64,000 nt of DNA from Strigamia acuminata (Eukaryota; Arthropoda; Chilopoda; Geophilomorpha; Linotaeniidae). The notes below the pieces were generated by a model. The model was not told the origin of the DNA and made no database searches. It worked only from the letters and a program-made list of their open reading frames with translations. Positions 1-64,000 of the stretch are shown here, piece by piece. The translations under genes were made by a program, and so were the position numbers. Numbering within the stretch: position 1 is the stretch's first letter; each line of letters opens with the position of its first letter. Location of the stretch: the NCBI GenBank assembly GCA_949358305.1, contig OX442319.1, forward strand, positions 13,888,001 to 13,952,000, in the 5' to 3' direction.

Positions 1-2043
1 GACCAGTTACGTGAACTGCCGGTAGCATATGCGTCCAGGTCCCTCAATAGGGCGGAGGTAAACTACGCTCAAATCGATCGTGAGGCCCTTTCCATAATTT
101 TTGCGGTGAAAAAGTTTCATTCCTACTTGATGGGCAGACGTTTCACTGTGTTCACCGACCATAAACCCTTGTTGGGTATATTGGGACCAGACAAGCCAAT
201 ACCGGTAGTGATTAGCCCCCGAATGATGCGCTGGGCTTTAACACTAGCAGCATATGATTACACCTTATGCTACAGGAAAGGTGAAGATAATCAAAACGCT
301 GATGTTTTGAGCAGGTTTCCAGTTGATCCGCCAGCCAGAGAGAGGGAGGAATATCCGTTATTTTTGGTGGACCTTCAAAGAGAAGATCTTTTACTGGCAA
401 AGGATGTGGCGCAAGCAACGGAATCAGATAATGACCTGAAGGTGGTGACGGCAGCAATGAGAACGGGTGACAAATCACGTTTGCAAGAGGCCCCAGCTTT
501 AAAATTCTTTTTGGAGAATTATGACGAATTTAGTCTGGTCCTGGGTGTCCTTCTGTGGGGGCAGAGAGTTGTAATACCGAAAGAGTTGCGTCCCCAGATG
601 CTGAAGTTGCTGCACGAGGGCCACCCCGGCATTGTGGCGATGAAAAAGAGGGCACGGAGCGTCGTATGGTGGGTGGGAATGTCGGCGGACATTGATACTT
701 TTGCTCAGCGGTGCGAATTATGCGCACAGAATAGGACGACACCCCCGCGACTTACTTCAGTTTCATGGCCAAAAGCGGAAGCGCCTTGGCTCCGTGTCCA
801 CATTGACTATGCCGGCCCGATTTTGGCACACATGGTCCTGATCCTGGCAGATGCTTATTCGGGCTGGATCGAGGCCCATGCGACCAAGACCGCCACTTCC
901 TTATCAACGATTTGGATACTTCGCCGCATATTTAGTACTTTTGGGATTCCACATGTGGTTGTAAGTGATAATGGACCCCAGTTTGCGTCATCGGAATTTG
1001 AGCAGTTTTTGATGAAGAATGGGATTATTCACATCTTTTCACCCCCATACCATCCGGCCAGCAATGGTTTAGCAGAAAGGGCCGTGCGTTGGGTCAAGGA
1101 AAAGCTGGTCAAATTTCAAACTGGGAATATCGAGCTGAGGTTACTGCGGCTGTCCTTGTTTCAACATACGAATTTTAGAGGCAAGGGCGATAAGTCTCCG
1201 GCAATGGCCTTTATGGGGCGGCAACTTTTTACCCATATTGATCTGGTCAAGCCAAGGACGGTCGAATGGGAGCCCAGAGGTGCAAGTCTCGAGAGAGTTT
1301 TTGAATTGGGTCAGGCGGTTTGGTGGAAAACTTTTCCGGCGATGAAACCGCCGTGGAAGGCTGGAGTGGTCATCGAGCGTAGAGGTGATGTGGTGTACGT
1401 GGTCAAGGATGTAGAGTCGGCTAAAGAGATGGTCAGACACATTAATCATTTGCGAAGACGAGAAGTGACAGATACGATCGGGGCAGGAATGCCACGAAAT
1501 ACCACAACATTCCCGACGGTAACGCCGGAAACCCAAACCCCGCTAATTTTACCTACTATTTACAGAAGATTGGCGAAGCCAGCACCTCCACTTGCAGTTA
1601 GGCCAATAATTCCGCCGGTTGCGGATCCTCAACCACTTGAAATTGCAGCCGTGCCACCAATGGAGGGGGCACCGTTACCTGAGTTGGTTGTGGATATTGC
1701 GGGTCTCCCAGCCCAGCCTGCAAGAGATTCGACGCTGCGATTGTCAGCGGTCGGCATGACCCCGCCTGAAATCACAGAAGCTTTGGGAGGGCGAGTGGTC
1801 AGAGTGCCGATTGATCAGCACCCGTTGACTCCGCTCAGATCGGTTGCTCGTGTCACAAGAAATTTAAACCCATTTTATCGTGAAGAGTCGTCTGGGGAGG
1901 AAGAAGTAGACGACGTCCAAGATTTAATTCCAGCTTATCATCGGCCGCTTTCCCAGCCAAGACAGTCCAAGCAAGGAACTAGGGTGGCCGATATGATGCG
2001 GTTAGAGCCAATACTGTACGAGGCAAATCCGTGTGTAACCTAG
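1..2043 (+). pseudogene. Ty3/gypsy pol fragment (RNase H to integrase), cut by window edge
   Basis: The frame is open from base 1. It reads the end of RNase H, the integrase zinc region, the integrase core (a D, a second D in a SDNGPQF motif, and a downstream E) and the proline-rich C-terminal tail. Bases 1-2016 match 4884-6899 of the next copy, apparently base for base. The frame then runs into LTR sequence and ends in a short non-native tail (EANPCVT), so the native C-terminus is lost. The 5' part lies outside the window. It is the older or rearranged partner of the tandem pair. Confidence 0.9.
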
Positions 2044-2159
2044 CAATAAAGAGAAACAGAACGATTCATTCCATGTTCGTAGCTACAGAGGGATGTTGAT
2101 ATATAGAGTCGGAGTCAATTATTCGTAACGAAACCAATTTATTTGGGACATATTCTACA
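2015..2159 (+). repeat. Shared, 5'-truncated LTR between the two gypsy copies
   Basis: This matches 7201-7345, the distal 145 bp of the 3' LTR, and ends in the same TTCTACA. The first 80 bp of the LTR (the equivalent of 7121-7200) are absent because a deletion joins pol directly to mid-LTR. It is both the 3' end of copy 1 and the 5' LTR of copy 2. The U3-like part that normally carries the promoter is therefore missing for copy 2. A TGG at 2161 could begin a primer-binding site; I could not assign the tRNA. Confidence 0.85.
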
Positions 2160-2336
2160 ATGGTATCCACGATGCTTGGAAGATTCCTGTGAAGAATACG
2201 TTTTGTTTGAAGAAGTCAGGTTTTTGAGAGTAGCCAGACGTCGTTCCGGATCGAATAGCCTTGGAACACGGGTGTTCCAGGAAGTTTGGACAGTAAGCCA
2301 AGCGATTCTTAGTTTGACTGTAGAGGAAGGAAGACG

Positions 2337-5300
2337 ATGGCGCAGCTTATGCTAGGCAGCTTGCTGCCGTTTGCGGGGTCGTCGCTGCAGGAATGGATCT
2401 CGTGGCGGGAAACTTTTACCATGTTTGTGGCGCTGAACGACGTGGCCGACGATAAGCAGGTCCCCCTGTTACTGACGACAGTGGGGACGATCACGTACGA
2501 CAGGATGAAACGTCTGGTCGCGCCAAAGTTGTTGGCGACAATGAAGGTAGAAGAGATTCTCGAGGCGATGGACACTTACTATAGTTCAGTTGACACGCCG
2601 TATATGGCTCGGCAGAAGTTGGGGGCGAAGAGGCGGCTCGAAGGTGAATCGGTGGAGAAATTCATCGCAGAACTCAGAGTCATGGCACAGAGATGTAACT
2701 TCGCGACCAAGACGGAGGTAGACAGCGCAATTATAGACCAAGTCATCAGGGGAACCAGGAACACGACTTTAGTACGTGAGATCTTGTTAAAAATGCCTAT
2801 TACAGTTAGCGAAATGACAAAACTCGCAGTCGCGCATGAGATGGCGCATATGGCCGCGACGGGGACGGAGGAACCGCTGCCAGTACTGGAGGTAGCGCGA
2901 GCGTCATCGTCAGCGGTGCTACAGTTGGCGTCGGGACTCCGAAGAGCGCCTCAGAGAGGACGTGGATCGCCAGGTTTTTTTCGCGGCACGCAGGGGCGTG
3001 CGCAGCGAGGTGGAGCAGCGCAGCTATCGAGAGGCGGACCGGCGGCGGGCGGTGGCCGCGGGCTGCCACCTATGAAGAGAGATGGTACTCCGGTGAGATG
3101 TTTTCGTTGCGGTGGGCCCCATTACGTGCGGGACTGCCCTTTTGAATACGTGCAAAGTGGTCCCCCTGTTACGGATGGTCTGGGAGGAACGCGAACTTCG
3201 TCTGTATGGTCGAAGAAGAATGCCGTAGCCAGAGAAGTGGATTGTCAGCCGTCGTTCCCCTCTGAAGAGAAGGTCGGTTTCACTGCGGGCGCAGCTGCCG
3301 ATGATGACTGGAAGCAGTTGCGAGTGCCGGTGAACGAGTTACACGAAGAAGAGGAGGACTTTGCATTGTTTCAGCTGCAAGCCAGCAGTTTAAAGCAGCC
3401 GCCTTTGATGGTGCAGGTGAAGCTGAATAATGGACTGTTTGACATGCAACTGGACACAGGGAGTGAGAAATCAGTCATTAATATCGCAGATTTTAATACG
3501 TTGTTAGTACAAGGGCTGGCCACAATGCAGCAGATCAGACAAATCGGGACGCGCCTTTTCGCGTATCAACATCAGCCAATAGAAGTTTTTGGCACGATCC
3601 AGTTACAAGTAGACATAGCGGGAGTGAGACGGGTGGCGGACTTCACTATTGTGGGCCGCCGTGGTCCGAGTCTGCTTGGGCGCGATTTGGTTCATTTGTT
3701 TGGTTTGGCGCTGATGTTGAAAGCGGCGAGCCAGCGGTCTGCAATGGAGAGCAGTAGCGACATTAATGAAAAACAACTTAAAACGATAAAGCAAATTGAA
3801 GAGAATAAAGATAATAGTGATGAAGTGGTACGTAAATTGGATGAAGTTTTGAAACGATGCATGAAGGTGTTTGATGAGGAGCTGGGAACGTATTCCGGAG
3901 AGCCGATCGAGTTGGTACTCAGGCCGGATGCTACCCCCAAGTTTTACAGGCCAAGGCCTGTCCCTTTCCCGTTGAGGGAAGCGGTGTCGTTAGAAATAGA
4001 CAGATTGGTGCAGCAAGGAGTTTTTAAGCCGGTGGCCTTTTCAGCTTGGGCAACCCCTTTGGTGACAGTTCGAAAGAAAGACGGCGGCGTGAGGTTGTGC
4101 GGGGATTACCGCTCGACGGTGAACTCCAGCCTCCAGCCGGACCCCTACCCGCTGCCGAAAATCTCGGACTTGTTGGCTTCGATTGGGAGAGCGAGAATTT
4201 TCTCAACGTTGGATTTGAAGCAAGCATACTTACAAGTACCTTTGTCAGAGAAATCGGCGATGATAGCAGCGGTAAATACGATTAGGGGGCTGATGGCCGT
4301 CACAAGACTGCCATTTGGCACCATGCCTTCAGCCGGTATTTTCCAAAGAATCATGGAGTTGGTCCTTGCGGGAGTTCCTCGGATATTTATTTACCTCGAC
4401 GACTTTTTAATTGCGACGTGGTCGATGGAGGAGCACTTAGTGATATTGGAGTTAATTTTTACCAAGTTGATGAAGAAAGGTTTAAGGTTGGCCAGAGAAA
4501 AATGCTTATTTTGCAAAAAGGTGTTGAACTTTTTGGGTTTCCGCATATCTGAGGAAGGGGTGGAACCAATTTCTTCAAGGATCGAGGCGATTGTGAAGAT
4601 GAAGGCACCTCATGATGTTAAGGGCTTGCGGACCTTCCTGGGAATTGTTGCATTTTATGCAAGTTTTGTTAGTAATTTGGCAACTCGGGCAGCCCCACTT
4701 TACGAGTTGTTATGCGCAGATGTGGTCTGGTTGTGGAATGAGAGACGGCAGAAGTCTTTTGATGGAGTAAAGAGTGCATTGACAAACGCACCAATCCTTA
4801 CCTTTTACGATTTGGACAGACCGGTCGTGGTGGCAACTGACGCCTCACCCTACGGGGTGGGGGCAGTTTTGGCCCATTTGGATGACCAGTTACGTGAACT
4901 GCCGGTAGCATATGCGTCCAGGTCCCTCAATAGGGCGGAGGTAAACTACGCTCAAATCGATCGTGAGGCCCTTTCCATAATTTTTGCGGTGAAAAAGTTT
5001 CATTCCTACTTGATGGGCAGACGTTTCACTGTGTTCACCGACCATAAACCCTTGTTGGGTATATTGGGACCAGACAAGCCAATACCGGTAGTGATTAGCC
5101 CCCGAATGATGCGCTGGGCTTTAACACTAGCAGCATATGATTACACCTTATGCTACAGGAAAGGTGAAGATAATCAAAACGCTGATGTTTTGAGCAGGTT
5201 TCCAGTTGATCCGCCAGCCAGAGAGAGGGAGGAATATCCGTTATTTTTGGTGGACCTTCAAAGAGAAGATCTTTTACTGGCAAAGGATGTGGCGCAAGCA

Positions 5301-7010
5301 ACGGAATCAGATAATGACCTGAAGGTGGTGACGGCAGCAATGAGAACGGGTGACAAATCACGTTTGCAAGAGGCCCCAGCTTTAAAATTCTTTTTGGAGA
5401 ATTATGACGAATTTAGTCTGGTCCTGGGTGTCCTTCTGTGGGGGCAGAGAGTTGTAATACCGAAAGAGTTGCGTCCCCAGATGCTGAAGTTGCTGCACGA
5501 GGGCCACCCCGGCATTGTGGCGATGAAAAAGAGGGCACGGAGCGTCGTATGGTGGGTGGGAATGTCGGCGGACATTGATACTTTTGCTCAGCGGTGCGAA
5601 TTATGCGCACAGAATAGGACGACACCCCCGCGACTTACTTCAGTTTCATGGCCAAAAGCGGAAGCGCCTTGGCTCCGTGTCCACATTGACTATGCCGGCC
5701 CGATTTTGGCACACATGGTCCTGATCCTGGCAGATGCTTATTCGGGCTGGATCGAGGCCCATGCGACCAAGACCGCCACTTCCTTATCAACGATTTGGAT
5801 ACTTCGCCGCATATTTAGTACTTTTGGGATTCCACATGTGGTTGTAAGTGATAATGGACCCCAGTTTGCGTCATCGGAATTTGAGCAGTTTTTGATGAAG
5901 AATGGGATTATTCACATCTTTTCACCCCCATACCATCCGGCCAGCAATGGTTTAGCAGAAAGGGCCGTGCGTTGGGTCAAGGAAAAGCTGGTCAAATTTC
6001 AAACTGGGAATATCGAGCTGAGGTTACTGCGGCTGTCCTTGTTTCAACATACGAATTTTAGAGGCAAGGGCGATAAGTCTCCGGCAATGGCCTTTATGGG
6101 GCGGCAACTTTTTACCCATATTGATCTGGTCAAGCCAAGGACGGTCGAATGGGAGCCCAGAGGTGCAAGTCTCGAGAGAGTTTTTGAATTGGGTCAGGCG
6201 GTTTGGTGGAAAACTTTTCCGGCGATGAAACCGCCGTGGAAGGCTGGAGTGGTCATCGAGCGTAGAGGTGATGTGGTGTACGTGGTCAAGGATGTAGAGT
6301 CGGCTAAAGAGATGGTCAGACACATTAATCATTTGCGAAGACGAGAAGTGACAGATACGATCGGGGCAGGAATGCCACGAAATACCACAACATTCCCGAC
6401 GGTAACGCCGGAAACCCAAACCCCGCTAATTTTACCTACTATTTACAGAAGATTGGCGAAGCCAGCACCTCCACTTGCAGTTAGGCCAATAATTCCGCCG
6501 GTTGCGGATCCTCAACCACTTGAAATTGCAGCCGTGCCACCAATGGAGGGGGCACCGTTACCTGAGTTGGTTGTGGATATTGCGGGTCTCCCAGCCCAGC
6601 CTGCAAGAGATTCGACGCTGCGATTGTCAGCGGTCGGCATGACCCCGCCTGAAATCACAGAAGCTTTGGGAGGGCGAGTGGTCAGAGTGCCGATTGATCA
6701 GCACCCGTTGACTCCGCTCAGATCGGTTGCTCGTGTCACAAGAAATTTAAACCCATTTTATCGTGAAGAGTCGTCTGGGGAGGAAGAAGTAGACGACGTC
6801 CAAGATTTAATTCCAGCTTATCATCGGCCGCTTTCCCAGCCAAGACAGTCCAAGCAAGGAACTAGGGTGGCCGATATGATGCGGTTAGAGCCAATACTGG
6901 ACGAGGCAGAGCCGATCGATGATTTGATGCAGGCAGGAACTTCATCGACAGCGGATCCTGTAATGCAAGACTTACCAAGCAAGAATGTTACCTTGAGAAG
7001 GAAAAGTTAA
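2337..7010 (+). CDS. Ty3/gypsy Gag-Pol polyprotein (1557 aa)
   Basis: This is one uninterrupted frame. The order is: capsid-like Gag, an RGG-rich stretch, one CCHC zinc knuckle (about residues 254-267), an aspartic protease with DTGS (about 373-376), reverse transcriptase with YLDD (about 686-689), RNase H with TDAS (about 834), the HHCC integrase zinc region (about 1054-1090), and the integrase core with acidic residues near 1118, 1172 and 1208. A proline-rich tail follows. Domain order RT-RH-IN is that of Ty3/gypsy (Metaviridae). Gag and Pol are in one frame with no visible frameshift. No envelope-like frame follows. The ORF is complete, so the copy is young, but its 5' LTR is truncated. 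ATG 2337 is taken as start because it opens the Gag-like region 178 bp after the LTR. Confidence 0.93.
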   Translation: MAQLMLGSLLPFAGSSLQEWISWRETFTMFVALNDVADDKQVPLLLTTVGTITYDRMKRLVAPKLLATMKVEEILEAMDTYYSSVDTPYMARQKLGAKRRLEGESVEKFIAELRVMAQRCNFATKTEVDSAIIDQVIRGTRNTTLVREILLKMPITVSEMTKLAVAHEMAHMAATGTEEPLPVLEVARASSSAVLQLASGLRRAPQRGRGSPGFFRGTQGRAQRGGAAQLSRGGPAAGGGRGLPPMKRDGTPVRCFRCGGPHYVRDCPFEYVQSGPPVTDGLGGTRTSSVWSKKNAVAREVDCQPSFPSEEKVGFTAGAAADDDWKQLRVPVNELHEEEEDFALFQLQASSLKQPPLMVQVKLNNGLFDMQLDTGSEKSVINIADFNTLLVQGLATMQQIRQIGTRLFAYQHQPIEVFGTIQLQVDIAGVRRVADFTIVGRRGPSLLGRDLVHLFGLALMLKAASQRSAMESSSDINEKQLKTIKQIEENKDNSDEVVRKLDEVLKRCMKVFDEELGTYSGEPIELVLRPDATPKFYRPRPVPFPLREAVSLEIDRLVQQGVFKPVAFSAWATPLVTVRKKDGGVRLCGDYRSTVNSSLQPDPYPLPKISDLLASIGRARIFSTLDLKQAYLQVPLSEKSAMIAAVNTIRGLMAVTRLPFGTMPSAGIFQRIMELVLAGVPRIFIYLDDFLIATWSMEEHLVILELIFTKLMKKGLRLAREKCLFCKKVLNFLGFRISEEGVEPISSRIEAIVKMKAPHDVKGLRTFLGIVAFYASFVSNLATRAAPLYELLCADVVWLWNERRQKSFDGVKSALTNAPILTFYDLDRPVVVATDASPYGVGAVLAHLDDQLRELPVAYASRSLNRAEVNYAQIDREALSIIFAVKKFHSYLMGRRFTVFTDHKPLLGILGPDKPIPVVISPRMMRWALTLAAYDYTLCYRKGEDNQNADVLSRFPVDPPAREREEYPLFLVDLQREDLLLAKDVAQATESDNDLKVVTAAMRTGDKSRLQEAPALKFFLENYDEFSLVLGVLLWGQRVVIPKELRPQMLKLLHEGHPGIVAMKKRARSVVWWVGMSADIDTFAQRCELCAQNRTTPPRLTSVSWPKAEAPWLRVHIDYAGPILAHMVLILADAYSGWIEAHATKTATSLSTIWILRRIFSTFGIPHVVVSDNGPQFASSEFEQFLMKNGIIHIFSPPYHPASNGLAERAVRWVKEKLVKFQTGNIELRLLRLSLFQHTNFRGKGDKSPAMAFMGRQLFTHIDLVKPRTVEWEPRGASLERVFELGQAVWWKTFPAMKPPWKAGVVIERRGDVVYVVKDVESAKEMVRHINHLRRREVTDTIGAGMPRNTTTFPTVTPETQTPLILPTIYRRLAKPAPPLAVRPIIPPVADPQPLEIAAVPPMEGAPLPELVVDIAGLPAQPARDSTLRLSAVGMTPPEITEALGGRVVRVPIDQHPLTPLRSVARVTRNLNPFYREESSGEEEVDDVQDLIPAYHRPLSQPRQSKQGTRVADMMRLEPILDEAEPIDDLMQAGTSSTADPVMQDLPSKNVTLRRKS

Positions 7011-7120
7011 AGAGACGAAACTTTAAAAAGATTAGTTTTAATTAAAATTAGACAATATTGCAAAATTTAAAATGTATCGAACGTTACTATAGCATTTACT
7101 GTAAATATGAAGTGGGGAGG

Positions 7121-7345
7121 TGTTGTGTAACCTTGACTTCATATATTTAATACCAATAATGGAAAATGTCGGAAACAATGTGAATAACTAAGAATCATTT
7201 TGTACGAGGCAAATCCGTGTGTAACCTAGCAATAAAGAGAAACAGAACGATTCATTCCATGTTCGTAGCTACAGAGGGATGTTGATATATAGAGTCGGAG
7301 TCAATTATTCGTAACGAAACCAATTTATTTGGGACATATTCTACA
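7121..7345 (+). repeat. 3' LTR of gypsy copy 2, with polypurine tract just upstream
   Basis: A purine run (AGTGGGGAGG, 7111-7120) is followed by TGTTGTGTAACC; the block ends TTCTACA, giving TGT..ACA ends and a 225-bp LTR. The distal 145 bp recur at 2015-2159. The region contains AATAAA (about 7231), a plausible polyadenylation signal. The flank starting at 7346 is the tail of the UBE2F-like copy. A target duplication cannot be checked because the left end of copy 1 lies outside the window. Confidence 0.85.
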
Positions 7346-7359
7346 CACGTGTCACGATC

Positions 7360-7677
7360 CTAAAAACTAAGACCAACTTTTCCACCTTTTTCCGTAATAT
7401 TCGGGTGCCACAAACGCGTTTTGCACTTCACTAAGGGCGGCGCCATGTTGTATTCGTCCGGCACCAACACGTTGAATACGAACCGGCCTTCTTTCCACAT
7501 TCCTTCGTTTGAATTGATGATAAACTCGACAATTTTGGGACGTATTGATTTTCTAACGGTGCACGTTGGCGGCGGGTTGGCACGCAGAGCGGCCATTTCT
7601 TGCTCGCTTTGCATGTCTCGACAGAGCGATGCAGTGGACGGATCACTGAGCTTCCGTAGTTCCGTAGAAAAGGACAT
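7360..7677 (-). pseudogene. UBE2F-like (NEDD8-E2 family) gene copy 1, truncated
   Basis: Intronless 105-residue frame. It has the NPPPTCT segment, the EGRFVFNV..PDEYNMAPP core and the HPN motif of ubiquitin-like conjugating enzymes; it resembles UBE2F more than UBE2M. In the family a Cys follows HPN by about ten residues and carries NEDD8. Here the spot reads GGKVGLSF, with Gly102 in the Cys place, and a stop follows at once, so the C-terminal third is missing. The gypsy 3' LTR ends 15 bp further on. It shares upstream sequence with copies at 59.1 and 60.2 kb. Most likely a dead duplicate. Confidence 0.75.
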
Positions 7678-7960
7678 CGAAAAGGTGAATTTCGTGGCAG
7701 CTAAAATGTGATATTGTTTGGTGTCACGTGTGTCAATAAGTGCAATTTAATTGGTTTGAATGTGATTTATGCGCTATGAGATCGCGTGATTGTATTTACG
7801 TAAGAAATCGTGGGTAGGAAATACAAATTTTGAGTTATTTTTTATTTTTATTGGATTTTATCTGATTTTTCTGGTTGTGTACACAAAGCGAAATAAATAT
7901 GGTGACTAGAAAAATTGAAATTCACGAGCATGCGCGAACAGGTTGTGGCGATATCCGAAT
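7678..7960 (-). promoter_or_regulatory. Upstream segment shared by the UBE2F-like copies
   Basis: Read on the minus strand, this segment aligns by eye with 58,850-59,060 and 59,960-60,193. Shared blocks include ACCAATTAAATTGCACTTATT, a CACACGTGACA E-box-like site and CACATTTTAGCTGCC just before the start codon. Conservation of about 200-280 bp of upstream DNA in three copies means they arose by DNA duplication after the intronless gene formed, and it probably contains the promoter. No expression evidence is available. Confidence 0.5.
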
Positions 7961-8275
7961 AATCGGTCGGAAACAAGGAGTAGAACAAGCAGGGATTTGT
8001 AATGCAGGGAAGCATTACACATGAGACTTCTAAACCCTGCCCCTAATTAAAAAATTAATAATAATAAATTAATGACACAAAACAACCAATTTCGCAATTA
8101 AATCATTCAAATTTATAATTTCAAAAGCTTCTTCGCCCAGAACGCCGCCAAATTCGCGTAATACGCCGGCGCCGGGATGTAAACCAATCGCGTACAACGA
8201 ACGTTTCACTAGCTTCGCATTTCCGTCGTTATAATTTCCCGTTTCTCGTTTTCCGTTTTCCGTCTGTCCCAAGTC
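7961..8275. other. Gene-poor stretch
   Basis: No gene is supported. A 67-residue minus-strand frame (8069-8272) lies here; it has no recognised motif, no splice acceptor at its head and no homologue elsewhere in the window, so it is not called. Confidence 0.4.
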
Positions 8276-8341
8276 TATTCCATGAAAATTACGGAAATGA
8301 CGTCGTCATGATGACGTTATTTCCGTAATTTTCATGGAATA
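8276..8341. repeat. 66-bp near-perfect palindrome with TGACGTC core
   Basis: Two 33-bp arms (8276-8308 and 8309-8341) meet with no spacer and differ at only two positions. The outer arm begins TATTCCATGAAAATTACGG. The centre holds TGACGTC, a CRE-like core also seen in the MITE at 13,127. It could extrude as a cruciform, or be a very small foldback element. No flanking duplication is obvious. Confidence 0.8.
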
Positions 8342-9500
8342 CACCGCTAAAAGTGCACTAAAACCGGTTTATTAATTCAACCGGAGGTCGGAAAATTGCG
8401 AAAAGTTCCGAGGATACTAATTCAGGTACGCTGAATTTATTGCCGTTATCCGTTTGTCTCCACCTGCTACAGATTTTGAGATATGGATGCCAACGGACGG
8501 ACAGAAAGAACCGTTTCATGAGACTTTCTAAACATAGAGTTTAGAAGTCTAAAAAGCTTTTCATTTGCTCCTGCTCCGTGCTCGAGATCATGCTCGTTGC
8601 TCGGACGTGTGCATCGCGCCATAAATCACGTTTCCTTGGTGATTGAATGTGACTTGACGTTTATTTTTGTTTTCTTGTTGGACTATTCATCCCTTGTTGT
8701 TTTAAAATAGTCCTGTCCACCATTTCATTTAATGGGTGGAAAAATTTACTCCGTATTTTGTATCAGTGTTTGTAGGCACGAAATAAGTCTTGAGCAAACT
8801 ATTTCCGAGGATAATTTGTTTCGAACGAACTTTACTTAAAATGTGCTCAAACTGATTGATTTAGACATATGTTTATGGCATTATTGGCACTTCATCATAA
8901 ATAAAAACAAAAGTATGAAATTTTGTCACTAAAGGCCTTTTGATCCAGAGTAATCATCACGAGTAGTGAATTCACTCAAGTGGATTCATTGAAACTGAAG
9001 AAACGCCTACAACTGGAGTTAAATTAAATAGTCGCCAGAGAGCGATAAACAAATACGTCATTACGGCAATATAAGCTACAACAAGTTTGAAAAAACTTTA
9101 ATATTGCGTGAGTCTATAGTATAACGCGGGGCATTAAAATAGAAAGTGATCCATAATGCGCGTATGAATGTTGCACTTAACAATGGTGCGACATTTAATT
9201 AGATGATTCAAATTTTTGGCTGTAAAAAGCCTTTTTTGCAGTACATAAACTTGGACAGTATGAAAGTGTAATCTGTTGCATGTAAAAATTGGCTTTTTTG
9301 CGCGTATAACCATTGTCTAGCCACCGTAAATTGTCAATGTGGAATATGTTCCAAGTTTTTCCAGGTTTTTCAACAGTTTTTTTATGGCCGGGTCTCTTTT
9401 AGACCACGCACCTATCAGGATTTACGCTAACATTCCAATCCACCAACAGAACAATAATGAATCATTTCAATTGAGGTGCTTTTGTGCATTCTATTAAGAT
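8342..9500. other. Non-coding, AT-rich stretch
   Basis: No convincing exon, repeat or RNA gene was recognised. The right end (from about 9430) resembles the 3' flank of the zinc-finger genes at 43.8 and 47.5 kb (AATAATGAATCATTTCAATT, then TTTTGTGCATTCT), so it is probably the 3' end of the pseudogene that follows. Confidence 0.45.
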
Positions 9501-10336
9501 GACTTGTTATGGTTTTACTATGTTTACATGCAAAGGCTCACAAATGACACTTAAATGGCTTTTCATGACAATTCGATCTTAAATGTGCATTTAAGTGTCC
9601 TTTGCTTACACACGAATAAGAACATCTCTGACATTTGAACACACTTTCTGCGGTGTGAGTCATTATCAGGTGACTCTTCAAGCTTGATCTGTGCCTACTT
9701 GCGTAAGAACACAAATGGCACTGGAATGGTTTTTCTCCAGTGTGAGTCATCATGTGACTTTTCAAGCATGTTGTGTCCCTACTTGCGTAAGGAATGACAT
9801 TTGAACGGTTTTTCTGCAGAATGAATTCGTAAATGTGTTCTCGAGGTAGCACTTTGTTTACTAGAGTAAGAACACAAATGATATTTCAACTATTTTTCTG
9901 CAGAATGAACTTTCAAGTGAGTTCGAAGATCAACGCTTCGTTTACCAGAATAATCACACTAATGACACTTGAATGGTCTTTCTACTGAATGAATTTTCAA
10001 ATGAGTCTGCAAGTGCGAGTTTTGTTTACTGGCGTAAGGACACAAATGACATTTGAGTGGCTTCGCAGTTGAATGTGTGGTCAAATGCGATTTTAAAGCT
10101 TTAGCTAGTCTGCACGCGAATGAACACAAATGGCACTTGAATGGCTTCTCTCCCGAATGAGCTTTCGTGTGATAAGCTAAACGACTGTTACTCTTAAATG
10201 TCTTGGCACACGCATTACATTTGAAGGGTCTTTCTCCGGTGTGGCCTAACATGTGATACTTTAAGCTGTTGATGGTTGAGGTTTTGTAATCGCATAAGAA
10301 GTTACAATTGTACTTGGGCGTGCTGGTTTCCGTCAT
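9501..10336 (-). pseudogene. C2H2 zinc-finger gene, decayed
   Basis: It begins like the intact genes at 45.7 and 48.4 kb (TSTPKYNCN..LCDYKTS, then HMLGHTGERPFKC) and keeps about five fingers to 9959. A stop then falls inside a finger (PFKCH-stop), and the remainder continues in shifted frames (9538-9852). An extra Phe in the first finger changes C-x2-C to C-x3-C, which would spoil zinc binding. The 5' leader matches the other genes (AATTTCTTTCAATTCTRAAAT on the plus strand). Fingers of the KPFKCHLCSYS type are DNA-binding modules, but this copy is broken. Confidence 0.8.
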
Positions 10337-11588
10337 GTCTCCTCACAGGTCTCCTCACAAACTCAATTTCTTTCAATTCTAAAATTCCATGAAAAACATC
10401 AATTTAAGAAAAACTTATTAAAGATCTGCGTGTTTTTTTTTTATATGAACCTGTATTGTTGTGTTAAATCAGGTCTCTGGTTGAATTCGTCCATTTCCGA
10501 AGTTTCTCGGCGTAATCGAATAAAATGTGCAATTTCAATACGGACAAAAAGATAAACAATTTGTATTATGAATTTAAAAATTGGATAAGTTGTGACGGTT
10601 ACGGCCACGGTGTGGTTTGCACTGACGATGCCACGCTCATACATGGACAAAAGTTAAGTTTTTTCCACATATTATGACCTCATTTCCTGCCTCCAAGTTT
10701 CAACAATGATTGCATTAGGCAATAACCATGTTGCAGCGCTTGCATCGAAGGAAATGTTCTTTACGTCAGAAAATTGATTATCAAGAGCACCGGCATGGAA
10801 ACTTATAAATTAACGATTGTTGCAAGCATTCTAAATACAAAACGTTTTATTTTTGTATTCAAAATATTGATTTGCAATGTACACTCACAGAAAGAAAAAT
10901 ATTCTTTTTATTTGTGTGATTTAATTTTTTTCATTTCGGTCTCTTATCAGTGTGGTCCAAACACCCCTAGCCTTGACCCCTGTATCAACAAACGAATGCC
11001 CCATTGAATTCAGAATTACGTCCAATTAATACAGAATTTTTAATAATTAAATTTAAAATTTCTTGAATATAAATAAAAAATGAAAAGAAAATGTCGGTAA
11101 ATGTTGCTTCAAGAAGCTCCATCAATAGAATTCATAAATAATGTTTGATGTCAAATAAAAACGTTCCACTTCCGCTCCCGAAGCAATAAAAACTCTGAAA
11201 GAATCAATTCATCGGGCGTAAGCAGTTGTCATTTATTTCTAAAATAAATCATTTTTATGTAAAATAGTAAACAGGATGTTAAATACATTGATTAGAAAAA
11301 CCAAAGAAGCAGAGCCGGTCAAGCTGAAGTAACACTTGCGTCAACTGGAATACACTCATTTACTATTCTCACCGTGGACGGTGAGAACATTTCCACTGCT
11401 CAACGGTTTGAATAACCTTTCACCGTTACTCATTGTGACCGATCAAATTCAAACAACTGGATTGACCAACTTTGATACAACTGCTTCGGTTGAACTACAT
11501 TTTCAGTCCTACGTAAAGGTAAATTTTATTACGTACACCAACTAAACCAGTAAACCAGACTTACAGATATATGTGAGAAAAATAAATA
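10337..11588. other. Intergenic region upstream of the channel gene
   Basis: AT-rich, with no supported protein gene. A plausible 5'-UTR intron lies just before the channel start: donor AAG|GTAAAT at 11,517 and acceptor TTACAG before 11,567, leaving a short leader before ATG 11,589. Promoter elements could not be identified with confidence. Confidence 0.35.
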
Positions 11589-12814
11589 ATGGAAGCGCAG
11601 CAAGCGAGCCAACCGTTAGGTCCGTTAGGCTGGATTCAGAAACACAGAATGCGTGACCTCGTTGCAAACATTCTCAGCGAGCAAACGGAGACACCGGAGT
11701 TGATCAAATCACTCAAGAAAATTTCGGGAAAGAAAAAGATTCTACGTGTACTAGTTTGCACTCTGCTCTTGATGAATATAGCAGCTTGTGTTTACCAAAG
11801 CGCAGACCGAATAATGCATTACATGTCTGAGCCAACAGCAGTTGACGCCACCTTAATTGAAACAACGGACGCATCTACGATGCCATTTGTTTATTTTTAT
11901 CCCCACACCACGCAAGAATTTAATAATTTCATAAATCAAAAAGACCAATGCAATAGTATGCACATTAATCCATCGCAATCACGACATAACTACTCAGACG
12001 TAATAAAATATGTGAGATCTTCTAACTTCATAACCGATGCCTACTTTGCAGCGGTAAATCATTTTCTTTTTTTTTAAATATTCTGTTGTCTGGAAATTCA
12101 ACGTTTAATCCAAAATCTAATTTCATGTACTCGTAATCTTTGTAGGGAATATCACGTGCTAACCTTACAGTTAAAATGCACCCTGCCCCTTGGCCAGTGA
12201 CTCAAGTTTCTAGTCGTGAGTCTACAAAAATTGGTTTATTTAAATTTTAAAATCCATTTTCTTTAGCATTTGTTTTTTCATCTGGAAATCAATATCACAA
12301 GATGATAATAAAATTCAAATTGCCCAAAAAATGCTGGGACATTGCTGTAAGTATTTGAGGAAGTTTTTAGTCTAGTGCATACAATACGCCACTGTACTAA
12401 TCGCCTATTTTTGTATCAATTATTGTTTATTGTTTTGATTTAAAGGTATTAATAGATGCCTCACCGATCGTGGATCACTTATACACATCTAATTTACCCA
12501 GAATGCCATGTTATCGCAGAATGAACCATGCTGGAATAATCACGCAGAAAGTAAGGATTAAGTTCAAAGTTCAAAATTCAAAAAATAAGATGTTACTGTC
12601 TTAGCAGTCAAACATGTAATGTTTAGTTCTACAACTTTCAGAACATTAGCGCTGTTTGTTTACTCTATGTAACAATTGTGCTAAAATTAATTAAATCTTT
12701 CCTTTTAAACTCGTTTTAGTTTCACTTTATTAACCTGAAACGAAAACCGTGTGGCAATCAAGTCGACTTTGAGAACTGCTTGCGAGCTTGTTTCAGGAAA
12801 ACGCTAAACGTCAG
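11589..12814 (+). CDS. DEG/ENaC unit A, exons 1-5 (N-terminus, TM1, extracellular part)
   Basis: Exon 1 starts MEAQQASQ, with cytosolic basic residues, TM1 (about residues 54-72, LRVLVCTLLLMNIAACVYQ) and the post-TM1 segment FVYFYPH that takes the place of the family's FPAVT. Donors/acceptors: GCG|GTAAAT to TGTAG|GGA; AGTC|GTGAGT to TTTAG|CA; GCT|GTAAGT to AAAG|GTA; AAA|GTAAGG to TTTTAG|TTT; CAG|GTACTG. Exon 5 holds PCGNQVDFENCLRAC, the Cys cluster typical of the thumb region. Introns 1-4 are short (51-169 bp); intron 5 is about 1 kb and houses a MITE. Confidence 0.8.
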
Positions 12815-15800
12815 GTACTGTAAAGTGTCGTTATGACAAAATCTGCATATCCAAACGCAGATATCCATTGGATGTCAACAGGTGTTGTATTTTACAACTC
12901 ATTGCCAAAAAAAATAGAATATTGGTCAAAACTAAGTTCATCACCTCTTTTAATACAATTTTCTAAACTAACAAAATAAATGAATAAACAATACTTTTAG
13001 GATATAATTCTACCATTATTTGGCTACAATTTTTGTTGGAATTATTCAAACATTCCCGCGCATCGCGTCGTAACATCCACCAAACCCTAGTTACGACTCG
13101 GGTATAAACGTTCATAGAACGTTCAGTAGGTGCATTCAAAAAGTCTAAAACGTATGCAAAACTCGTTTAGTGTTTGCACGTGACGTCATTCCCATTGAAT
13201 AACATGGAAATGACGTCACAAGTACAAACACGAAACGAGTTTAAGAGGCGTTTTAGAGTTTTTGAATGCACCTAGTGTATTTTGAGTATGATTATGATTC
13301 AATTTTGAGTAATCTGGATTTACAAAATGACAAAAAAATGGAATGTGCAATTGTTTGTGACAAAAACAATGGAGCAATGAGTTAAAGTGATATACAAAAC
13401 ATTTATTAGTTGAAATTACAACTTTTAGTTGATGTGGATCATCGTTTTGCATTAATTACAGTTTGGATTTTGTTATAGTTTCAAGCAATAAATGTTTTTT
13501 ATGTCACTTTTCCACATTCTTACATTGGTAAATTGAATCAATATTTTTCAGTTCTATTTCAACCAAACCACAGCTAAATAATGCTAGAATCGTATCCTAA
13601 AAACCATCGTTTATTTATTTACTTTGTTACCTTTAAAAAGTTGTAGCAACAAACGGTCATGAACATAGTTTGACCAATATTCCATTTTGGCAAGGAGCTG
13701 TACTGTATAAATACTGAGTTGTGTAGCTTGTTCAAATGTTGGGATAAAGGTTTAGGGGCTTTCATTTGTCCTAAAGTTCAGAAAATCACTGTGTTCATAT
13801 TGTTTCAGTGATTTATATTATGAACTACAAAATCTACAAAAATTCAGCCAAACTGAAATTCAAAGGCAGTACGGGTATATAACAGATCTCTTTATCAATG
13901 ACAATGCCATTCAGATGTGCAAATGTCTCGATTTATGCGATGTAACACATCAAAGCACTTCATTCAATACAGAGTATTATAAAGAAGATGTTCTACAAGT
14001 ATATGCTGTGAATAATTATGTTCGTACAATGCAAGAACGTCACTCTTATGATCTCATCGATTTATTGTGTGATATCGGAGGAACCATCGGTCTCTATTTC
14101 GGCATGTCATGCTTAACACTCGTTGAAATATTTGTCCACTGCTGCAAAACACCTTTCGTCAAGTCCTACAAAACAACTAAAGGAAATTGCCAGTTGAAAG
14201 AGAGAATACAAACGATACTCGAAAAGAAACAGAAAACGCAAAAACAATCATTTGTCAAAAAACTATTGAAAATGAAAACCATCGTAATATTATTCCTGCT
14301 CTCTCTTTCTGTTTATTACATGTACGATTTGGTGGACGAGTTTCTTAAATATCCAGTCTATCAATCTGTTAGACTCGAAAGAGACGAATTCATACATTTT
14401 CCACAAATTATTGAATGTGAAGAGAATTATAAAATATTAAAAGCAAAAAATGATTTAGCTAAAAAAATGAAAGCTAATAGCAAAGATTACCAACTCATCG
14501 ATTTGCTTCATCAATCATCAGAATTCGCTAACGAGCCACTGCAATTATGGAACGCTTCATCCAATTTCAAATACTATGACGACGAAATGCGGAAACGCCA
14601 GTCGAATGTAAGCAAATGAACATTCAAAGAAGGTGAATTTGTTTGCATACTTTTATTTTTTTTTACAGCCTAATTTTCAAAAACTAGATGCTTATACTGT
14701 ATCTACTCTGTCAACAATGTTTGGACTATGCAGTGTTATCAAGAAAAGTAGCAAAAATTTGACATTATTCTATGCGATCTTTCAACTTGTTTAGCCACCT
14801 AAAGTTCTAACACACGTAGCCCTAAGAATTGACCCAAAATGCACCAGCATTGTAAAAGACTAGCGGATACATTTCATATTTTCATAATGATGGGTTTGAC
14901 ATTTACCATGTTTACATGTACTCACTTATCTAGATAAGTGAAAATGCGAATTTTACTTTTCTGGAAAACTGATCATGTAAACAAATCAGTTTTCCAGAAA
15001 AGTCAAACTTATCTGGAAAACTAAAATCCACTTGTTTGAGGTAGATTTTGGGTGTTTTGCGCATTGCCATTTGCAATGTAAACACCCACTCATTGCATAA
15101 GCTGACGTCACAACAACGCTGTAATGCAACTGTTTAAAAACATGGCGGCAAAGTGGAGCGAGCACAGTGCTTGCAATGTTAGAATGAATGGGAAACACCA
15201 ACGAAACAAAACAATATTTTCCGAGGTTGGCGGGAAGACATATTGTTTGTGCACAGTGCATTGTGGATGATTAATGCGCAAGTTTAACAGAGAGTTAAAT
15301 ACGTCATATGACGTCAAATTTTTTGGAAAACTGATTCTTTGTAAACGCATGCAGTTTTATAGATAAGTAAAAATTCGCATTTTTACTTATCTAGATAACT
15401 GGTAACATGTAAACATGGTAATTGTCACAACATCAAAACGAGTTAACGTGCATGTTGGCAATGCTGCTAATGTATCTCGATTGAGGAACCTCTGCACCTT
15501 CAAATATTGCTTAATTGCAGCATGAACCAAGCATGACATGAACACGTATCCTTTTTTCGACCCGGCTGCTTTTTTACTACACTTTTTTCACCCGACTGCA
15601 AGTAAAGTTCGATACAAGTTAGGACGTCACCCAAATCGTCACACCAGCACTGTAAAACAATAGCAGATATGTTTTTTTTAATGTATGATCGCCTTTTGTT
15701 TCAAGTCACAACACCAAAACACGAGTACTCAAGCAAAAGTTGTGTACAATCCTGGCCATAAAAATTGTCGCTGGCTAGTCATGCTCAGCTTGCTGCTGAA

Positions 15801-18800
15801 GTTGAGACTGACTAGTTACAATTGCAGCCACCAGAGCGATTGGTCAAGTCTACTCTTTTTAGGGATCACACCTAACTAGCTGCAACTGATCAGACTTCAT
15901 TCTTAATACGGTAACAAATAAATAGCTGTCATTTTGATAAGATTTTCTGAATCCTTGGGTTTAAAAAATAAAAAAAAATAAAATGTGAATTACCGTACGT
16001 TGCTTTGTAACCTAAAGTTTAAAAAATGTTTAATTTGAAATCTGAATAAAGGTGGTCGTAAAACTATCACAACATAGCAGGATTTTTGTGCTAAAATGCT
16101 GAATTTCTGTGCAAAAGTGCTGATTTTCTGTGCAAAAATGCTGAATTTCTGTGCAAAAATGGTAAATTTCTGTGCAAAAATGGTGAATTTCTGTGCAAAA
16201 ATGGTGAATTTCTGTGCAAAAATGGTGAATTTCTGTGCAAAAATGGTGAATTTCTGTGCAAAAATAGTGAATTTCTGTGCAAAAATGGTTAATTTCTGTG
16301 CAAAAATGGTGAATTTCTGTGCAAAAATGCTGAATTTCTGTGCAAAAGTGCTGATTTTCTGTGCAAAAATGCTGAATTTCTGTGCAAAAATGCTGAATTT
16401 TGTTACAAAAATGCTAAATTTTAATTTAAAAAAGCCATTTTTAGTTATAAAAATACTCAATTTATATGACCAAGATAATTGTTTATCTGCAAAATTGCAA
16501 TTTCTTAGAAAATAAGTCATTTTTATAGATGAAAGGCTATTTAGTATTTTTTTGCAAAATAAATACTAAACTTAAATACCACTTTCACAAAAATATTTTT
16601 CAATTTTCTCTGAAACTGGTTGAATTTCCGTAGTTTGTGGAGTTTGTGTATTTACTGTTAAATACACATTATTACAACTCACTCATGCTACGAATATTCC
16701 TAAAATTTTGCTCATTTCATCATTAGACAGGTGACTATACTCTTTCCACACTCAAGGTTGACCCTGGAAGCTGGGCTCCCATTGGCCTACTTAGAACTGC
16801 AATGTAACTATATAGCATTGCATTTCTAAGTAGGCCAATGGGAGCCCAGCTTCCAGGGTCAACCTTGAGTGTGGAAAGAGTATAGGCATTTTAATTTGGA
16901 CAAAATAAATTTTTCAATTTTATAATGCAAATGAACGAGTGTAATACAACAAATATAACAGCTGAAACAATCACCCACCCTAGATAATAGACTTATCTAA
17001 TCACCCTTGTGGCAAAAATTGAAATTAATCATTTCAATTCCAGCAGCAAGCAGGATGCGACAATTTTTATGGCCACGATTGTACGTGTTGGCAATGTGTG
17101 CTTACCATGCTTGACCTTAATTAATCAATCACAGATGCAGTGGGATATATTTTGTGCTGGCGCCATATTTGACCACCAGGGTTACTTTGTTGACTCACAA
17201 TGTAAATGGGTTGAGGCAACTATTGATTTAAAGGGAGGGGAATGATATTACAATGTAATCCATTGCGTACTTGTGCTTTTCTGTACCATCCAAGATGCAA
17301 TCGAAATCAGTTTCGGTCATGCTGGTGACACACTAGGCGTTTTGCGACGCGATTCGCGCCGCGAAGCGATTTTGACGTCATGAAAAATGACGTCACATCC
17401 GGTTTTAATCGCGGGGCAGTACTTTTGCGGCGCGATTTTGATAGTACATGCACCTTGTACTATTTTGGTCGGCGATTTCAATCGCAGCCAATCCGGTGAG
17501 ACCAGGTCTCACCTGATTGGCTGCGATCGAAATAAAAATAATTCTGGTTTTTTTAAAAATAAAAACGTTGCCCTCACGTTTCCCACATTTTGCATTGGCA
17601 GTATTAAGCCTAATATTACGGTAGGCCTAATAATGCTAAAAATAAGGTAGACAAATAAAAACAGTTTGGTACTACGCTGTGAATTACTTCTAATAATGAG
17701 TTTATTTTTGTTTATTTCCTTTATTTTAGCATTATTAGGCCTAACATTAGGCTTAATACTGCTAAATAACATCTGGAATTAGATAATCCTTTGCGCAGAT
17801 GTCGATAAAAATAAGAAACTGGAAATAGCCAATAATTCGTGGTCCTCCATTTTTTTAACAACAATGTGTTCCTAAAATCAGCAGTTGTCAGCTGTTTTTA
17901 TTTGCATCGCATCGCATTGTGCCTAGTGTGTCATGCCTGGCGAAATAGCTGGGCGATTCGCCTAGCGATGCTATCGCCTGTCACGTGGTCGCGGCGCGAA
18001 TCGCGTCGCAAAACGCCTAGTGTGTCACCAGCATTAGTTTCGATCCATCGACTTTCCAAAGTAACAATTAATTATTCATAATTTAACAAGAGTTGCTACC
18101 CGCAACAATTCCACTTTTTCCCATCGTAAACACGTCACATCGAATAATTTTTTCTTTCTGCTTCTAAATGTTCTAGAAGAAGCACGGTTTGTTCCGAATA
18201 GGAACAGGGTAGACTTTTATAAAATGTGGAACATCAACAAACTTCAGCCAGTGAGAAATTTTGAACTTTTGAATTAAACGAATTATTTCAACTTGAGATG
18301 CATTGTAGCACTTCATTCTGCCACAAAATCAATATTTTCATCCTAAACACATTTTCTACATACACGGTGGAAGTTTTGTTAAAATTCATATTTCCCGTCA
18401 AACGGTAAACTTATAATTGAATCAGAAAAACTGTGCAGAGTGCTTAGAACACATTAGTTCATTCCAGATTGTTCGAGTCGATACCCCGACAAGCCCGTGT
18501 GGTGACAACGAGCAAGTATCAGAATGTGAACAGGACTGTTATGCATCCCGACTGAATATTTCATGCAGGTCAGCATTTACATTATCACATTATTCTAGAG
18601 CATTTAGTTTACTGAATGAATGAAACTACGGCACAAACTGCAAACTGTAATCCAGAGAAAATACTATAAGAACAATAAGATTTTAAACTTATGTACAGTA
18701 CATTGCTACAGTAGATGCCACAACTGGTTTGTATTGCATGTATTCGTAAAGCAAGTAGATTGGGACACTATAGGAATACTCTACATCACTTTTCAACGAT

Positions 18801-21781
18801 TCTGCTCTATTGTGTTGCAATGCTACAAATACCCTTTACTTAACAACATTTATTTCTAGTGGGAATATGGTAGAATTAATACTGTATTTATTTGATTAAG
18901 AACCACCCTCGAATAAGAGCCGCGGTGGAGACAGTACAACCCCAAGCCAAAATATTAGAATACTCGGATTTTGTCAGTATTCCATGTTCCTCAAATGGGC
19001 TAGAAACAAAAGTTTCAAAGTTAAACAAATATCCACAAAAATACTTTGAAAACATGTTTAATTGGCTTTATTTTAAGCAAAAAAAATTTAAAAAAGGTGA
19101 GATATTTATCCCATTATCCACAAAAACGTCTGTGACAAAACATTAGAATCACAAAAGTGTTGAGACAAAAAATTAGAATAATTTGCAAAAAATAGCAAAA
19201 CATCATTCCACGTGACCAAATTGCCGCAAATAACCTCAAACAATGTGCACACATTATCACTAAATTAAAATGGGTGCCAACAATGACATCTCCATGGAGA
19301 AAGAGAGCAAATTGTCTAACTTATTGTCTAATTTATTTTTCAACATGACCTGGCTTCCGCTCATGGTGTGGGCCTCTATTACTAGTGAGCAGTGTAAGAA
19401 GTTGGTGGACTTGATGCCGTGACGATTGAGGGCTGTGATTGATGCAAAAGGAAGACCAACCAAATACTAAATGCTATCATTCTTTAAATGAGTGGGATAG
19501 ATAAGATTTCTGTCTCTTCTCACAATTATTCTAATTTTTTGTCTCAACACTTTTGTGATTCTAATGTTTTGTCACAGACGTTTTTGTGGATAGTGGGATA
19601 AATATCTCACCTTTTTAAAATTTTTTTTGCTTAAAATAAAGCCAATTAAACATGTTTTCAAAGTATTTTTGTGGATATTTGTTTAACTTTGAAACTTTTG
19701 TTTCTAGCCCATTTGAGGAACATGGAATACTGACAAAATCCGAGTATTCCAATATTTTGGCTTGGGGTTGTAAAAATATTGTATTATCGCAAAAATACGG
19801 TAAATTTTTGTTTTTAACGTAACAAACGGAAAAAAATGTTGGATATTCAATTTTCTTCGAATATGAGCCGCGGCTCTCATTCAAATAAATATGGTACTCC
19901 GTAATATTTTTTATGTGTAACAAAAGTCACATTAAATGAATTGAATACAGTAGTGTTGCAGAATCATTCTGGTTCTAATGTCTTGTTTGGGTGAAATCAG
20001 GTTGGAACAAGTCTGATGTTAATTATTTATTTCAGCTAAATCAACCGTAAGTAACATTAAGGTTCGTGTGTTTATGTTGCTGACATCCTTTTCGCACCAG
20101 AAGGTTTGAGCTATCCCAAAGTTTAAATCTAGTTCTGGTTATTGGTGCGAATGCATCTAGCCTACATTTATCTATGGCAGTTTAAAACTTTTTAAACTAT
20201 ACTCTAACACTAACTCACTACAAAGTTGGCCTAACTCCCATTGGCCGAGATGTTGTGTTCAACTCTAAATCTTACGAGTCATTACATAAATAATGAGGAA
20301 TTATGCTAATTCACAATAACCTTAGGAATCTTTGTTGAATTGTAAAACCAATGTAACCGACTCTGTCGCCCCCCAGGACCTGAGAGTCCGTGTATGCCGC
20401 GTTCGTCCTGCGTTCTCTGTTAACGCCACGACGACGTGGCCGTACGGAATTCCGACCACCCGTGTCATTCGACCAATGGCCGCTGTGCCACGCGGTCTGG
20501 TTAGGAATGGCTGTTCGCAGGTATCGCATTGGGAAATGCACTATGAGACACCACATCATACCCCTAGACATAATAAAGCTTAACATAAACTAAACTTGTC
20601 TCTCTCGTGTATTTCGTTGTATTTTATATCGTGTGTTGTGTCCAGCGTCCCGTGGCTCTCCCCCGACCACATGGCGACCGTCCAAACACTCACAAATCCA
20701 TCTCCGTTCATATTAATAATAATAATAATAATAATAAGGAATAAGAATCTTGAGTGAGAATGATTTACGAGCCATATTACCTCTAACTAGAAACCGTGCA
20801 CTACTGCAAAGCAAAGTAGTTCTGTTTGTTTTTAATCATTTTGAGTATTAAAGCGATTAAAATGCAGTAATCTTTTTGGATTTAATAATAAAACGTTTAT
20901 TTTATTTGTAAAATAATTTTTTTTGTTGGTTGCATGTCACAGAACAATTTTTGCTTTGTTTGTTTTGACAGGATAACAAATTTTACTCTGCTTATTGGAT
21001 GTTTTGGCAGGAAAAATGCTTATTTATTTTCTTGCAAATTTACTTGAGAAAAAAAATTTAAAAAGCAATTATTTTACCTTTTTCGTGATTAGTTATTTAC
21101 TATTCTAGTCAAGGATCAATTAATTAATTAGTTAAATATCCTACATGACTCAAAACATTCATCACGCAAACAAATAATTGATTACAATTCACGTAAGATT
21201 TTTTTTTACAAAAAGTTAACAAACATTTTCAATTGAGAAATTTTTAAATTTCACAATATATTTCTAATATATTTCCAATATAAAAAAAATACTACCTTCC
21301 ATTTTTTAAATTTTAAATACACCTAGCTGAAAATGTTTTTTTTTATTCAAATTCAAATTTTCTATATAAAATTCCAACTTGCGAATGTTGTGAAAGTCAC
21401 TTTTTCTTAGTATATGCATGTATTCTAATTTCAAGAATTCATAGATTACCATTTATGAAGAATAGCAATTCATCGCTTTGCACCAAATTAGAAGAAGCAA
21501 AAGCAATGCAAAAAACATATTTGGAAACTCAAATGAAGACAAACCCTCAGAAAGACTGTAGGTGCAAAACCCGCTGCACAGAAACCATATTCCATCCAGC
21601 AGTGGTAGTGGAAATAAGATTAGTCCATTCACGTGCTTTATACAAGATTCCGGAAAACGTTAGAGAAGTGATTAGAGAAGAGAGAATGGTTACGCTCACA
21701 AAATTGTTTTCTAATATTGGTTCTGTAATTGGCATTCTGATCGGACTCTCAACGTTTTCTGTCATAAATAATTTGATTTAA
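11589..21781 (+). CDS. Two-domain (concatenated) DEG/ENaC cation channel, multi-exon
   Basis: Degenerin/ENaC subunits have two membrane helices around a Cys-rich extracellular domain, and three subunits make a Na+ channel. This locus encodes two such units in series. Joined exons: 11589-12053, 12146-12215, 12267-12346, 12446-12550, 12720-12814, 13809-14607 (538 codons, all phases agree, all introns GT..AG), then 14669-about 14790, 18468-18568 and about 21436-21781. Exon 6 alone carries the TM2 of unit A (DIGGTIGLYFGMS, GxS filter), a Lys-rich cytosolic loop and the TM1 of unit B. The last exon holds the TM2 of unit B (GILIGLS). Exons of unit B between 14,795 and 18,467 were not found, so the full frame is not proven. 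Confidence 0.8.
13127..13274. mobile_element. 148-bp palindromic MITE (family M1) in intron 5
   Basis: Imperfect inverted repeat running TAGGTGCATTCAAAAAGTCT to its complement ending GCACCTA. It has TA at each edge and a TGACGTCA-containing centre. The left half of a second copy lies at 21,887. TA edges suggest mobilisation by a Tc1/mariner-like transposase; it encodes nothing. Confidence 0.8.
13809..14607 (+). CDS. DEG/ENaC exon 6: end of unit A fused to start of unit B
   Basis: The exon begins in phase 2 (acceptor TTTCAG at 13803-13808), matching the phase-2 donor of exon 5. It encodes MCKCLDLCDV (Cys pair before TM2), then SYDLIDLLCDIGGTIGLYF, GMS and LVEIFVHCC: a full TM2 with the selectivity-filter GxS. 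Without any stop it continues through a basic loop (about 50 residues) into IVILFLLSLSVYYMYDLV, a second TM1, followed by YPVYQSV and FIHFPQIIEC, the usual post-TM1 region. It ends with donor AAT|GTAAGC. Since this is one exon, the fusion is not a gene-prediction artefact. Confidence 0.9.
14669..14791 (+). CDS. DEG/ENaC unit B, exon 7 (3' end uncertain)
   Basis: The acceptor TTTTACAG at 14661-14668 is preceded by a long T tract, and the exon opens in phase 0 as required. It reads PNFQKLDAYTV..TMFGLCSVI; the FGLC segment is typical of the early extracellular domain of the family. The frame stops at 14792-14794, so a donor must lie before it; candidates are weak (for example AAA|GTAGCA near 14750), so the end is not fixed. 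Confidence 0.6.
14904..15420. mobile_element. 517-bp foldback element with long terminal inverted repeats
   Basis: The left end TACCATGTTTACATGT and the right end ACATGTAAACATGGTA are inverted copies. Similarity continues inward over about 100 bp (TTATCTAGATAAGT, GCGAATTTT, GGAAAACTGAT). Inverted similarity may extend outward (TTTGACAT / ATTGTCACA). The centre has no transposase. It lies in an intron of unit B of the channel gene. Confidence 0.75.
15430..16080. other. Intronic stretch of the channel gene
   Basis: AT-rich. A 64-residue plus-strand frame at 15,685 shows no channel motif. Missing exons of unit B could lie here but none could be picked out by eye. Confidence 0.35.
16084..16430. 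repeat. 21-bp minisatellite, about 16 copies
   Basis: The tandem unit is about AATTTCTGTGCAAAAATGGTG; edge units are degenerate (GCTGAATTT, CTGATTTTC). Because the unit is seven codons long and stop-free in some frames, long repetitive frames appear on both strands; these are not genes. The region is intronic to the channel gene. Confidence 0.9.
16736..16884. mobile_element. 149-bp snap-back MITE with 69-bp arms
   Basis: The arms at 16,736-16,804 and 16,816-16,884 differ at one base and are separated by 11 bp (TAACTATATAG). The ends are TATACTCTTTCC / GGAAAGAGTATA. Such near-perfect arms mean recent insertion or recent conversion. No coding content. Confidence 0.9.
16900..17318. other. Intronic stretch
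   Basis: A 78-residue plus-strand frame (17,009-17,245) is present, without a recognised domain or channel motif. Nothing else is supported. Confidence 0.35.
17319..18034. mobile_element. 716-bp MITE with GC-rich ends, possible 10-bp target duplication
   Basis: The inverted ends run ATGCTGGTGACACACTAGGC..CCAGCAT and match for nearly 50 bp, through TTTGCGACGCGATTCGCGCC. The flanks carry AGTTTCGGTC on the left and AGTTTCGATC on the right, a possible 10-bp duplication with one change, suggestive of a MULE-type transposase. An internal hairpin lies at 17,477-17,536. A second MITE (17,599-17,762) is nested inside. No transposase is encoded. Confidence 0.75.
17599..17762. mobile_element. Nested 164-bp MITE
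   Basis: Inverted ends CAGTATTAAGCCTAAT.. and ..ATTAGGCTTAATACTG, with arms of about 45 bp that include AGGCCTAATAATGCTAAA. It lies wholly inside the 716-bp MITE, so it inserted later. Confidence 0.7.
18468..18568 (+). CDS. DEG/ENaC unit B, Cys-rich exon homologous to exon 5
   Basis: The acceptor is CATTCCAG and the donor CAG|GTCAGC. The exon reads IVRVDTPTSPCG, then SECEQDCYASRLNISC. It starts in phase 0 and ends in phase 2, exactly like exon 5 of unit A (PCGNQ..FENCLRAC..), and is nearly the same length (101 against 95 bp). This is good evidence that unit B is a duplicated channel domain and not chance similarity. Confidence 0.75.
18935..19772. mobile_element. Tc1/mariner-like element with arms of about 245 bp, internally deleted
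   Basis: TA-bounded: TACAACCCCAAGCC at the left and GGCTTGGGGTTGTA at the right. The arms (18,935-19,185 and 19,524-19,772) are nearly identical over about 245 bp. The centre keeps only the end of a transposase gene. TA target and family are inferred from the ends plus that remnant. Confidence 0.8.
19340..19470 (+). pseudogene. Tc1-like transposase C-terminal remnant
   Basis: The frame reads ..TSEQCKKLVDLMP, stop, RLRAVIDAKGRPTKY, stop. The CxxLVDxMPxR..AVI.AKG..TKY ending is the characteristic Tc1-family C-terminus. The Arg codon after MP has become TGA, and the catalytic DDE part is absent, so it cannot work. Confidence 0.75.
19897..20351. other. Intronic stretch
   Basis: No exon, repeat or RNA gene recognised. 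Confidence 0.35.
20352..20689 (+). mobile_element. Isolated LTR with adjoining primer-binding site
   Basis: TGTAACCGACTCTG at 20,352 begins a roughly 320-bp GC-richer block with an AATAAA at 20,570. It ends CCCCGACCACA at 20,671 and is followed directly by TGGCGACCGTCC, as at an LTR/primer-binding-site junction. No Gag or Pol follows; an (ATA)n run begins near 20,712. It looks like a 5' LTR left after loss of the body. Confidence 0.6.
20690..21410. other. AT-rich intron end
   Basis: A short (TAA)n microsatellite (20,712-20,738) and AT-rich DNA leading to a T-rich tract before the last channel exon. Nothing coding seen. Confidence 0.5.
21436..21781 (+). CDS. DEG/ENaC unit B, last exon with TM2
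   Basis: It contains CRCKTRCTETIF (the pre-TM2 Cys group), VTLTKLFSNIGSVIGILIG and the GLS filter, then ends soon after the helix with TAA at 21,779-21,781, leaving almost no cytosolic tail. An acceptor at 21,434-21,435 (TTCAAG) gives the phase 2 needed to follow exon 18468-18568. A stronger-looking acceptor (TTTTTCTTAG, 21,401-21,410) would need phase 1 and an extra exon upstream. Confidence 0.75.
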
Positions 21782-21886
21782 CAGAATTATAATCGGAAAA
21801 TGCTTTCTACTATTACTAACACATTATAAAGATGTTTACTTAAATCTTTTAACCTTTATAAACACAAGCAGATACAAATAAGCAAG

Positions 21887-21990
21887 TAGGTGCATTCAAT
21901 AAGTCTAAAACGTATGCAAAACTCGTTTCGTGCTTGCACGTGACGTCATTCCCATTCCCATTGAATAACATGTAATTCAATGGGAATTTA
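21887..21990. mobile_element. Left half of an M1 MITE at the head of the satellite
   Basis: TAGGTGCATTCAATAAGTCT onwards matches the 13,127 MITE through GTGACGTCATTCCCATTGAATAACATG. Where the right arm should follow, the 25-bp satellite starts instead (21,991). No right arm is seen at the far end of the array. Confidence 0.8.
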
Positions 21991-24900
21991 ACTTTGTCAA
22001 ACTCGTCTCATTTTAACTTTGTCAAACTCGTGTCATTTTAAATTTCTCAAACTCGTGTCACTTTAACTTTGTCAAACTCGTGTCATTTTATCTTTGTCAA
22101 ACTCGTGTCACTTTATCTTTGTTAAACTCGTCTCATTTTAACTTTGTCAAACTCGTCTCATTTTAACTTTGTCAAACTCGTCTCATTTTAACTTTGTCAA
22201 ACTCGTCTCATTTTAACTTTGTCAAACTCGTCTCATTTTAACTTTGTTAAACTCGTGTCATTTTAAATTTCTCAAACTCGTGTCACTTTAGCTTTGTCAA
22301 ACTCGTGTCATTTTAAATTTCTCAAACTCGTCTCACTTTAACTTTGTTAAACTCGTGTCATTTTAACTTTGTCAAACTCGTCTCATTTTAACTTTGTCAA
22401 ACTCGTGTCATTTTATCTTTGTCAAACTCGTGTCACTTTATCTTTGTTAAACTCGTCTCATTTTAACTTTGTCAAACTCGTCTCATTTTAACTTTGTTAA
22501 ACTCGTGTCATTTTAACTTTGTTAAACTCGTGTCATTTTAACTTTGTTAAACTCGTGTCATTTTAACTTTGTTAAACTCGTGTCATTTTAACTTTGTCAA
22601 ACTCGTGTCATTTTAACTTTGTTAAACTCGTGTCATTTTAACTTTGTCAAACTCGTGTCATTTTATCTTTGTCAAACTCGTGTCACTTTATCTTTGTTAA
22701 ACTCGTCTCATTTTAACTTTGTCAAACTCGTCTCATTTTAACTTTGTTAAACTCGTGTCATTTTAACTTTGTTAAACTCGTGTCATTTTAACTTTGTTAA
22801 ACTCGTGTCATTTTAACTTTGTTAAACTCGTGTCATTTTAACTTTGTTAAACTCGTGTCATTTTAACTTTGTTAAACTCGTGTCATTTTAACTTTGTTAA
22901 ACTCGTGTCATTTTAACTTTGTCAAACTCGTGTCATTTTATCTTTGTCAAACTCGTGTCACTTTATCTTTGTTAAACTCGTCTCATTTTAACTTTGTTAA
23001 ACTCGTGTCATTTTAACTTTGTTAAACTCGTGTCATTTTAACTTTGTTAAACTCGTGTCATTTTAACTTTGTCAAACTCGTGTCATTTTATCTTTGTCAA
23101 ACTCGTGTCACTTTATCTTTGTTAAACTCGTCTCATTTTAACTTTGTTAAACTCGTGTCATTTTAACTTTGTTAAACTCGTGTCATTTTAACTTTGTTAA
23201 ACTCGTGTCATTTTAACTTTGTTAAACTCGTGTCATTTTAACTTTGTTAAACTCGTGTCATTTTAACTTTGTCAAACTCGTGTCATTTTATCTTTGTCAA
23301 ACTCGTGTCACTTTATCCTTGTCAAACTCGTCTCATTTTAACTTTGTTAAACTCGTGTCATTTTAACTTTGTTAAACTCGTGTCATTTTAACTTTGTCAA
23401 ACTCGTCTCATTTTAACTTTGTTAAACTCGTGTCATTTTAACTTTGTTAAACTCGTGTCATTTTAACTTTGTCAAACTCGTCTCATTTTAACTTTGTCAA
23501 ACTCGTCTCATTTTAACTTTGTTAAACTCGTGTCATTTTAACTTTGTCAAACTCGTCTCATTTTAACTTTGTCAAACTCGTGTCATTTTAACTTTGTTAA
23601 ACTCGTGTCATTTTAACTTTGTCAAACTCGTCTCATTTTAACTTTGTTAAACTCGTGTCATTTTAACTTTGTCAAACTCGTCTCATTTTAACTTTGTCAA
23701 ACTCGTCTCATTTTAACTTTGTTAAACTCGTGTCATTTTAACTTTGTTAAACTCGTGTCATTTTAACTTTGTCAAACTCGTGTCATTTTAACTTTGTTAA
23801 ACTCGTGTCATTTTAACTTTGTCAAACTCGTCTCATTTTAACTTTGTTAAACTCGTGTCATTTTAACTTTGTTAAACTCGTGTCATTTTAACTTTGTCAA
23901 ACTCGTCTCATTTTAACTTTGTTAAACTCGTGTCATTTTAACTTTGTTAAACTCGTGTCATTTTAACTTTGTCAAACTCGTCTCATTTTAACTTTGTCAA
24001 ACTCGTCTCATTTTAACTTTGTTAAACTCGTGTCATTTTAACTTTGTTAAACTCGTGTCATTTTATCTTTGTCAAACTCGTGTCACTTTATCTTTGTTAA
24101 ACTCGTCTCATTTTAACTTTGTTAAACTCGTGTCATTTTAACTTTGTCAAACTCGTGTCATTTTAAATTTCTCAAACTCGTCTCACTTTAACTTTGTTAA
24201 ACTCGTGTCATTTTAACTTTGTCAAACTCGTCTCATTTTAACTTTGTCAAACTCGTGTCATTTTATCTTTGTCAAACTCGTGTCACTTTATCTTTGTTAA
24301 ACTCGTCTCATTTTAACTTTGTCAAACTCGTCTCATTTTAACTTTGTTAAACTCGTGTCATTTTAACTTTGTTAAACTCGTGTCATTTTAACTTTGTCAA
24401 ACTCGTGTCATTTTATCTTTGTCAAACTCGTGTCACTTTATCTTTGTTAAACTCGTCTCATTTTAACTTTGTTAAACTCGTGTCATTTTAACTTTGTTAA
24501 ACTCGTGTCATTTTAACTTTGTTAAACTCGTGTCATTTTAACTTTGTCAAACTCGTGTCATTTTATCTTTGTCAAACTCGTGTCACTTTATCTTTGTTAA
24601 ACTCGTCTCATTTTAACTTTGTTAAACTCGTGTCATTTTAACTTTGTTAAACTCGTGTCATTTTAACTTTGTTAAACTCGTGTCATTTTAACTTTGTTAA
24701 ACTCGTGTCATTTTAACTTTGTTAAACTCGTGTCATTTTAACTTTGTCAAACTCGTGTCATTTTATCTTTGTCAAACTCGTGTCACTTTATCCTTGTCAA
24801 ACTCGTCTCATTTTAACTTTGTTAAACTCGTGTCATTTTAACTTTGTTAAACTCGTGTCATTTTAACTTTGTCAAACTCGTCTCATTTTAACTTTGTTAA

Positions 24901-27888
24901 ACTCGTGTCATTTTAACTTTGTTAAACTCGTGTCATTTTAACTTTGTCAAACTCGTCTCATTTTAACTTTGTCAAACTCGTCTCATTTTAACTTTGTTAA
25001 ACTCGTGTCATTTTAACTTTGTTAAACTCGTGTCATTTTAACTTTGTCAAACTCGTGTCATTTTATCTTTGTCAAACTCGTGTCACTTTATCTTTGTTAA
25101 ACTCGTCTCATTTTAACTTTATTAAACTCGTGTCACTTTAGCTTTGTCAAACTCGTGTCATTTTAAATTTCTCAAACTCGTCTCACTTTAACTTTGTTAA
25201 ACTCGTGTCACTTTAACTTTGTCAAACTCGTCTCATTTTAACTTTGTTAAACTCGTGTCATTTTAACTTTGTTAAACTCGTGTCATTTTAACTTTGTCAA
25301 ACTCGTGTCATTTTATCTTTGTCAAACTCGTGTCACTTTATCTTTGTTAAACTCGTCTCATTTTAACTTTATTAAACTCGTGTCACTTTAGCTTTGTCAA
25401 ACTCGTGTCATTTTAAATTTCTCAAACTCGTCTCACTTTAACTTTGTTAAACTCGTGTCACTTTAACTTTGTTAAACTCGTGTCATTTTAACTTTGTTAA
25501 ACTCGTCTCATTTTAACTTTGTCAAACTCGTCTCATTTTAACTTTGTCAAACTCGTCTCATTTTAACTTTGTCAAACTCGTCTCATTTTAACTTTGTTAA
25601 ACTCGTGTCATTTTAAATTTCTCAAACTCGTGTCACTTTAGCTTTGTCAAACTCGTGTCATTTTATCTTTGTCAAACTCGTGTCACTTTATCTTTGTTAA
25701 ACTCGTCTCATTTTAACTTTGTCAAACTCGTCTCATTTTAACTTTGTCAAACTCGTCTCATTTTAACTTTGTTAAACTCGTGTCATTTTAAATTTCTCAA
25801 ACTCGTGTCACTTTAGCTTTGTCAAACTCGTGTCATTTTAAATTTCTCAAACTCGTCTCACTTTAACTTTGTTAAACTCGTGTCATTTTAACTTTGTCAA
25901 ACTCGTCTCATTTTAACTTTGTTAAACTCGTGTCATTTTAACTTTGTTAAACTCGTGTCATTTTAACTTTGTCAAACTCGTCTCATTTTAACTTTGTCAA
26001 ACTCGTCTCATTTTAACTTTGTCAAACTCGTCTCATTTTAACTTTGTTAAACTCGTGTCATTTTAAATTTCTCAAACTCGTGTCACTTTAGCTTTGTCAA
26101 ACTCGTGTCATTTTAAATTTCTCAAACTCGTCTCACTTTAACTTTGTTAAACTCGTGTCATTTTAACTTTGTCAAACTCGTCTCATTTTAACTTTGTTAA
26201 ACTCGTGTCATTTTAACTTTGTTAAACTCGTGTCATTTTAACTTTGTCAAACTCGTCTCATTTTAACTTTGTCAAACTCGTCTCATTTTAACTTTGTCAA
26301 ACTCGTCTCATTTTAACTTTGTCAAACTCGTCTCATTTTAACTTTGTTAAACTCGTGTCATTTTAACTTTGTCAAACTCGTCTCATTTTAACTTTGTTAA
26401 ACTCGTGTCATTTTAACTTTGTTAAACTCGTGTCATTTTAACTTTGTCAAACTCGTGTCATTTTATCTTTGTCAAACTCGTGTCACTTTATCTTTGTTAA
26501 ACTCGTCTCATTTTAACTTTATTAAACTCGTGTCACTTTAGCTTTGTCAAACTCGTGTCATTTTAAATTTCTCAAACTCGTCTCACTTTAACTTTGTCAA
26601 ACTCGTCTCACTTTAACTTTGTTAAACTCGTGTCATTTTAACTTTGTCAAACTCGTGTCATTTTATCTTTGTCAAACTCGTGTCACTTTATCTTTGTTAA
26701 ACTCGTCTCATTTTAACTTTATTAAACTCGTGTCACTTTAGCTTTGTCAAACTCGTGTCATTTTAAATTTCTCAAACTCGTCTCACTTTAACTTTGTTAA
26801 ACTCGTGTCATTTTAACTTTGTCAAACTCGTCTCATTTTAACTTTGTCAAACTCGTCTCATTTTAACTTTGTCAAACTCGTCTCATTTTAACTTTGTTAA
26901 ACTCGTGTCATTTTAAATTTCTCAAACTCGTGTCACTTTAGCTTTGTCAAACTCGTGTCATTTTAACTTTGTTAAACTCGTGTCATTTTAACTTTGTCAA
27001 ACTCGTGTCATTTTATCTTTGTCAAACTCGTGTCACTTTATCTTTGTTAAACTCGTCTCATTTTAACTTTATTAAACTCGTGTCACTTTAGCTTTGTCAA
27101 ACTCGTGTCATTTTAAATTTCTCAAACTCGTCTCACTTTAACTTTGTCAAACTCGTCTCACTTTAACTTTGTTAAACTCGTGTCATTTTAACTTTGTCAA
27201 ACTCGTGTCATTTTATCTTTGTCAAACTCGTGTCACTTTATCTTTGTTAAACTCGTCTCATTTTAACTTTATTAAACTCGTGTCACTTTAGCTTTGTCAA
27301 ACTCGTGTCATTTTAAATTTCTCAAACTCGTCTCACTTTAACTTTGTTAAACTCGTGTCATTTTAACTTTGTCAAACTCGTCTCATTTTAACTTTGTCAA
27401 ACTCGTCTCATTTTAACTTTGTCAAACTCGTCTCATTTTAACTTTGTTAAACTCGTGTCATTTTAAATTTCTCAAACTCGTGTCACTTTAGCTTTGTCAA
27501 ACTCGTGTCATTTTAACTTTGTTAAACTCGTGTCATTTTAACTTTGTCAAACTCGTGTCATTTTATCTTTGTCAAACTCGTGTCACTTTATCTTTGTTAA
27601 ACTCGTCTCATTTTAACTTTATTAAACTCGTGTCACTTTAGCTTTGTCAAACTCGTGTCATTTTAAATTTCTCAAACTCGTCTCACTTTAACTTTGTTAA
27701 ACTCGTGTCACTTTAACTTTGTTAAACTCGTGTCATTTTAACTTTGTCAAACTCGTCTCACTTTAACTTTGTCAAACTCGTCTCACTTTAACTTTGTTAA
27801 ACTCGTGTCACTTTAACTTTGTCAAACTCGTGTCATTTTATCTTTGTCAAACTCGTGTCACTTTATCTTTGTCAAACTCGTGTCACTT
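21991..27888. repeat. 25-bp satellite, first block (about 236 copies)
   Basis: The unit is ACTTTGTYAAACTCGTSTCAYTTTA, 25 bp, head-to-tail, with a few recurring variants (ATCTTTG, AGCTTTG, AAATTTCTC, ACTTTATT). Variants recur in fixed strings, giving higher-order blocks. It begins about 210 bp past the stop codon of the channel gene, and is interrupted at 27,888 by the DIRS element, then resumes in phase and orientation at 33,357. Confidence 0.97.
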
Positions 27889-28031
27889 GTATAACATCAA
27901 CAAATAAATGATGTTATTTATGGCTTGTCCAATATATGTACCTTAATTCAGTACTTTTAAAGAAAATTCCGCCAGGGGGCGCCCCCTATTATGGGCTACC
28001 GGTCCCTGGCATGACCAGTCCAATTTTTACT
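27889..28031. repeat. DIRS left inverted terminal repeat
   Basis: Begins GTATAACATCAACAAATAAA directly after ACTT. It includes AGGGGGCGCCCCCT, itself a 14-bp palindrome, and CTACCGGTCCCTGGCATGAC. The inverse lies near 33,184-33,310. Confidence 0.9.
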
Positions 28032-28408
28032 GACCACAGGTCAGGACACGTTTTTGCATCAATCCGAGGAAAAAATTTGTTCCTACTTCCTTTTTTCTTC
28101 GTAATCGCTGTATATTTTCGGTAAGATTTTATTTATTGCATTTGTTTTAACGAAATTTACGTTTTTATTAACTTTTCGCGCTCCGATACCCATAAAAATC
28201 AAGAAAAAGTGATATATCGTGTTCGGAGACGCGTGGCCCGTGTAGGCCTAACCGTTATAAAGTTCTTTATTTTTTCAATAATTCGTTCTGCCTACGTTTC
28301 TCGTTTGGCGGACGTACAGCCGACGTTTTTTCGTCAGTTTTACCGAAATTTCCTTCGTTTTCATCTGATTTTTTAAACAAAAAGTTTTTTATTTAGTTTT
28401 CTTTCGAG

Positions 28409-29545
28409 ATGGCACAAGCTGCGATTAATCTGAGATCCAGAAAAGCTACCAGTAAGTCTAATCGGAAAAATACACGTAGTAAGACGGCGCCGCCACCTGT
28501 TTCCAGCCCGGACTTGTCGTTTCAAGACGAAGAAGACGAATCTGACGGCGATTTGATCATTTCGGATCAAGTCGGTGACGTAGACGTAACGTCTCGCGAT
28601 AACTTTACATTGTCTAAGCAGATGTTAGACGATATTGTTAGAAATGCCGTCGACGACGCGCTTTCTAAGGACCAGACCCGAAATTCGGTTCCCATTTGGG
28701 AGGATTTAGCCGGGTCTTCGGTCAACTTTTTACCCGAAAATAATCCTGGGTAAGTACATGCATCTAATGATAGATTGCGGGATTTATTTTCATTTTAATC
28801 TGAAAAAATTTTTATTTTTTCCCCAGCCACTCTGATAGTGGTCTGGACAAAGATTTTCAGGCCTGCCGTAGCAGCAGTGTCCGCCATTTTGCTCCTGATC
28901 CGACGGATGGAGATTTTTTCGACCGAGATTCGCGATCACGTCAGTCCGACGATTCTCTTCGCGACTTTTTCGATTCGCCGACGCACACGGATTTCGATGA
29001 CAATTGTGATGGCGATTATGATGGAGGTTTTGAGGTTCCGACTTGGGGAGACGAGGTTGAGAAACCTTTTCTGTCTGATGGCGCTGCTGCTATGATTGAA
29101 AAGCAGCTCACCGCAAAATTTTCAGTCAGTCTGCGCTCTTCCCTGATCAGACAATTCCCAATCCCTTCACGCCAGGTTTCTTTCTTGCGACCTGCTAAAC
29201 TCGATGCTGATATCGAGAGTTACGTTAAGATTAGGTCCACCACGTTCTGCGCTCCACGTGAGAAGCTGTTTAAGGAACTGACCGTTACAGCAATGAAAAC
29301 TGCGGCGGTTGCAGCTTCTGTCTTCGACCGAGAATTTAATAACCGCCCGCTGAATCGTACGGAATCCCTGACTGCAATGCAGGCGATTTTCTTTCAGATT
29401 CAATCGGTCGTTAATAAACTTAACGACGAAAGAAGGCGTAATGTGGTTCTCGGTTTGGCTGGTCGAAATGGCATCAACATTGCCTCTTCCTTCAAAGAAA
29501 GTCGTCATGAATATCTCTTTGAAAACCGGTTTAGTGAAATTTTCA
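28409..29545 (+). CDS. DIRS Gag-like protein, exons 1-2
   Basis: Exon 1 (28,409-28,749) ends at CTGG|GTAAGT; exon 2 (28,827-29,545) begins after TTTTCCCCAG and ends TTCA|GTAAGA. Joined, the frame runs on without a stop and reaches exon 3 at 29,620 (acceptor AATTTCTAG), which leads into the pol frame. Exon 1 is basic then acidic; exon 2 has an Asp-rich stretch followed by a structured region (VSLRSSLIRQFPIPSRQV). All three splice phases agree. Introns in DIRS elements are known but not common. The alternative is separate short frames, which seems less likely. Confidence 0.75.
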
Positions 29546-29619
29546 GTAAGAAACTGCCTTTTTTCTCTGTAAAAAGTTTTTTAATTAATCAAATTATTTA
29601 TACTTCTTTAAATTTCTAG

Positions 29620-32018
29620 AAAAACAATCTGAGGAAATTAGTGCATTAGACAAAATGCGTCCACGTCAAAGATTTGATCGAGCTGGCGGTCGTCACCTCC
29701 AGCACAACGGTGGAAATCGAACCCAACCGTACCAAAGACCTGTTAATTACTTCGACAATGGTCAACGCGATTATCATAGGAACAGTTTCCCGAATCCCTC
29801 TCACAACAACAGGGGATTCAAAAAGCCGGCAGCTCGCGGTCGAGGGGGTCCTCGAGGCCGGGGAACAGACAAACCTGGTGAGTTAGCCTCTACACCTTCT
29901 TGTTTGCTTCTTTCTTCTTCTCCCTCGGTTCCCTTGAATGCTTCAAAAACCCCTCAATTAACGGAAATGATATTTAAACTTTCCGACCCCCCTTCTGGTC
30001 GTTTAGCTTTATGTTTCCAAAATTGGCAGTCCATCTCTTCAGACGATTGGATTCTTAAGACTATAAAGGGTTATTGCTTGGAATTTGAATCAGATCCGAT
30101 TCAAATCCCATTTTCTGATCCACATTTGTCCCAAGAGGCTTCTCATCTCATCAATGAAGAAGTAGCCAAGATGATAGAGAAAGGAGCAGCTTACCCTGTA
30201 GAACCAATACTCGGACAGATTGTTAGTTTCTTATTTTTGGTTCCGAAGAAGGGTGGCGGTTTCAGACCAATTCTTAATCTGAAACCCTTGAATGCCCATA
30301 TTAAATACCAACATTTCAAAATGGAAGGAATTCACACCGCTCTCGCCTTAGTCGGTTCCGGTTTCTGGATGATTAAAATAGATTTATCTGATGCCTATTT
30401 TTCTGTTTCAATCGACAAAAGGTTCCGCAAATACCTTCGTTTTTTATGGCAGGGAGTTCTATATGAACTGGGGGTTTTACCTTTCGGACTGGGTCCCGCC
30501 CCATATGTCTTTACCAAGCTTTGTAAGGTTATTGCTGGTTTATTAAGATGTTTGCACTTTTTATTGGCAGTCTTTATTGACGATTGGTTCTTCTGTTCTA
30601 AAGATAGAGAGCTCCTCATCTCACAACGTGATTTCTTTCTTGGTCTTATTCGAAATCTGGGGTTTAATACTAATTTCAAAAAATCAATTTTAGAACCCCA
30701 ACAGAAACTTTCTTTTCTGGGTTTTGATATCGACACAATCAGCATGACCGTGACACTTCCTACCGAGCGAATTAAAAACATTCAGATCTCCATTAAACAT
30801 TTATTGGATAATACCCGAATATCGGTTAGAGATCTGGCTTCGGTGATTGGCAAATTAAATGCCACCACACTTGCAATCTCCTCCGCCCCCCTACATTACA
30901 GAGGGTTGCAACAACTAAAAACTTTCTTTTTGCGTCGAGGATCTTACGAGTCCAAATGTTTCATCAACGCAGAATCCCGCGCCGAGCTCAGTTGGTGGTT
31001 GCGTAACTTAAATTTATGCAATGGTCGGTCTTTGATTCCTAAATTGTTAGTTTTGACTTTAGAGACAGATGCATCTCTCAGAGGTTGGGGTGCGGTTGCA
31101 AACGAAATTAGTATTGGTGGTCCATGGAATGGAATTTATAGGAAGAAACACATCAATGTTTTAGAGTTAATTGCCGCTTTCTGGGGGCTTAAAGCTTTTG
31201 CTCGTGATATAAATGGGTCCATAATTAAAATTAAGATGGATAATACGTCTGCCATTGCCGCTATTAACAACCTGGGTAGCCCGCGTTCTCCTGAACTCAC
31301 AGCAGTTGCACAGGACCTTTGGTCCTGGGCAATGGAAAGGGACATCACAGTTATTGCCGAACATATTCCAGGCACGGAAAACTGCCTGGCTGATGCAGCT
31401 TCCCGCGGAAGTATTTTTGATTCCGGAGACTGGAAGCTAAATTCTGATATTTTTTCGGCTATTAGTTGCAAATGGGGCCCATTTAGTATGGATTTGTTTG
31501 CTTCTCTTAATAATTTCCAGCTGAAACCATATTTCAGTTGGAGACCGGATCCGGCTGCTTTAGCATTCAACGCCCTTACTCAGGATTGGGGCAAGGAAGT
31601 TCCATATGCTTTTCCCCCATTTTCTTTAATCTCTGCTTGTTTGCAAAAACTAAAGGATTCTTCTCCTCGACAGGACCTCGTTCTAATTGCTCCAGTTTGG
31701 CCAGCCCAACCCTGGTTTCCGATGCTGTGGAAGTTTTCAGCAGCACCTCCTCTCCTTCTTCCTTCATTTCCAAATCTAATCCTCAATCCGCTGGAGGAAT
31801 CGCATCCACTTGTGCTAAATGGTTCGCTCCGTCTAGCCGCTTGGCGGCTATCTTCGCTCAGTTCCAGGAGGGAGAATTATCAGAAGGAGCTGTTAAGTTG
31901 CTGGGGGACTCCTGGAAGAGCTCCTCTTGCAAAACCTATGAGCGAGCTTGGCAACGATGGCTTTCTTGGGCTCAGGGAAAGGATTTGGACCCTTTTCACC
32001 CCTCTCCGGTTACTCTAG
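29620..32018 (+). CDS. DIRS exon 3: Gag tail, reverse transcriptase, RNase H, methyltransferase-like domain
   Basis: The first part is rich in Arg/Gly/Asn (RGRGGPRGRG). RT motifs follow: LVPKKGGGFRPILNLKPLN, KIDLSDAYF, LPFGLGPAPY and the FIDDW active site. RNase H follows (LETDASLRGWGA, HINVLELIA, KMDNTSA, ADAASR). The end carries SMDLFASLNN..YFSW and FPPFSLI..LVLIAPVWPAQPW, the methyltransferase-like block common in DIRS pol. A GTGAGT donor at 29,879 sits at the gag/pol border and could yield a gag-only or spliced product. With exons 1-2 the product would be about 1152 residues. Confidence 0.9.
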
Positions 32019-32809
32019 CAAATTTTTTAGTTTTCCTTTTTGACTCTGGTTTAGCTTTTTCTTCAATTAGCGTGCATCGGTCCGCAATTTCTCAAACGCT
32101 TTGCATCAGCGGTTCAGAGCCTTTGGGCTCTCATCCTTTGGTTTGTAGGATTATGAAAGCTATTCTTCTGTCTAAACCACCTCAACCAAGATATTCACGT
32201 ATTTGGCATGTTGGCCCGGTTTTGTTGTATCTCAAAAGCATCATCTTAACGCTAAATTCTTCAAAATCACTAGTGAATCTGAAGACGGTTGGAATTTTGG
32301 CTCTTTGCTTAGCCAGTAGGGCTTCAGATATTTGTCTGCTGTCTTCAGACATCGTTTTTCTCGACTCCTCTTGCTCTATTCCGATACTTTCCTCTCGGAA
32401 ATCTGGTTCAATCCTCCCATTCAAAATAAACTCGTTTTCGGAACCATCTCTCTGCCCAGTTGCAGCGCTGCGTTTTTATTTAGAATTTTCAAAGGGTTTT
32501 AGAGGCTCTAACAAACCCCTCTTCCTAGCAGCTTCTCGTCCTTTTGGACCTGTCACCCCAGATACCATCGCTAGATGGATCAAAACCGTGTTAGATAACT
32601 CCGGCATTGACACCTCTGTTTTTAAAGCGCACTCAACTCGGGCTGCAGCTACTTCTTTTGCCTACTCGAGAGGTGTCAGCCTCTCTCACATAATGAAATC
32701 GGCCGATTGGTCAACGGCACAAATTTTCTTTAAGCATTATAACAAACCAATTAATGTAATCTCCGAAGAATTCGCCAATACTGTGTTAAGTGGCTACGAA
32801 TTGCCATAA
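31538..32809 (+). CDS. DIRS tyrosine recombinase (overlapping frame)
   Basis: The recombinase part spans roughly the last 300 residues. It has a SAM-like N-terminal region (SCKTYERAWQRWLSWAQG), then LASRASDI (first catalytic Arg), the box-2 HSTRAAATSFAYSRG (His and Arg) and KSADWSTAQIFFKHY with the nucleophile Tyr. The frame overlaps the end of pol in another phase, so the first 150 or so residues may not be translated; the true start is unknown. It would integrate the circular DNA intermediate by recombination. Confidence 0.88.
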   Translation: METGSGCFSIQRPYSGLGQGSSICFSPIFFNLCLFAKTKGFFSSTGPRSNCSSLASPTLVSDAVEVFSSTSSPSSFISKSNPQSAGGIASTCAKWFAPSSRLAAIFAQFQEGELSEGAVKLLGDSWKSSSCKTYERAWQRWLSWAQGKDLDPFHPSPVTLANFLVFLFDSGLAFSSISVHRSAISQTLCISGSEPLGSHPLVCRIMKAILLSKPPQPRYSRIWHVGPVLLYLKSIILTLNSSKSLVNLKTVGILALCLASRASDICLLSSDIVFLDSSCSIPILSSRKSGSILPFKINSFSEPSLCPVAALRFYLEFSKGFRGSNKPLFLAASRPFGPVTPDTIARWIKTVLDNSGIDTSVFKAHSTRAAATSFAYSRGVSLSHIMKSADWSTAQIFFKHYNKPINVISEEFANTVLSGYELP

Positions 32810-32912
32810 ATAACATCATTTATTTGTTGATGTTATACAAGTCTAAATTTTGCGAAGATATGAAGCAAAATATTACTTGTATGAATAACAAATAAATGAT
32901 GTTACTCTCCCA
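32810..32912. repeat. DIRS internal complementary region
   Basis: The first part (to ACAAGT) is the reverse complement of the element's left tip, and the next part (CTAAATTTTGCGAAGATATG onwards) is the reverse complement of its right tip, so the inverse of this region spells the right end joined to the left end across GACTTGTA. This is the template that restores the ends in DIRS replication. It begins right after the recombinase stop. Confidence 0.88.
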
Positions 32913-33183
32913 CCCTTTATGCAGACCTCACCCTGTAACATTTGTATTTGTTATTTGGTCTAAATAAATGATTTCTGTTTTTATTTTCAATAAACAATAT
33001 TTTTTATTTTCTCTTCAGTCACGAATTAGGAGAAGGTTGAAGATATAAAAAAATGAAGGAATCGGCTCATTCGATTTACATGTTTTCCCTTTAAGCTGTA
33101 CTATTTGACATTAAAGGAAAAGAAATAAATTTTCAATAATAATCTTGTATGTTTAACTTTCTTGACTAGTCTGATTATTTATA

Positions 33184-33356
33184 AAAATTGGACTGGTCAT
33201 GCCAGGGACCGGTAGCCCATAATAGGGGGCGCCCCCTGGCGGAATTTTCTTTAAAAGTACTGAATTAAGGTACATATATTGGACAAGCCATAAATAACAT
33301 CATTTATTTGTTATTCATACAAGTAATATTTTGCTTCATATCTTCGCAAAATTTAG
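33184..33356. repeat. DIRS right inverted terminal repeat
   Basis: Inverse of the left repeat for about 130 bp (GGACTGGTCATGCC to ACATCATTTATTTGTT), then a distinct tip ending CGCAAAATTTAG before ACTT. Confidence 0.9.
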
Positions 33357-36300
33357 ACTTTATCTTTGTCAAACTCGTCTCATTTTAACTTTGTTAAACT
33401 CGTGTCATTTTAACTTTGTTAAACTCGTGTCATTTTAACTTTGTCAAACTCGTCTCATTTTAACTTTGTCAAACTCGTGTCATTTTATCTTTGTCAAACT
33501 CGTGTCACTTTATCTTTGTTAAACTCGTCTCATTTTAACTTTATTAAACTCGTGTCACTTTAGCTTTGTCAAACTCGTGTCATTTTAAATTTCTCAAACT
33601 CGTCTCACTTTAACTTTGTCAAACTCGTCTCACTTTAACTTTGTTAAACTCGTGTCATTTTAACTTTGTCAAACTCGTGTCATTTTATCTTTGTCAAACT
33701 CGTGTCACTTTATCTTTGTTAAACTCGTCTCATTTTAACTTTATTAAACTCGTGTCACTTTAGCTTTGTCAAACTCGTGTCATTTTAAATTTCTCAAACT
33801 CGTCTCACTTTAACTTTGTTAAACTCGTGTCATTTTAACTTTGTCAAACTCGTCTCATTTTAACTTTGTCAAACTCGTCTCATTTTAACTTTGTCAAACT
33901 CGTCTCATTTTAACTTTGTTAAACTCGTCTCATTTTAACTTTGTCAAACTCGTCTCATTTTAACTTTGTCAAACTCGTCTCATTTTAACTTTGTTAAACT
34001 CGTGTCATTTTAAATTTCTCAAACTCGTGTCACTTTAGCTTTGTCAAACTCGTGTCATTTTAAATTTCTCAAACTCGTCTCACTTTAACTTTGTTAAACT
34101 CGTGTCATTTTAACTTTGTCAAACTCGTCTCATTTTAACTTTGTTAAACTCGTGTCATTTTAACTTTGTTAAACTCGTGTCATTTTAACTTTGTCAAACT
34201 CGTGTCATTTTATCTTTGTCAAACTCGTGTCACTTTATCTTTGTTAAACTCGTCTCATTTTAACTTTGTTAAACTCGTGTCATTTTAACTTTGTTAAACT
34301 CGTGTCATTTTAACTTTGTTAAACTCGTGTCATTTTAACTTTGTTAAACTCGTGTCATTTTAACTTTGTTAAACTCGTGTCATTTTAACTTTGTTAAACT
34401 CGTGTCATTTTAACTTTGTCAAACTCGTGTCATTTTATCTTTGTCAAACTCGTGTCACTTTATCTTTGTCAAACTCGTCTCATTTTAACTTTGTTAAACT
34501 CGTGTCATTTTAACTTTGTCAAACTCGTGTCATTTTATCTTTGTCAAACTCGTGTCACTTTATCTTTGTTAAACTCGTCTCATTTTAACTTTATTAAACT
34601 CGTGTCACTTTAGCTTTGTCAAACTCGTGTCATTTTAAATTTCTCAAACTCGTCTCACTTTAACTTTGTTAAACTCGTGTCATTTTAACTTTGTCAAACT
34701 CGTCTCATTTTAACTTTGTTAAACTCGTGTCATTTTAACTTTGTTAAACTCGTGTCATTTTAACTTTGTCAAACTCGTCTCATTTTAACTTTGTCAAACT
34801 CGTCTCATTTTAACTTTGTCAAACTCGTCTCATTTTAACTTTGTCAAACTCGTCACATTTTAACTTTGTTAAACTCGTGTCATTTTAACTTTGTCAAACT
34901 CGTGTCATTTTATCTTTGTCAAACTCGTGTCACTTTATCTTTGTTAAACTCGTCTCATTTTAACTTTGTTAAACTCGTGTCACTTTAGCTTTGTCAAACT
35001 CGTGTCATTTTAAATTTCTCAAACTCGTCTCACTTTAACTTTGTTAAACTCGTGTCACTTTAACTTTGTTAAACTCGTCTCATTTTAACTTTGTCAAACT
35101 CGTCTCATTTTAACTTTGTCAAACTCGTCTCACTTTAACTTTGTTAAACTCGTGTCACTTTAACTTTGTTAAACTCGTGTCACTTTATCTTTGTTAAACT
35201 CGTCTCATTTTAACTTTGTTAAACTCGTGTCACTTTAGCTTTGTCAAACTCGTGTCATTTTAAATTTCTCAAACTCGTCTCACTTTAACTTTGTTAAACT
35301 CGTGTCACTTTAACTTTGTTAAACTCGTCTCATTTTAACTTTGTCAAACTCGTCTCATTTTAACTTTGTCAAACTCGTCTCATTTTAACTTTGTCAAACT
35401 CGTCACATTTTAACTTTGTTAAACTCGTGTCATTTTAACTTTGTTAAACTCGTGTCATTTTAACTTTGTCAAACTCGTGTCATTTTATCTTTGTCAAACT
35501 CGTGTCACTTTATCTTTGTTAAACTCGTCTCATTTTAACTTTGTTAAACTCGTGTCACTTTAGCTTTGTCAAACTCGTGTCATTTTAAATTTCTCAAACT
35601 CGTCTCACTTTAACTTTGTTAAACTCGTGTCATTTTAACTTTGTCAAACTCGTCTCACTTTAACTTTGTCAAACTCGTCTCACTTTAACTTTGTTAAACT
35701 CGTGTCACTTTAACTTTGTCAAACTCGTGTCATTTTATCTTTGTCAAACTCGTGTCACTTTATCTTTGTTAAACTCGTCTCATTTTAACTTTATTAAACT
35801 CGTGTCACTTTAGCTTTGTCAAACTCGTGTCATTTTAAATTTCTCAAACTCGTCTCACTTTAACTTTGTTAAACTCGTGTCACTTTAACTTTGTTAAACT
35901 CGTGTCATTTTAACTTTGTCAAACTCGTCTCACTTTAACTTTGTCAAACTCGTCTCACTTTAACTTTGTTAAACTCGTGTCACTTTAACTTTGTCAAACT
36001 CGTGTCATTTTATCTTTGTCAAACTCGTGTCACTTTATCTTTGTCAAACTCGTGTCACTTTATCTTTGTCAAACTCGTCTCATTTTAACTTTGTTAAACT
36101 CGTGTCATTTTAACTTTGTTAAACTCGTGTCATTTTAACTTTGTCAAACTCGTCTCATTTTAACTTTGTCAAACTCGTGTCATTTTATCTTTGTCAAACT
36201 CGTGTCACTTTATCTTTGTTAAACTCGTCTCATTTTAACTTTATTAAACTCGTGTCACTTTAGCTTTGTCAAACTCGTGTCATTTTAAATTTCTCAAACT

Positions 36301-39300
36301 CGTCTCACTTTAACTTTGTCAAACTCGTCTCACTTTAACTTTGTTAAACTCGTGTCATTTTAACTTTGTCAAACTCGTGTCATTTTATCTTTGTCAAACT
36401 CGTGTCACTTTATCTTTGTTAAACTCGTCTCATTTTAACTTTATTAAACTCGTGTCACTTTAGCTTTGTCAAACTCGTGTCATTTTAAATTTCTCAAACT
36501 CGTCTCACTTTAACTTTGTTAAACTCGTGTCATTTTAACTTTGTCAAACTCGTCTCATTTTAACTTTGTCAAACTCGTCTCATTTTAACTTTGTTAAACT
36601 CGTGTCATTTTAAATTTCTCAAACTCGTGTCACTTTAGCTTTGTCAAACTCGTGTCATTTTAAATTTCTCAAACTCGTCTCACTTTAACTTTGTTAAACT
36701 CGTGTCATTTTAACTTTGTCAAACTCGTCTCATTTTAACTTTGTTAAACTCGTGTCATTTTAACTTTGTTAAACTCGTGTCATTTTAACTTTGTCAAACT
36801 CGTGTCATTTTATCTTTGTCAAACTCGTGTCACTTTATCTTTGTTAAACTCGTCTCATTTTAACTTTGTTAAACTCGTGTCATTTTAACTTTGTTAAACT
36901 CGTGTCATTTTAACTTTGTTAAACTCGTGTCATTTTAACTTTGTTAAACTCGTGTCATTTTAACTTTGTTAAACTCGTGTCATTTTAACTTTGTTAAACT
37001 CGTGTCATTTTAACTTTGTCAAACTCGTGTCATTTTATCTTTGTCAAACTCGTGTCACTTTATCTTTGTCAAACTCGTCTCATTTTAACTTTGTTAAACT
37101 CGTGTCATTTTAACTTTGTCAAACTCGTGTCATTTTATCTTTGTCAAACTCGTGTCACTTTATCTTTGTTAAACTCGTCTCATTTTAACTTTATTAAACT
37201 CGTGTCACTTTAGCTTTGTCAAACTCGTGTCATTTTAAATTTCTCAAACTCGTCTCACTTTAACTTTGTTAAACTCGTGTCATTTTAACTTTGTCAAACT
37301 CGTCTCATTTTAACTTTGTTAAACTCGTGTCATTTTAACTTTGTTAAACTCGTGTCATTTTAACTTTGTCAAACTCGTCTCATTTTAACTTTGTCAAACT
37401 CGTCTCATTTTAACTTTGTCAAACTCGTCTCATTTTAACTTTGTCAAACTCGTCACATTTTAACTTTGTTAAACTCGTGTCATTTTAACTTTGTCAAACT
37501 CGTGTCATTTTATCTTTGTCAAACTCGTGTCACTTTATCTTTGTTAAACTCGTCTCATTTTAACTTTGTTAAACTCGTGTCACTTTAGCTTTGTCAAACT
37601 CGTGTCATTTTAAATTTCTCAAACTCGTCTCACTTTAACTTTGTTAAACTCGTGTCACTTTAACTTTGTTAAACTCGTGTCATTTTAACTTTGTCAAACT
37701 CGTCTCATTTTAACTTTGTCAAACTCGTCTCACTTTAACTTTGTTAAACTCGTGTCACTTTAACTTTGTTAAACTCGTGTCACTTTATCTTTGTTAAACT
37801 CGTCTCATTTTAACTTTGTTAAACTCGTGTCACTTTAGCTTTGTCAAACTCGTGTCATTTTAAATTTCTCAAACTCGTCTCACTTTAACTTTGTCAAACT
37901 CGTGTCACTTTAACTTTGTTAAACTCGTCTCATTTTAACTTTGTCAAACTCGTCTCATTTTAACTTTGTCAAACTCGTCTCATTTTAACTTTGTCAAACT
38001 CGTCACATTTTAACTTTGTTAAACTCGTGTCATTTTAACTTTGTTAAACTCGTGTCATTTTAACTTTGTCAAACTCGTGTCATTTTATCTTTGTCAAACT
38101 CGTGTCACTTTATCTTTGTTAAACTCGTCTCATTTTAACTTTGTTAAACTCGTGTCACTTTAGCTTTGTCAAACTCGTGTCATTTTAAATTTCTCAAACT
38201 CGTCTCACTTTAACTTTGTTAAACTCGTGTCATTTTAACTTTGTCAAACTCGTCTCACTTTAACTTTGTCAAACTCGTCTCACTTTAACTTTGTTAAACT
38301 CGTCTCATTTTAACTTTGTCAAACTCGTGTCATTTTATCTTTGTCAAACTCGTGTCACTTTATCTTTGTTAAACTCGTCTCATTTTAACTTTATTAAACT
38401 CGTGTCACTTTAGCTTTGTCAAACTCGTGTCATTTTAAATTTCTCAAACTCGTCTCACTTTAACTTTGTTAAACTCGTGTCATTTTAACTTTGTCAAACT
38501 CGTCTCATTTTAACTTTGTCAAACTCGTCTCATTTTAACTTTGTTAAACTCGTGTCATTTTAAATTTCTCAAACTCGTGTCACTTTAGCTTTGTCAAACT
38601 CGTGTCATTTTAAATTTCTCAAACTCGTCTCACTTTAACTTTGTTAAACTCGTGTCATTTTAACTTTGTCAAACTCGTCTCATTTTAACTTTGTTAAACT
38701 CGTGTCATTTTAACTTTGTTAAACTCGTGTCATTTTAACTTTGTCAAACTCGTGTCATTTTATCTTTGTCAAACTCGTGTCACTTTATCTTTGTTAAACT
38801 CGTCTCATTTTAACTTTGTTAAACTCGTGTCATTTTAACTTTGTTAAACTCGTGTCATTTTAACTTTGTTAAACTCGTGTCATTTTAACTTTGTTAAACT
38901 CGTGTCATTTTAACTTTGTTAAACTCGTGTCATTTTAACTTTGTTAAACTCGTGTCATTTTAACTTTGTTAAACTCGTGTCATTTTAACTTTGTTAAACT
39001 CGTGTCATTTTAACTTTGTTAAACTCGTGTCATTTTAACTTTGTTAAACTCGTGTCATTTTAACTTTGTCAAACTCGTGTCATTTTATCTTTGTCAAACT
39101 CGTGTCACTTTATCTTTGTCAAACTCGTCTCATTTTAACTTTGTTAAACTCGTGTCATTTTAACTTTGTCAAACTCGTGTCATTTTATCTTTGTCAAACT
39201 CGTGTCACTTTATCTTTGTTAAACTCGTCTCATTTTAACTTTATTAAACTCGTGTCACTTTAGCTTTGTCAAACTCGTGTCATTTTAAATTTCTCAAACT

Positions 39301-40606
39301 CGTCTCACTTTAACTTTGTTAAACTCGTGTCATTTTAACTTTGTCAAACTCGTCTCATTTTAACTTTGTTAAACTCGTGTCATTTTAACTTTGTTAAACT
39401 CGTGTCATTTTAACTTTGTCAAACTCGTCTCATTTTAACTTTGTCAAACTCGTCTCATTTTAACTTTGTCAAACTCGTCTCATTTTAACTTTGTCAAACT
39501 CGTCACATTTTAACTTTGTTAAACTCGTGTCATTTTAACTTTGTCAAACTCGTGTCATTTTATCTTTGTCAAACTCGTGTCACTTTATCTTTGTTAAACT
39601 CGTCTCATTTTAACTTTGTTAAACTCGTGTCACTTTAGCTTTGTCAAACTCGTGTCATTTTAAATTTCTCAAACTCGTCTCACTTTAACTTTGTTAAACT
39701 CGTGTCACTTTAACTTTGTTAAACTCGTGTCATTTTAACTTTGTCAAACTCGTCTCATTTTAACTTTGTCAAACTCGTCTCACTTTAACTTTGTTAAACT
39801 CGTGTCACTTTAACTTTGTTAAACTCGTGTCACTTTATCTTTGTTAAACTCGTCTCATTTTAACTTTGTTAAACTCGTGTCACTTTAGCTTTGTCAAACT
39901 CGTGTCATTTTAAATTTCTCAAACTCGTCTCACTTTAACTTTGTCAAACTCGTGTCACTTTAACTTTGTTAAACTCGTCTCATTTTAACTTTGTCAAACT
40001 CGTCTCATTTTAACTTTGTCAAACTCGTCTCATTTTAACTTTGTCAAACTCGTCACATTTTAACTTTGTTAAACTCGTGTCATTTTAACTTTGTTAAACT
40101 CGTGTCATTTTAACTTTGTCAAACTCGTGTCATTTTATCTTTGTCAAACTCGTGTCACTTTATCTTTGTTAAACTCGTCTCATTTTAACTTTGTTAAACT
40201 CGTGTCACTTTAGCTTTGTCAAACTCGTGTCATTTTAAATTTCTCAAACTCGTCTCACTTTAACTTTGTTAAACTCGTGTCATTTTAACTTTGTCAAACT
40301 CGTCTCACTTTAACTTTGTCAAACTCGTCTCACTTTAACTTTGTTAAACTCGTGTCACTTTAACTTTGTCAAACTCGTGTCATTTTATCTTTGTCAAACT
40401 CGTGTCACTTTATCTTTGTTAAACTCGTCTCATTTTAACTTTATTAAACTCGTGTCACTTTAGCTTTGTCAAACTCGTGTCATTTTAAATTTCTCAAACT
40501 CGTGTCATTTTAACTTTATTAAACTCGTGTCACTTTAACTTTGTCAAACTCGTGTCATTTTAACTTTGTCAAACTCGTGTCATTTTATCTTTGTCAAACT
40601 CATGTA
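33357..40606. repeat. 25-bp satellite, second block (about 290 copies)
   Basis: Same unit, phase and strand as the first block. Large higher-order copies are visible: an identical roughly 200-bp string recurs at 34,416, 37,016 and 39,066 (offsets 2600 and 2050, both multiples of 25). The array ends at AAACTCATGTACC near 40,606. Short frames inside are repeat artefacts. Confidence 0.97.
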
Positions 40607-42169
40607 CCACTCACACCAATCCCGAATAAATTTGTGCTGAACTTAGTCTAATAACCCGAAAGAGATTATTACAACAATTGTTTAAAAAAAAATATTTACG
40701 AGGGGATACCCAAAAATAACCAGAATTCTTGTCCGGTGGGCAGACCTTGTGTCGCGTCGCTTACTTCAACTTGGAGTTGTAGCAGGAATTGGCGTCAACG
40801 TCAAGAATTTTTGTTTGCTTCAGTTTTCTTGCGTTGCGTCTAGGGTGAAGACAATAAAAATTGATCAAAAAACAATAAAAACTGATCTAAATCCATCGTA
40901 ATTCATTAAAGTACCATCAAAATTTCACTAAAATTAATCTAAAACCAATACAATTCATTGAAATTCATCGCAATTCATTAAAAATTCTCGCAATTCATTA
41001 AAAATTCGTCGCAATTCATTAAAAATTCATCGCAATTCATTAAAATATTAATTGCAATTCATTAAAAATTCATCAAAATTCAATCAAATTCATCAAAATA
41101 GAAAAAAAAAAAAAAAAAAAAACTAAATTTGTAAAATTCTGACATTTCGACAAATTTGAGACCAATTTTTAAGAAATTTCCTCAATTTTCAGACACATTA
41201 CAACAAATTAATTCCATCCAGATTTGAGAAATTAATTTTTCAGAAGTTTTGTTTGCCTCGTGTTTGCCCCCAAAACTGTCAACGCCATTCAATTTCTCAC
41301 CCTTGAGTACCCCTAAATCCAAATTTTGGAGATGATGTGAGAGGTGGCCGGTAAAGTAAAACTGTTCCGTTTCGTTTAACTCAACATGTTACCGCCATTA
41401 CTGTTCTGGTCGACTGCTTCCGCCTGGTTCCGACCGGTAGAAGCGCTTGGCGACCGGTCTCGGCCTAGCGATCTAAAACTAACCTAGCAACAAAATGAAA
41501 AAAAAAAAAGAAAAAAAAAATTATGAAAATAAATTAACATTACGTTTCGCTAACTTGTTGCATGGACAAGGCCCCGCAATATCTAAGTCCGGCCCTGAAT
41601 GTAGGCAGTAGCGTTGCCATGACAATTTTTTCATGGCTTTGTCAGAGCTCATCCCCGGTCAACTGTGACGATGCATCATCGGCTGTGCGCTGCCTTGCGT
41701 TTTAATTGGAGTAGTATCGAGCTATTTTATTATTTCTTCGTGGCAAAAGAAGTAGTTAACTGCAGTTAACTTGTTTCTGCATGTACCATATTTGCGCAAT
41801 TAACAACCGCGGCTGAATTTCAAATCGTGGGTGACACCTGGATTTTGCAATGAGAGTATTTTCAAACGCCAAAAATTCGCGGCCAACTGGGCTACAATAA
41901 GATGAGATAAATATCAGGCCTATGAATATCACCAATTTATAACATCACACGTGGTAATTTGGTAACGACCAAGCCAAGACAACATTACACTAACTTGAAC
42001 CGGGACCCCGAAACGTGTGCAAAACGTTTCATTTATATCACTTATAAGAGTTATAAACGTTGCGTAAACTGATAATTTTGCATTTTTTTTAACGAAGAGA
42101 TTAATCACTCATGGTCTGCGCACGAGAGAAATTTTTTTTTGCAAATTGCATACCGGGACACAATTTGAA
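40607..42169. other. Gene-free stretch right of the satellite
   Basis: It holds a degenerate short tandem run of AATTCATTAAAAATTCATCG type (about 40,900-41,095), then a poly-A tract (about 41,101-41,122) and another A-rich run near 41,495-41,520. These A-tracts could be tails of old retroposed sequence, but no ORF or RNA gene was recognised. Confidence 0.5.
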
Positions 42170-42760
42170 GATATACGATAATTACAAACTTGTGAATGCA
42201 TCATTTACAATTTGTTATTAAACCTGAGATTTACAGTTCAAACTTACCAATGTGGAAACAGATGAGTTGCTCAACGCTCGACGATGCATTGCCAAACTAC
42301 GTTGATCCAACGACCTACGAGTAGACTGTTTGCGCGCCGAAAATATCGAGTAGAAATATCGATTCAGAATGTACGCACGTCTAGCGAGAGATATGAAATT
42401 AATAAAAAAAACACAATCTAAAGAGCACTCAATTGAGAAATAAATAAATAAAAAAACAGCTGAAAATTAATTAAAAATCAACTGAGAGCGTATGAAATGA
42501 ACGGTGCTCTCCAGTTGGAAATTTTCTCATATTCTGTTTGTATTCTCAAATAAAACCTGCAATTTCAAAACCGAAAATTGTTTATTTTATTATAAAATGT
42601 ATTTTAAATTTAATTATCGACGAGATCTTTGGCGGTGTGGTGATTACTGTGAACAAAAGTTCATATTTTGCTTTCACTTTTAAAAATGAACGTGTTCACG
42701 AACGGAGACTTTTTAGTCCACGTTCGTGGGTACATGGTGTGTAGATTGGTGTTTGGCGCC
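42170..42760. repeat. Diverged R1 repeat fragments
   Basis: 42,180-42,300 resembles R1 (TCATTTACAATTTGTTATTA, AACTTACCAATGTGGAAAC, GATGAGTTGCTC); 42,545-42,640 carries the AATAAAACCTGCAATTTCAA motif of R1. They look like older pieces of the repeat seen more fully at 42,760-43,680 and 45,830-46,960. Confidence 0.6.
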
Positions 42761-43680
42761 TCACCCGTCCGGAAAAAAAGCATTTCACGAGGAATTAAAA
42801 TCATTTTCCGAAAAATAATTTTCAAACATCATTTATAGACAACAAATAACGCTTTGTCGACAACAAAGTAATGCATATTTTAAAAAAAAATACAGTCATT
42901 TGTGTAGAAAATGGTTTTTCAGACTAAAAAGACATGTATTTTAACGTGTGCCACCCTTACGTTTAGCACAAAATGACGAATGCGTAGGAAATTTTACTCT
43001 CTGGGTTTTGTAAATGAACTTACATTTGTTTTACATGTATTGTCCGTGTAACTTCTATTGTTACGGAAAATTCCTCCATTTCTGTGTGTTTTCTATCCAA
43101 TAAAACCTGCAATTTCAAACAAGAAATTGTTTATTTTATTAGAAAATGTATTTAATATTTATTATCAATTTAAAAACGGATAAGAAAAAATTATAAAGTT
43201 GTGATTTCGTCATTTACAATTTTTATTTTACCTGCAAAGAGCCGAAACTTACCAATGTGGGAACCGATGAGTTGCCTTGTGCTCGGTAAATGTTTGAAAC
43301 TAACGACACGCCATACATATCAGACCACGTTGCAACTTAGATTCATCCGGGCTATAAATGTTCCTTTTTTTCTGTGAAAACAAAATCTATATAACGAATT
43401 GATGAAAATAAATCATTGAATCAATACCTTTAACATATGTAAATACTATAAATTCTACCTTGCACACAACCAACTGCGTTAAACTTCAATTCAGCGCGCC
43501 ATTGTTATCGGCTGACTTGTATGGATGTCGATAAAGCCGACTCGTGTACCGATTATTATTAACTTGTAAACGTAATATACAGATAAAATATTTATTTTTG
43601 TAATTAAAACTTTCCATTTATCTATTTCTCTCCGCCTAGAAAAGAATTATTATTTTTTTAAGATTGGTCCTCCAACTGGT
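42761..43680. repeat. R1 repeat, copy B
   Basis: About 900 bp, colinear with copy C (45,830-46,960): GAAAAAAAGCATTT..GAAATTAAAATCATTTT, AATAAAACCTGCAATTTCAA, CTTACCAATGTGG, CACGCCATACATATCAGACC. It has no ORF. On the minus strand it carries a GTAAGT donor (CATTG|GTAAGTTT, near 43,250), as do the other copies. Confidence 0.75.
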
Positions 43681-43905
43681 GGTAGAATTTTGGACTTGAA
43701 TATGGGTTGGCTGGTCACGATTCCATCTCGCATTACAACTTCGAATGTCATAAATACTCCGTAACTTCTTTTTCTACTTCGTTTACAAGCGAAGAAGCAC
43801 AGATAATATTTATTATTCGTTTAATTTGGTTTAATTAATAACCTTATCTGACATCACAATACATCAGTTTTAAGCTTTACCGCTGCATTATCTTAATTTT
43901 AAATG
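43681..43905. other. Spacer between R1 copy B and the decayed finger segment
   Basis: The right part (TATTATTCGTTTAATTTGG..AGTTTTAAGCTTTACC) resembles the 3' flank of the gene at 47.5 kb, so it is the 3' side of the zinc-finger module. Confidence 0.4.
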
Positions 43906-44492
43906 GTTTTGTGCATTCTTTTCTCAAGTAACTACCGTGTTTACAACTGAAGGAACACAAGTGACACTTGAATGGTTCTTCTTCAGAATGTATTTCCGCA
44001 TGTTTTTAAAATTGTCTTTGCTGTTGCACGAAAATAGACTCAAATGGCATTTGCATGGTTTTGCTGCCAAATGTGTCGTCAAATGACGTTGCAGGTGCCC
44101 ATTTTGCAGATTAAATAAAACATAAAAATAGATGAAAAATATGTATAAAATAAACTGGAAAATTTAAGATACAATACAAATTACACAAATTACATTTAAA
44201 TTGTATTGTCATCACAATATTGTCTCAGAATCAGAACATAAATGACATTTGAAACATTTTTTCTTCGGCATGAGTCATTACAAGAGTTTTCAAGCTCGTT
44301 TAAAACTTACTTGCATAAGAACATAAATGACACTTAAATGGTTTTTCTCCAGCATGGGGTTCATTAAATGTTTCTGTAAGCTATCAACATGATTACAAAA
44401 ATAAGAGTACAAATGGTAATTGAATGCTTTTCATGAGAATGAATCCTTAAATGTACATTTAAGTTGGCTTTAGTTGTACAAGAATAGGAACA
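43906..44492 (-). pseudogene. Decayed C2H2 fingers downstream of the 404-aa gene
   Basis: On the minus strand, finger-like pieces (FKCHLCS.., THSEE.., KPFKC) occur in several frames with stops and indels. They continue the array of the gene at 44,493-45,707 past its stop, so they represent a lost C-terminal part. The same decayed tail exists, inverted, at about 51,144-51,800. Confidence 0.65.
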
Positions 44493-45707
44493 CTATTGAC
44501 TTTTGAACAGTTTTTCTGCTGAATGAGTTCTTAAATGTTTTTTCAAGGCAGCACTTTGTCGACCAGAGTAAGAACACAAATGACATTTGAACGGTTTTTC
44601 TGCAGAATGTGTCATCAAATGACTTTCCAAGTGCCCGCTTTGTTTACAAGAGTATGAACACAAATGACACTTCAATGGTTTTTCTGCAGAATGAACTTTC
44701 AAATGAGTTTGCAGATGATGGCTTCGTTTACCAGAATAATCACACAAATGACATTTGAATGGTCTTTCGTGAGAATGAGTTTTTAAATGTTCATTTAAAT
44801 TCCCTTTAGTTATACAAGAATAAGAACACAAATGGCACTGGAATGGTTTTTCTCCAGTGTGAGTCATTATGTGACTCTTCAAGTATTTCACATTCCTACT
44901 TGCGTAAGAACACAAATGACATTTGAATGGTCTTTCCTGAGAATGAGTTTTTAAATGTTCATTTAAGTTTCCTAGACTTGTACTAGAAAAAGAACACAAA
45001 TGACACTGGAATGGTTTTTCTCCAGTGTGAGTCATTATGTGACTCTTCAAGTTTATCATGTTTCTACTTGCGTAAGAACACAAATGGCACTGGAATGGCT
45101 TTTCTCCAGTGTGGTTTGTCATATGTATTCGTAAACCAGACGCATCTCTAGAAGAATAAGAACAAATATGGCACTTAAATGGTTTTTCTGCAAAATGAGT
45201 CAGTAAATGTTTTTTCAAAGTACCGATTTGTTTACCAGAGTAAGAACACAGATGACATTTGAACGGTTTTTCAGCAGAATGAGTTAGTAAATGTTTTTTC
45301 AACGTATAACTTTGTTTTCCAGAGTAAGAACACAAATGACACTTGAATGGTTTTTTAGCAGAATGTACTGTTAAATGCTCTCTTAAGGCTCTACTTGATT
45401 TACAACAAAATGAACATTCATGACATTTGAAAGGTTTCATTGTTGAATGTGTCACTAAATGATGTTTTAAAGTACTTCGTTGCCGGAACGAATATGAGCA
45501 CAAATGGCACTTGAATGGCCTCTCACCCGTATGAGTTCTTGTGTGTATAGTTAAAGACATCTTTTCTTTAAATGCCTCGGCACACACTTGACATTTGAAG
45601 GGTCTTTCTCCGGTGTGGCCTAACATGTGATTTTGTAAATTCCTGACGACCGAGGTTTTATAATCACATAAATTGCAATTGTACTTAGGTGTGCTGGTTT
45701 TCGCCAT
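44493..45707 (-). CDS. C2H2 zinc-finger protein, 14 fingers (404 aa)
   Basis: Begins MAKTSTPKYNCNLCDYKTS and consists almost entirely of C2H2 fingers with TGEKPF/SAEKPF linkers: 14 fingers by count, mostly CHLCSYS..LKxHLxTH. The short linkers and absence of other domains suggest a nuclear DNA-binding protein; targets are unknown. It ends EKLFKSQ, where the next finger's Cys has been replaced and a stop follows, so the present C-terminus is a truncation of a once longer array. Upstream is a splice acceptor (TGTAATTTCAG, 36 bp before the ATG) and, further up, R1 copy C with a donor. Confidence 0.88.
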   Translation of the reverse strand: MAKTSTPKYNCNLCDYKTSVVRNLQNHMLGHTGERPFKCQVCAEAFKEKMSLTIHTRTHTGERPFKCHLCSYSFRQRSTLKHHLVTHSTMKPFKCHECSFCCKSSRALREHLTVHSAKKPFKCHLCSYSGKQSYTLKKHLLTHSAEKPFKCHLCSYSGKQIGTLKKHLLTHFAEKPFKCHICSYSSRDASGLRIHMTNHTGEKPFQCHLCSYASRNMINLKSHIMTHTGEKPFQCHLCSFSSTSLGNLNEHLKTHSQERPFKCHLCSYASRNVKYLKSHIMTHTGEKPFQCHLCSYSCITKGNLNEHLKTHSHERPFKCHLCDYSGKRSHHLQTHLKVHSAEKPLKCHLCSYSCKQSGHLESHLMTHSAEKPFKCHLCSYSGRQSAALKKHLRTHSAEKLFKSQ

Positions 45708-45829
45708 GTCTCCTCACATCAAACTCAATTTCTTTCAATTCTGAAATTACAGGAGAAAAAGAAAAAACATATAAGACACATTTCCAGGCCTATTCGTAGG
45801 TCATGCTGCAACCTTGAGTATTTGATCAT
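45708..45829 (-). promoter_or_regulatory. 5' leader and splice acceptor of the 404-aa gene
   Basis: On the minus strand a pyrimidine-rich tract ends CTGTAATTTCAG, then AATTGAAAGAAATTGAG leads to the ATG. The same acceptor and leader precede the genes at 48,441 and (TTTTAG) 10,336, so these genes likely have a 5' untranslated exon upstream, joined here. Confidence 0.6.
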
Positions 45830-46960
45830 GTCTGCGCCTCATCCGCCCGAAAAAAAAGCATTTTATGAGAAATTAAAATCATTTTCAGAAAAATTATTTT
45901 CAAATATAAGAAAATGCATTTTTAGACAACAAATACCGTATTTCCGCAAATAAGAGCCGCTTTTGAATTGTAACCGCCCTCGAATACTAGCCCCGGCCGA
46001 GAGTGCCAAATGCAAAATGAATGTAAAACAAATGCAAACGGCCACAAGTTCAAATAAGAGTCACCTTTGAATAGTAGCCGCGGCCATTATTTGTGGAAAT
46101 ATGATAATGCTTTTTAGACACTAAATACCGCTTTTTATGCAAAAAAAGAATGCATATTTAGAAAAACTACATTCTATTGGATAGAAAATTCTGTTTCAGG
46201 ATAAACCTGTGGGACCCTTGTGTTTAGGAATGGACCTAAAAATTTTAGATCTCTGGATTTTGTTTTGTGTATGAACTTACATCTTGTTTAACTTCTATTG
46301 CACGTGTAACTTAAATTGTTATGAAAAATTCCTGCACTTCTGCGTTTTCTCCAATAAAACCTGCAATTTCAAAACAGAAATTGTTTATTTTATTATAAAA
46401 TATATTTTTTATTTATTACTGTAATTATAAACTTGTGATTTCGTCATTTACAATTTTTATTTCACCTGCTAAGAGCCGAAACTTACAAATGTGGAAACCG
46501 ATGAGTTGCTGTGTGCTCAACAAATGTTTGAAACTAACGGCACGCCATACATATCAGACCACGTTGCGAGCTAGATTCATCCAGGCTATAAATTTCCCTT
46601 GTTTCCTGTCAAAACAAAATCTAGAAAACGGATTGATGATTATAAATCATTAAATAAACAAATACCTTTGTCAAATGGAAATAGGAGATGCTAAACAGTT
46701 CTCATCATTAAAACATGCTGCAAACAACGAAGACACACCCAACCAAGTTGACCTACAGATCTGCGCGCCGATACAACTATCGATGTAGTCGATTCGAGTA
46801 TCGATTACTAAATGTTACTTATATCATGGAACTAACCGCTGGAAATTATTTCAAGCACAGATAAAGTTTTAATTGGACATAAAATTTTACTTTCTTTTAC
46901 ATATGAAGTTTTTATACACTTCTAGAGAAAATAATTATTTAAGGTACATGAAAATTGAAC
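45830..46960 (-). repeat. R1 repeat, copy C; probable 5' exon and promoter of the zinc-finger gene
   Basis: About 970 bp of R1 plus a MITE at 45,946-46,107. On the minus strand it has GTAAGT (donor CATTT|GTAAGT at 46,486/46,487) after a stretch conserved in every copy (ATTTGTTGAGCACACAGCAA, 46,520-46,501 on that strand), and further upstream two ATCGAT boxes (about 46,778 and 46,802) like the DRE core-promoter motif of insects. Donor, acceptor and order fit an untranslated first exon for the gene at 45,707. This is inference from sequence pattern only. Confidence 0.5.
45946..46107. mobile_element. MITE within R1 copy C
   Basis: Inverted ends TATTTCCGCAAATAAGAGCC and GGCCATTATTTGTGGAAATA. The interior repeats the pattern AATAAGAG/AATAGTAGCCGCGG. 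R1 copy B lacks it at the matching place, which marks the insertion. Confidence 0.65.
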
Positions 46961-47030
46961 CTCCCTCGAGTGGGAGAACATGGGACTTTAACATATTTAT
47001 TTCAGAGATTGAAGGAAACAAAAGAAAGAA

Positions 47031-47270
47031 TCAATGAAAAGCACAAATTCCAGAAAGATAATTTTCTCCAGTGTGGTTCATTAAATGTATTCTTAAATTG
47101 TGCACTTCTCTACAGGAATAAGAACACAAATGGCAGTTGAATGGTTTTTCTGCCGAATGACTTTTCAAATGCAATTCCAAACGCATTCTTTGGTTCCCAA
47201 AATTAGAACACAAATGACATTTGAACGGTTTTTCTGCAGAATGAGTTAGTAAATGTTTTTTCAAGGTTAC
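47031..47270 (-). pseudogene. C2H2 zinc-finger fragment
   Basis: About three fingers (MKKHLLTH, KPFKCHLCSNF, KPFNCHLCSYS) ending in a frame change (HTGENYLSGICAFH). Flanked by R1 copy C and by AT-rich DNA, with no start region. Remnant of another module. Confidence 0.7.
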
Positions 47271-47577
47271 ATTTGATCAACAAACATGAATTATGTTTCA
47301 AACAAAATTTCATACAGACTTAAAAAATATCAAAAAAAAGATTAAATTTTTTTGTAAGAATGCACAAATTAGAGAAAATATAAAAAGGTATACCATCCTT
47401 TTTTGCTGTTTTTCAAACCCCAAAAAGACCAAAAGAAAAGTTGTTTGGCGACCAAGAAATGATAATAAGTTTTGGAATAAAATAAATTAAATACATTAAA
47501 CGAAATGTTATTATTCATTTAATTTCATCTAAGACAACAGATGAGTTTTAAGCTTTTATTCCCGAGTTATTTTAATT
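47271..47577. other. Spacer between zinc-finger fragment and gene
   Basis: AT-rich; the last 80 bp resemble the 3' flank of the other finger genes (TTATTATTCATTTAATTTC, GAGTTTTAAGC). No separate gene supported. Confidence 0.45.
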
Positions 47578-48441
47578 TTAGCTGCTTTTGTACATTCTTT
47601 GACAGTGGCCTTTTATGGTTATAATATTTTTACATGCAAAAGAGCACAAATGACATTTGAATGGTTTTTCATCAGAATGCGTTATTAAATGTGCATTTAA
47701 GGTTTGCTTACTTATGCCAGAATAGGAACATAAATGACATTTGAACACTTTTTCTCCAGTGTGAGTCATTATGTGAGTTTTCAAGCTCGTTTTAAACTTA
47801 GTTGCGTAAGGACACAAGTGGCAATTGAATGGATTCTCGCCAGTATGTTTTATGACATGATTCTTTAAATTAGTCATATCATTACAAGAGTAAGAACATG
47901 CGCGGCATTTGAATCGTTTCTCACGAGAATGGATCAAAGCGTGTATTTTTAAATAGCTTTTGCGTTTACAAGAAAAATGACACGAATGGCATTTAAAAGG
48001 TTTTTCTTCAGAATGAGTTTCCAAATGGCGTTGCAAGGCCGCACTTTGTTTGCAAGAATGAGAACACAAATGACATTTGAAAGGTTTTGCAGCCGAATGC
48101 ATCATCAAATGGGTTTTTAAACTAGCTAGTTGGTTGCACGAAAATGAACACACGTGGCACTCGTATGGCTTCTCTCCCGTATGAATTCTTGCGTGTTTAG
48201 TTAGATCACTCTTGTCGGTAAATGCCTTGGCACAAAAATGGCACCCGAATGGCTTCTCTCCCGTATGGATTCTTGCGTGTACAGTTAGACTACTCTTTAC
48301 TTTAAATGCCTTGGCACACACTTCGCATTTGAAGGGTCTTTCTCCGGTGTGGCCTAACATGTGATATTTTAAACTTGCGACTGCTGAGGTTTTGTAATCA
48401 CATAAATTGCAATTGTGCTGCGGTGTGCTGGTTTTCGCCAT
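47578..48441 (-). CDS. C2H2 zinc-finger protein, about 10 fingers (287 aa)
   Basis: Starts MAKTSTPQHNCNLCDYKTS and shares the N-terminal finger and HMLGHTGERPFKC with the 404-aa gene. Fingers 2-3 have the KAF.. type (CAKAFTDKSDLTKHARIH), the rest are CHLCSYS-like. The tenth finger lacks its last His (GHCQRMYKSS), as in a worn terminal finger. Likely nuclear DNA-binding protein; no other domain. It has the same 5' leader and acceptor as its sister (TCAGTAATTTCAG on the minus strand). Repeat unit divergence between fingers is greater than in the 404-aa gene. Confidence 0.87.
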   Translation of the reverse strand: MAKTSTPQHNCNLCDYKTSAVASLKYHMLGHTGERPFKCEVCAKAFKVKSSLTVHARIHTGEKPFGCHFCAKAFTDKSDLTKHARIHTGEKPYECHVCSFSCNQLASLKTHLMMHSAAKPFKCHLCSHSCKQSAALQRHLETHSEEKPFKCHSCHFSCKRKSYLKIHALIHSREKRFKCRACSYSCNDMTNLKNHVIKHTGENPFNCHLCPYATKFKTSLKTHIMTHTGEKVFKCHLCSYSGISKQTLNAHLITHSDEKPFKCHLCSFACKNIITIKGHCQRMYKSS

Positions 48442-48554
48442 GTCTCCTCACATCAAATTCAATTTCTTTCAATTCTGAAATTACTGAACAAAAAGAAAAA
48501 CATAAGATACATTTCCAGGCCTCTCCCTAGTCATTGCAATGACGTCGCAATGAC

Positions 48555-48678
48555 GTGTTTCGTCATTTACAATTTTTATTTCACCTGCTAAGAGGCGAAA
48601 CTTACAAATGTGGAAACCGATGAGTTGCTGTGTGCTCAACAAATGTTTGAAACTAACGGCACACCATACATATCAGAT
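48555..48678 (-). repeat. R1 repeat, copy D (fragment)
   Basis: Carries CATTTACAATTTTTATTTCA, the CTTACAAATGTGG donor (minus strand) and CATACATATCAGA. It ends where the inverted zinc-finger pseudogene begins. Its donor could serve the gene at 48,441, but the promoter-like half of R1 is missing. Confidence 0.7.
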
Positions 48679-48732
48679 ACATCCGGGCATTTAAAGTAAA
48701 GAGCAGTCTAACTGTACATGCAAGAATCCATA

Positions 48733-49327
48733 CGCACTGGGAGAAATAATAGGTGTAAAAAGGTGTAAAAGCATCAAATACACCTTTTATTTTTTTTTAA
48801 CACCTAAAAAGGTGTTAAAGGGTGTAACAGGGAGGAGTGAACGAAAATGGAGTGAAAATGGTGTAAAATGGCAGAGTACACCTTCTGGCAAAAAGGTGTA
48901 ATTCTTCTAAAAGGTGCATATAGTTGTTGCAAGGTGTAACTGGGAGGTGTGAACTGATGTGGGTGTGATGCTACTTTATAGTGGGACAAATTTACACTTG
49001 TTTTCTAACACCTCAAAGGTCTGATTATACTCCATAATAGAGTTCTTTTACACCTGTTAATCAACACCTCAAAGGTGCAATTTCACTACATAATGGAATC
49101 TACTTACACCTTTTTTGAAAATGGTTTCAAGGAGTAAGTTTACACCTAATGGTGTACCATGACACCCACAAGGTGTAAATGCGTGAAGGTGTAATATTTA
49201 CACCTTATGTTCATTACACCTCAATGATGTAAGTTTACTCGAAAAAGGAGTCTGTATAGGGACAAGTGTTTTACACCTATAAAAGTGTAACTTTACACCT
49301 TTTAACACCTATATTTCTCCTAGTGCG
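48733..49327. mobile_element. MITE with internal AGGTGTAA repeats
   Basis: Ends CGCACTGGGAGAAATA and TATTTCTCCTAGTGCG are inverted. The interior holds more than fifteen AGGTGTWA or TWACACCT units in both orientations. The finger sequence on either side can be joined across it (CCATACG / CGGGAGAG), showing a clean insertion with a CG shared. Confidence 0.8.
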
Positions 49328-49622
49328 GGAGAGAAGAGAAGCCATTCGGGTGCCATTTGTGTTCATATTCGTTCAGGCAACGAAGTACTTTAAAAACTCA
49401 TTTAGTGACACATTCAACAGTGAAACCTTTCAAATGTCATGAATGTTCATTTTGTTGTAAATCAAGTGGATCCTTAAGAGAGCATTTAACAGTACATTCT
49501 GCTAAAAAACTATTCAAGTGTCATTTATGTTCATATTCGTGTAAACGAAGTGAACACTTGAAAAACCATTTACTAACTCATTCTGCAGAAAAACCGTTCA
49601 AATGCCATTTGTGTTCTTACTC

Positions 49623-50642
49623 TGTGGGACTCTGCTGGCCGCCACCTCACCCCGGCGCCACCATCGTCTGCGCACTTGACCCATGACCCCTTGCCCGTGG
49701 TCCACTTGGGAAACCCCTTTGACCCATTTTCTCCATTCCTTTGTTTGAATAAAAGTGTGGCATTCAATCGAACGCCGTTAAACCAAACGCTTCGCCTCGT
49801 TCTTTGTCTCACATGGCGCAGTCGACGCTACTAACCTAAAGGGAATCGCCGTAAATTCGCACACACCAACCGATGGCTCGCACACTTCGCACAAATCGCT
49901 CAAATCGCTCAAATCGCTCAATCGCTCAAATCGCACAAATCGCACGAATCGCACAAATCGCACAACAAACTCGCACGAACGAATTCGCACCCGCACCCGC
50001 ACTCGCTTTACCGACGAAGATGGCCGCCACAACGAACGCCAACTTCTTGAACACCGCCGACGCACGAACGCTACTACGCTCCACCAACGAACGACATCTG
50101 AACAGGTTTACTATCGCCGAATTACGCACCGAATGCGATACCAGGGAACTCCAGGTACCGGCAGGGGCAAACAAGGACGCGCTGGTCGCCGCACTACTAG
50201 CACAGAACATCGCCGCACCGGCCAATTCGGCCGGCCCCACCGCATTGCCACCAACGGACCCACGCGTCAACGACATTGCCACGGTTTTGGCCCTGCTGTC
50301 CGCGCACGTTCTGAGCCCGTCCACCACGCCACGCGTTCGACACGTTCATGGTCAACGATGGAGATCGTGCTTGGGAAGCACATGCGTCGCAGCTGCAGCC
50401 CGACGCCCCGCGCCAGCAATCAGGGGACGATTGCACCTCGGTTGGGGGGGGCGTGTGACTCTGCTGGCCGCCACCTCACCCCGGCGCCACCATCGTCTGC
50501 GCACTTGACCCATGACCCCTTGCCCGTGGTCCACTTGGGAAACCCCTTTGACCCATTTTCTCCATTCCTTTGTTTGAATAAAAGTGTGGCATTCAATCGA
50601 ACGCCGTTAAACCAAACGCTTCGCCTCGTTCTTTGTCTCACA
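49623..50642 (+). mobile_element. Miniature LTR retrotransposon (TRIM-like), 1020 bp
   Basis: LTRs at 49,623-49,813 and 50,454-50,642 differ mainly by a 2-bp GG and start TGTG..ACTCTGCTGG, ending GTCTCACA. TGGCGCAGTCGACG follows the 5' LTR (primer site) and a G8 run precedes the 3' LTR (polypurine tract). The host site CTTACTC|TGGTAGAC is readable, with a 3-4 bp duplication (CTC/ACTC). The body is only 640 bp and has no Pol, so it would need a helper element. Confidence 0.9.
49873..50453 (+). CDS. Gag-like leader protein with a SAP-type motif, in the TRIM-like element
   Basis: The frame opens with repeats coding Ala-Gln-Ile (a 9-12 bp tandem AAATCGCTCAAATCGCAC run, 49,890-49,970), then MAATTNANFLNTADARTLL and HLNRFTIAELRTECDTREL..GANKDALVAALLAQN. 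The last part fits a SAP domain (two helices, DNA/RNA binding) as found at the start of some Gag proteins. It runs into the 3' LTR, so no full Gag exists. Possibly a remnant that is still translated; M50 is the more likely start. Confidence 0.5.
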
Positions 50643-51880
50643 CTCTGGTAGACAAAGCGGTACCTTGAAAAAACATTTAAGAACTCATTCTGCTGAAAGA
50701 CCGTTCAAATGTCATTTGTGTTCTTACTCTGGTAAACAAAATGATGCTTTGAAAAGTCATTTACTAACTCATTCTGCAGAAAAACCAATCAAATGCCTTA
50801 TTTTATTTGTTCTTATTCTTGCAGAGATGTGTATGGTTTAAGAATACATATGACGAACCACACTGGAGAAAAGCCATTCCTGTACCATTTGTGTTCTTAC
50901 GCAAGTAGGAACATGACATACTTGAAGAGACACATAATGAGTCACACTGGAGAAAAACCATTCCAGTGTCATTCGTGTTCATTTCCTAGTACAAGTAAAG
51001 GAACCTTAAATGAACATTTAAAAACTCATTCTCATGAAAGACCATTCAAATGTCATTTGTGTTCTTACTCTGCTAAACTAAGTGGTAACTTGAGAAAACA
51101 TTTAAGAACTCATTCAGCAGAAAAACCGTTCAAAAGTCAATAGTGTTCTTATTCTGGTACTACTAAAGCTAACTTAAATGTACTTTTAAGGATTCATTCT
51201 CATGAAAAGCATTCAATTGCCATTTGTGCTCTTATTCCTGTAATCATGTTGACAGCTTACAGAAACATTTAATGAACCCCATACTGGAGAAAAACCATTT
51301 AAGTGTCATTGATGTCCTTATCCAAGTAAGTTTAAAATGAGCTTGAAAACTCTTGTAATGACTCATACCGAAGAAAAAATGTTTCAAATGTCATTTATGT
51401 TCTTATTCTGAGACAATTAAAGGTAACTTAAATGTACACTTAAAACAACATTCTGATGACAAACAATTTAAATGTAATTTCTGTAATTTGTAATATGTAA
51501 GAATGTATTGTTTATTGTATCTTAAATTTTCCAGTTTATTTTATACATATTTTTTCTGAAAGTTGTTATTTTTCATCTATTTTTTTGTTTTATTTAACCT
51601 GCAAAACGGGCATACGCAACGTCATATGATGACACATTTGTCAGCAAAACCAAGCAAATGCAATTTGAGTCTATTTTCGTGCAACAGCAAAGACAATTTT
51701 AAAAACATGCGTTAATAGGGTACATTCTGAAGAAAAACCATTCAAGTGTCACTTGTGTTCCTTCAGTTGGAAACACAGTAGTTACTTGAGAAAAGAATGC
51801 AAAAATCCAAAATTGACAACTCGTTTTGACGTTTCCTTGTGCACGATGCAGGGTCCAAGCGACCCCGAATTACCAAGTAC

Positions 51881-52364
51881 GTATAGGACAAGCGACTAAG
51901 GACAGCATTCCTGTCGCTTTCTCATTGGTCGAAATATCCGATTGTTGTCAGCACACTGTGCATGAGAAGCGGATGACGACAGAAGGCTCCAGACCTAACC
52001 AGGAATGACTAACGCGTACTACCATATCCCCACTAAATAAGTGCCAAATTCCCCATCACATTATACAAACCAGTTAAGGTGAGGTACGCGGGGGGGGGGG
52101 GTCAAGGAAGGCGCTAGCCCTCCCTTGTTAGGAAAAAAAAAGAAAAAAACCCTAGAACACGCGAAAAACCAAGAAGCGGCATTAGTCACTCCTGTTTTAT
52201 ATATTAAAAACTCATTTATATACCGTAAAAGGTTCAAAATGGCCGCCGTTTTCTACATGCGCGTAGTGTGTCGACACAGCCACCAGAGTGTGCCGACAAC
52301 AATAGGATTTCTCGGCCAATGGGAAAGCGACAGGAATGCTGTCCTTAGTCTCCTGTCCGATAGG
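51881..52364. mobile_element. Foldback element between finger pseudogene and NACHT gene
   Basis: GACTAAGGACAGCATTCCTG (51,893) is repeated inverted at about 52,331-52,350; the arms continue for about 80 bp with roughly 80% match (TCGCTTTC, GATTGTTGTC, GCACACT). The interior includes a G13 run (52,090) and A-rich runs. No ORF of note. Confidence 0.6.
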
Positions 52365-52855
52365 CGATTGGATGGAAATGTTCATTTACAGTTTATGATA
52401 TACAGTAGGACGTTTGACCAATCTGCCGGTAATCCCAGTTTTTTTTTTTTTTTTTTATTTTATTTTATTTAATTAGAAATGAATCAAAACAAGCTTTAAA
52501 TGTAGGAAATCAGCCTAAATTTCTATAAATTTATCCAAATTTTAATAATAACGTACAGAATATTTAGGAAACTCAAATTTCTGGCTTAATATCCAACATA
52601 ATTATTCAGCCGGACGTTTTAATAAAAAAAAGAAAAAAGAAAAATCAGCTTTTTCACTTTTTCACACCGGAATGTATGTTACACTTCATACGAAACGGGC
52701 ATGCTGGTATAAGCTTTGTAACTCACATTTATTTTCGAAAGTTGGTAATTTCGTGTATATCGGAGTAGTAGGGTAAAATGGGAAAATCAAATGTAAAAGA
52801 TGCCGTTTGGCACTATTTTCAATTGTTTACTTTACAAAAAAACTTTGCCTTGAGA
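52365..52855. other. 3' flank of the NACHT gene
   Basis: AT-rich, with a T-tract at 52,439-52,457. No exon seen. A minus-strand polyadenylation site was not pinned down. Confidence 0.4.
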
Positions 52856-55801
52856 TTAGCGTGATATTGATATCATGTTCTCTTCCGACCAATCGTCGTA
52901 GTAATCTTTCAGAGTTAGACCAAGTTCAGCACAAATTGATTTGCAATTGACAGGAGTGATCCGCAAGGTAGAAGCCAACACAAATTCTTTATAATCAGGG
53001 AAATAAATCCTAAATAAATGTACTTGATCCCAATGATTGCACTCCAGCCCTTCAATCAAATCCTTCAGTGTTGAGTCATCATCGAAATATCTCAAAACGA
53101 TTCTTTTCAATCTTGAATTCTTCTTGGTCCAACACAAATTGTTCATGTGTTTGAATAAATCCAATTTTTGCACAGAGATATACATAATCACCAGATTAAT
53201 AATTGAAAGCGTGTAAACGCAAGTTGCTAGGCTTTTCTGGTCAGTCTCGCAGAGACGCTCAATGATTAACGTCCGTAGATTTTTCCACACAAAAGCAGAA
53301 TTTAAATTTGTATCGTAGTCCAAATAGTTAATTGTCATTACGGTATTGATATCACTCCATTCGGGACATTTTGCCGTCCAATCCTGAATTTTTCTGCTAT
53401 CAGCATACTCGTGTGTAAACACAGAAGGTTCCAAATTAACCAATGTTTCAACATTTTGAACATTCTCAATTTTCAAGTGATGGCAGCACTTTTTCAACAA
53501 CAATGGTTGCAGCAATGGTTGCATGCAAATTAAATTACAACGATTAAGACTAAGCAAAGTGTATTTCTTTGTTCCACCAGCAGTAAGAAGACACAAATGG
53601 ATGGTGAAATTCGTCAGATAAAGACACTTCAATTTGGTGGATTTGGCGGCAGCGCGACAAAATTCACTCATGTCAAACTGACTGGAAATGGATGTTAAAT
53701 GAAGGTTCTGCACTTGATCATTTTCCAGGAGTTGTGTTATGGCAATTTTGTCCAATTCCCCGTGAACTTTGATTTCTAGATACCTGAATGCGATTTGGCT
53801 GAATGCTCTCTCGTTGATCATCGCATGTAAGAAGTCGTAAGTAATCTGAGGGTTGAGTGTGCTGTAACGTATCTCACAATTGGAGGATGCCGCAAAGTGC
53901 AACAATTCATTCAATGATCCACAGAGAGGAATTAAATCCAAATAATGTGCACTTCCAAACACTTTAAACGTGCTGACTACTACCGGCAACGTTACTTCCA
54001 CTTCACAAGAAGGAGCGATTTTGATTGCAAATATTTGCTGGTCGGTTTTACTGTCAATTTTAATTCTTTCGATGTGACCGCATTCGCTTCCGCATGTCAG
54101 TATTTCCAACAGTTTGCCTCCGCAGCTGTCACGATCATTTAAAACGACACAATGCGGAACGTAGGTTCTCAGATATTTGTTCTGAAAGAAATTTCTTGAC
54201 TCACACTCCGAGATGAGTTTGAGCGTCAAATCAAAATCTAAACTATACAGCGCACTGAACGCTTTGATTTGAGACAACAAAACATCCGATTCGCCTTCCA
54301 CGAAACTGACGAAGAAAGGCAGAACTAACGACGTTCCTTCGTTTAAGTAGCGACTCACGATTAATTTAAACTTCTTTTCTACCGATGCAAAACTATTCAA
54401 TTTTAGGTCTGCCCAAAAACCGAACGCAGCGGCGAATTCTACGATGGACAGGTGCAGTCCTTCGTAATGATTTCTAGAAGAAACATGTGTCATCTCTCTG
54501 TGCTTGATTAAAAATCCCAAATCATAAATTTCATTTGTTGTTTCGTTGCTCTCAAATTGCAAATTATTTTCGAGTATATTCTGCATCGACAATTTGCCAA
54601 ATTCTTTAACAATTCTCTGGATGGCGTTGGGCGACGAATCCAAGCAAAATAAATCGAAATCAACAGCAATTTCGCGTCCACGTTTCTTGTAACTATGTTT
54701 GAAAATGCAATTAAACAACTGCTTATAAAACTGTGCTCTGCTTGCCACTTCTTCGATCTTTTCATCTAGTTGCACAATCACCGACAAGAGCATTAACAGC
54801 AGAGGCGAGTCAAACAGCTCACACAGCAACGGTAAACGTTCCATTATGTTATCAATTCTAGATTCCGGCACGAATTTGGCCAGAAATGTTCGTTTGTTGG
54901 CATCACTCGTCACGCCTAATGTGGTAATTTGCTTATCTTGAAATTTAACACTCCTGTTGGTTAGCCCGAATAACTTGACACGCTCTTCTTTACTTATGCC
55001 GTAGGAATCTGGTCTGCGGAATACAAGCACAGTTAAAGCTCGGTACTTTTGCTTGTACAAAATTTTCAGGATTTCTGGTCGTGCTCCTTGCGATATTTCG
55101 TCTAAGCCGTCGAGGATGAGAAGCGTGCTTTTCATGTGCCAATTCAACATTTGCACGTTATCGTGAGAATCGCATCGTTCTCCAATCTGTGCAATCGCGT
55201 CTTCCAAGCTTTGTTCCCGTAGTTCCCGTAAAGGCACAAAATAGACAAATTTGAAGTCGATATAAGTTTTGCCGATGGCCCAGTCGTGCGCAAGTTTTGT
55301 GGCCAGCGTTGTCTTGCCAAACCCGGGCTGTCCTTCAATCAGAATCCTAGTTGGTCGTGTTTGATTTACGGGCTGGAAAATTGTTTCAAACGCTATTGGT
55401 TCCTTCGACTCTTCTAGTTCCAGTTCCAGTTGGATGAAATGGTCAACGATGGATAAATCGGCTCCTTCGTCTATCCAAGCCACTTTCGGTAAAGTTAATT
55501 CTCTGTAAAATTCTCGAAGATTGTTCCTGAATTCGTCGCACGATGCGATGCCGTCAGCATTCATCTTATCGCAACAGGATCCCACTATTTGGCTACCAGT
55601 TCCTATAAAAATGAGATTTTTTTATCTTCAATTCTCTTACAAATTTATACTTAACGAGAGTAAATTGTACTAACCTTCCGGATCTGTTGCTGCATGGTAA
55701 TGCATGTGAGTAGATTTGTCTACGGACGTTTCAACATGGATTTGTTTGACGCCATCGCAGGTTAGCGACGTATTTCCACTGCCTCGATGCTGGTCATCCA
55801 T
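52856..55801 (-). CDS. NACHT-domain NLR-like protein, two exons (957 aa)
   Basis: Exon 1 is 55,675-55,801 (ATG at 55,801; donor GAAG|GTTAGT) and exon 2 is 52,856-55,602 (acceptor TTTTATAG); the 72-bp intron keeps frame (127 + 2747 nt). NACHT ATPase: Walker A GQPGFGKTT at about residues 133-141, Walker B LLILDGLDE at about 203-211, then RRPDS and the helical region. The second half has leucine-rich stretches (LQNLHLTSI-, CLYLTNFTI-, LRTLIIERL-like) in irregular spacing. No death, CARD, TIR or pyrin domain is seen at the N-terminus. NLRs are cytosolic sensors that oligomerise on ligand binding; ligand and pathway here are unknown. The frame is intact. Confidence 0.87.
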
Positions 55802-57001
55802 TCTTAAAAAGTTCTATCTGTCAAATATTCAATACACCCTTAGCGTTTAATTTATTATCAGATTGGTGACAATTAATCGAGTGTCAACTAATCGGCAGCG
55901 ATTGCTTACCCGTTTAATCGGCATTAGGTTAATTGTAATAAAGATGAACAGTTAGCACGGTTAATTGTCTAAATATCGTTCTATCATTAAATACTCCCGC
56001 CCTAGTGCTTAGACTGATATTTAGAATTTACACAAAGCTGATTATAAATAGCAAAATAATATAAAATGCATTCTTAAAACTCCTGAAACTACGGTATACA
56101 AGATTTTTCAGAAGGAAATCAATCCTATAGGCACAGTGGCCCATGCGTTGCTCCAAGAAACGTCGCAACAATAACATCGTGTATGAAAGGTTTCAGTGCG
56201 CTACATGGCATTCAGCTTTCTAACTTATTTGACCACAATAATATCATCGAGCAAACGGATGCATCCACCGAGCTTTAATTTTACCACTTATTTTTTTATT
56301 GTTTTTCGCAATAAGTTAAAAATAATGAGGCAGATATTTGAAATAAATTGACGTGACGTCACATGCATTGAAATCGTTGATATTACAATAGCAGAATTGC
56401 ACGGACAACAAAAGGCTATTTTTGGGGATGGACCGACGGGACGTGACATATAAACAATATGTGCATGACTTACCGACGAGTATTCGGAAAATTGTTTTTC
56501 ACTCTGACCGAAATGCGTGTTTTCTTTTCACCTGAAATTATTGAACACAGTAGTATCTTTAGTGCGTTATCTTATCAGAATTTTAAAAATAAACCCAGTT
56601 TAGAATTAGATAAGTTGTTTTTGCACAATATTTATAAAATACTAAAAAGATTAAATTAAATTAAATAGTGTAGACTACAGACGAAATTTAGCACAGATGT
56701 GCGACTCGTATACACTATTTATTTATTTATTTATTTCTTCCCAGTCTAATTAGATTTTCGAGGTTTTTAGCAATTCTGTTTTTTTTTTCTTTGTGAGGAA
56801 ATAGAATGACCTCTGTCTTCATTTCCAGGAAGTTTAGACGAAGAAATTTTCCAAGTACAAGTACAAATGCATCGGGCACCAAACAAAAATTGATTTGATT
56901 CTCACCTTTATTTTTTATGAAATTTTTCTTTAGTGTTCAAATTGTATTGAAATAAGCGAAACTCCATCTCTAATTTCTGACCAGGATATGTTGATAGCAG
57001 C
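55802..57001. other. Upstream region of the NACHT gene
   Basis: AT-rich, with a (TTTA)n run near 56,715-56,735 and TGACGTCA-like sites near 56,355. A 66-residue frame at 56,459 has no motif. The promoter of the NACHT gene should lie at the left end, but no element is clear. Confidence 0.4.
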
Positions 57002-58031
57002 TGTTAAAAACTTTCTTTTGGCATCGACGGAGATGTTGCGATAGCGCCCTCTGGTGGTAGTCGGGGGCGACGCACTCGTTTTACTTCGGTTTTTAGTCTA
57101 CGCTTGCCTTGTTGATCGGTTACGTCTCCCTGGCGAGGTGGAAAGTTTGCCGTTGGAGTTGGTTGCGGATCGGCTACCTCGGGTTTGGTCCCTTCAAGAG
57201 TCGTTTTGGGAGTGCACGAGGGTTTTAGCACTCGTGTTCTGCGTCTGGCATGTCGTTAGGCCGGTCGTGGCCTTACCGTCGGGTCGGTACGAGCTCTGTT
57301 GGTGCGCTCGATGGGTTTCCCGCCGTTGTGGTCCGCCATGAGGGGCGGGGTCGTCACGTAACCGCTCACTCCCGTGCCTTTCCGCCTTACATTTGACGTG
57401 CCCGTTATTTACTATTATTTGTCGTTTGTTGCGAGTAATTAATTTCACAGTCTACTGTAGTTTATCGAAGTTTGAATGCTGTTGAGGATTTTGCAGCCTT
57501 TAAGTTCGTAGACGCCCGCTTCGGGTCTTAGCAGCACCGCTAATGGCGCCCGGCTTGTTGCCCCATTTCGAACGTTTTCCCGTTTAATAAATGTCTTTAT
57601 TTTCGGCGCACTTTAGCGAGCCACGTTTAGGTTTTCTCTTTGCATGCTATTTCGTGATTGGAACGTTTAATGCTTTCGAGGTACGCGATATCTTTGATTG
57701 AGCTCCCTTCCGTTTCGTTTATCGGGAGTCGGGTTTTAGTGGGAACACATGCTCGTCTGCTCGTTTGCTATTAGTGCGCCGTTAATGGGGTTATTTAAGA
57801 TTTAGGATTTAGGATTTAAAGATCACATTGCAAGTCTTGTTATTAAGATTTATTGTTTGTTTCCTTTTCTGTTAAGTTTAAAGTGTTATTTTTTTTTAGT
57901 GTTTTCTTGCCCCTTCTTATCAATTGTACGGAGTGTTGGGTGGACCATTTATTTCCTCGTTGTTTTTTTTACACTTGTCAAGAATTAAGCTGTCACGGTA
58001 GTCTGCTGGAAACATCGTAGTACACAGCACA
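57002..58031. mobile_element. Possible solo LTR, about 1.0-1.1 kb
   Basis: CAGC|TGTTAAAAAC at the left and ..CAGCACA|CAGC at the right give TG..CA ends with a 4-bp CAGC duplication, the same layout as the clearer solo LTRs at 60.9 and 62.1 kb. CAGC recurs nearby (58,025, 58,032, 58,102), so the right edge is uncertain. GC-rich start, AATAAA at about 57,585. No ORF with a motif. Confidence 0.35.
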
Positions 58032-58560
58032 CAGCCTATTTCCCCTGAAATATCAGTGGAAATAGCCACTGTGGTAAAGATTATCTTTTATTCTGTGCGC
58101 ACAGCTTAAGGACGTATCAACGTTGATTTCCTACGAGTAATTGTGAGAAGACCAATCATATTGATCGTTTTATTTGTTTCTGGCCCGTGTTGATCGTTGA
58201 GTAAAAGGTTTAATACTGGTTGAGAGTCGTGGATTCAAATAGAGAGAATATACTTCGGTTCGACGGGACGTGAATGCTATGCGAGAAAAATTGTCCGAGG
58301 AAAATAGGTTGGAGAAAGATGCTTCTTGTATATTATTGTAAGTAATAATATTAGGATTTTAAGAATATGTTCCAGGAGCGAATTAAATTGCAATCAGATG
58401 GACAACTTGACAATTTTTCACCTTTACACTCATTTTTGCATTAAAAAGTTCATTTTGCAATTAAAGTGCATTTTTGCACACAAAAAGAGCATTTTGTCAC
58501 GAAAATATTTCATTTGTGCATTTTTGAACGTAAAAATCTTATTTTCAAATTAAAACTTTA
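58032..58560. other. Stretch upstream of the small candidate gene
   Basis: The right part (58,430-58,520) has loosely repeated CATTTTGCA/GCATTTTTG motifs; no gene is seen. An acceptor (TTTATTACAG) at 58,557-58,566 opens the frame that follows. Confidence 0.35.
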
Positions 58561-58621
58561 TTACAGACCAGCAACGAAGTGTGCTGGAAATGGAAACATT
58601 ACTCAAACGTGCCCGCATGAA

Positions 58622-58836
58622 ATGTCGACAGAATCTGATGCCACTACGTCCAACAACCCAACGATGGCCGATGATAAAAAGATTGAACTGTTAAAAGCCA
58701 AACTAAACAAACCGAATTGCGTACGTACGTCCATTTTATTTCATTGAATTCTGTCTAAAAACAATTCTACCTGAATTTACAGAAGGATTGTCGAACTTTG
58801 CTCCAACTAGTGCAAAGGATCTCGACACCCGAATAA
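58622..58836 (+). CDS. Possible small two-exon gene (50 aa) or gene tail
   Basis: Exon A 58,622-58,720 reads MSTESDATTSNNPTMADDKK, then LLKAKLNKPNC, and stops at donor TGC|GTACGT. Exon B 58,783-58,836 (acceptor AATTTACAG) adds KDCRTLLQLVQRISTPE and TAA; phases agree. The frame is also open upstream to an acceptor at 58,566, so this could be the 3' end of a longer gene. No family recognised. Low confidence. Confidence 0.3.
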
Positions 58837-59060
58837 CACAACCTGCTCGCGCACGTGCATCATGTTGTACACACAAGAAAAACTGATAAATATAAATCAA
58901 ATAAAATCATAAATCTTAAATAAATATAATCACGCGATCTCTTTGTGCATAAATCACATTTAAACCAATTAAATTGCACTTATTCACACACGTGACACCA
59001 CATAACATCGCATTTTAGCTGCCACAACATCCACCTTTTCGATTTTCCCACAAAAACAAA

Positions 59061-59591
59061 ATGTTCTTCCCTGAGACACTACGGAAGCCTAGCGAGCCCT
59101 CCGCCGCATCGCGCATTCGAGACAGACTAATCGGGTCAGAAATGGCCGACCTGCTCGTCAATCCGCCGCCAACGTGCACCATTATAAACTCCACACTCTT
59201 CCACAACTTCGAGCTTACCATCAGTCCGGACGAAGGGTTGTGGAGCGAAGGCCGGTTCGTATTCCAGATATGCGTGCCAGACAATTACAACATGGCACCG
59301 CCCGTAGTGACGTGCAAAACGCGCGCGTGGCACCCGAATATTAGCGAGGACGGCAAAGTTCGTCTTAGTATTTTGGACAGTTGGAGTTGGACCCCAACTC
59401 TGCATCTGAGGGACGTGGCGGTGGAACTTTGTCGTCTTTTCCGTGATTCGATCGATCCTGTCGACCCGTTGAACGTCGAAGCGGCCCAACAATACAGACA
59501 CCATTTTGAGGAATTTAAGTGCAAAGCGCGCTCGTATGTGCTTAAGTACGGGCCGAGACGAGAGATACTTACTTGCAGGAGACGGAACTGA
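59061..59591 (+). CDS. UBE2F-like NEDD8-E2 paralogue without catalytic Cys (176 aa)
   Basis: Intronless and full length (UBE2F is about 185 aa). It has the N-terminal RDRL..EMADLLVNPPPTC, ELTISPDEG, the EGRFVFQI..PDNYNMAPP core, HPN at 91-93, and DPLNVEAA with a C-terminal helix, as in UBE2F. UBE2F passes NEDD8 to cullin-5. The Cys expected ten residues after HPN is Arg101 (codon CGT, 59,361-59,363; KVRLSIL), so NEDD8 thioester chemistry is not possible. The fold looks intact, so it may act as a UEV-like non-catalytic variant or be drifting. The start is the ATG after the shared AGCTGCC leader. Confidence 0.8.
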   Translation: MFFPETLRKPSEPSAASRIRDRLIGSEMADLLVNPPPTCTIINSTLFHNFELTISPDEGLWSEGRFVFQICVPDNYNMAPPVVTCKTRAWHPNISEDGKVRLSILDSWSWTPTLHLRDVAVELCRLFRDSIDPVDPLNVEAAQQYRHHFEEFKCKARSYVLKYGPRREILTCRRRN

Positions 59592-59959
59592 AGTTTGAGA
59601 ATTTATGCAATCACATTTTTATTATCGTCGGAATTTATCTTCATTATTATTATTTTTACTTTTATGTTTTTATTTTTTGTGAGAATTTTAAAAATTTTGA
59701 AATAAAATGTAAAAGATGTGAATATATCGCCGTTGTTTTCTTTCCTGCGTAATAACTGTTGCAGACATCAGCGAGCAGAAACCAAGAAAAAGGCACAAAA
59801 ACCAACATTTTTTCTTATTTTCCAGTGCGATTTGGCGACGTTTCACATTTCACACACTGCGCCCGCGTCAGATGAATGTCAAGACACCTTCAATCACCGA
59901 GCAAACGTGATTTACGGTGCGATGCACACGTCCGAGCTTGCGCGTGAATTTCAATCGAG
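59592..59959. other. Spacer between UBE2F-like copies
   Basis: AATAAA near 59,702 could end the transcript of the previous copy. No further gene supported; the 98-residue frame at 59,718 has no motif. Confidence 0.4.
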
Positions 59960-60193
59960 TCGCCATATTTATTTCGCTTCGTGTACACAACGAGAAAAAT
60001 CAAATCAAATCTAAACCTTTAAAAAATAATTCAACACTTTTTATTTCTTACGTAAATACAATCGTAAATACAATCACGGGATCTCTTTGTGCAGATATAA
60101 CATTTAAACCAATTAAATTGCACTTATTCACACACGTGACAACATATAATACCACATTTTAGCTGCCGCCGCACCGCGACATCCACCTTTTCG

Positions 60194-60494
60194 ATGTTCT
60201 TGTCTACGGAACTACGGAAGCCCAGTGATCCGTTCATTGCATCGCTCTGTCGAGACATGCTAATCCAGCAAGAAATGGCCGCACTACGTGCCAACCCACC
60301 ACCAACGTGCACCATTAAAAACTCAACACTTCCCCACAACTTCGAGTTTATCATCAATCCAAATGAAGGAACGTGGAAAGAAGGCCGGTTCGTATTCAAC
60401 GTGTCCGTGCCGGACGAATACAACATGGCGCCGCCCATAGTGACGTGCAAAACGCGTTTGTGGCACCCGAATATTACGGTAGACGGCGGAAAAA
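60194..60494 (+). pseudogene. UBE2F-like copy 3, cut by R1 repeat
   Basis: Begins MFLSTELRKPSDP and follows the family through EGRFVFNVSVPDEYNMAPP and RLWHPNITVDGGK. At this point, just before the catalytic site, the sequence changes into R1 (CCTCCCGCCCCCCATTTTCG, then AATAAAACCGGAAATTGC). The catalytic region and everything after it are lost. The upstream 230 bp match the other two copies. Confidence 0.8.
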
Positions 60495-60859
60495 TCCCTC
60501 CCGCCCCCCATTTTCGTGTGTTTTCTCGAATAAAACCGGAAATTGCAAAACCCGAAATTGTTTATTTTAGAATAAAATATATATTCCTTATTTCTCATCA
60601 ATTTAAAAAAAGATAAGGAATAATTATAAACTTGGTCATTTACAATTTTTACTTCACCTGCTGACAGCCGAAACCCAGCAATGTAGAAACCGACGAGTTG
60701 CTGTGTGCTCGACAAATGTTTGAAACTAACGGCACACCATACATATCAGACCACATTGCGAATTAGATTCACCCAGGCTACAAATTTTCCTTGTCTCCTG
60801 TCATAACAAAATCTAGAAAACGGATCGAAGATTATAAATCATTAAATTAACAAGTACCT
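60495..60859. repeat. R1 repeat, copy E, part 1
   Basis: Colinear with 46,340-46,668 (AATTGTTTATTTTA, TGTAGAAACCGACGAGTTGC, CACACCATACATATCAGACC). It stops at ACCT (60,856-60,859), where a solo LTR enters. Confidence 0.75.
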
Positions 60860-61858
60860 TGTCGCGCTCTACTCTAACTGTCGCTAACTCGTGGTATGAG
60901 TCACTCTCTAATCTCGCAATACCGCTTTACTCAAGCGGTTACCCAAATAATGTGAAACGGCAAACAATGTAAAATGGTAAATATAATAAATGTATTTATT
61001 ATACGGGAATGTACAGGTAAAAGGGATAAAATATGTAAGGGAATAAAAAGGTAAAAGGTTGGGGTGTGTGAAGTTGGCGGGAAACTGGTCGAGGTCGTCC
61101 TTTGTTGGCGCTCTGGATCCAAGATGGCGTCCGCGTGGCAACGTGGTGTCGTCTTGGGCCGGCGTGGCAATGAATGGCGTCCTCGTCTCACGTTTCTCGT
61201 TCGGTCCTTCGGGCTCACGCTGGTCGGGCGCGAGTGAATGCCTAAAAGGTCTTACTTCTAGTCTGTTGTCTAGGTTTAGGGTTTTGTTTAGGTGTCCGGC
61301 GATCACACAGCGGCGGACGCTTGGTGGTTCCCGGCGATACACACAGCGGCGGGAACGCTCGTCGTGGTTACTGCAATTTAGGCTTGTGCGACCGTTTGTC
61401 TGCACAACTCGCTAAATTGGAGTAGGTTTACTATTTCTAGCTGGTTTGCTAAAATAGTGTGGTAATCTTGTTTCGCAGGTTACTCTGCGGAGGTTAACAC
61501 AAATCAATCGTACTCACGTTGAAAGTCCCTTGTCCTAGGTCACTCCTGAAGTCTTTGTACTTAGGCTTGATCGTTTTAGGACGTTTGGCTTTTACGTGTA
61601 TCTTGGTTGATTTTTGTGTTGGTTCTGCCCGCTCAGTGCAAGGCGAATTCCTTTGCACAAAGCGGGGGGTGACAGGTGACTAAAGCCACCCAATAGTGGA
61701 GAAGACGAATCTCCCCCACTCCCCCAGGGCAGACGCCCGTCCATTGACTGGATGTCAATGCTCTGAGGGAAGGGAGGCGCGCGTGCGACTCCCCTTCTTT
61801 ACCCGTATGTAGGCCACGAGAGAAACTCTTCGTGCCCCACCCCAGTCGGGTCACCACA
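60860..61858. mobile_element. Solo LTR 1 (999 bp) in R1 copy E
   Basis: Starts TGTCGCGCTCTACTC and ends GGGTCACCACA (TGT..ACA), flanked by direct ACCT copies (60,856-60,859 and 61,859-61,862). R1 continues exactly on the other side (TTTGTCAAATGGAAATAGGA, as at 46,662). Short frames inside show no Gag or Pol. A 4-bp duplication suits Ty3/gypsy. Orientation not determined. Confidence 0.8.
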
Positions 61859-62113
61859 ACCTTTGTCAAATGGAAATAGGAGATGCTAAACAGTTTTTAT
61901 CATTAAAACATGCTGCAAACAACGAAGACACACCCAACCGAGTTGACTTACAGATCTGCGCGCCGATACAACTATCGATGTAGTTGATTCGAGTATCGAT
62001 TACTAAATGTAACTTACACCGAACTAACCGCTTAAGATTATTTCAAGTACAGATAAAATTTTAATTGAATATAAAATTTTACTTTACTTTACAGATGAAG
62101 TTTTTATATACCG
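61859..62113. repeat. R1 repeat, copy E, part 2 (with ATCGAT boxes)
   Basis: Matches 46,666-46,918, including GCGCGCCGATACAACTATCG and the ATCGAT motifs seen in copy C. It is cut again at 62,113 by solo LTR 2. Confidence 0.75.
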
Positions 62114-63177
62114 TGTGGTGACCTCAAATATTCGTATCTGAGTGCGCACCATATTTCCGAATTATCATAGAAACCTATTCAACAACTCTCTATGTTTTGT
62201 TTCAATGTAAGTTGAGATAAAACATAAATAAATTAAATATAAAAACAATACACAATATTACCCAAATAATATCGTGTTTTGCAGCAAGTTTTGGCCCAGC
62301 AACAGCGTCAACCAATCACGCTGCAGCGTGCATTGCTTTGATGATGCTGCTAGGCGTGTGCCTGGGCGGAGCACACCCTCCTCTCACGCGTGCCTGGCTC
62401 AATTGTTGCACACGACCCGAAGGCGGCCGTGTGTGATCTTTGCGCAACTCGTCATCTGCGCAGCTTTACTGAGCAGATTTTGGAGTGAGCCAAACGGTTT
62501 TGGCCCACTCTTCCGACATTCTTGATTCTGCTTCCAAACCATTCACATCTGTGTCAAACTTATGCCAAACCTTGCTAAGTGTGATCTGTGATATCTGGAA
62601 GAGTTGAGATTCATTGCTGGTCCGTGCCAACTGTACGGAATAGCGCTTTCATTGCTTGAATTACTACGCGTAATTTAAGCCATTTCTGTGTGGAATTGAC
62701 ATTGAGCTTGCTCTGTCAATTTGTAGTTCTTTGTGTCGAGCTTGCTCCACAAAGGAATCTGTGTGTTAAGACGGATTGTTACGTCGAGCTTGCTCCGTAA
62801 TAATCGAACCGCTGTGTGAGACGTATTCTCGTGTCGAGCGTGCTCCACGAGGATTTTAGTATATTTAGAGGCGTATTTTAGCGTTGAGTTTACTCCGCCA
62901 AAATCCCGCGCTCACACGACGCCATCGACGCCATCTTGGAGCCAACGGTCAACTGTGAGTTTATTGTAGAAGAAGAAGCCAGATCGACCCCAAACATTTC
63001 GAATATACCTCCTTTGTATTTTGAACGATTAAAACTATCTAATTTTTCCTTTACTCTGTGTAAAATCATTCCCCTAGACAAACATTTGGCCACAGAGTAG
63101 AAGTCCTGTACGGCATCTCTACGACGATTGCTTGATAAGTTTACTCAATTTATTAAGTAAAAACCCGGATCGCCGCA
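62114..63177. mobile_element. Solo LTR 2 (1064 bp) carrying a hairpin array
   Basis: TGTGGTGACCTCAAATATTC to ATCGCCGCA, with direct ACCG copies at 62,110-62,113 and 63,178-63,181. It has no coding capacity that I recognise. The stretch 62,654-62,904 is a series of six hairpins (separate entry). The family of the parent element is unknown; it does not resemble the gypsy LTRs at 2 or 7 kb. Confidence 0.75.
62654..62904. other. Array of six hairpins with covarying stems
   Basis: Five units share an inner hairpin GAGC-TT-GCTC (one GAGC-GT-GCTC, one GAGT-TT-ACTC) preceded by a 2-nt bulge TC or TT. Each has its own outer stem: 62,694-62,721 AATTGACA/TGTCAATT; 62,729-62,754 CTTTGTG/CACAAAG; 62,775-62,804 ATTGTTACG/CGTAATAAT; 62,826-62,853 TTCTCGTG/CACGAGGA; 62,875-62,904 ATTTTAGCG/CGCCAAAAT. 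Inner starts are spaced 34, 48, 50 and 50 bp. A sixth stem without the motif lies at 62,654-62,680. Outer stems differ in sequence but keep pairing. Confidence 0.8.
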
Positions 63178-63181
63178 ACCG

Positions 63182-63607
63182 TACTGCCTTGAACAATGGC
63201 CTGGGCGTTTATTTTTTTTTTCGACTCGCCCGCCAAGCGCTTATTCAAAACCAGGCGATTATTCAAGCCGGGCGTCTATCCGAAAAAAAAGTTGAAAATA
63301 ACATTTTATAAAAAATTTGTTGTCGTATGCACGTTTTTTCAAATTTTTTGGAGCCATACCACTGTATTAATGGTAGAAATGCAGCAGTGAAACAATGAAG
63401 GAGTGTTAAATACCTCATTTCTACCGAACGTTACGTGTACGTGTACGGTAGATGTAAAATGTCATCAAAAATTTACGATAAACCCGGCGTTTAAACACGC
63501 CCGGCGTTTATTCGGGGCAGGCGCCTATTGGTTTTCCGGCTGGCGGTTGCCAGGCGCTTAATCAAGAGCCGGCGCTTAATTGCGCCCGGCCATTGTTCAA
63601 GGCAGTA
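63182..63607. mobile_element. 426-bp MITE with GGCGCTTATT-type motifs
   Basis: Ends TACTGCCTTGAACAATGGCC and GGCCATTGTTCAAGGCAGTA are perfect inverses. The interior repeats GGCGYTTATT-like boxes (GGGCGTTTATT, CGCTTATTC, GGCGTTTAAAC, GGCGCTTAAT). Bounded by TA; it sits in R1 copy E (CACTTCTAG at its right flank). Solo LTR 2 abuts its left end. Confidence 0.85.
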
Positions 63608-63939
63608 CTTCTAGAAAAAATAATTATTTACACGAAAATTGAACTTCCATCTAGTGGGAGTATACGGGACTTTAACAGTTATTTATTTCGCAGATTGAAT
63701 AAAGCCAAGCCCATGCTAAAAAGCTGTTCCTTTGTCGCCGATGATAGTCATAAAAAGCGCCACCAACGGCAATCTTTTGAAACTTTCGTAACTAAAAATG
63801 GAGGACGTTTAATAATTTTTCAAAGTTTAAACAAACAATAAAATAATCTGAAAACAATTGATCACTCACGAACAACGGGTTTGGTCTAATAATGACATAA
63901 GTAATCTTCTTGTCAATTTTTATTTTTCTCTTCCCATGA
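63608..63939. repeat. R1 copy E distal end and following DNA
   Basis: CTTCTAGAAAAAATAATTAT continues R1 as at 46,920, to about 63,690 (AGTGGGAGTATACGGGACTT). After that no feature is recognised; an 82-residue frame there has no motif. Confidence 0.55.
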
Positions 63940-64000
63940 CAGTGCTGGGCTGGCCCGGCGGGCTACCGGGAATTTCCCGGTGGCCTGTGGCCTGGTGGCT
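63940..64000. mobile_element. Probable hAT-element terminus, cut by window end
   Basis: CAGTGCTGGGCTGGCCCGGC has the CAGTG start and GC-rich head typical of hAT terminal inverted repeats. It is followed by the palindrome CCGGGAATTTCCCGG. The rest lies outside. Confidence 0.45.

What the first reader, a model, noticed from the sequence alone, without database searches (positions are those of the whole stretch)
11589..21781. DEG/ENaC channel gene with two complete channel units in one polypeptide
Seen: one exon (13,809-14,607) reads a TM2 with the GxS filter and then, without stop or splice, a basic loop and a new TM1. The Cys-rich exon occurs twice (12,720-12,814 and 18,468-18,568) with the same phases 0 and 2, and a second TM2 exon (GILIGLS) ends the gene. 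Known: DEG/ENaC subunits have two helices and assemble as trimers. Inference: a natural dimer would constrain assembly (two polypeptides would give four units, so one would be spare, or a single-unit subunit would be the third). I know of no described natural concatemer of this family.
Basis: partly seen in the sequence, partly recalled or inferred. Interest (0 to 1): 0.87.

Follow-up and report, generated by a model that had tools for sequence, protein, structure and literature searches.

The report
Centipede channel gene with fused subunits
A centipede gene encodes two complete sodium-channel-type subunits joined end to end in one protein, and it belongs to a family of well over a hundred such double genes, although related channels are known as assemblies of three separate subunits.

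Summary
The window is from the centipede Strigamia acuminata: contig C1 has exactly the published longest-scaffold length. At 11,589-21,781 lies an intact 11-exon gene model for a 766-residue protein with two complete DEG/ENaC units. The exons thought missing are present: 14,669-14,747, 18,177-18,250 and 18,309-18,404. Each unit alone passes Pfam's ASC cut-off, and both units show the same series of intron phases. The exon that runs from TM2 of unit A into TM1 of unit B occurs at 171 or more places in this genome, 164 of them without a stop, and in S. maritima proteins. Its linker is under purifying selection (dN/dS 0.27), TM2 more so (0.07); outer extracellular exons B2+B3 exceed 1 (1.55). 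I read this as a receptor-like repertoire of natural two-subunit channels, made by tandem duplication and exon fusion. Six transcript-sized proteins from unnamed sources are of three-unit size; two were checked and carry three units. Expression, stoichiometry and ligand are untested; structure prediction never ran. Ten paper searches listed no natural DEG/ENaC concatemer.

The parts
11589..21781 (+). whole twin DEG/ENaC gene, 11 exons, 766 residues
   Evidence: splice model, no stop; ASC E 6.1e-25 with 4 stretches
11589..12053 (+). exon A1: start, TM1 of unit A, first part of its extracellular domain; ends in phase 0
   Evidence: profile E 3.1e-69; 150 listed relatives in the genome
12146..12215 (+). 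exon A2, phase 0 to 1
12267..12346 (+). exon A3, phase 1 to 0
12446..12550 (+). exon A4, phase 0 to 0
12720..12814 (+). exon A5, Cys exon of unit A, phase 0 to 2
13809..14607 (+). exon M, phase 2 to 0: Cys region and TM2 (GLYFGMS) of unit A, basic cytosolic linker (topology inferred), TM1 and first extracellular part of unit B
   Evidence: open throughout; recurs at 171 places; dN/dS by part
14669..14747 (+). exon B2, phase 0 to 1
   Evidence: paralogues and frame; donor gtagca is weak
18177..18250 (+). exon B3, phase 1 to 0
   Evidence: frame, order and paralogues; least conserved, not hit by the profile scan
18309..18404 (+). exon B4, phase 0 to 0
18468..18568 (+). exon B5, Cys exon of unit B, phase 0 to 2
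21445..21781 (+). exon B6: Cys region and TM2 (GILIGLS) of unit B, stop TAA

Best explanation
This is one gene for one four-helix protein: two covalently joined DEG/ENaC subunits, A and B, with both ends and the linker on the cytosolic side. It arose when a single-subunit gene was duplicated in tandem and the last exon of the first copy became continuous with the first exon of the second; the introns kept their phases. The fused gene then multiplied into at least 171 copies, many of them clustered. Pore helices, Cys exons and linker are conserved while outer extracellular exons change fast, which fits a repertoire of sensory, most likely chemosensory, channels. The likely pore is still a trimer, in which one twin supplies two neighbouring units and the third comes from a single-unit DEG/ENaC or from a second twin. 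Shown by sequence: the open gene, both units, the family, the selection pattern. Inferred: transcription, topology, trimer, sensory role.
For: Intact 11-exon model with 10 GT-AG introns; each unit over the ASC cut-off; A and B profiles match each other, E 2.7e-14; same series of phases in both units; 171 fused exons, 164 without a stop; 134 of 150 listed A1 exons have a fused exon downstream on the same strand within 30 kb; linker dN/dS 0.27 and TM2 0.07 against 1.01 for the neighbouring extracellular part; B2+B3 dN/dS 1.55, bootstrap 1.07-2.37; S. maritima proteins read across; GxS filter in 34 of 35 A rows (33 distinct copies) and 15 of 15 B exons; nearest solved relatives BRTNaC1 and PDPNaC1 are centipede sensory DEG/ENaCs with three chains per entry; two single-unit loci have the same phase-2 intron before TM2 and a stop soon after it.
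Against: No transcript of a Strigamia twin was found: the full-length search returned only other proteins and the S. maritima hits are gene models. P0012 drops most of the linker and P0013 lacks TM2-A. Only 10 of 21 annotated loci are complete; six lack exons inside the DNA fetched, and 7 of 171 fused exons hold a stop. 16 of 150 A1 exons have no listed fused exon within 30 kb. The annotator imposed the phases after they had been read by hand. The HG string before TM1 is absent in 10 of 10 complete proteins, so gating may differ. dN/dS near 1 can also mean relaxed constraint. Nothing tests the trimer or the sensory role.
Confidence: 0.72

Rival explanations
1. Two ordinary neighbouring single-unit genes; the continuous exon is an accident or an assembly error.
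For: Single-unit DEG/ENaC genes exist in this genome (93 scored ASC matches; two with a stop after TM2).
Against: 171 fused exons on many contigs, 164 open; linker dN/dS 0.27; S. maritima too; the Met before TM1-B of the window clade is absent from that column in all 18 distant copies L024-L041, though some have a Met further in.
Confidence: 0.04
2. One message and one primary product, but the linker is cut after translation, so that A and B act as separate subunits made in equal amounts.
For: The linker is long and basic (13 K+R, 2 D+E in 48 residues).
Against: The linker is conserved as a whole without an evident cleavage motif (inspection), and it is inferred to be cytosolic, away from secretory proteases.
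Confidence: 0.08
3. Two twins make a four-unit pore, a DEG/ENaC tetramer.
For: Two units per chain tile four places without a spare. One paper in the listing argues for tetrameric ASIC1a at the cell surface (PMC4529235; title and start of abstract only).
Against: Solved relatives have three chains per entry; PDPNaC1 is described as a homotrimer. The related concatemers checked have three units.
Confidence: 0.1
4. The twins are real but not sensory: they are ion-uptake, osmoregulatory or mechanical channels, multiplied for dose or tissue specificity.
For: The S. maritima genome paper names sodium transport among enriched functions of lineage-specific duplicates (passage).
Against: 171 diverging copies with dN/dS above 1 in outer exons B2+B3 suggest diversification, not dose.
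Confidence: 0.25

Closest known systems
BRTNaC1 (PDB 8ymr, 8ymw, 8ymx and others) and PDPNaC1 (PDB 9jf7), DEG/ENaC channels of the centipede Scolopendra
   Same: Best sequence matches among solved structures; both from centipede sensory neurons according to passages of PMC12714832.
   Different: One unit per chain (431 and 421 residues), PDPNaC1 a homotrimer; here two units per chain.
ASIC, ENaC, FaNaC and pickpocket subunits (DEG/ENaC family, Pfam PF00858)
   Same: Same unit plan: TM1, Cys-rich extracellular domain, TM2 with GxS.
   Different: Single units that assemble as trimers (established knowledge); no HG string before TM1 here.
Three-unit DEG/ENaC proteins P0002-P0007 from unnamed sources
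   Same: Units joined tail to head; residues 406-546 of P0002 match twin fused exons across the linker.
   Different: Three-unit size (two of six checked for three ASC stretches); tree groups A with B apart from the triple units, 94/92 with long branches, so the fusions are probably separate.
Laboratory-made ASIC and ENaC concatemers
   Same: Subunits linked C-terminus to N-terminus; used to fix composition (for example PMC10329638, listing and start of abstract).
   Different: Those are engineered; this is a natural gene family.
Natural internal-repeat channels such as two-pore-domain potassium, two-pore and voltage-gated sodium or calcium channels (recalled, no call)
   Same: Subunits joined in one chain by internal duplication.
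   Different: Those have two or four repeats that fill a pore of four-fold type; here two repeats meet a three-fold pore, which one chain cannot fill.

Membership tests
DEG/ENaC (Pfam PF00858, ASC) | Sequence match above the curated cut-off, in each unit | tested here: met
   Unit A 57.7 bits, unit B 45.2 bits, cut-off 23.6; 5 of 5 family proteins match ASC
DEG/ENaC (Pfam PF00858, ASC) | Two membrane helices flanking a large Cys-rich extracellular domain, per unit | tested here: met
   Window protein: hydrophobic stretches at 50-72, 363-383, 420-448, 736-766; Cys exons A5, B5 and the CxCxxxC-type region in M and B6. In some of the other nine complete proteins one or two helices fall below the simple cut-off. 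Orientation in the membrane not tested
DEG/ENaC (Pfam PF00858, ASC) | GxS selectivity filter in TM2 | tested here: met
   34 of 35 rows for A (33 distinct copies), 15 of 15 for B
DEG/ENaC (Pfam PF00858, ASC) | HG gating motif before TM1 (common in the family, recalled; not part of the Pfam definition) | tested here: not met
   String HG absent from residues 1-50 and 386-440 in 10 of 10 complete proteins
DEG/ENaC (Pfam PF00858, ASC) | Trimeric assembly, sodium conductance, amiloride block | not testable with these tools
   No experiment; structure prediction not reached
Conventional single-unit DEG/ENaC subunit | One unit per polypeptide, stop soon after TM2 | tested here: not met
   Reading continues through the linker into TM1-B; two single-unit loci of this genome, of 8 examined, do stop after TM2
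Natural concatemer (new kind proposed here) | Reading frame across the joint kept by selection | tested here: met
   Linker dN/dS 0.27, jackknife 0.25-0.32, 15 distinct copies; 164 of 171 open
Natural concatemer (new kind proposed here) | Transcribed and translated as one chain | tested here: inconclusive
   Selection and S. maritima gene models support it; no cDNA or protein seen

The most novel reading that the evidence does not exclude
A whole receptor repertoire of more than 170 genes is built from covalent two-thirds of a three-unit channel. Each twin sets two neighbouring places of the pore and needs a shared single-unit partner as the third, much as insect odorant receptors need their co-receptor. 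In other animals the third unit has been joined as well, giving one-chain trimers.
Probability: 0.35. Interest if true: 0.95.

Novelty: new variant of a known kind. Interest (0 to 1): 0.87.

Why it matters
Linked DEG/ENaC subunits are made in the laboratory to fix channel composition; here evolution has done it on a large scale, with two units for a pore of three. That makes subunit order and stoichiometry testable in natural proteins. It would also add a large receptor-like family, which I found described in none of the papers searched, to centipedes, for which gustatory and ionotropic receptor expansions were reported (PMC4244043, passages). The three-unit proteins suggest that joining is a repeated route in this superfamily.

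Tried and rejected
A direct join of exon B2 to B4 was rejected because the frames did not fit, which led to exon B3. A third unit in the window was sought and not found. One common fusion for twins and triples was considered; the tree leans against it, with long branches. Structure prediction of an alignment headed by S. maritima P0012 was tried eleven times without reaching the queue. A COX1 search for identification did not complete. MAFFT misplaced fragments in alignment A4, so A4 was not used further.

Limits of the counts: each list 144-150 scored matches out of more than 1,300 candidates, so 171 is a lower bound. From I entered by hand only places that looked new. Six of the 171 lie on unplaced contigs and may be second haplotypes. 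L010 = L042 and L015 = L043; these doubles were dropped before the dN/dS of 15 copies but not in the first version (17 rows, linker 0.29). Sequence pairs in the dN/dS sums are not independent, and the bootstrap is over codon columns only. The check that ASC matches lie apart from fused exons used 51 of the 171 places, chosen as the nearest on shared contigs; one of 93 lies within 25 kb, at 22 kb.

Full report
What is there. The window is C8:13,888,001-13,952,000 of a 237,517,015-base genome in 157 contigs. Its contig C1 is 66,985,994 bases, exactly the longest scaffold given for the centipede Strigamia acuminata (PMC10556566, passages: 237.5 Mb, 158 scaffolds). Hits to S. maritima proteins agree.

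Gene model. I compared the window with 20 related 10-kb stretches of the same genome, read exon ends by hand in several of them and wrote a splice-aware annotator that imposes those phases. The window gene has 11 exons with GT-AG introns and no stop: A1 11,589-12,053; A2 12,146-12,215; A3 12,267-12,346; A4 12,446-12,550; A5 12,720-12,814; M 13,809-14,607; B2 14,669-14,747; B3 18,177-18,250; B4 18,309-18,404; B5 18,468-18,568; B6 21,445-21,781. The product has 766 residues. Phases at the ends of A1 to A5 are 0, 1, 0, 0, 2; those at the ends of M and B2 to B5 are the same. A free choice would agree once in 243; since the small B exons were found with paralogues and frame as guides, this figure is only a rough guide. 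Exon M joins the TM2 exon of A with the TM1 exon of B. A stop lies one codon before the start, and no third unit is seen in the window. B3 is the least conserved exon and rests on phase, order and paralogues; the B2 donor (gtagca) is weak.

Both halves are DEG/ENaC. Each half passes the ASC cut-off (57.7 and 45.2 bits against 23.6). Profiles of A and B, from ten complete proteins, match each other (hhalign E 2.7e-14 over 141 columns, Cys exon to TM2). The best solved relatives are BRTNaC1 and PDPNaC1, which passages of PMC12714832 describe as channels of the centipede Scolopendra, PDPNaC1 a homotrimer of antennal neurons. The filter is GxS in 34 of 35 A rows (33 distinct copies) and 15 of 15 B exons; the HG string before TM1 is absent in 10 of 10 complete proteins.

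It is a family. The fused exon was listed at 144 places with the window's copy as query. With three further queries the union is 171: 77 on C6, 63 on C1, 23 on C8, 2 on C9, 6 on unplaced contigs; 111 of 171 lie within 50 kb of another. Seven of 171 contain a stop in at least one listing. Of 150 listed A1 exons, 134 have a fused exon downstream on the same strand within 30 kb and 112 within 10 kb; 25 have one within 10 kb the wrong way; 16 have none within 30 kb. Of 21 loci annotated, 10 are complete; L034 and L035 lack only A4; L029 and L036 are cut by the fetched end; L043 is cut at one end and lacks B6 in 4.7 kb at the other; six lack exons within the fetched DNA (L026, L028, L031, L038, L041, L042). 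So part of the family is broken, has long introns or escapes the annotator.

A second, distant twin lies on C3 at about 35,560,582-35,565,708: A1-like, Cys, fused, Cys and terminal TM2 exons with a stop; its small exons were not modelled. A similar match lies at C3:35,532,563, not fetched. The two-unit plan is therefore probably old within this lineage.

Is the join translated? Among 15 distinct close copies of exon M, Nei-Gojobori dN/dS is 1.01 for the end of the A extracellular domain, 0.07 for TM2-A, 0.27 for the linker (jackknife 0.25-0.32), 0.30 for TM1-B and 0.49 for the start of the B domain. Purifying selection on the linker indicates that it is protein. The Met just before TM1-B in the window clade is absent from that column in all 18 distant copies L024-L041, though some have a Met further in. 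Six S. maritima UniRef proteins match the fused exon; P0008-P0011 read through the linker, P0012 drops most of it and P0013 lacks TM2-A. Of 8 loci with ASC matches examined, two gave a clean motif match; in both the TM2 exon begins after the same phase-2 intron and stops soon after TM2. That is what the ancestral single gene may have looked like.

How it probably works. Over four sets of close paralogues, dN/dS is 1.55 for B2+B3 (bootstrap 1.07-2.37), 1.05 for A4 (0.61-1.90), 0.79 for A2+A3, 0.68 for A1, 0.62 for M, 0.54 for B6 and 0.26 for the Cys exons A5+B5. Only B2+B3 is above 1 by this test, and relaxed constraint is not excluded. Many clustered copies, a fixed pore and changing outer parts suggest sensory receptors. 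The S. maritima genome paper reports sodium transport and sensory perception of taste among functions enriched in lineage-specific duplicates (passage); its main text as held has no occurrence of degenerin, amiloride or sodium channel. If the pore is a trimer, a twin fills two places. The genome also gives 93 scored ASC matches, which I did not sort into genes; none was within 20 kb of the 51 fused exons compared. Such single-unit genes could supply the third place. This step is inference.

Concatemers elsewhere. The full-length search returned two proteins, of 1,307 and 1,271 residues, each with three ASC stretches. Searching with P0002 gave P0002 and five others of 1,245-1,272 residues, 43-87% identical to it, all from source lgn without names. 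Only P0002 and P0003 were scanned with Pfam; all six were split by alignment to P0002. In the tree, A, B and each of the three triple units form one group with 100% bootstrap; A+B split from the triple units with 94/92, with long branches. Separate fusions are likely but not proven.

What is in print. Ten paper searches, of which aimed at fused or two-domain DEG/ENaC, listed no natural concatemer of this family; three of them return only the top of long lists. The library leaves out most subscription journals and all preprints. Of papers I saw listings and, for four, passages (PMC10213821, PMC10556566, PMC12714832, PMC4244043).

Verdict. The strongest open points are transcription, oligomer state and stimulus.

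Noticed in passing
proteins P0002-P0007: Three-unit DEG/ENaC proteins of about 1,250-1,300 residues from unnamed transcript-sized contigs; natural one-chain trimers if real.
   Followed up: partly
L046, L044, L045 (C3:35,558,800-35,568,400): A second, distant twin DEG/ENaC gene with the same exon plan on another chromosome.
   Followed up: partly
window 21,987-27,885 and 33,359-40,605: Two large arrays of a 25-base satellite (unit TTTAACTTTGTCAAACTCGTGTCAT), on either side of a mobile element with reverse-transcriptase-like and recombinase-like frames (about 28,397-32,809); it looks as if the element had landed in one array.
   Followed up: no
window 2,313-7,010: Open frame of 1,565 codons that reads like a Gypsy-type retroelement polyprotein (recognised by eye).
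   Followed up: no
window 9,538-10,342, 44,493-45,713, 47,578-48,447, 49,324-51,143: Several C2H2 zinc-finger frames with 84-base repeats, on both strands.
   Followed up: no
window 52,856-55,621 (-): Open frame of 921 codons that looks like a NACHT-type NTPase receptor (by eye).
   Followed up: no
window 7,360-7,746, 59,019-59,591, 60,140-60,616: Repeated pieces that look like a ubiquitin-like conjugating enzyme (UBE2M type, by eye), some possibly processed copies.
   Followed up: no
window 16,082-16,463 and about 16,740-16,885: Between B2 and B3: a 21-base tandem array and, by eye, a long inverted repeat, perhaps a small mobile element.
   Followed up: no
window 18,927-19,144 and 19,528-19,780: Between B5 and B6: long inverted arms visible in the sequence and in paired tandem-repeat rows.
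   Followed up: no
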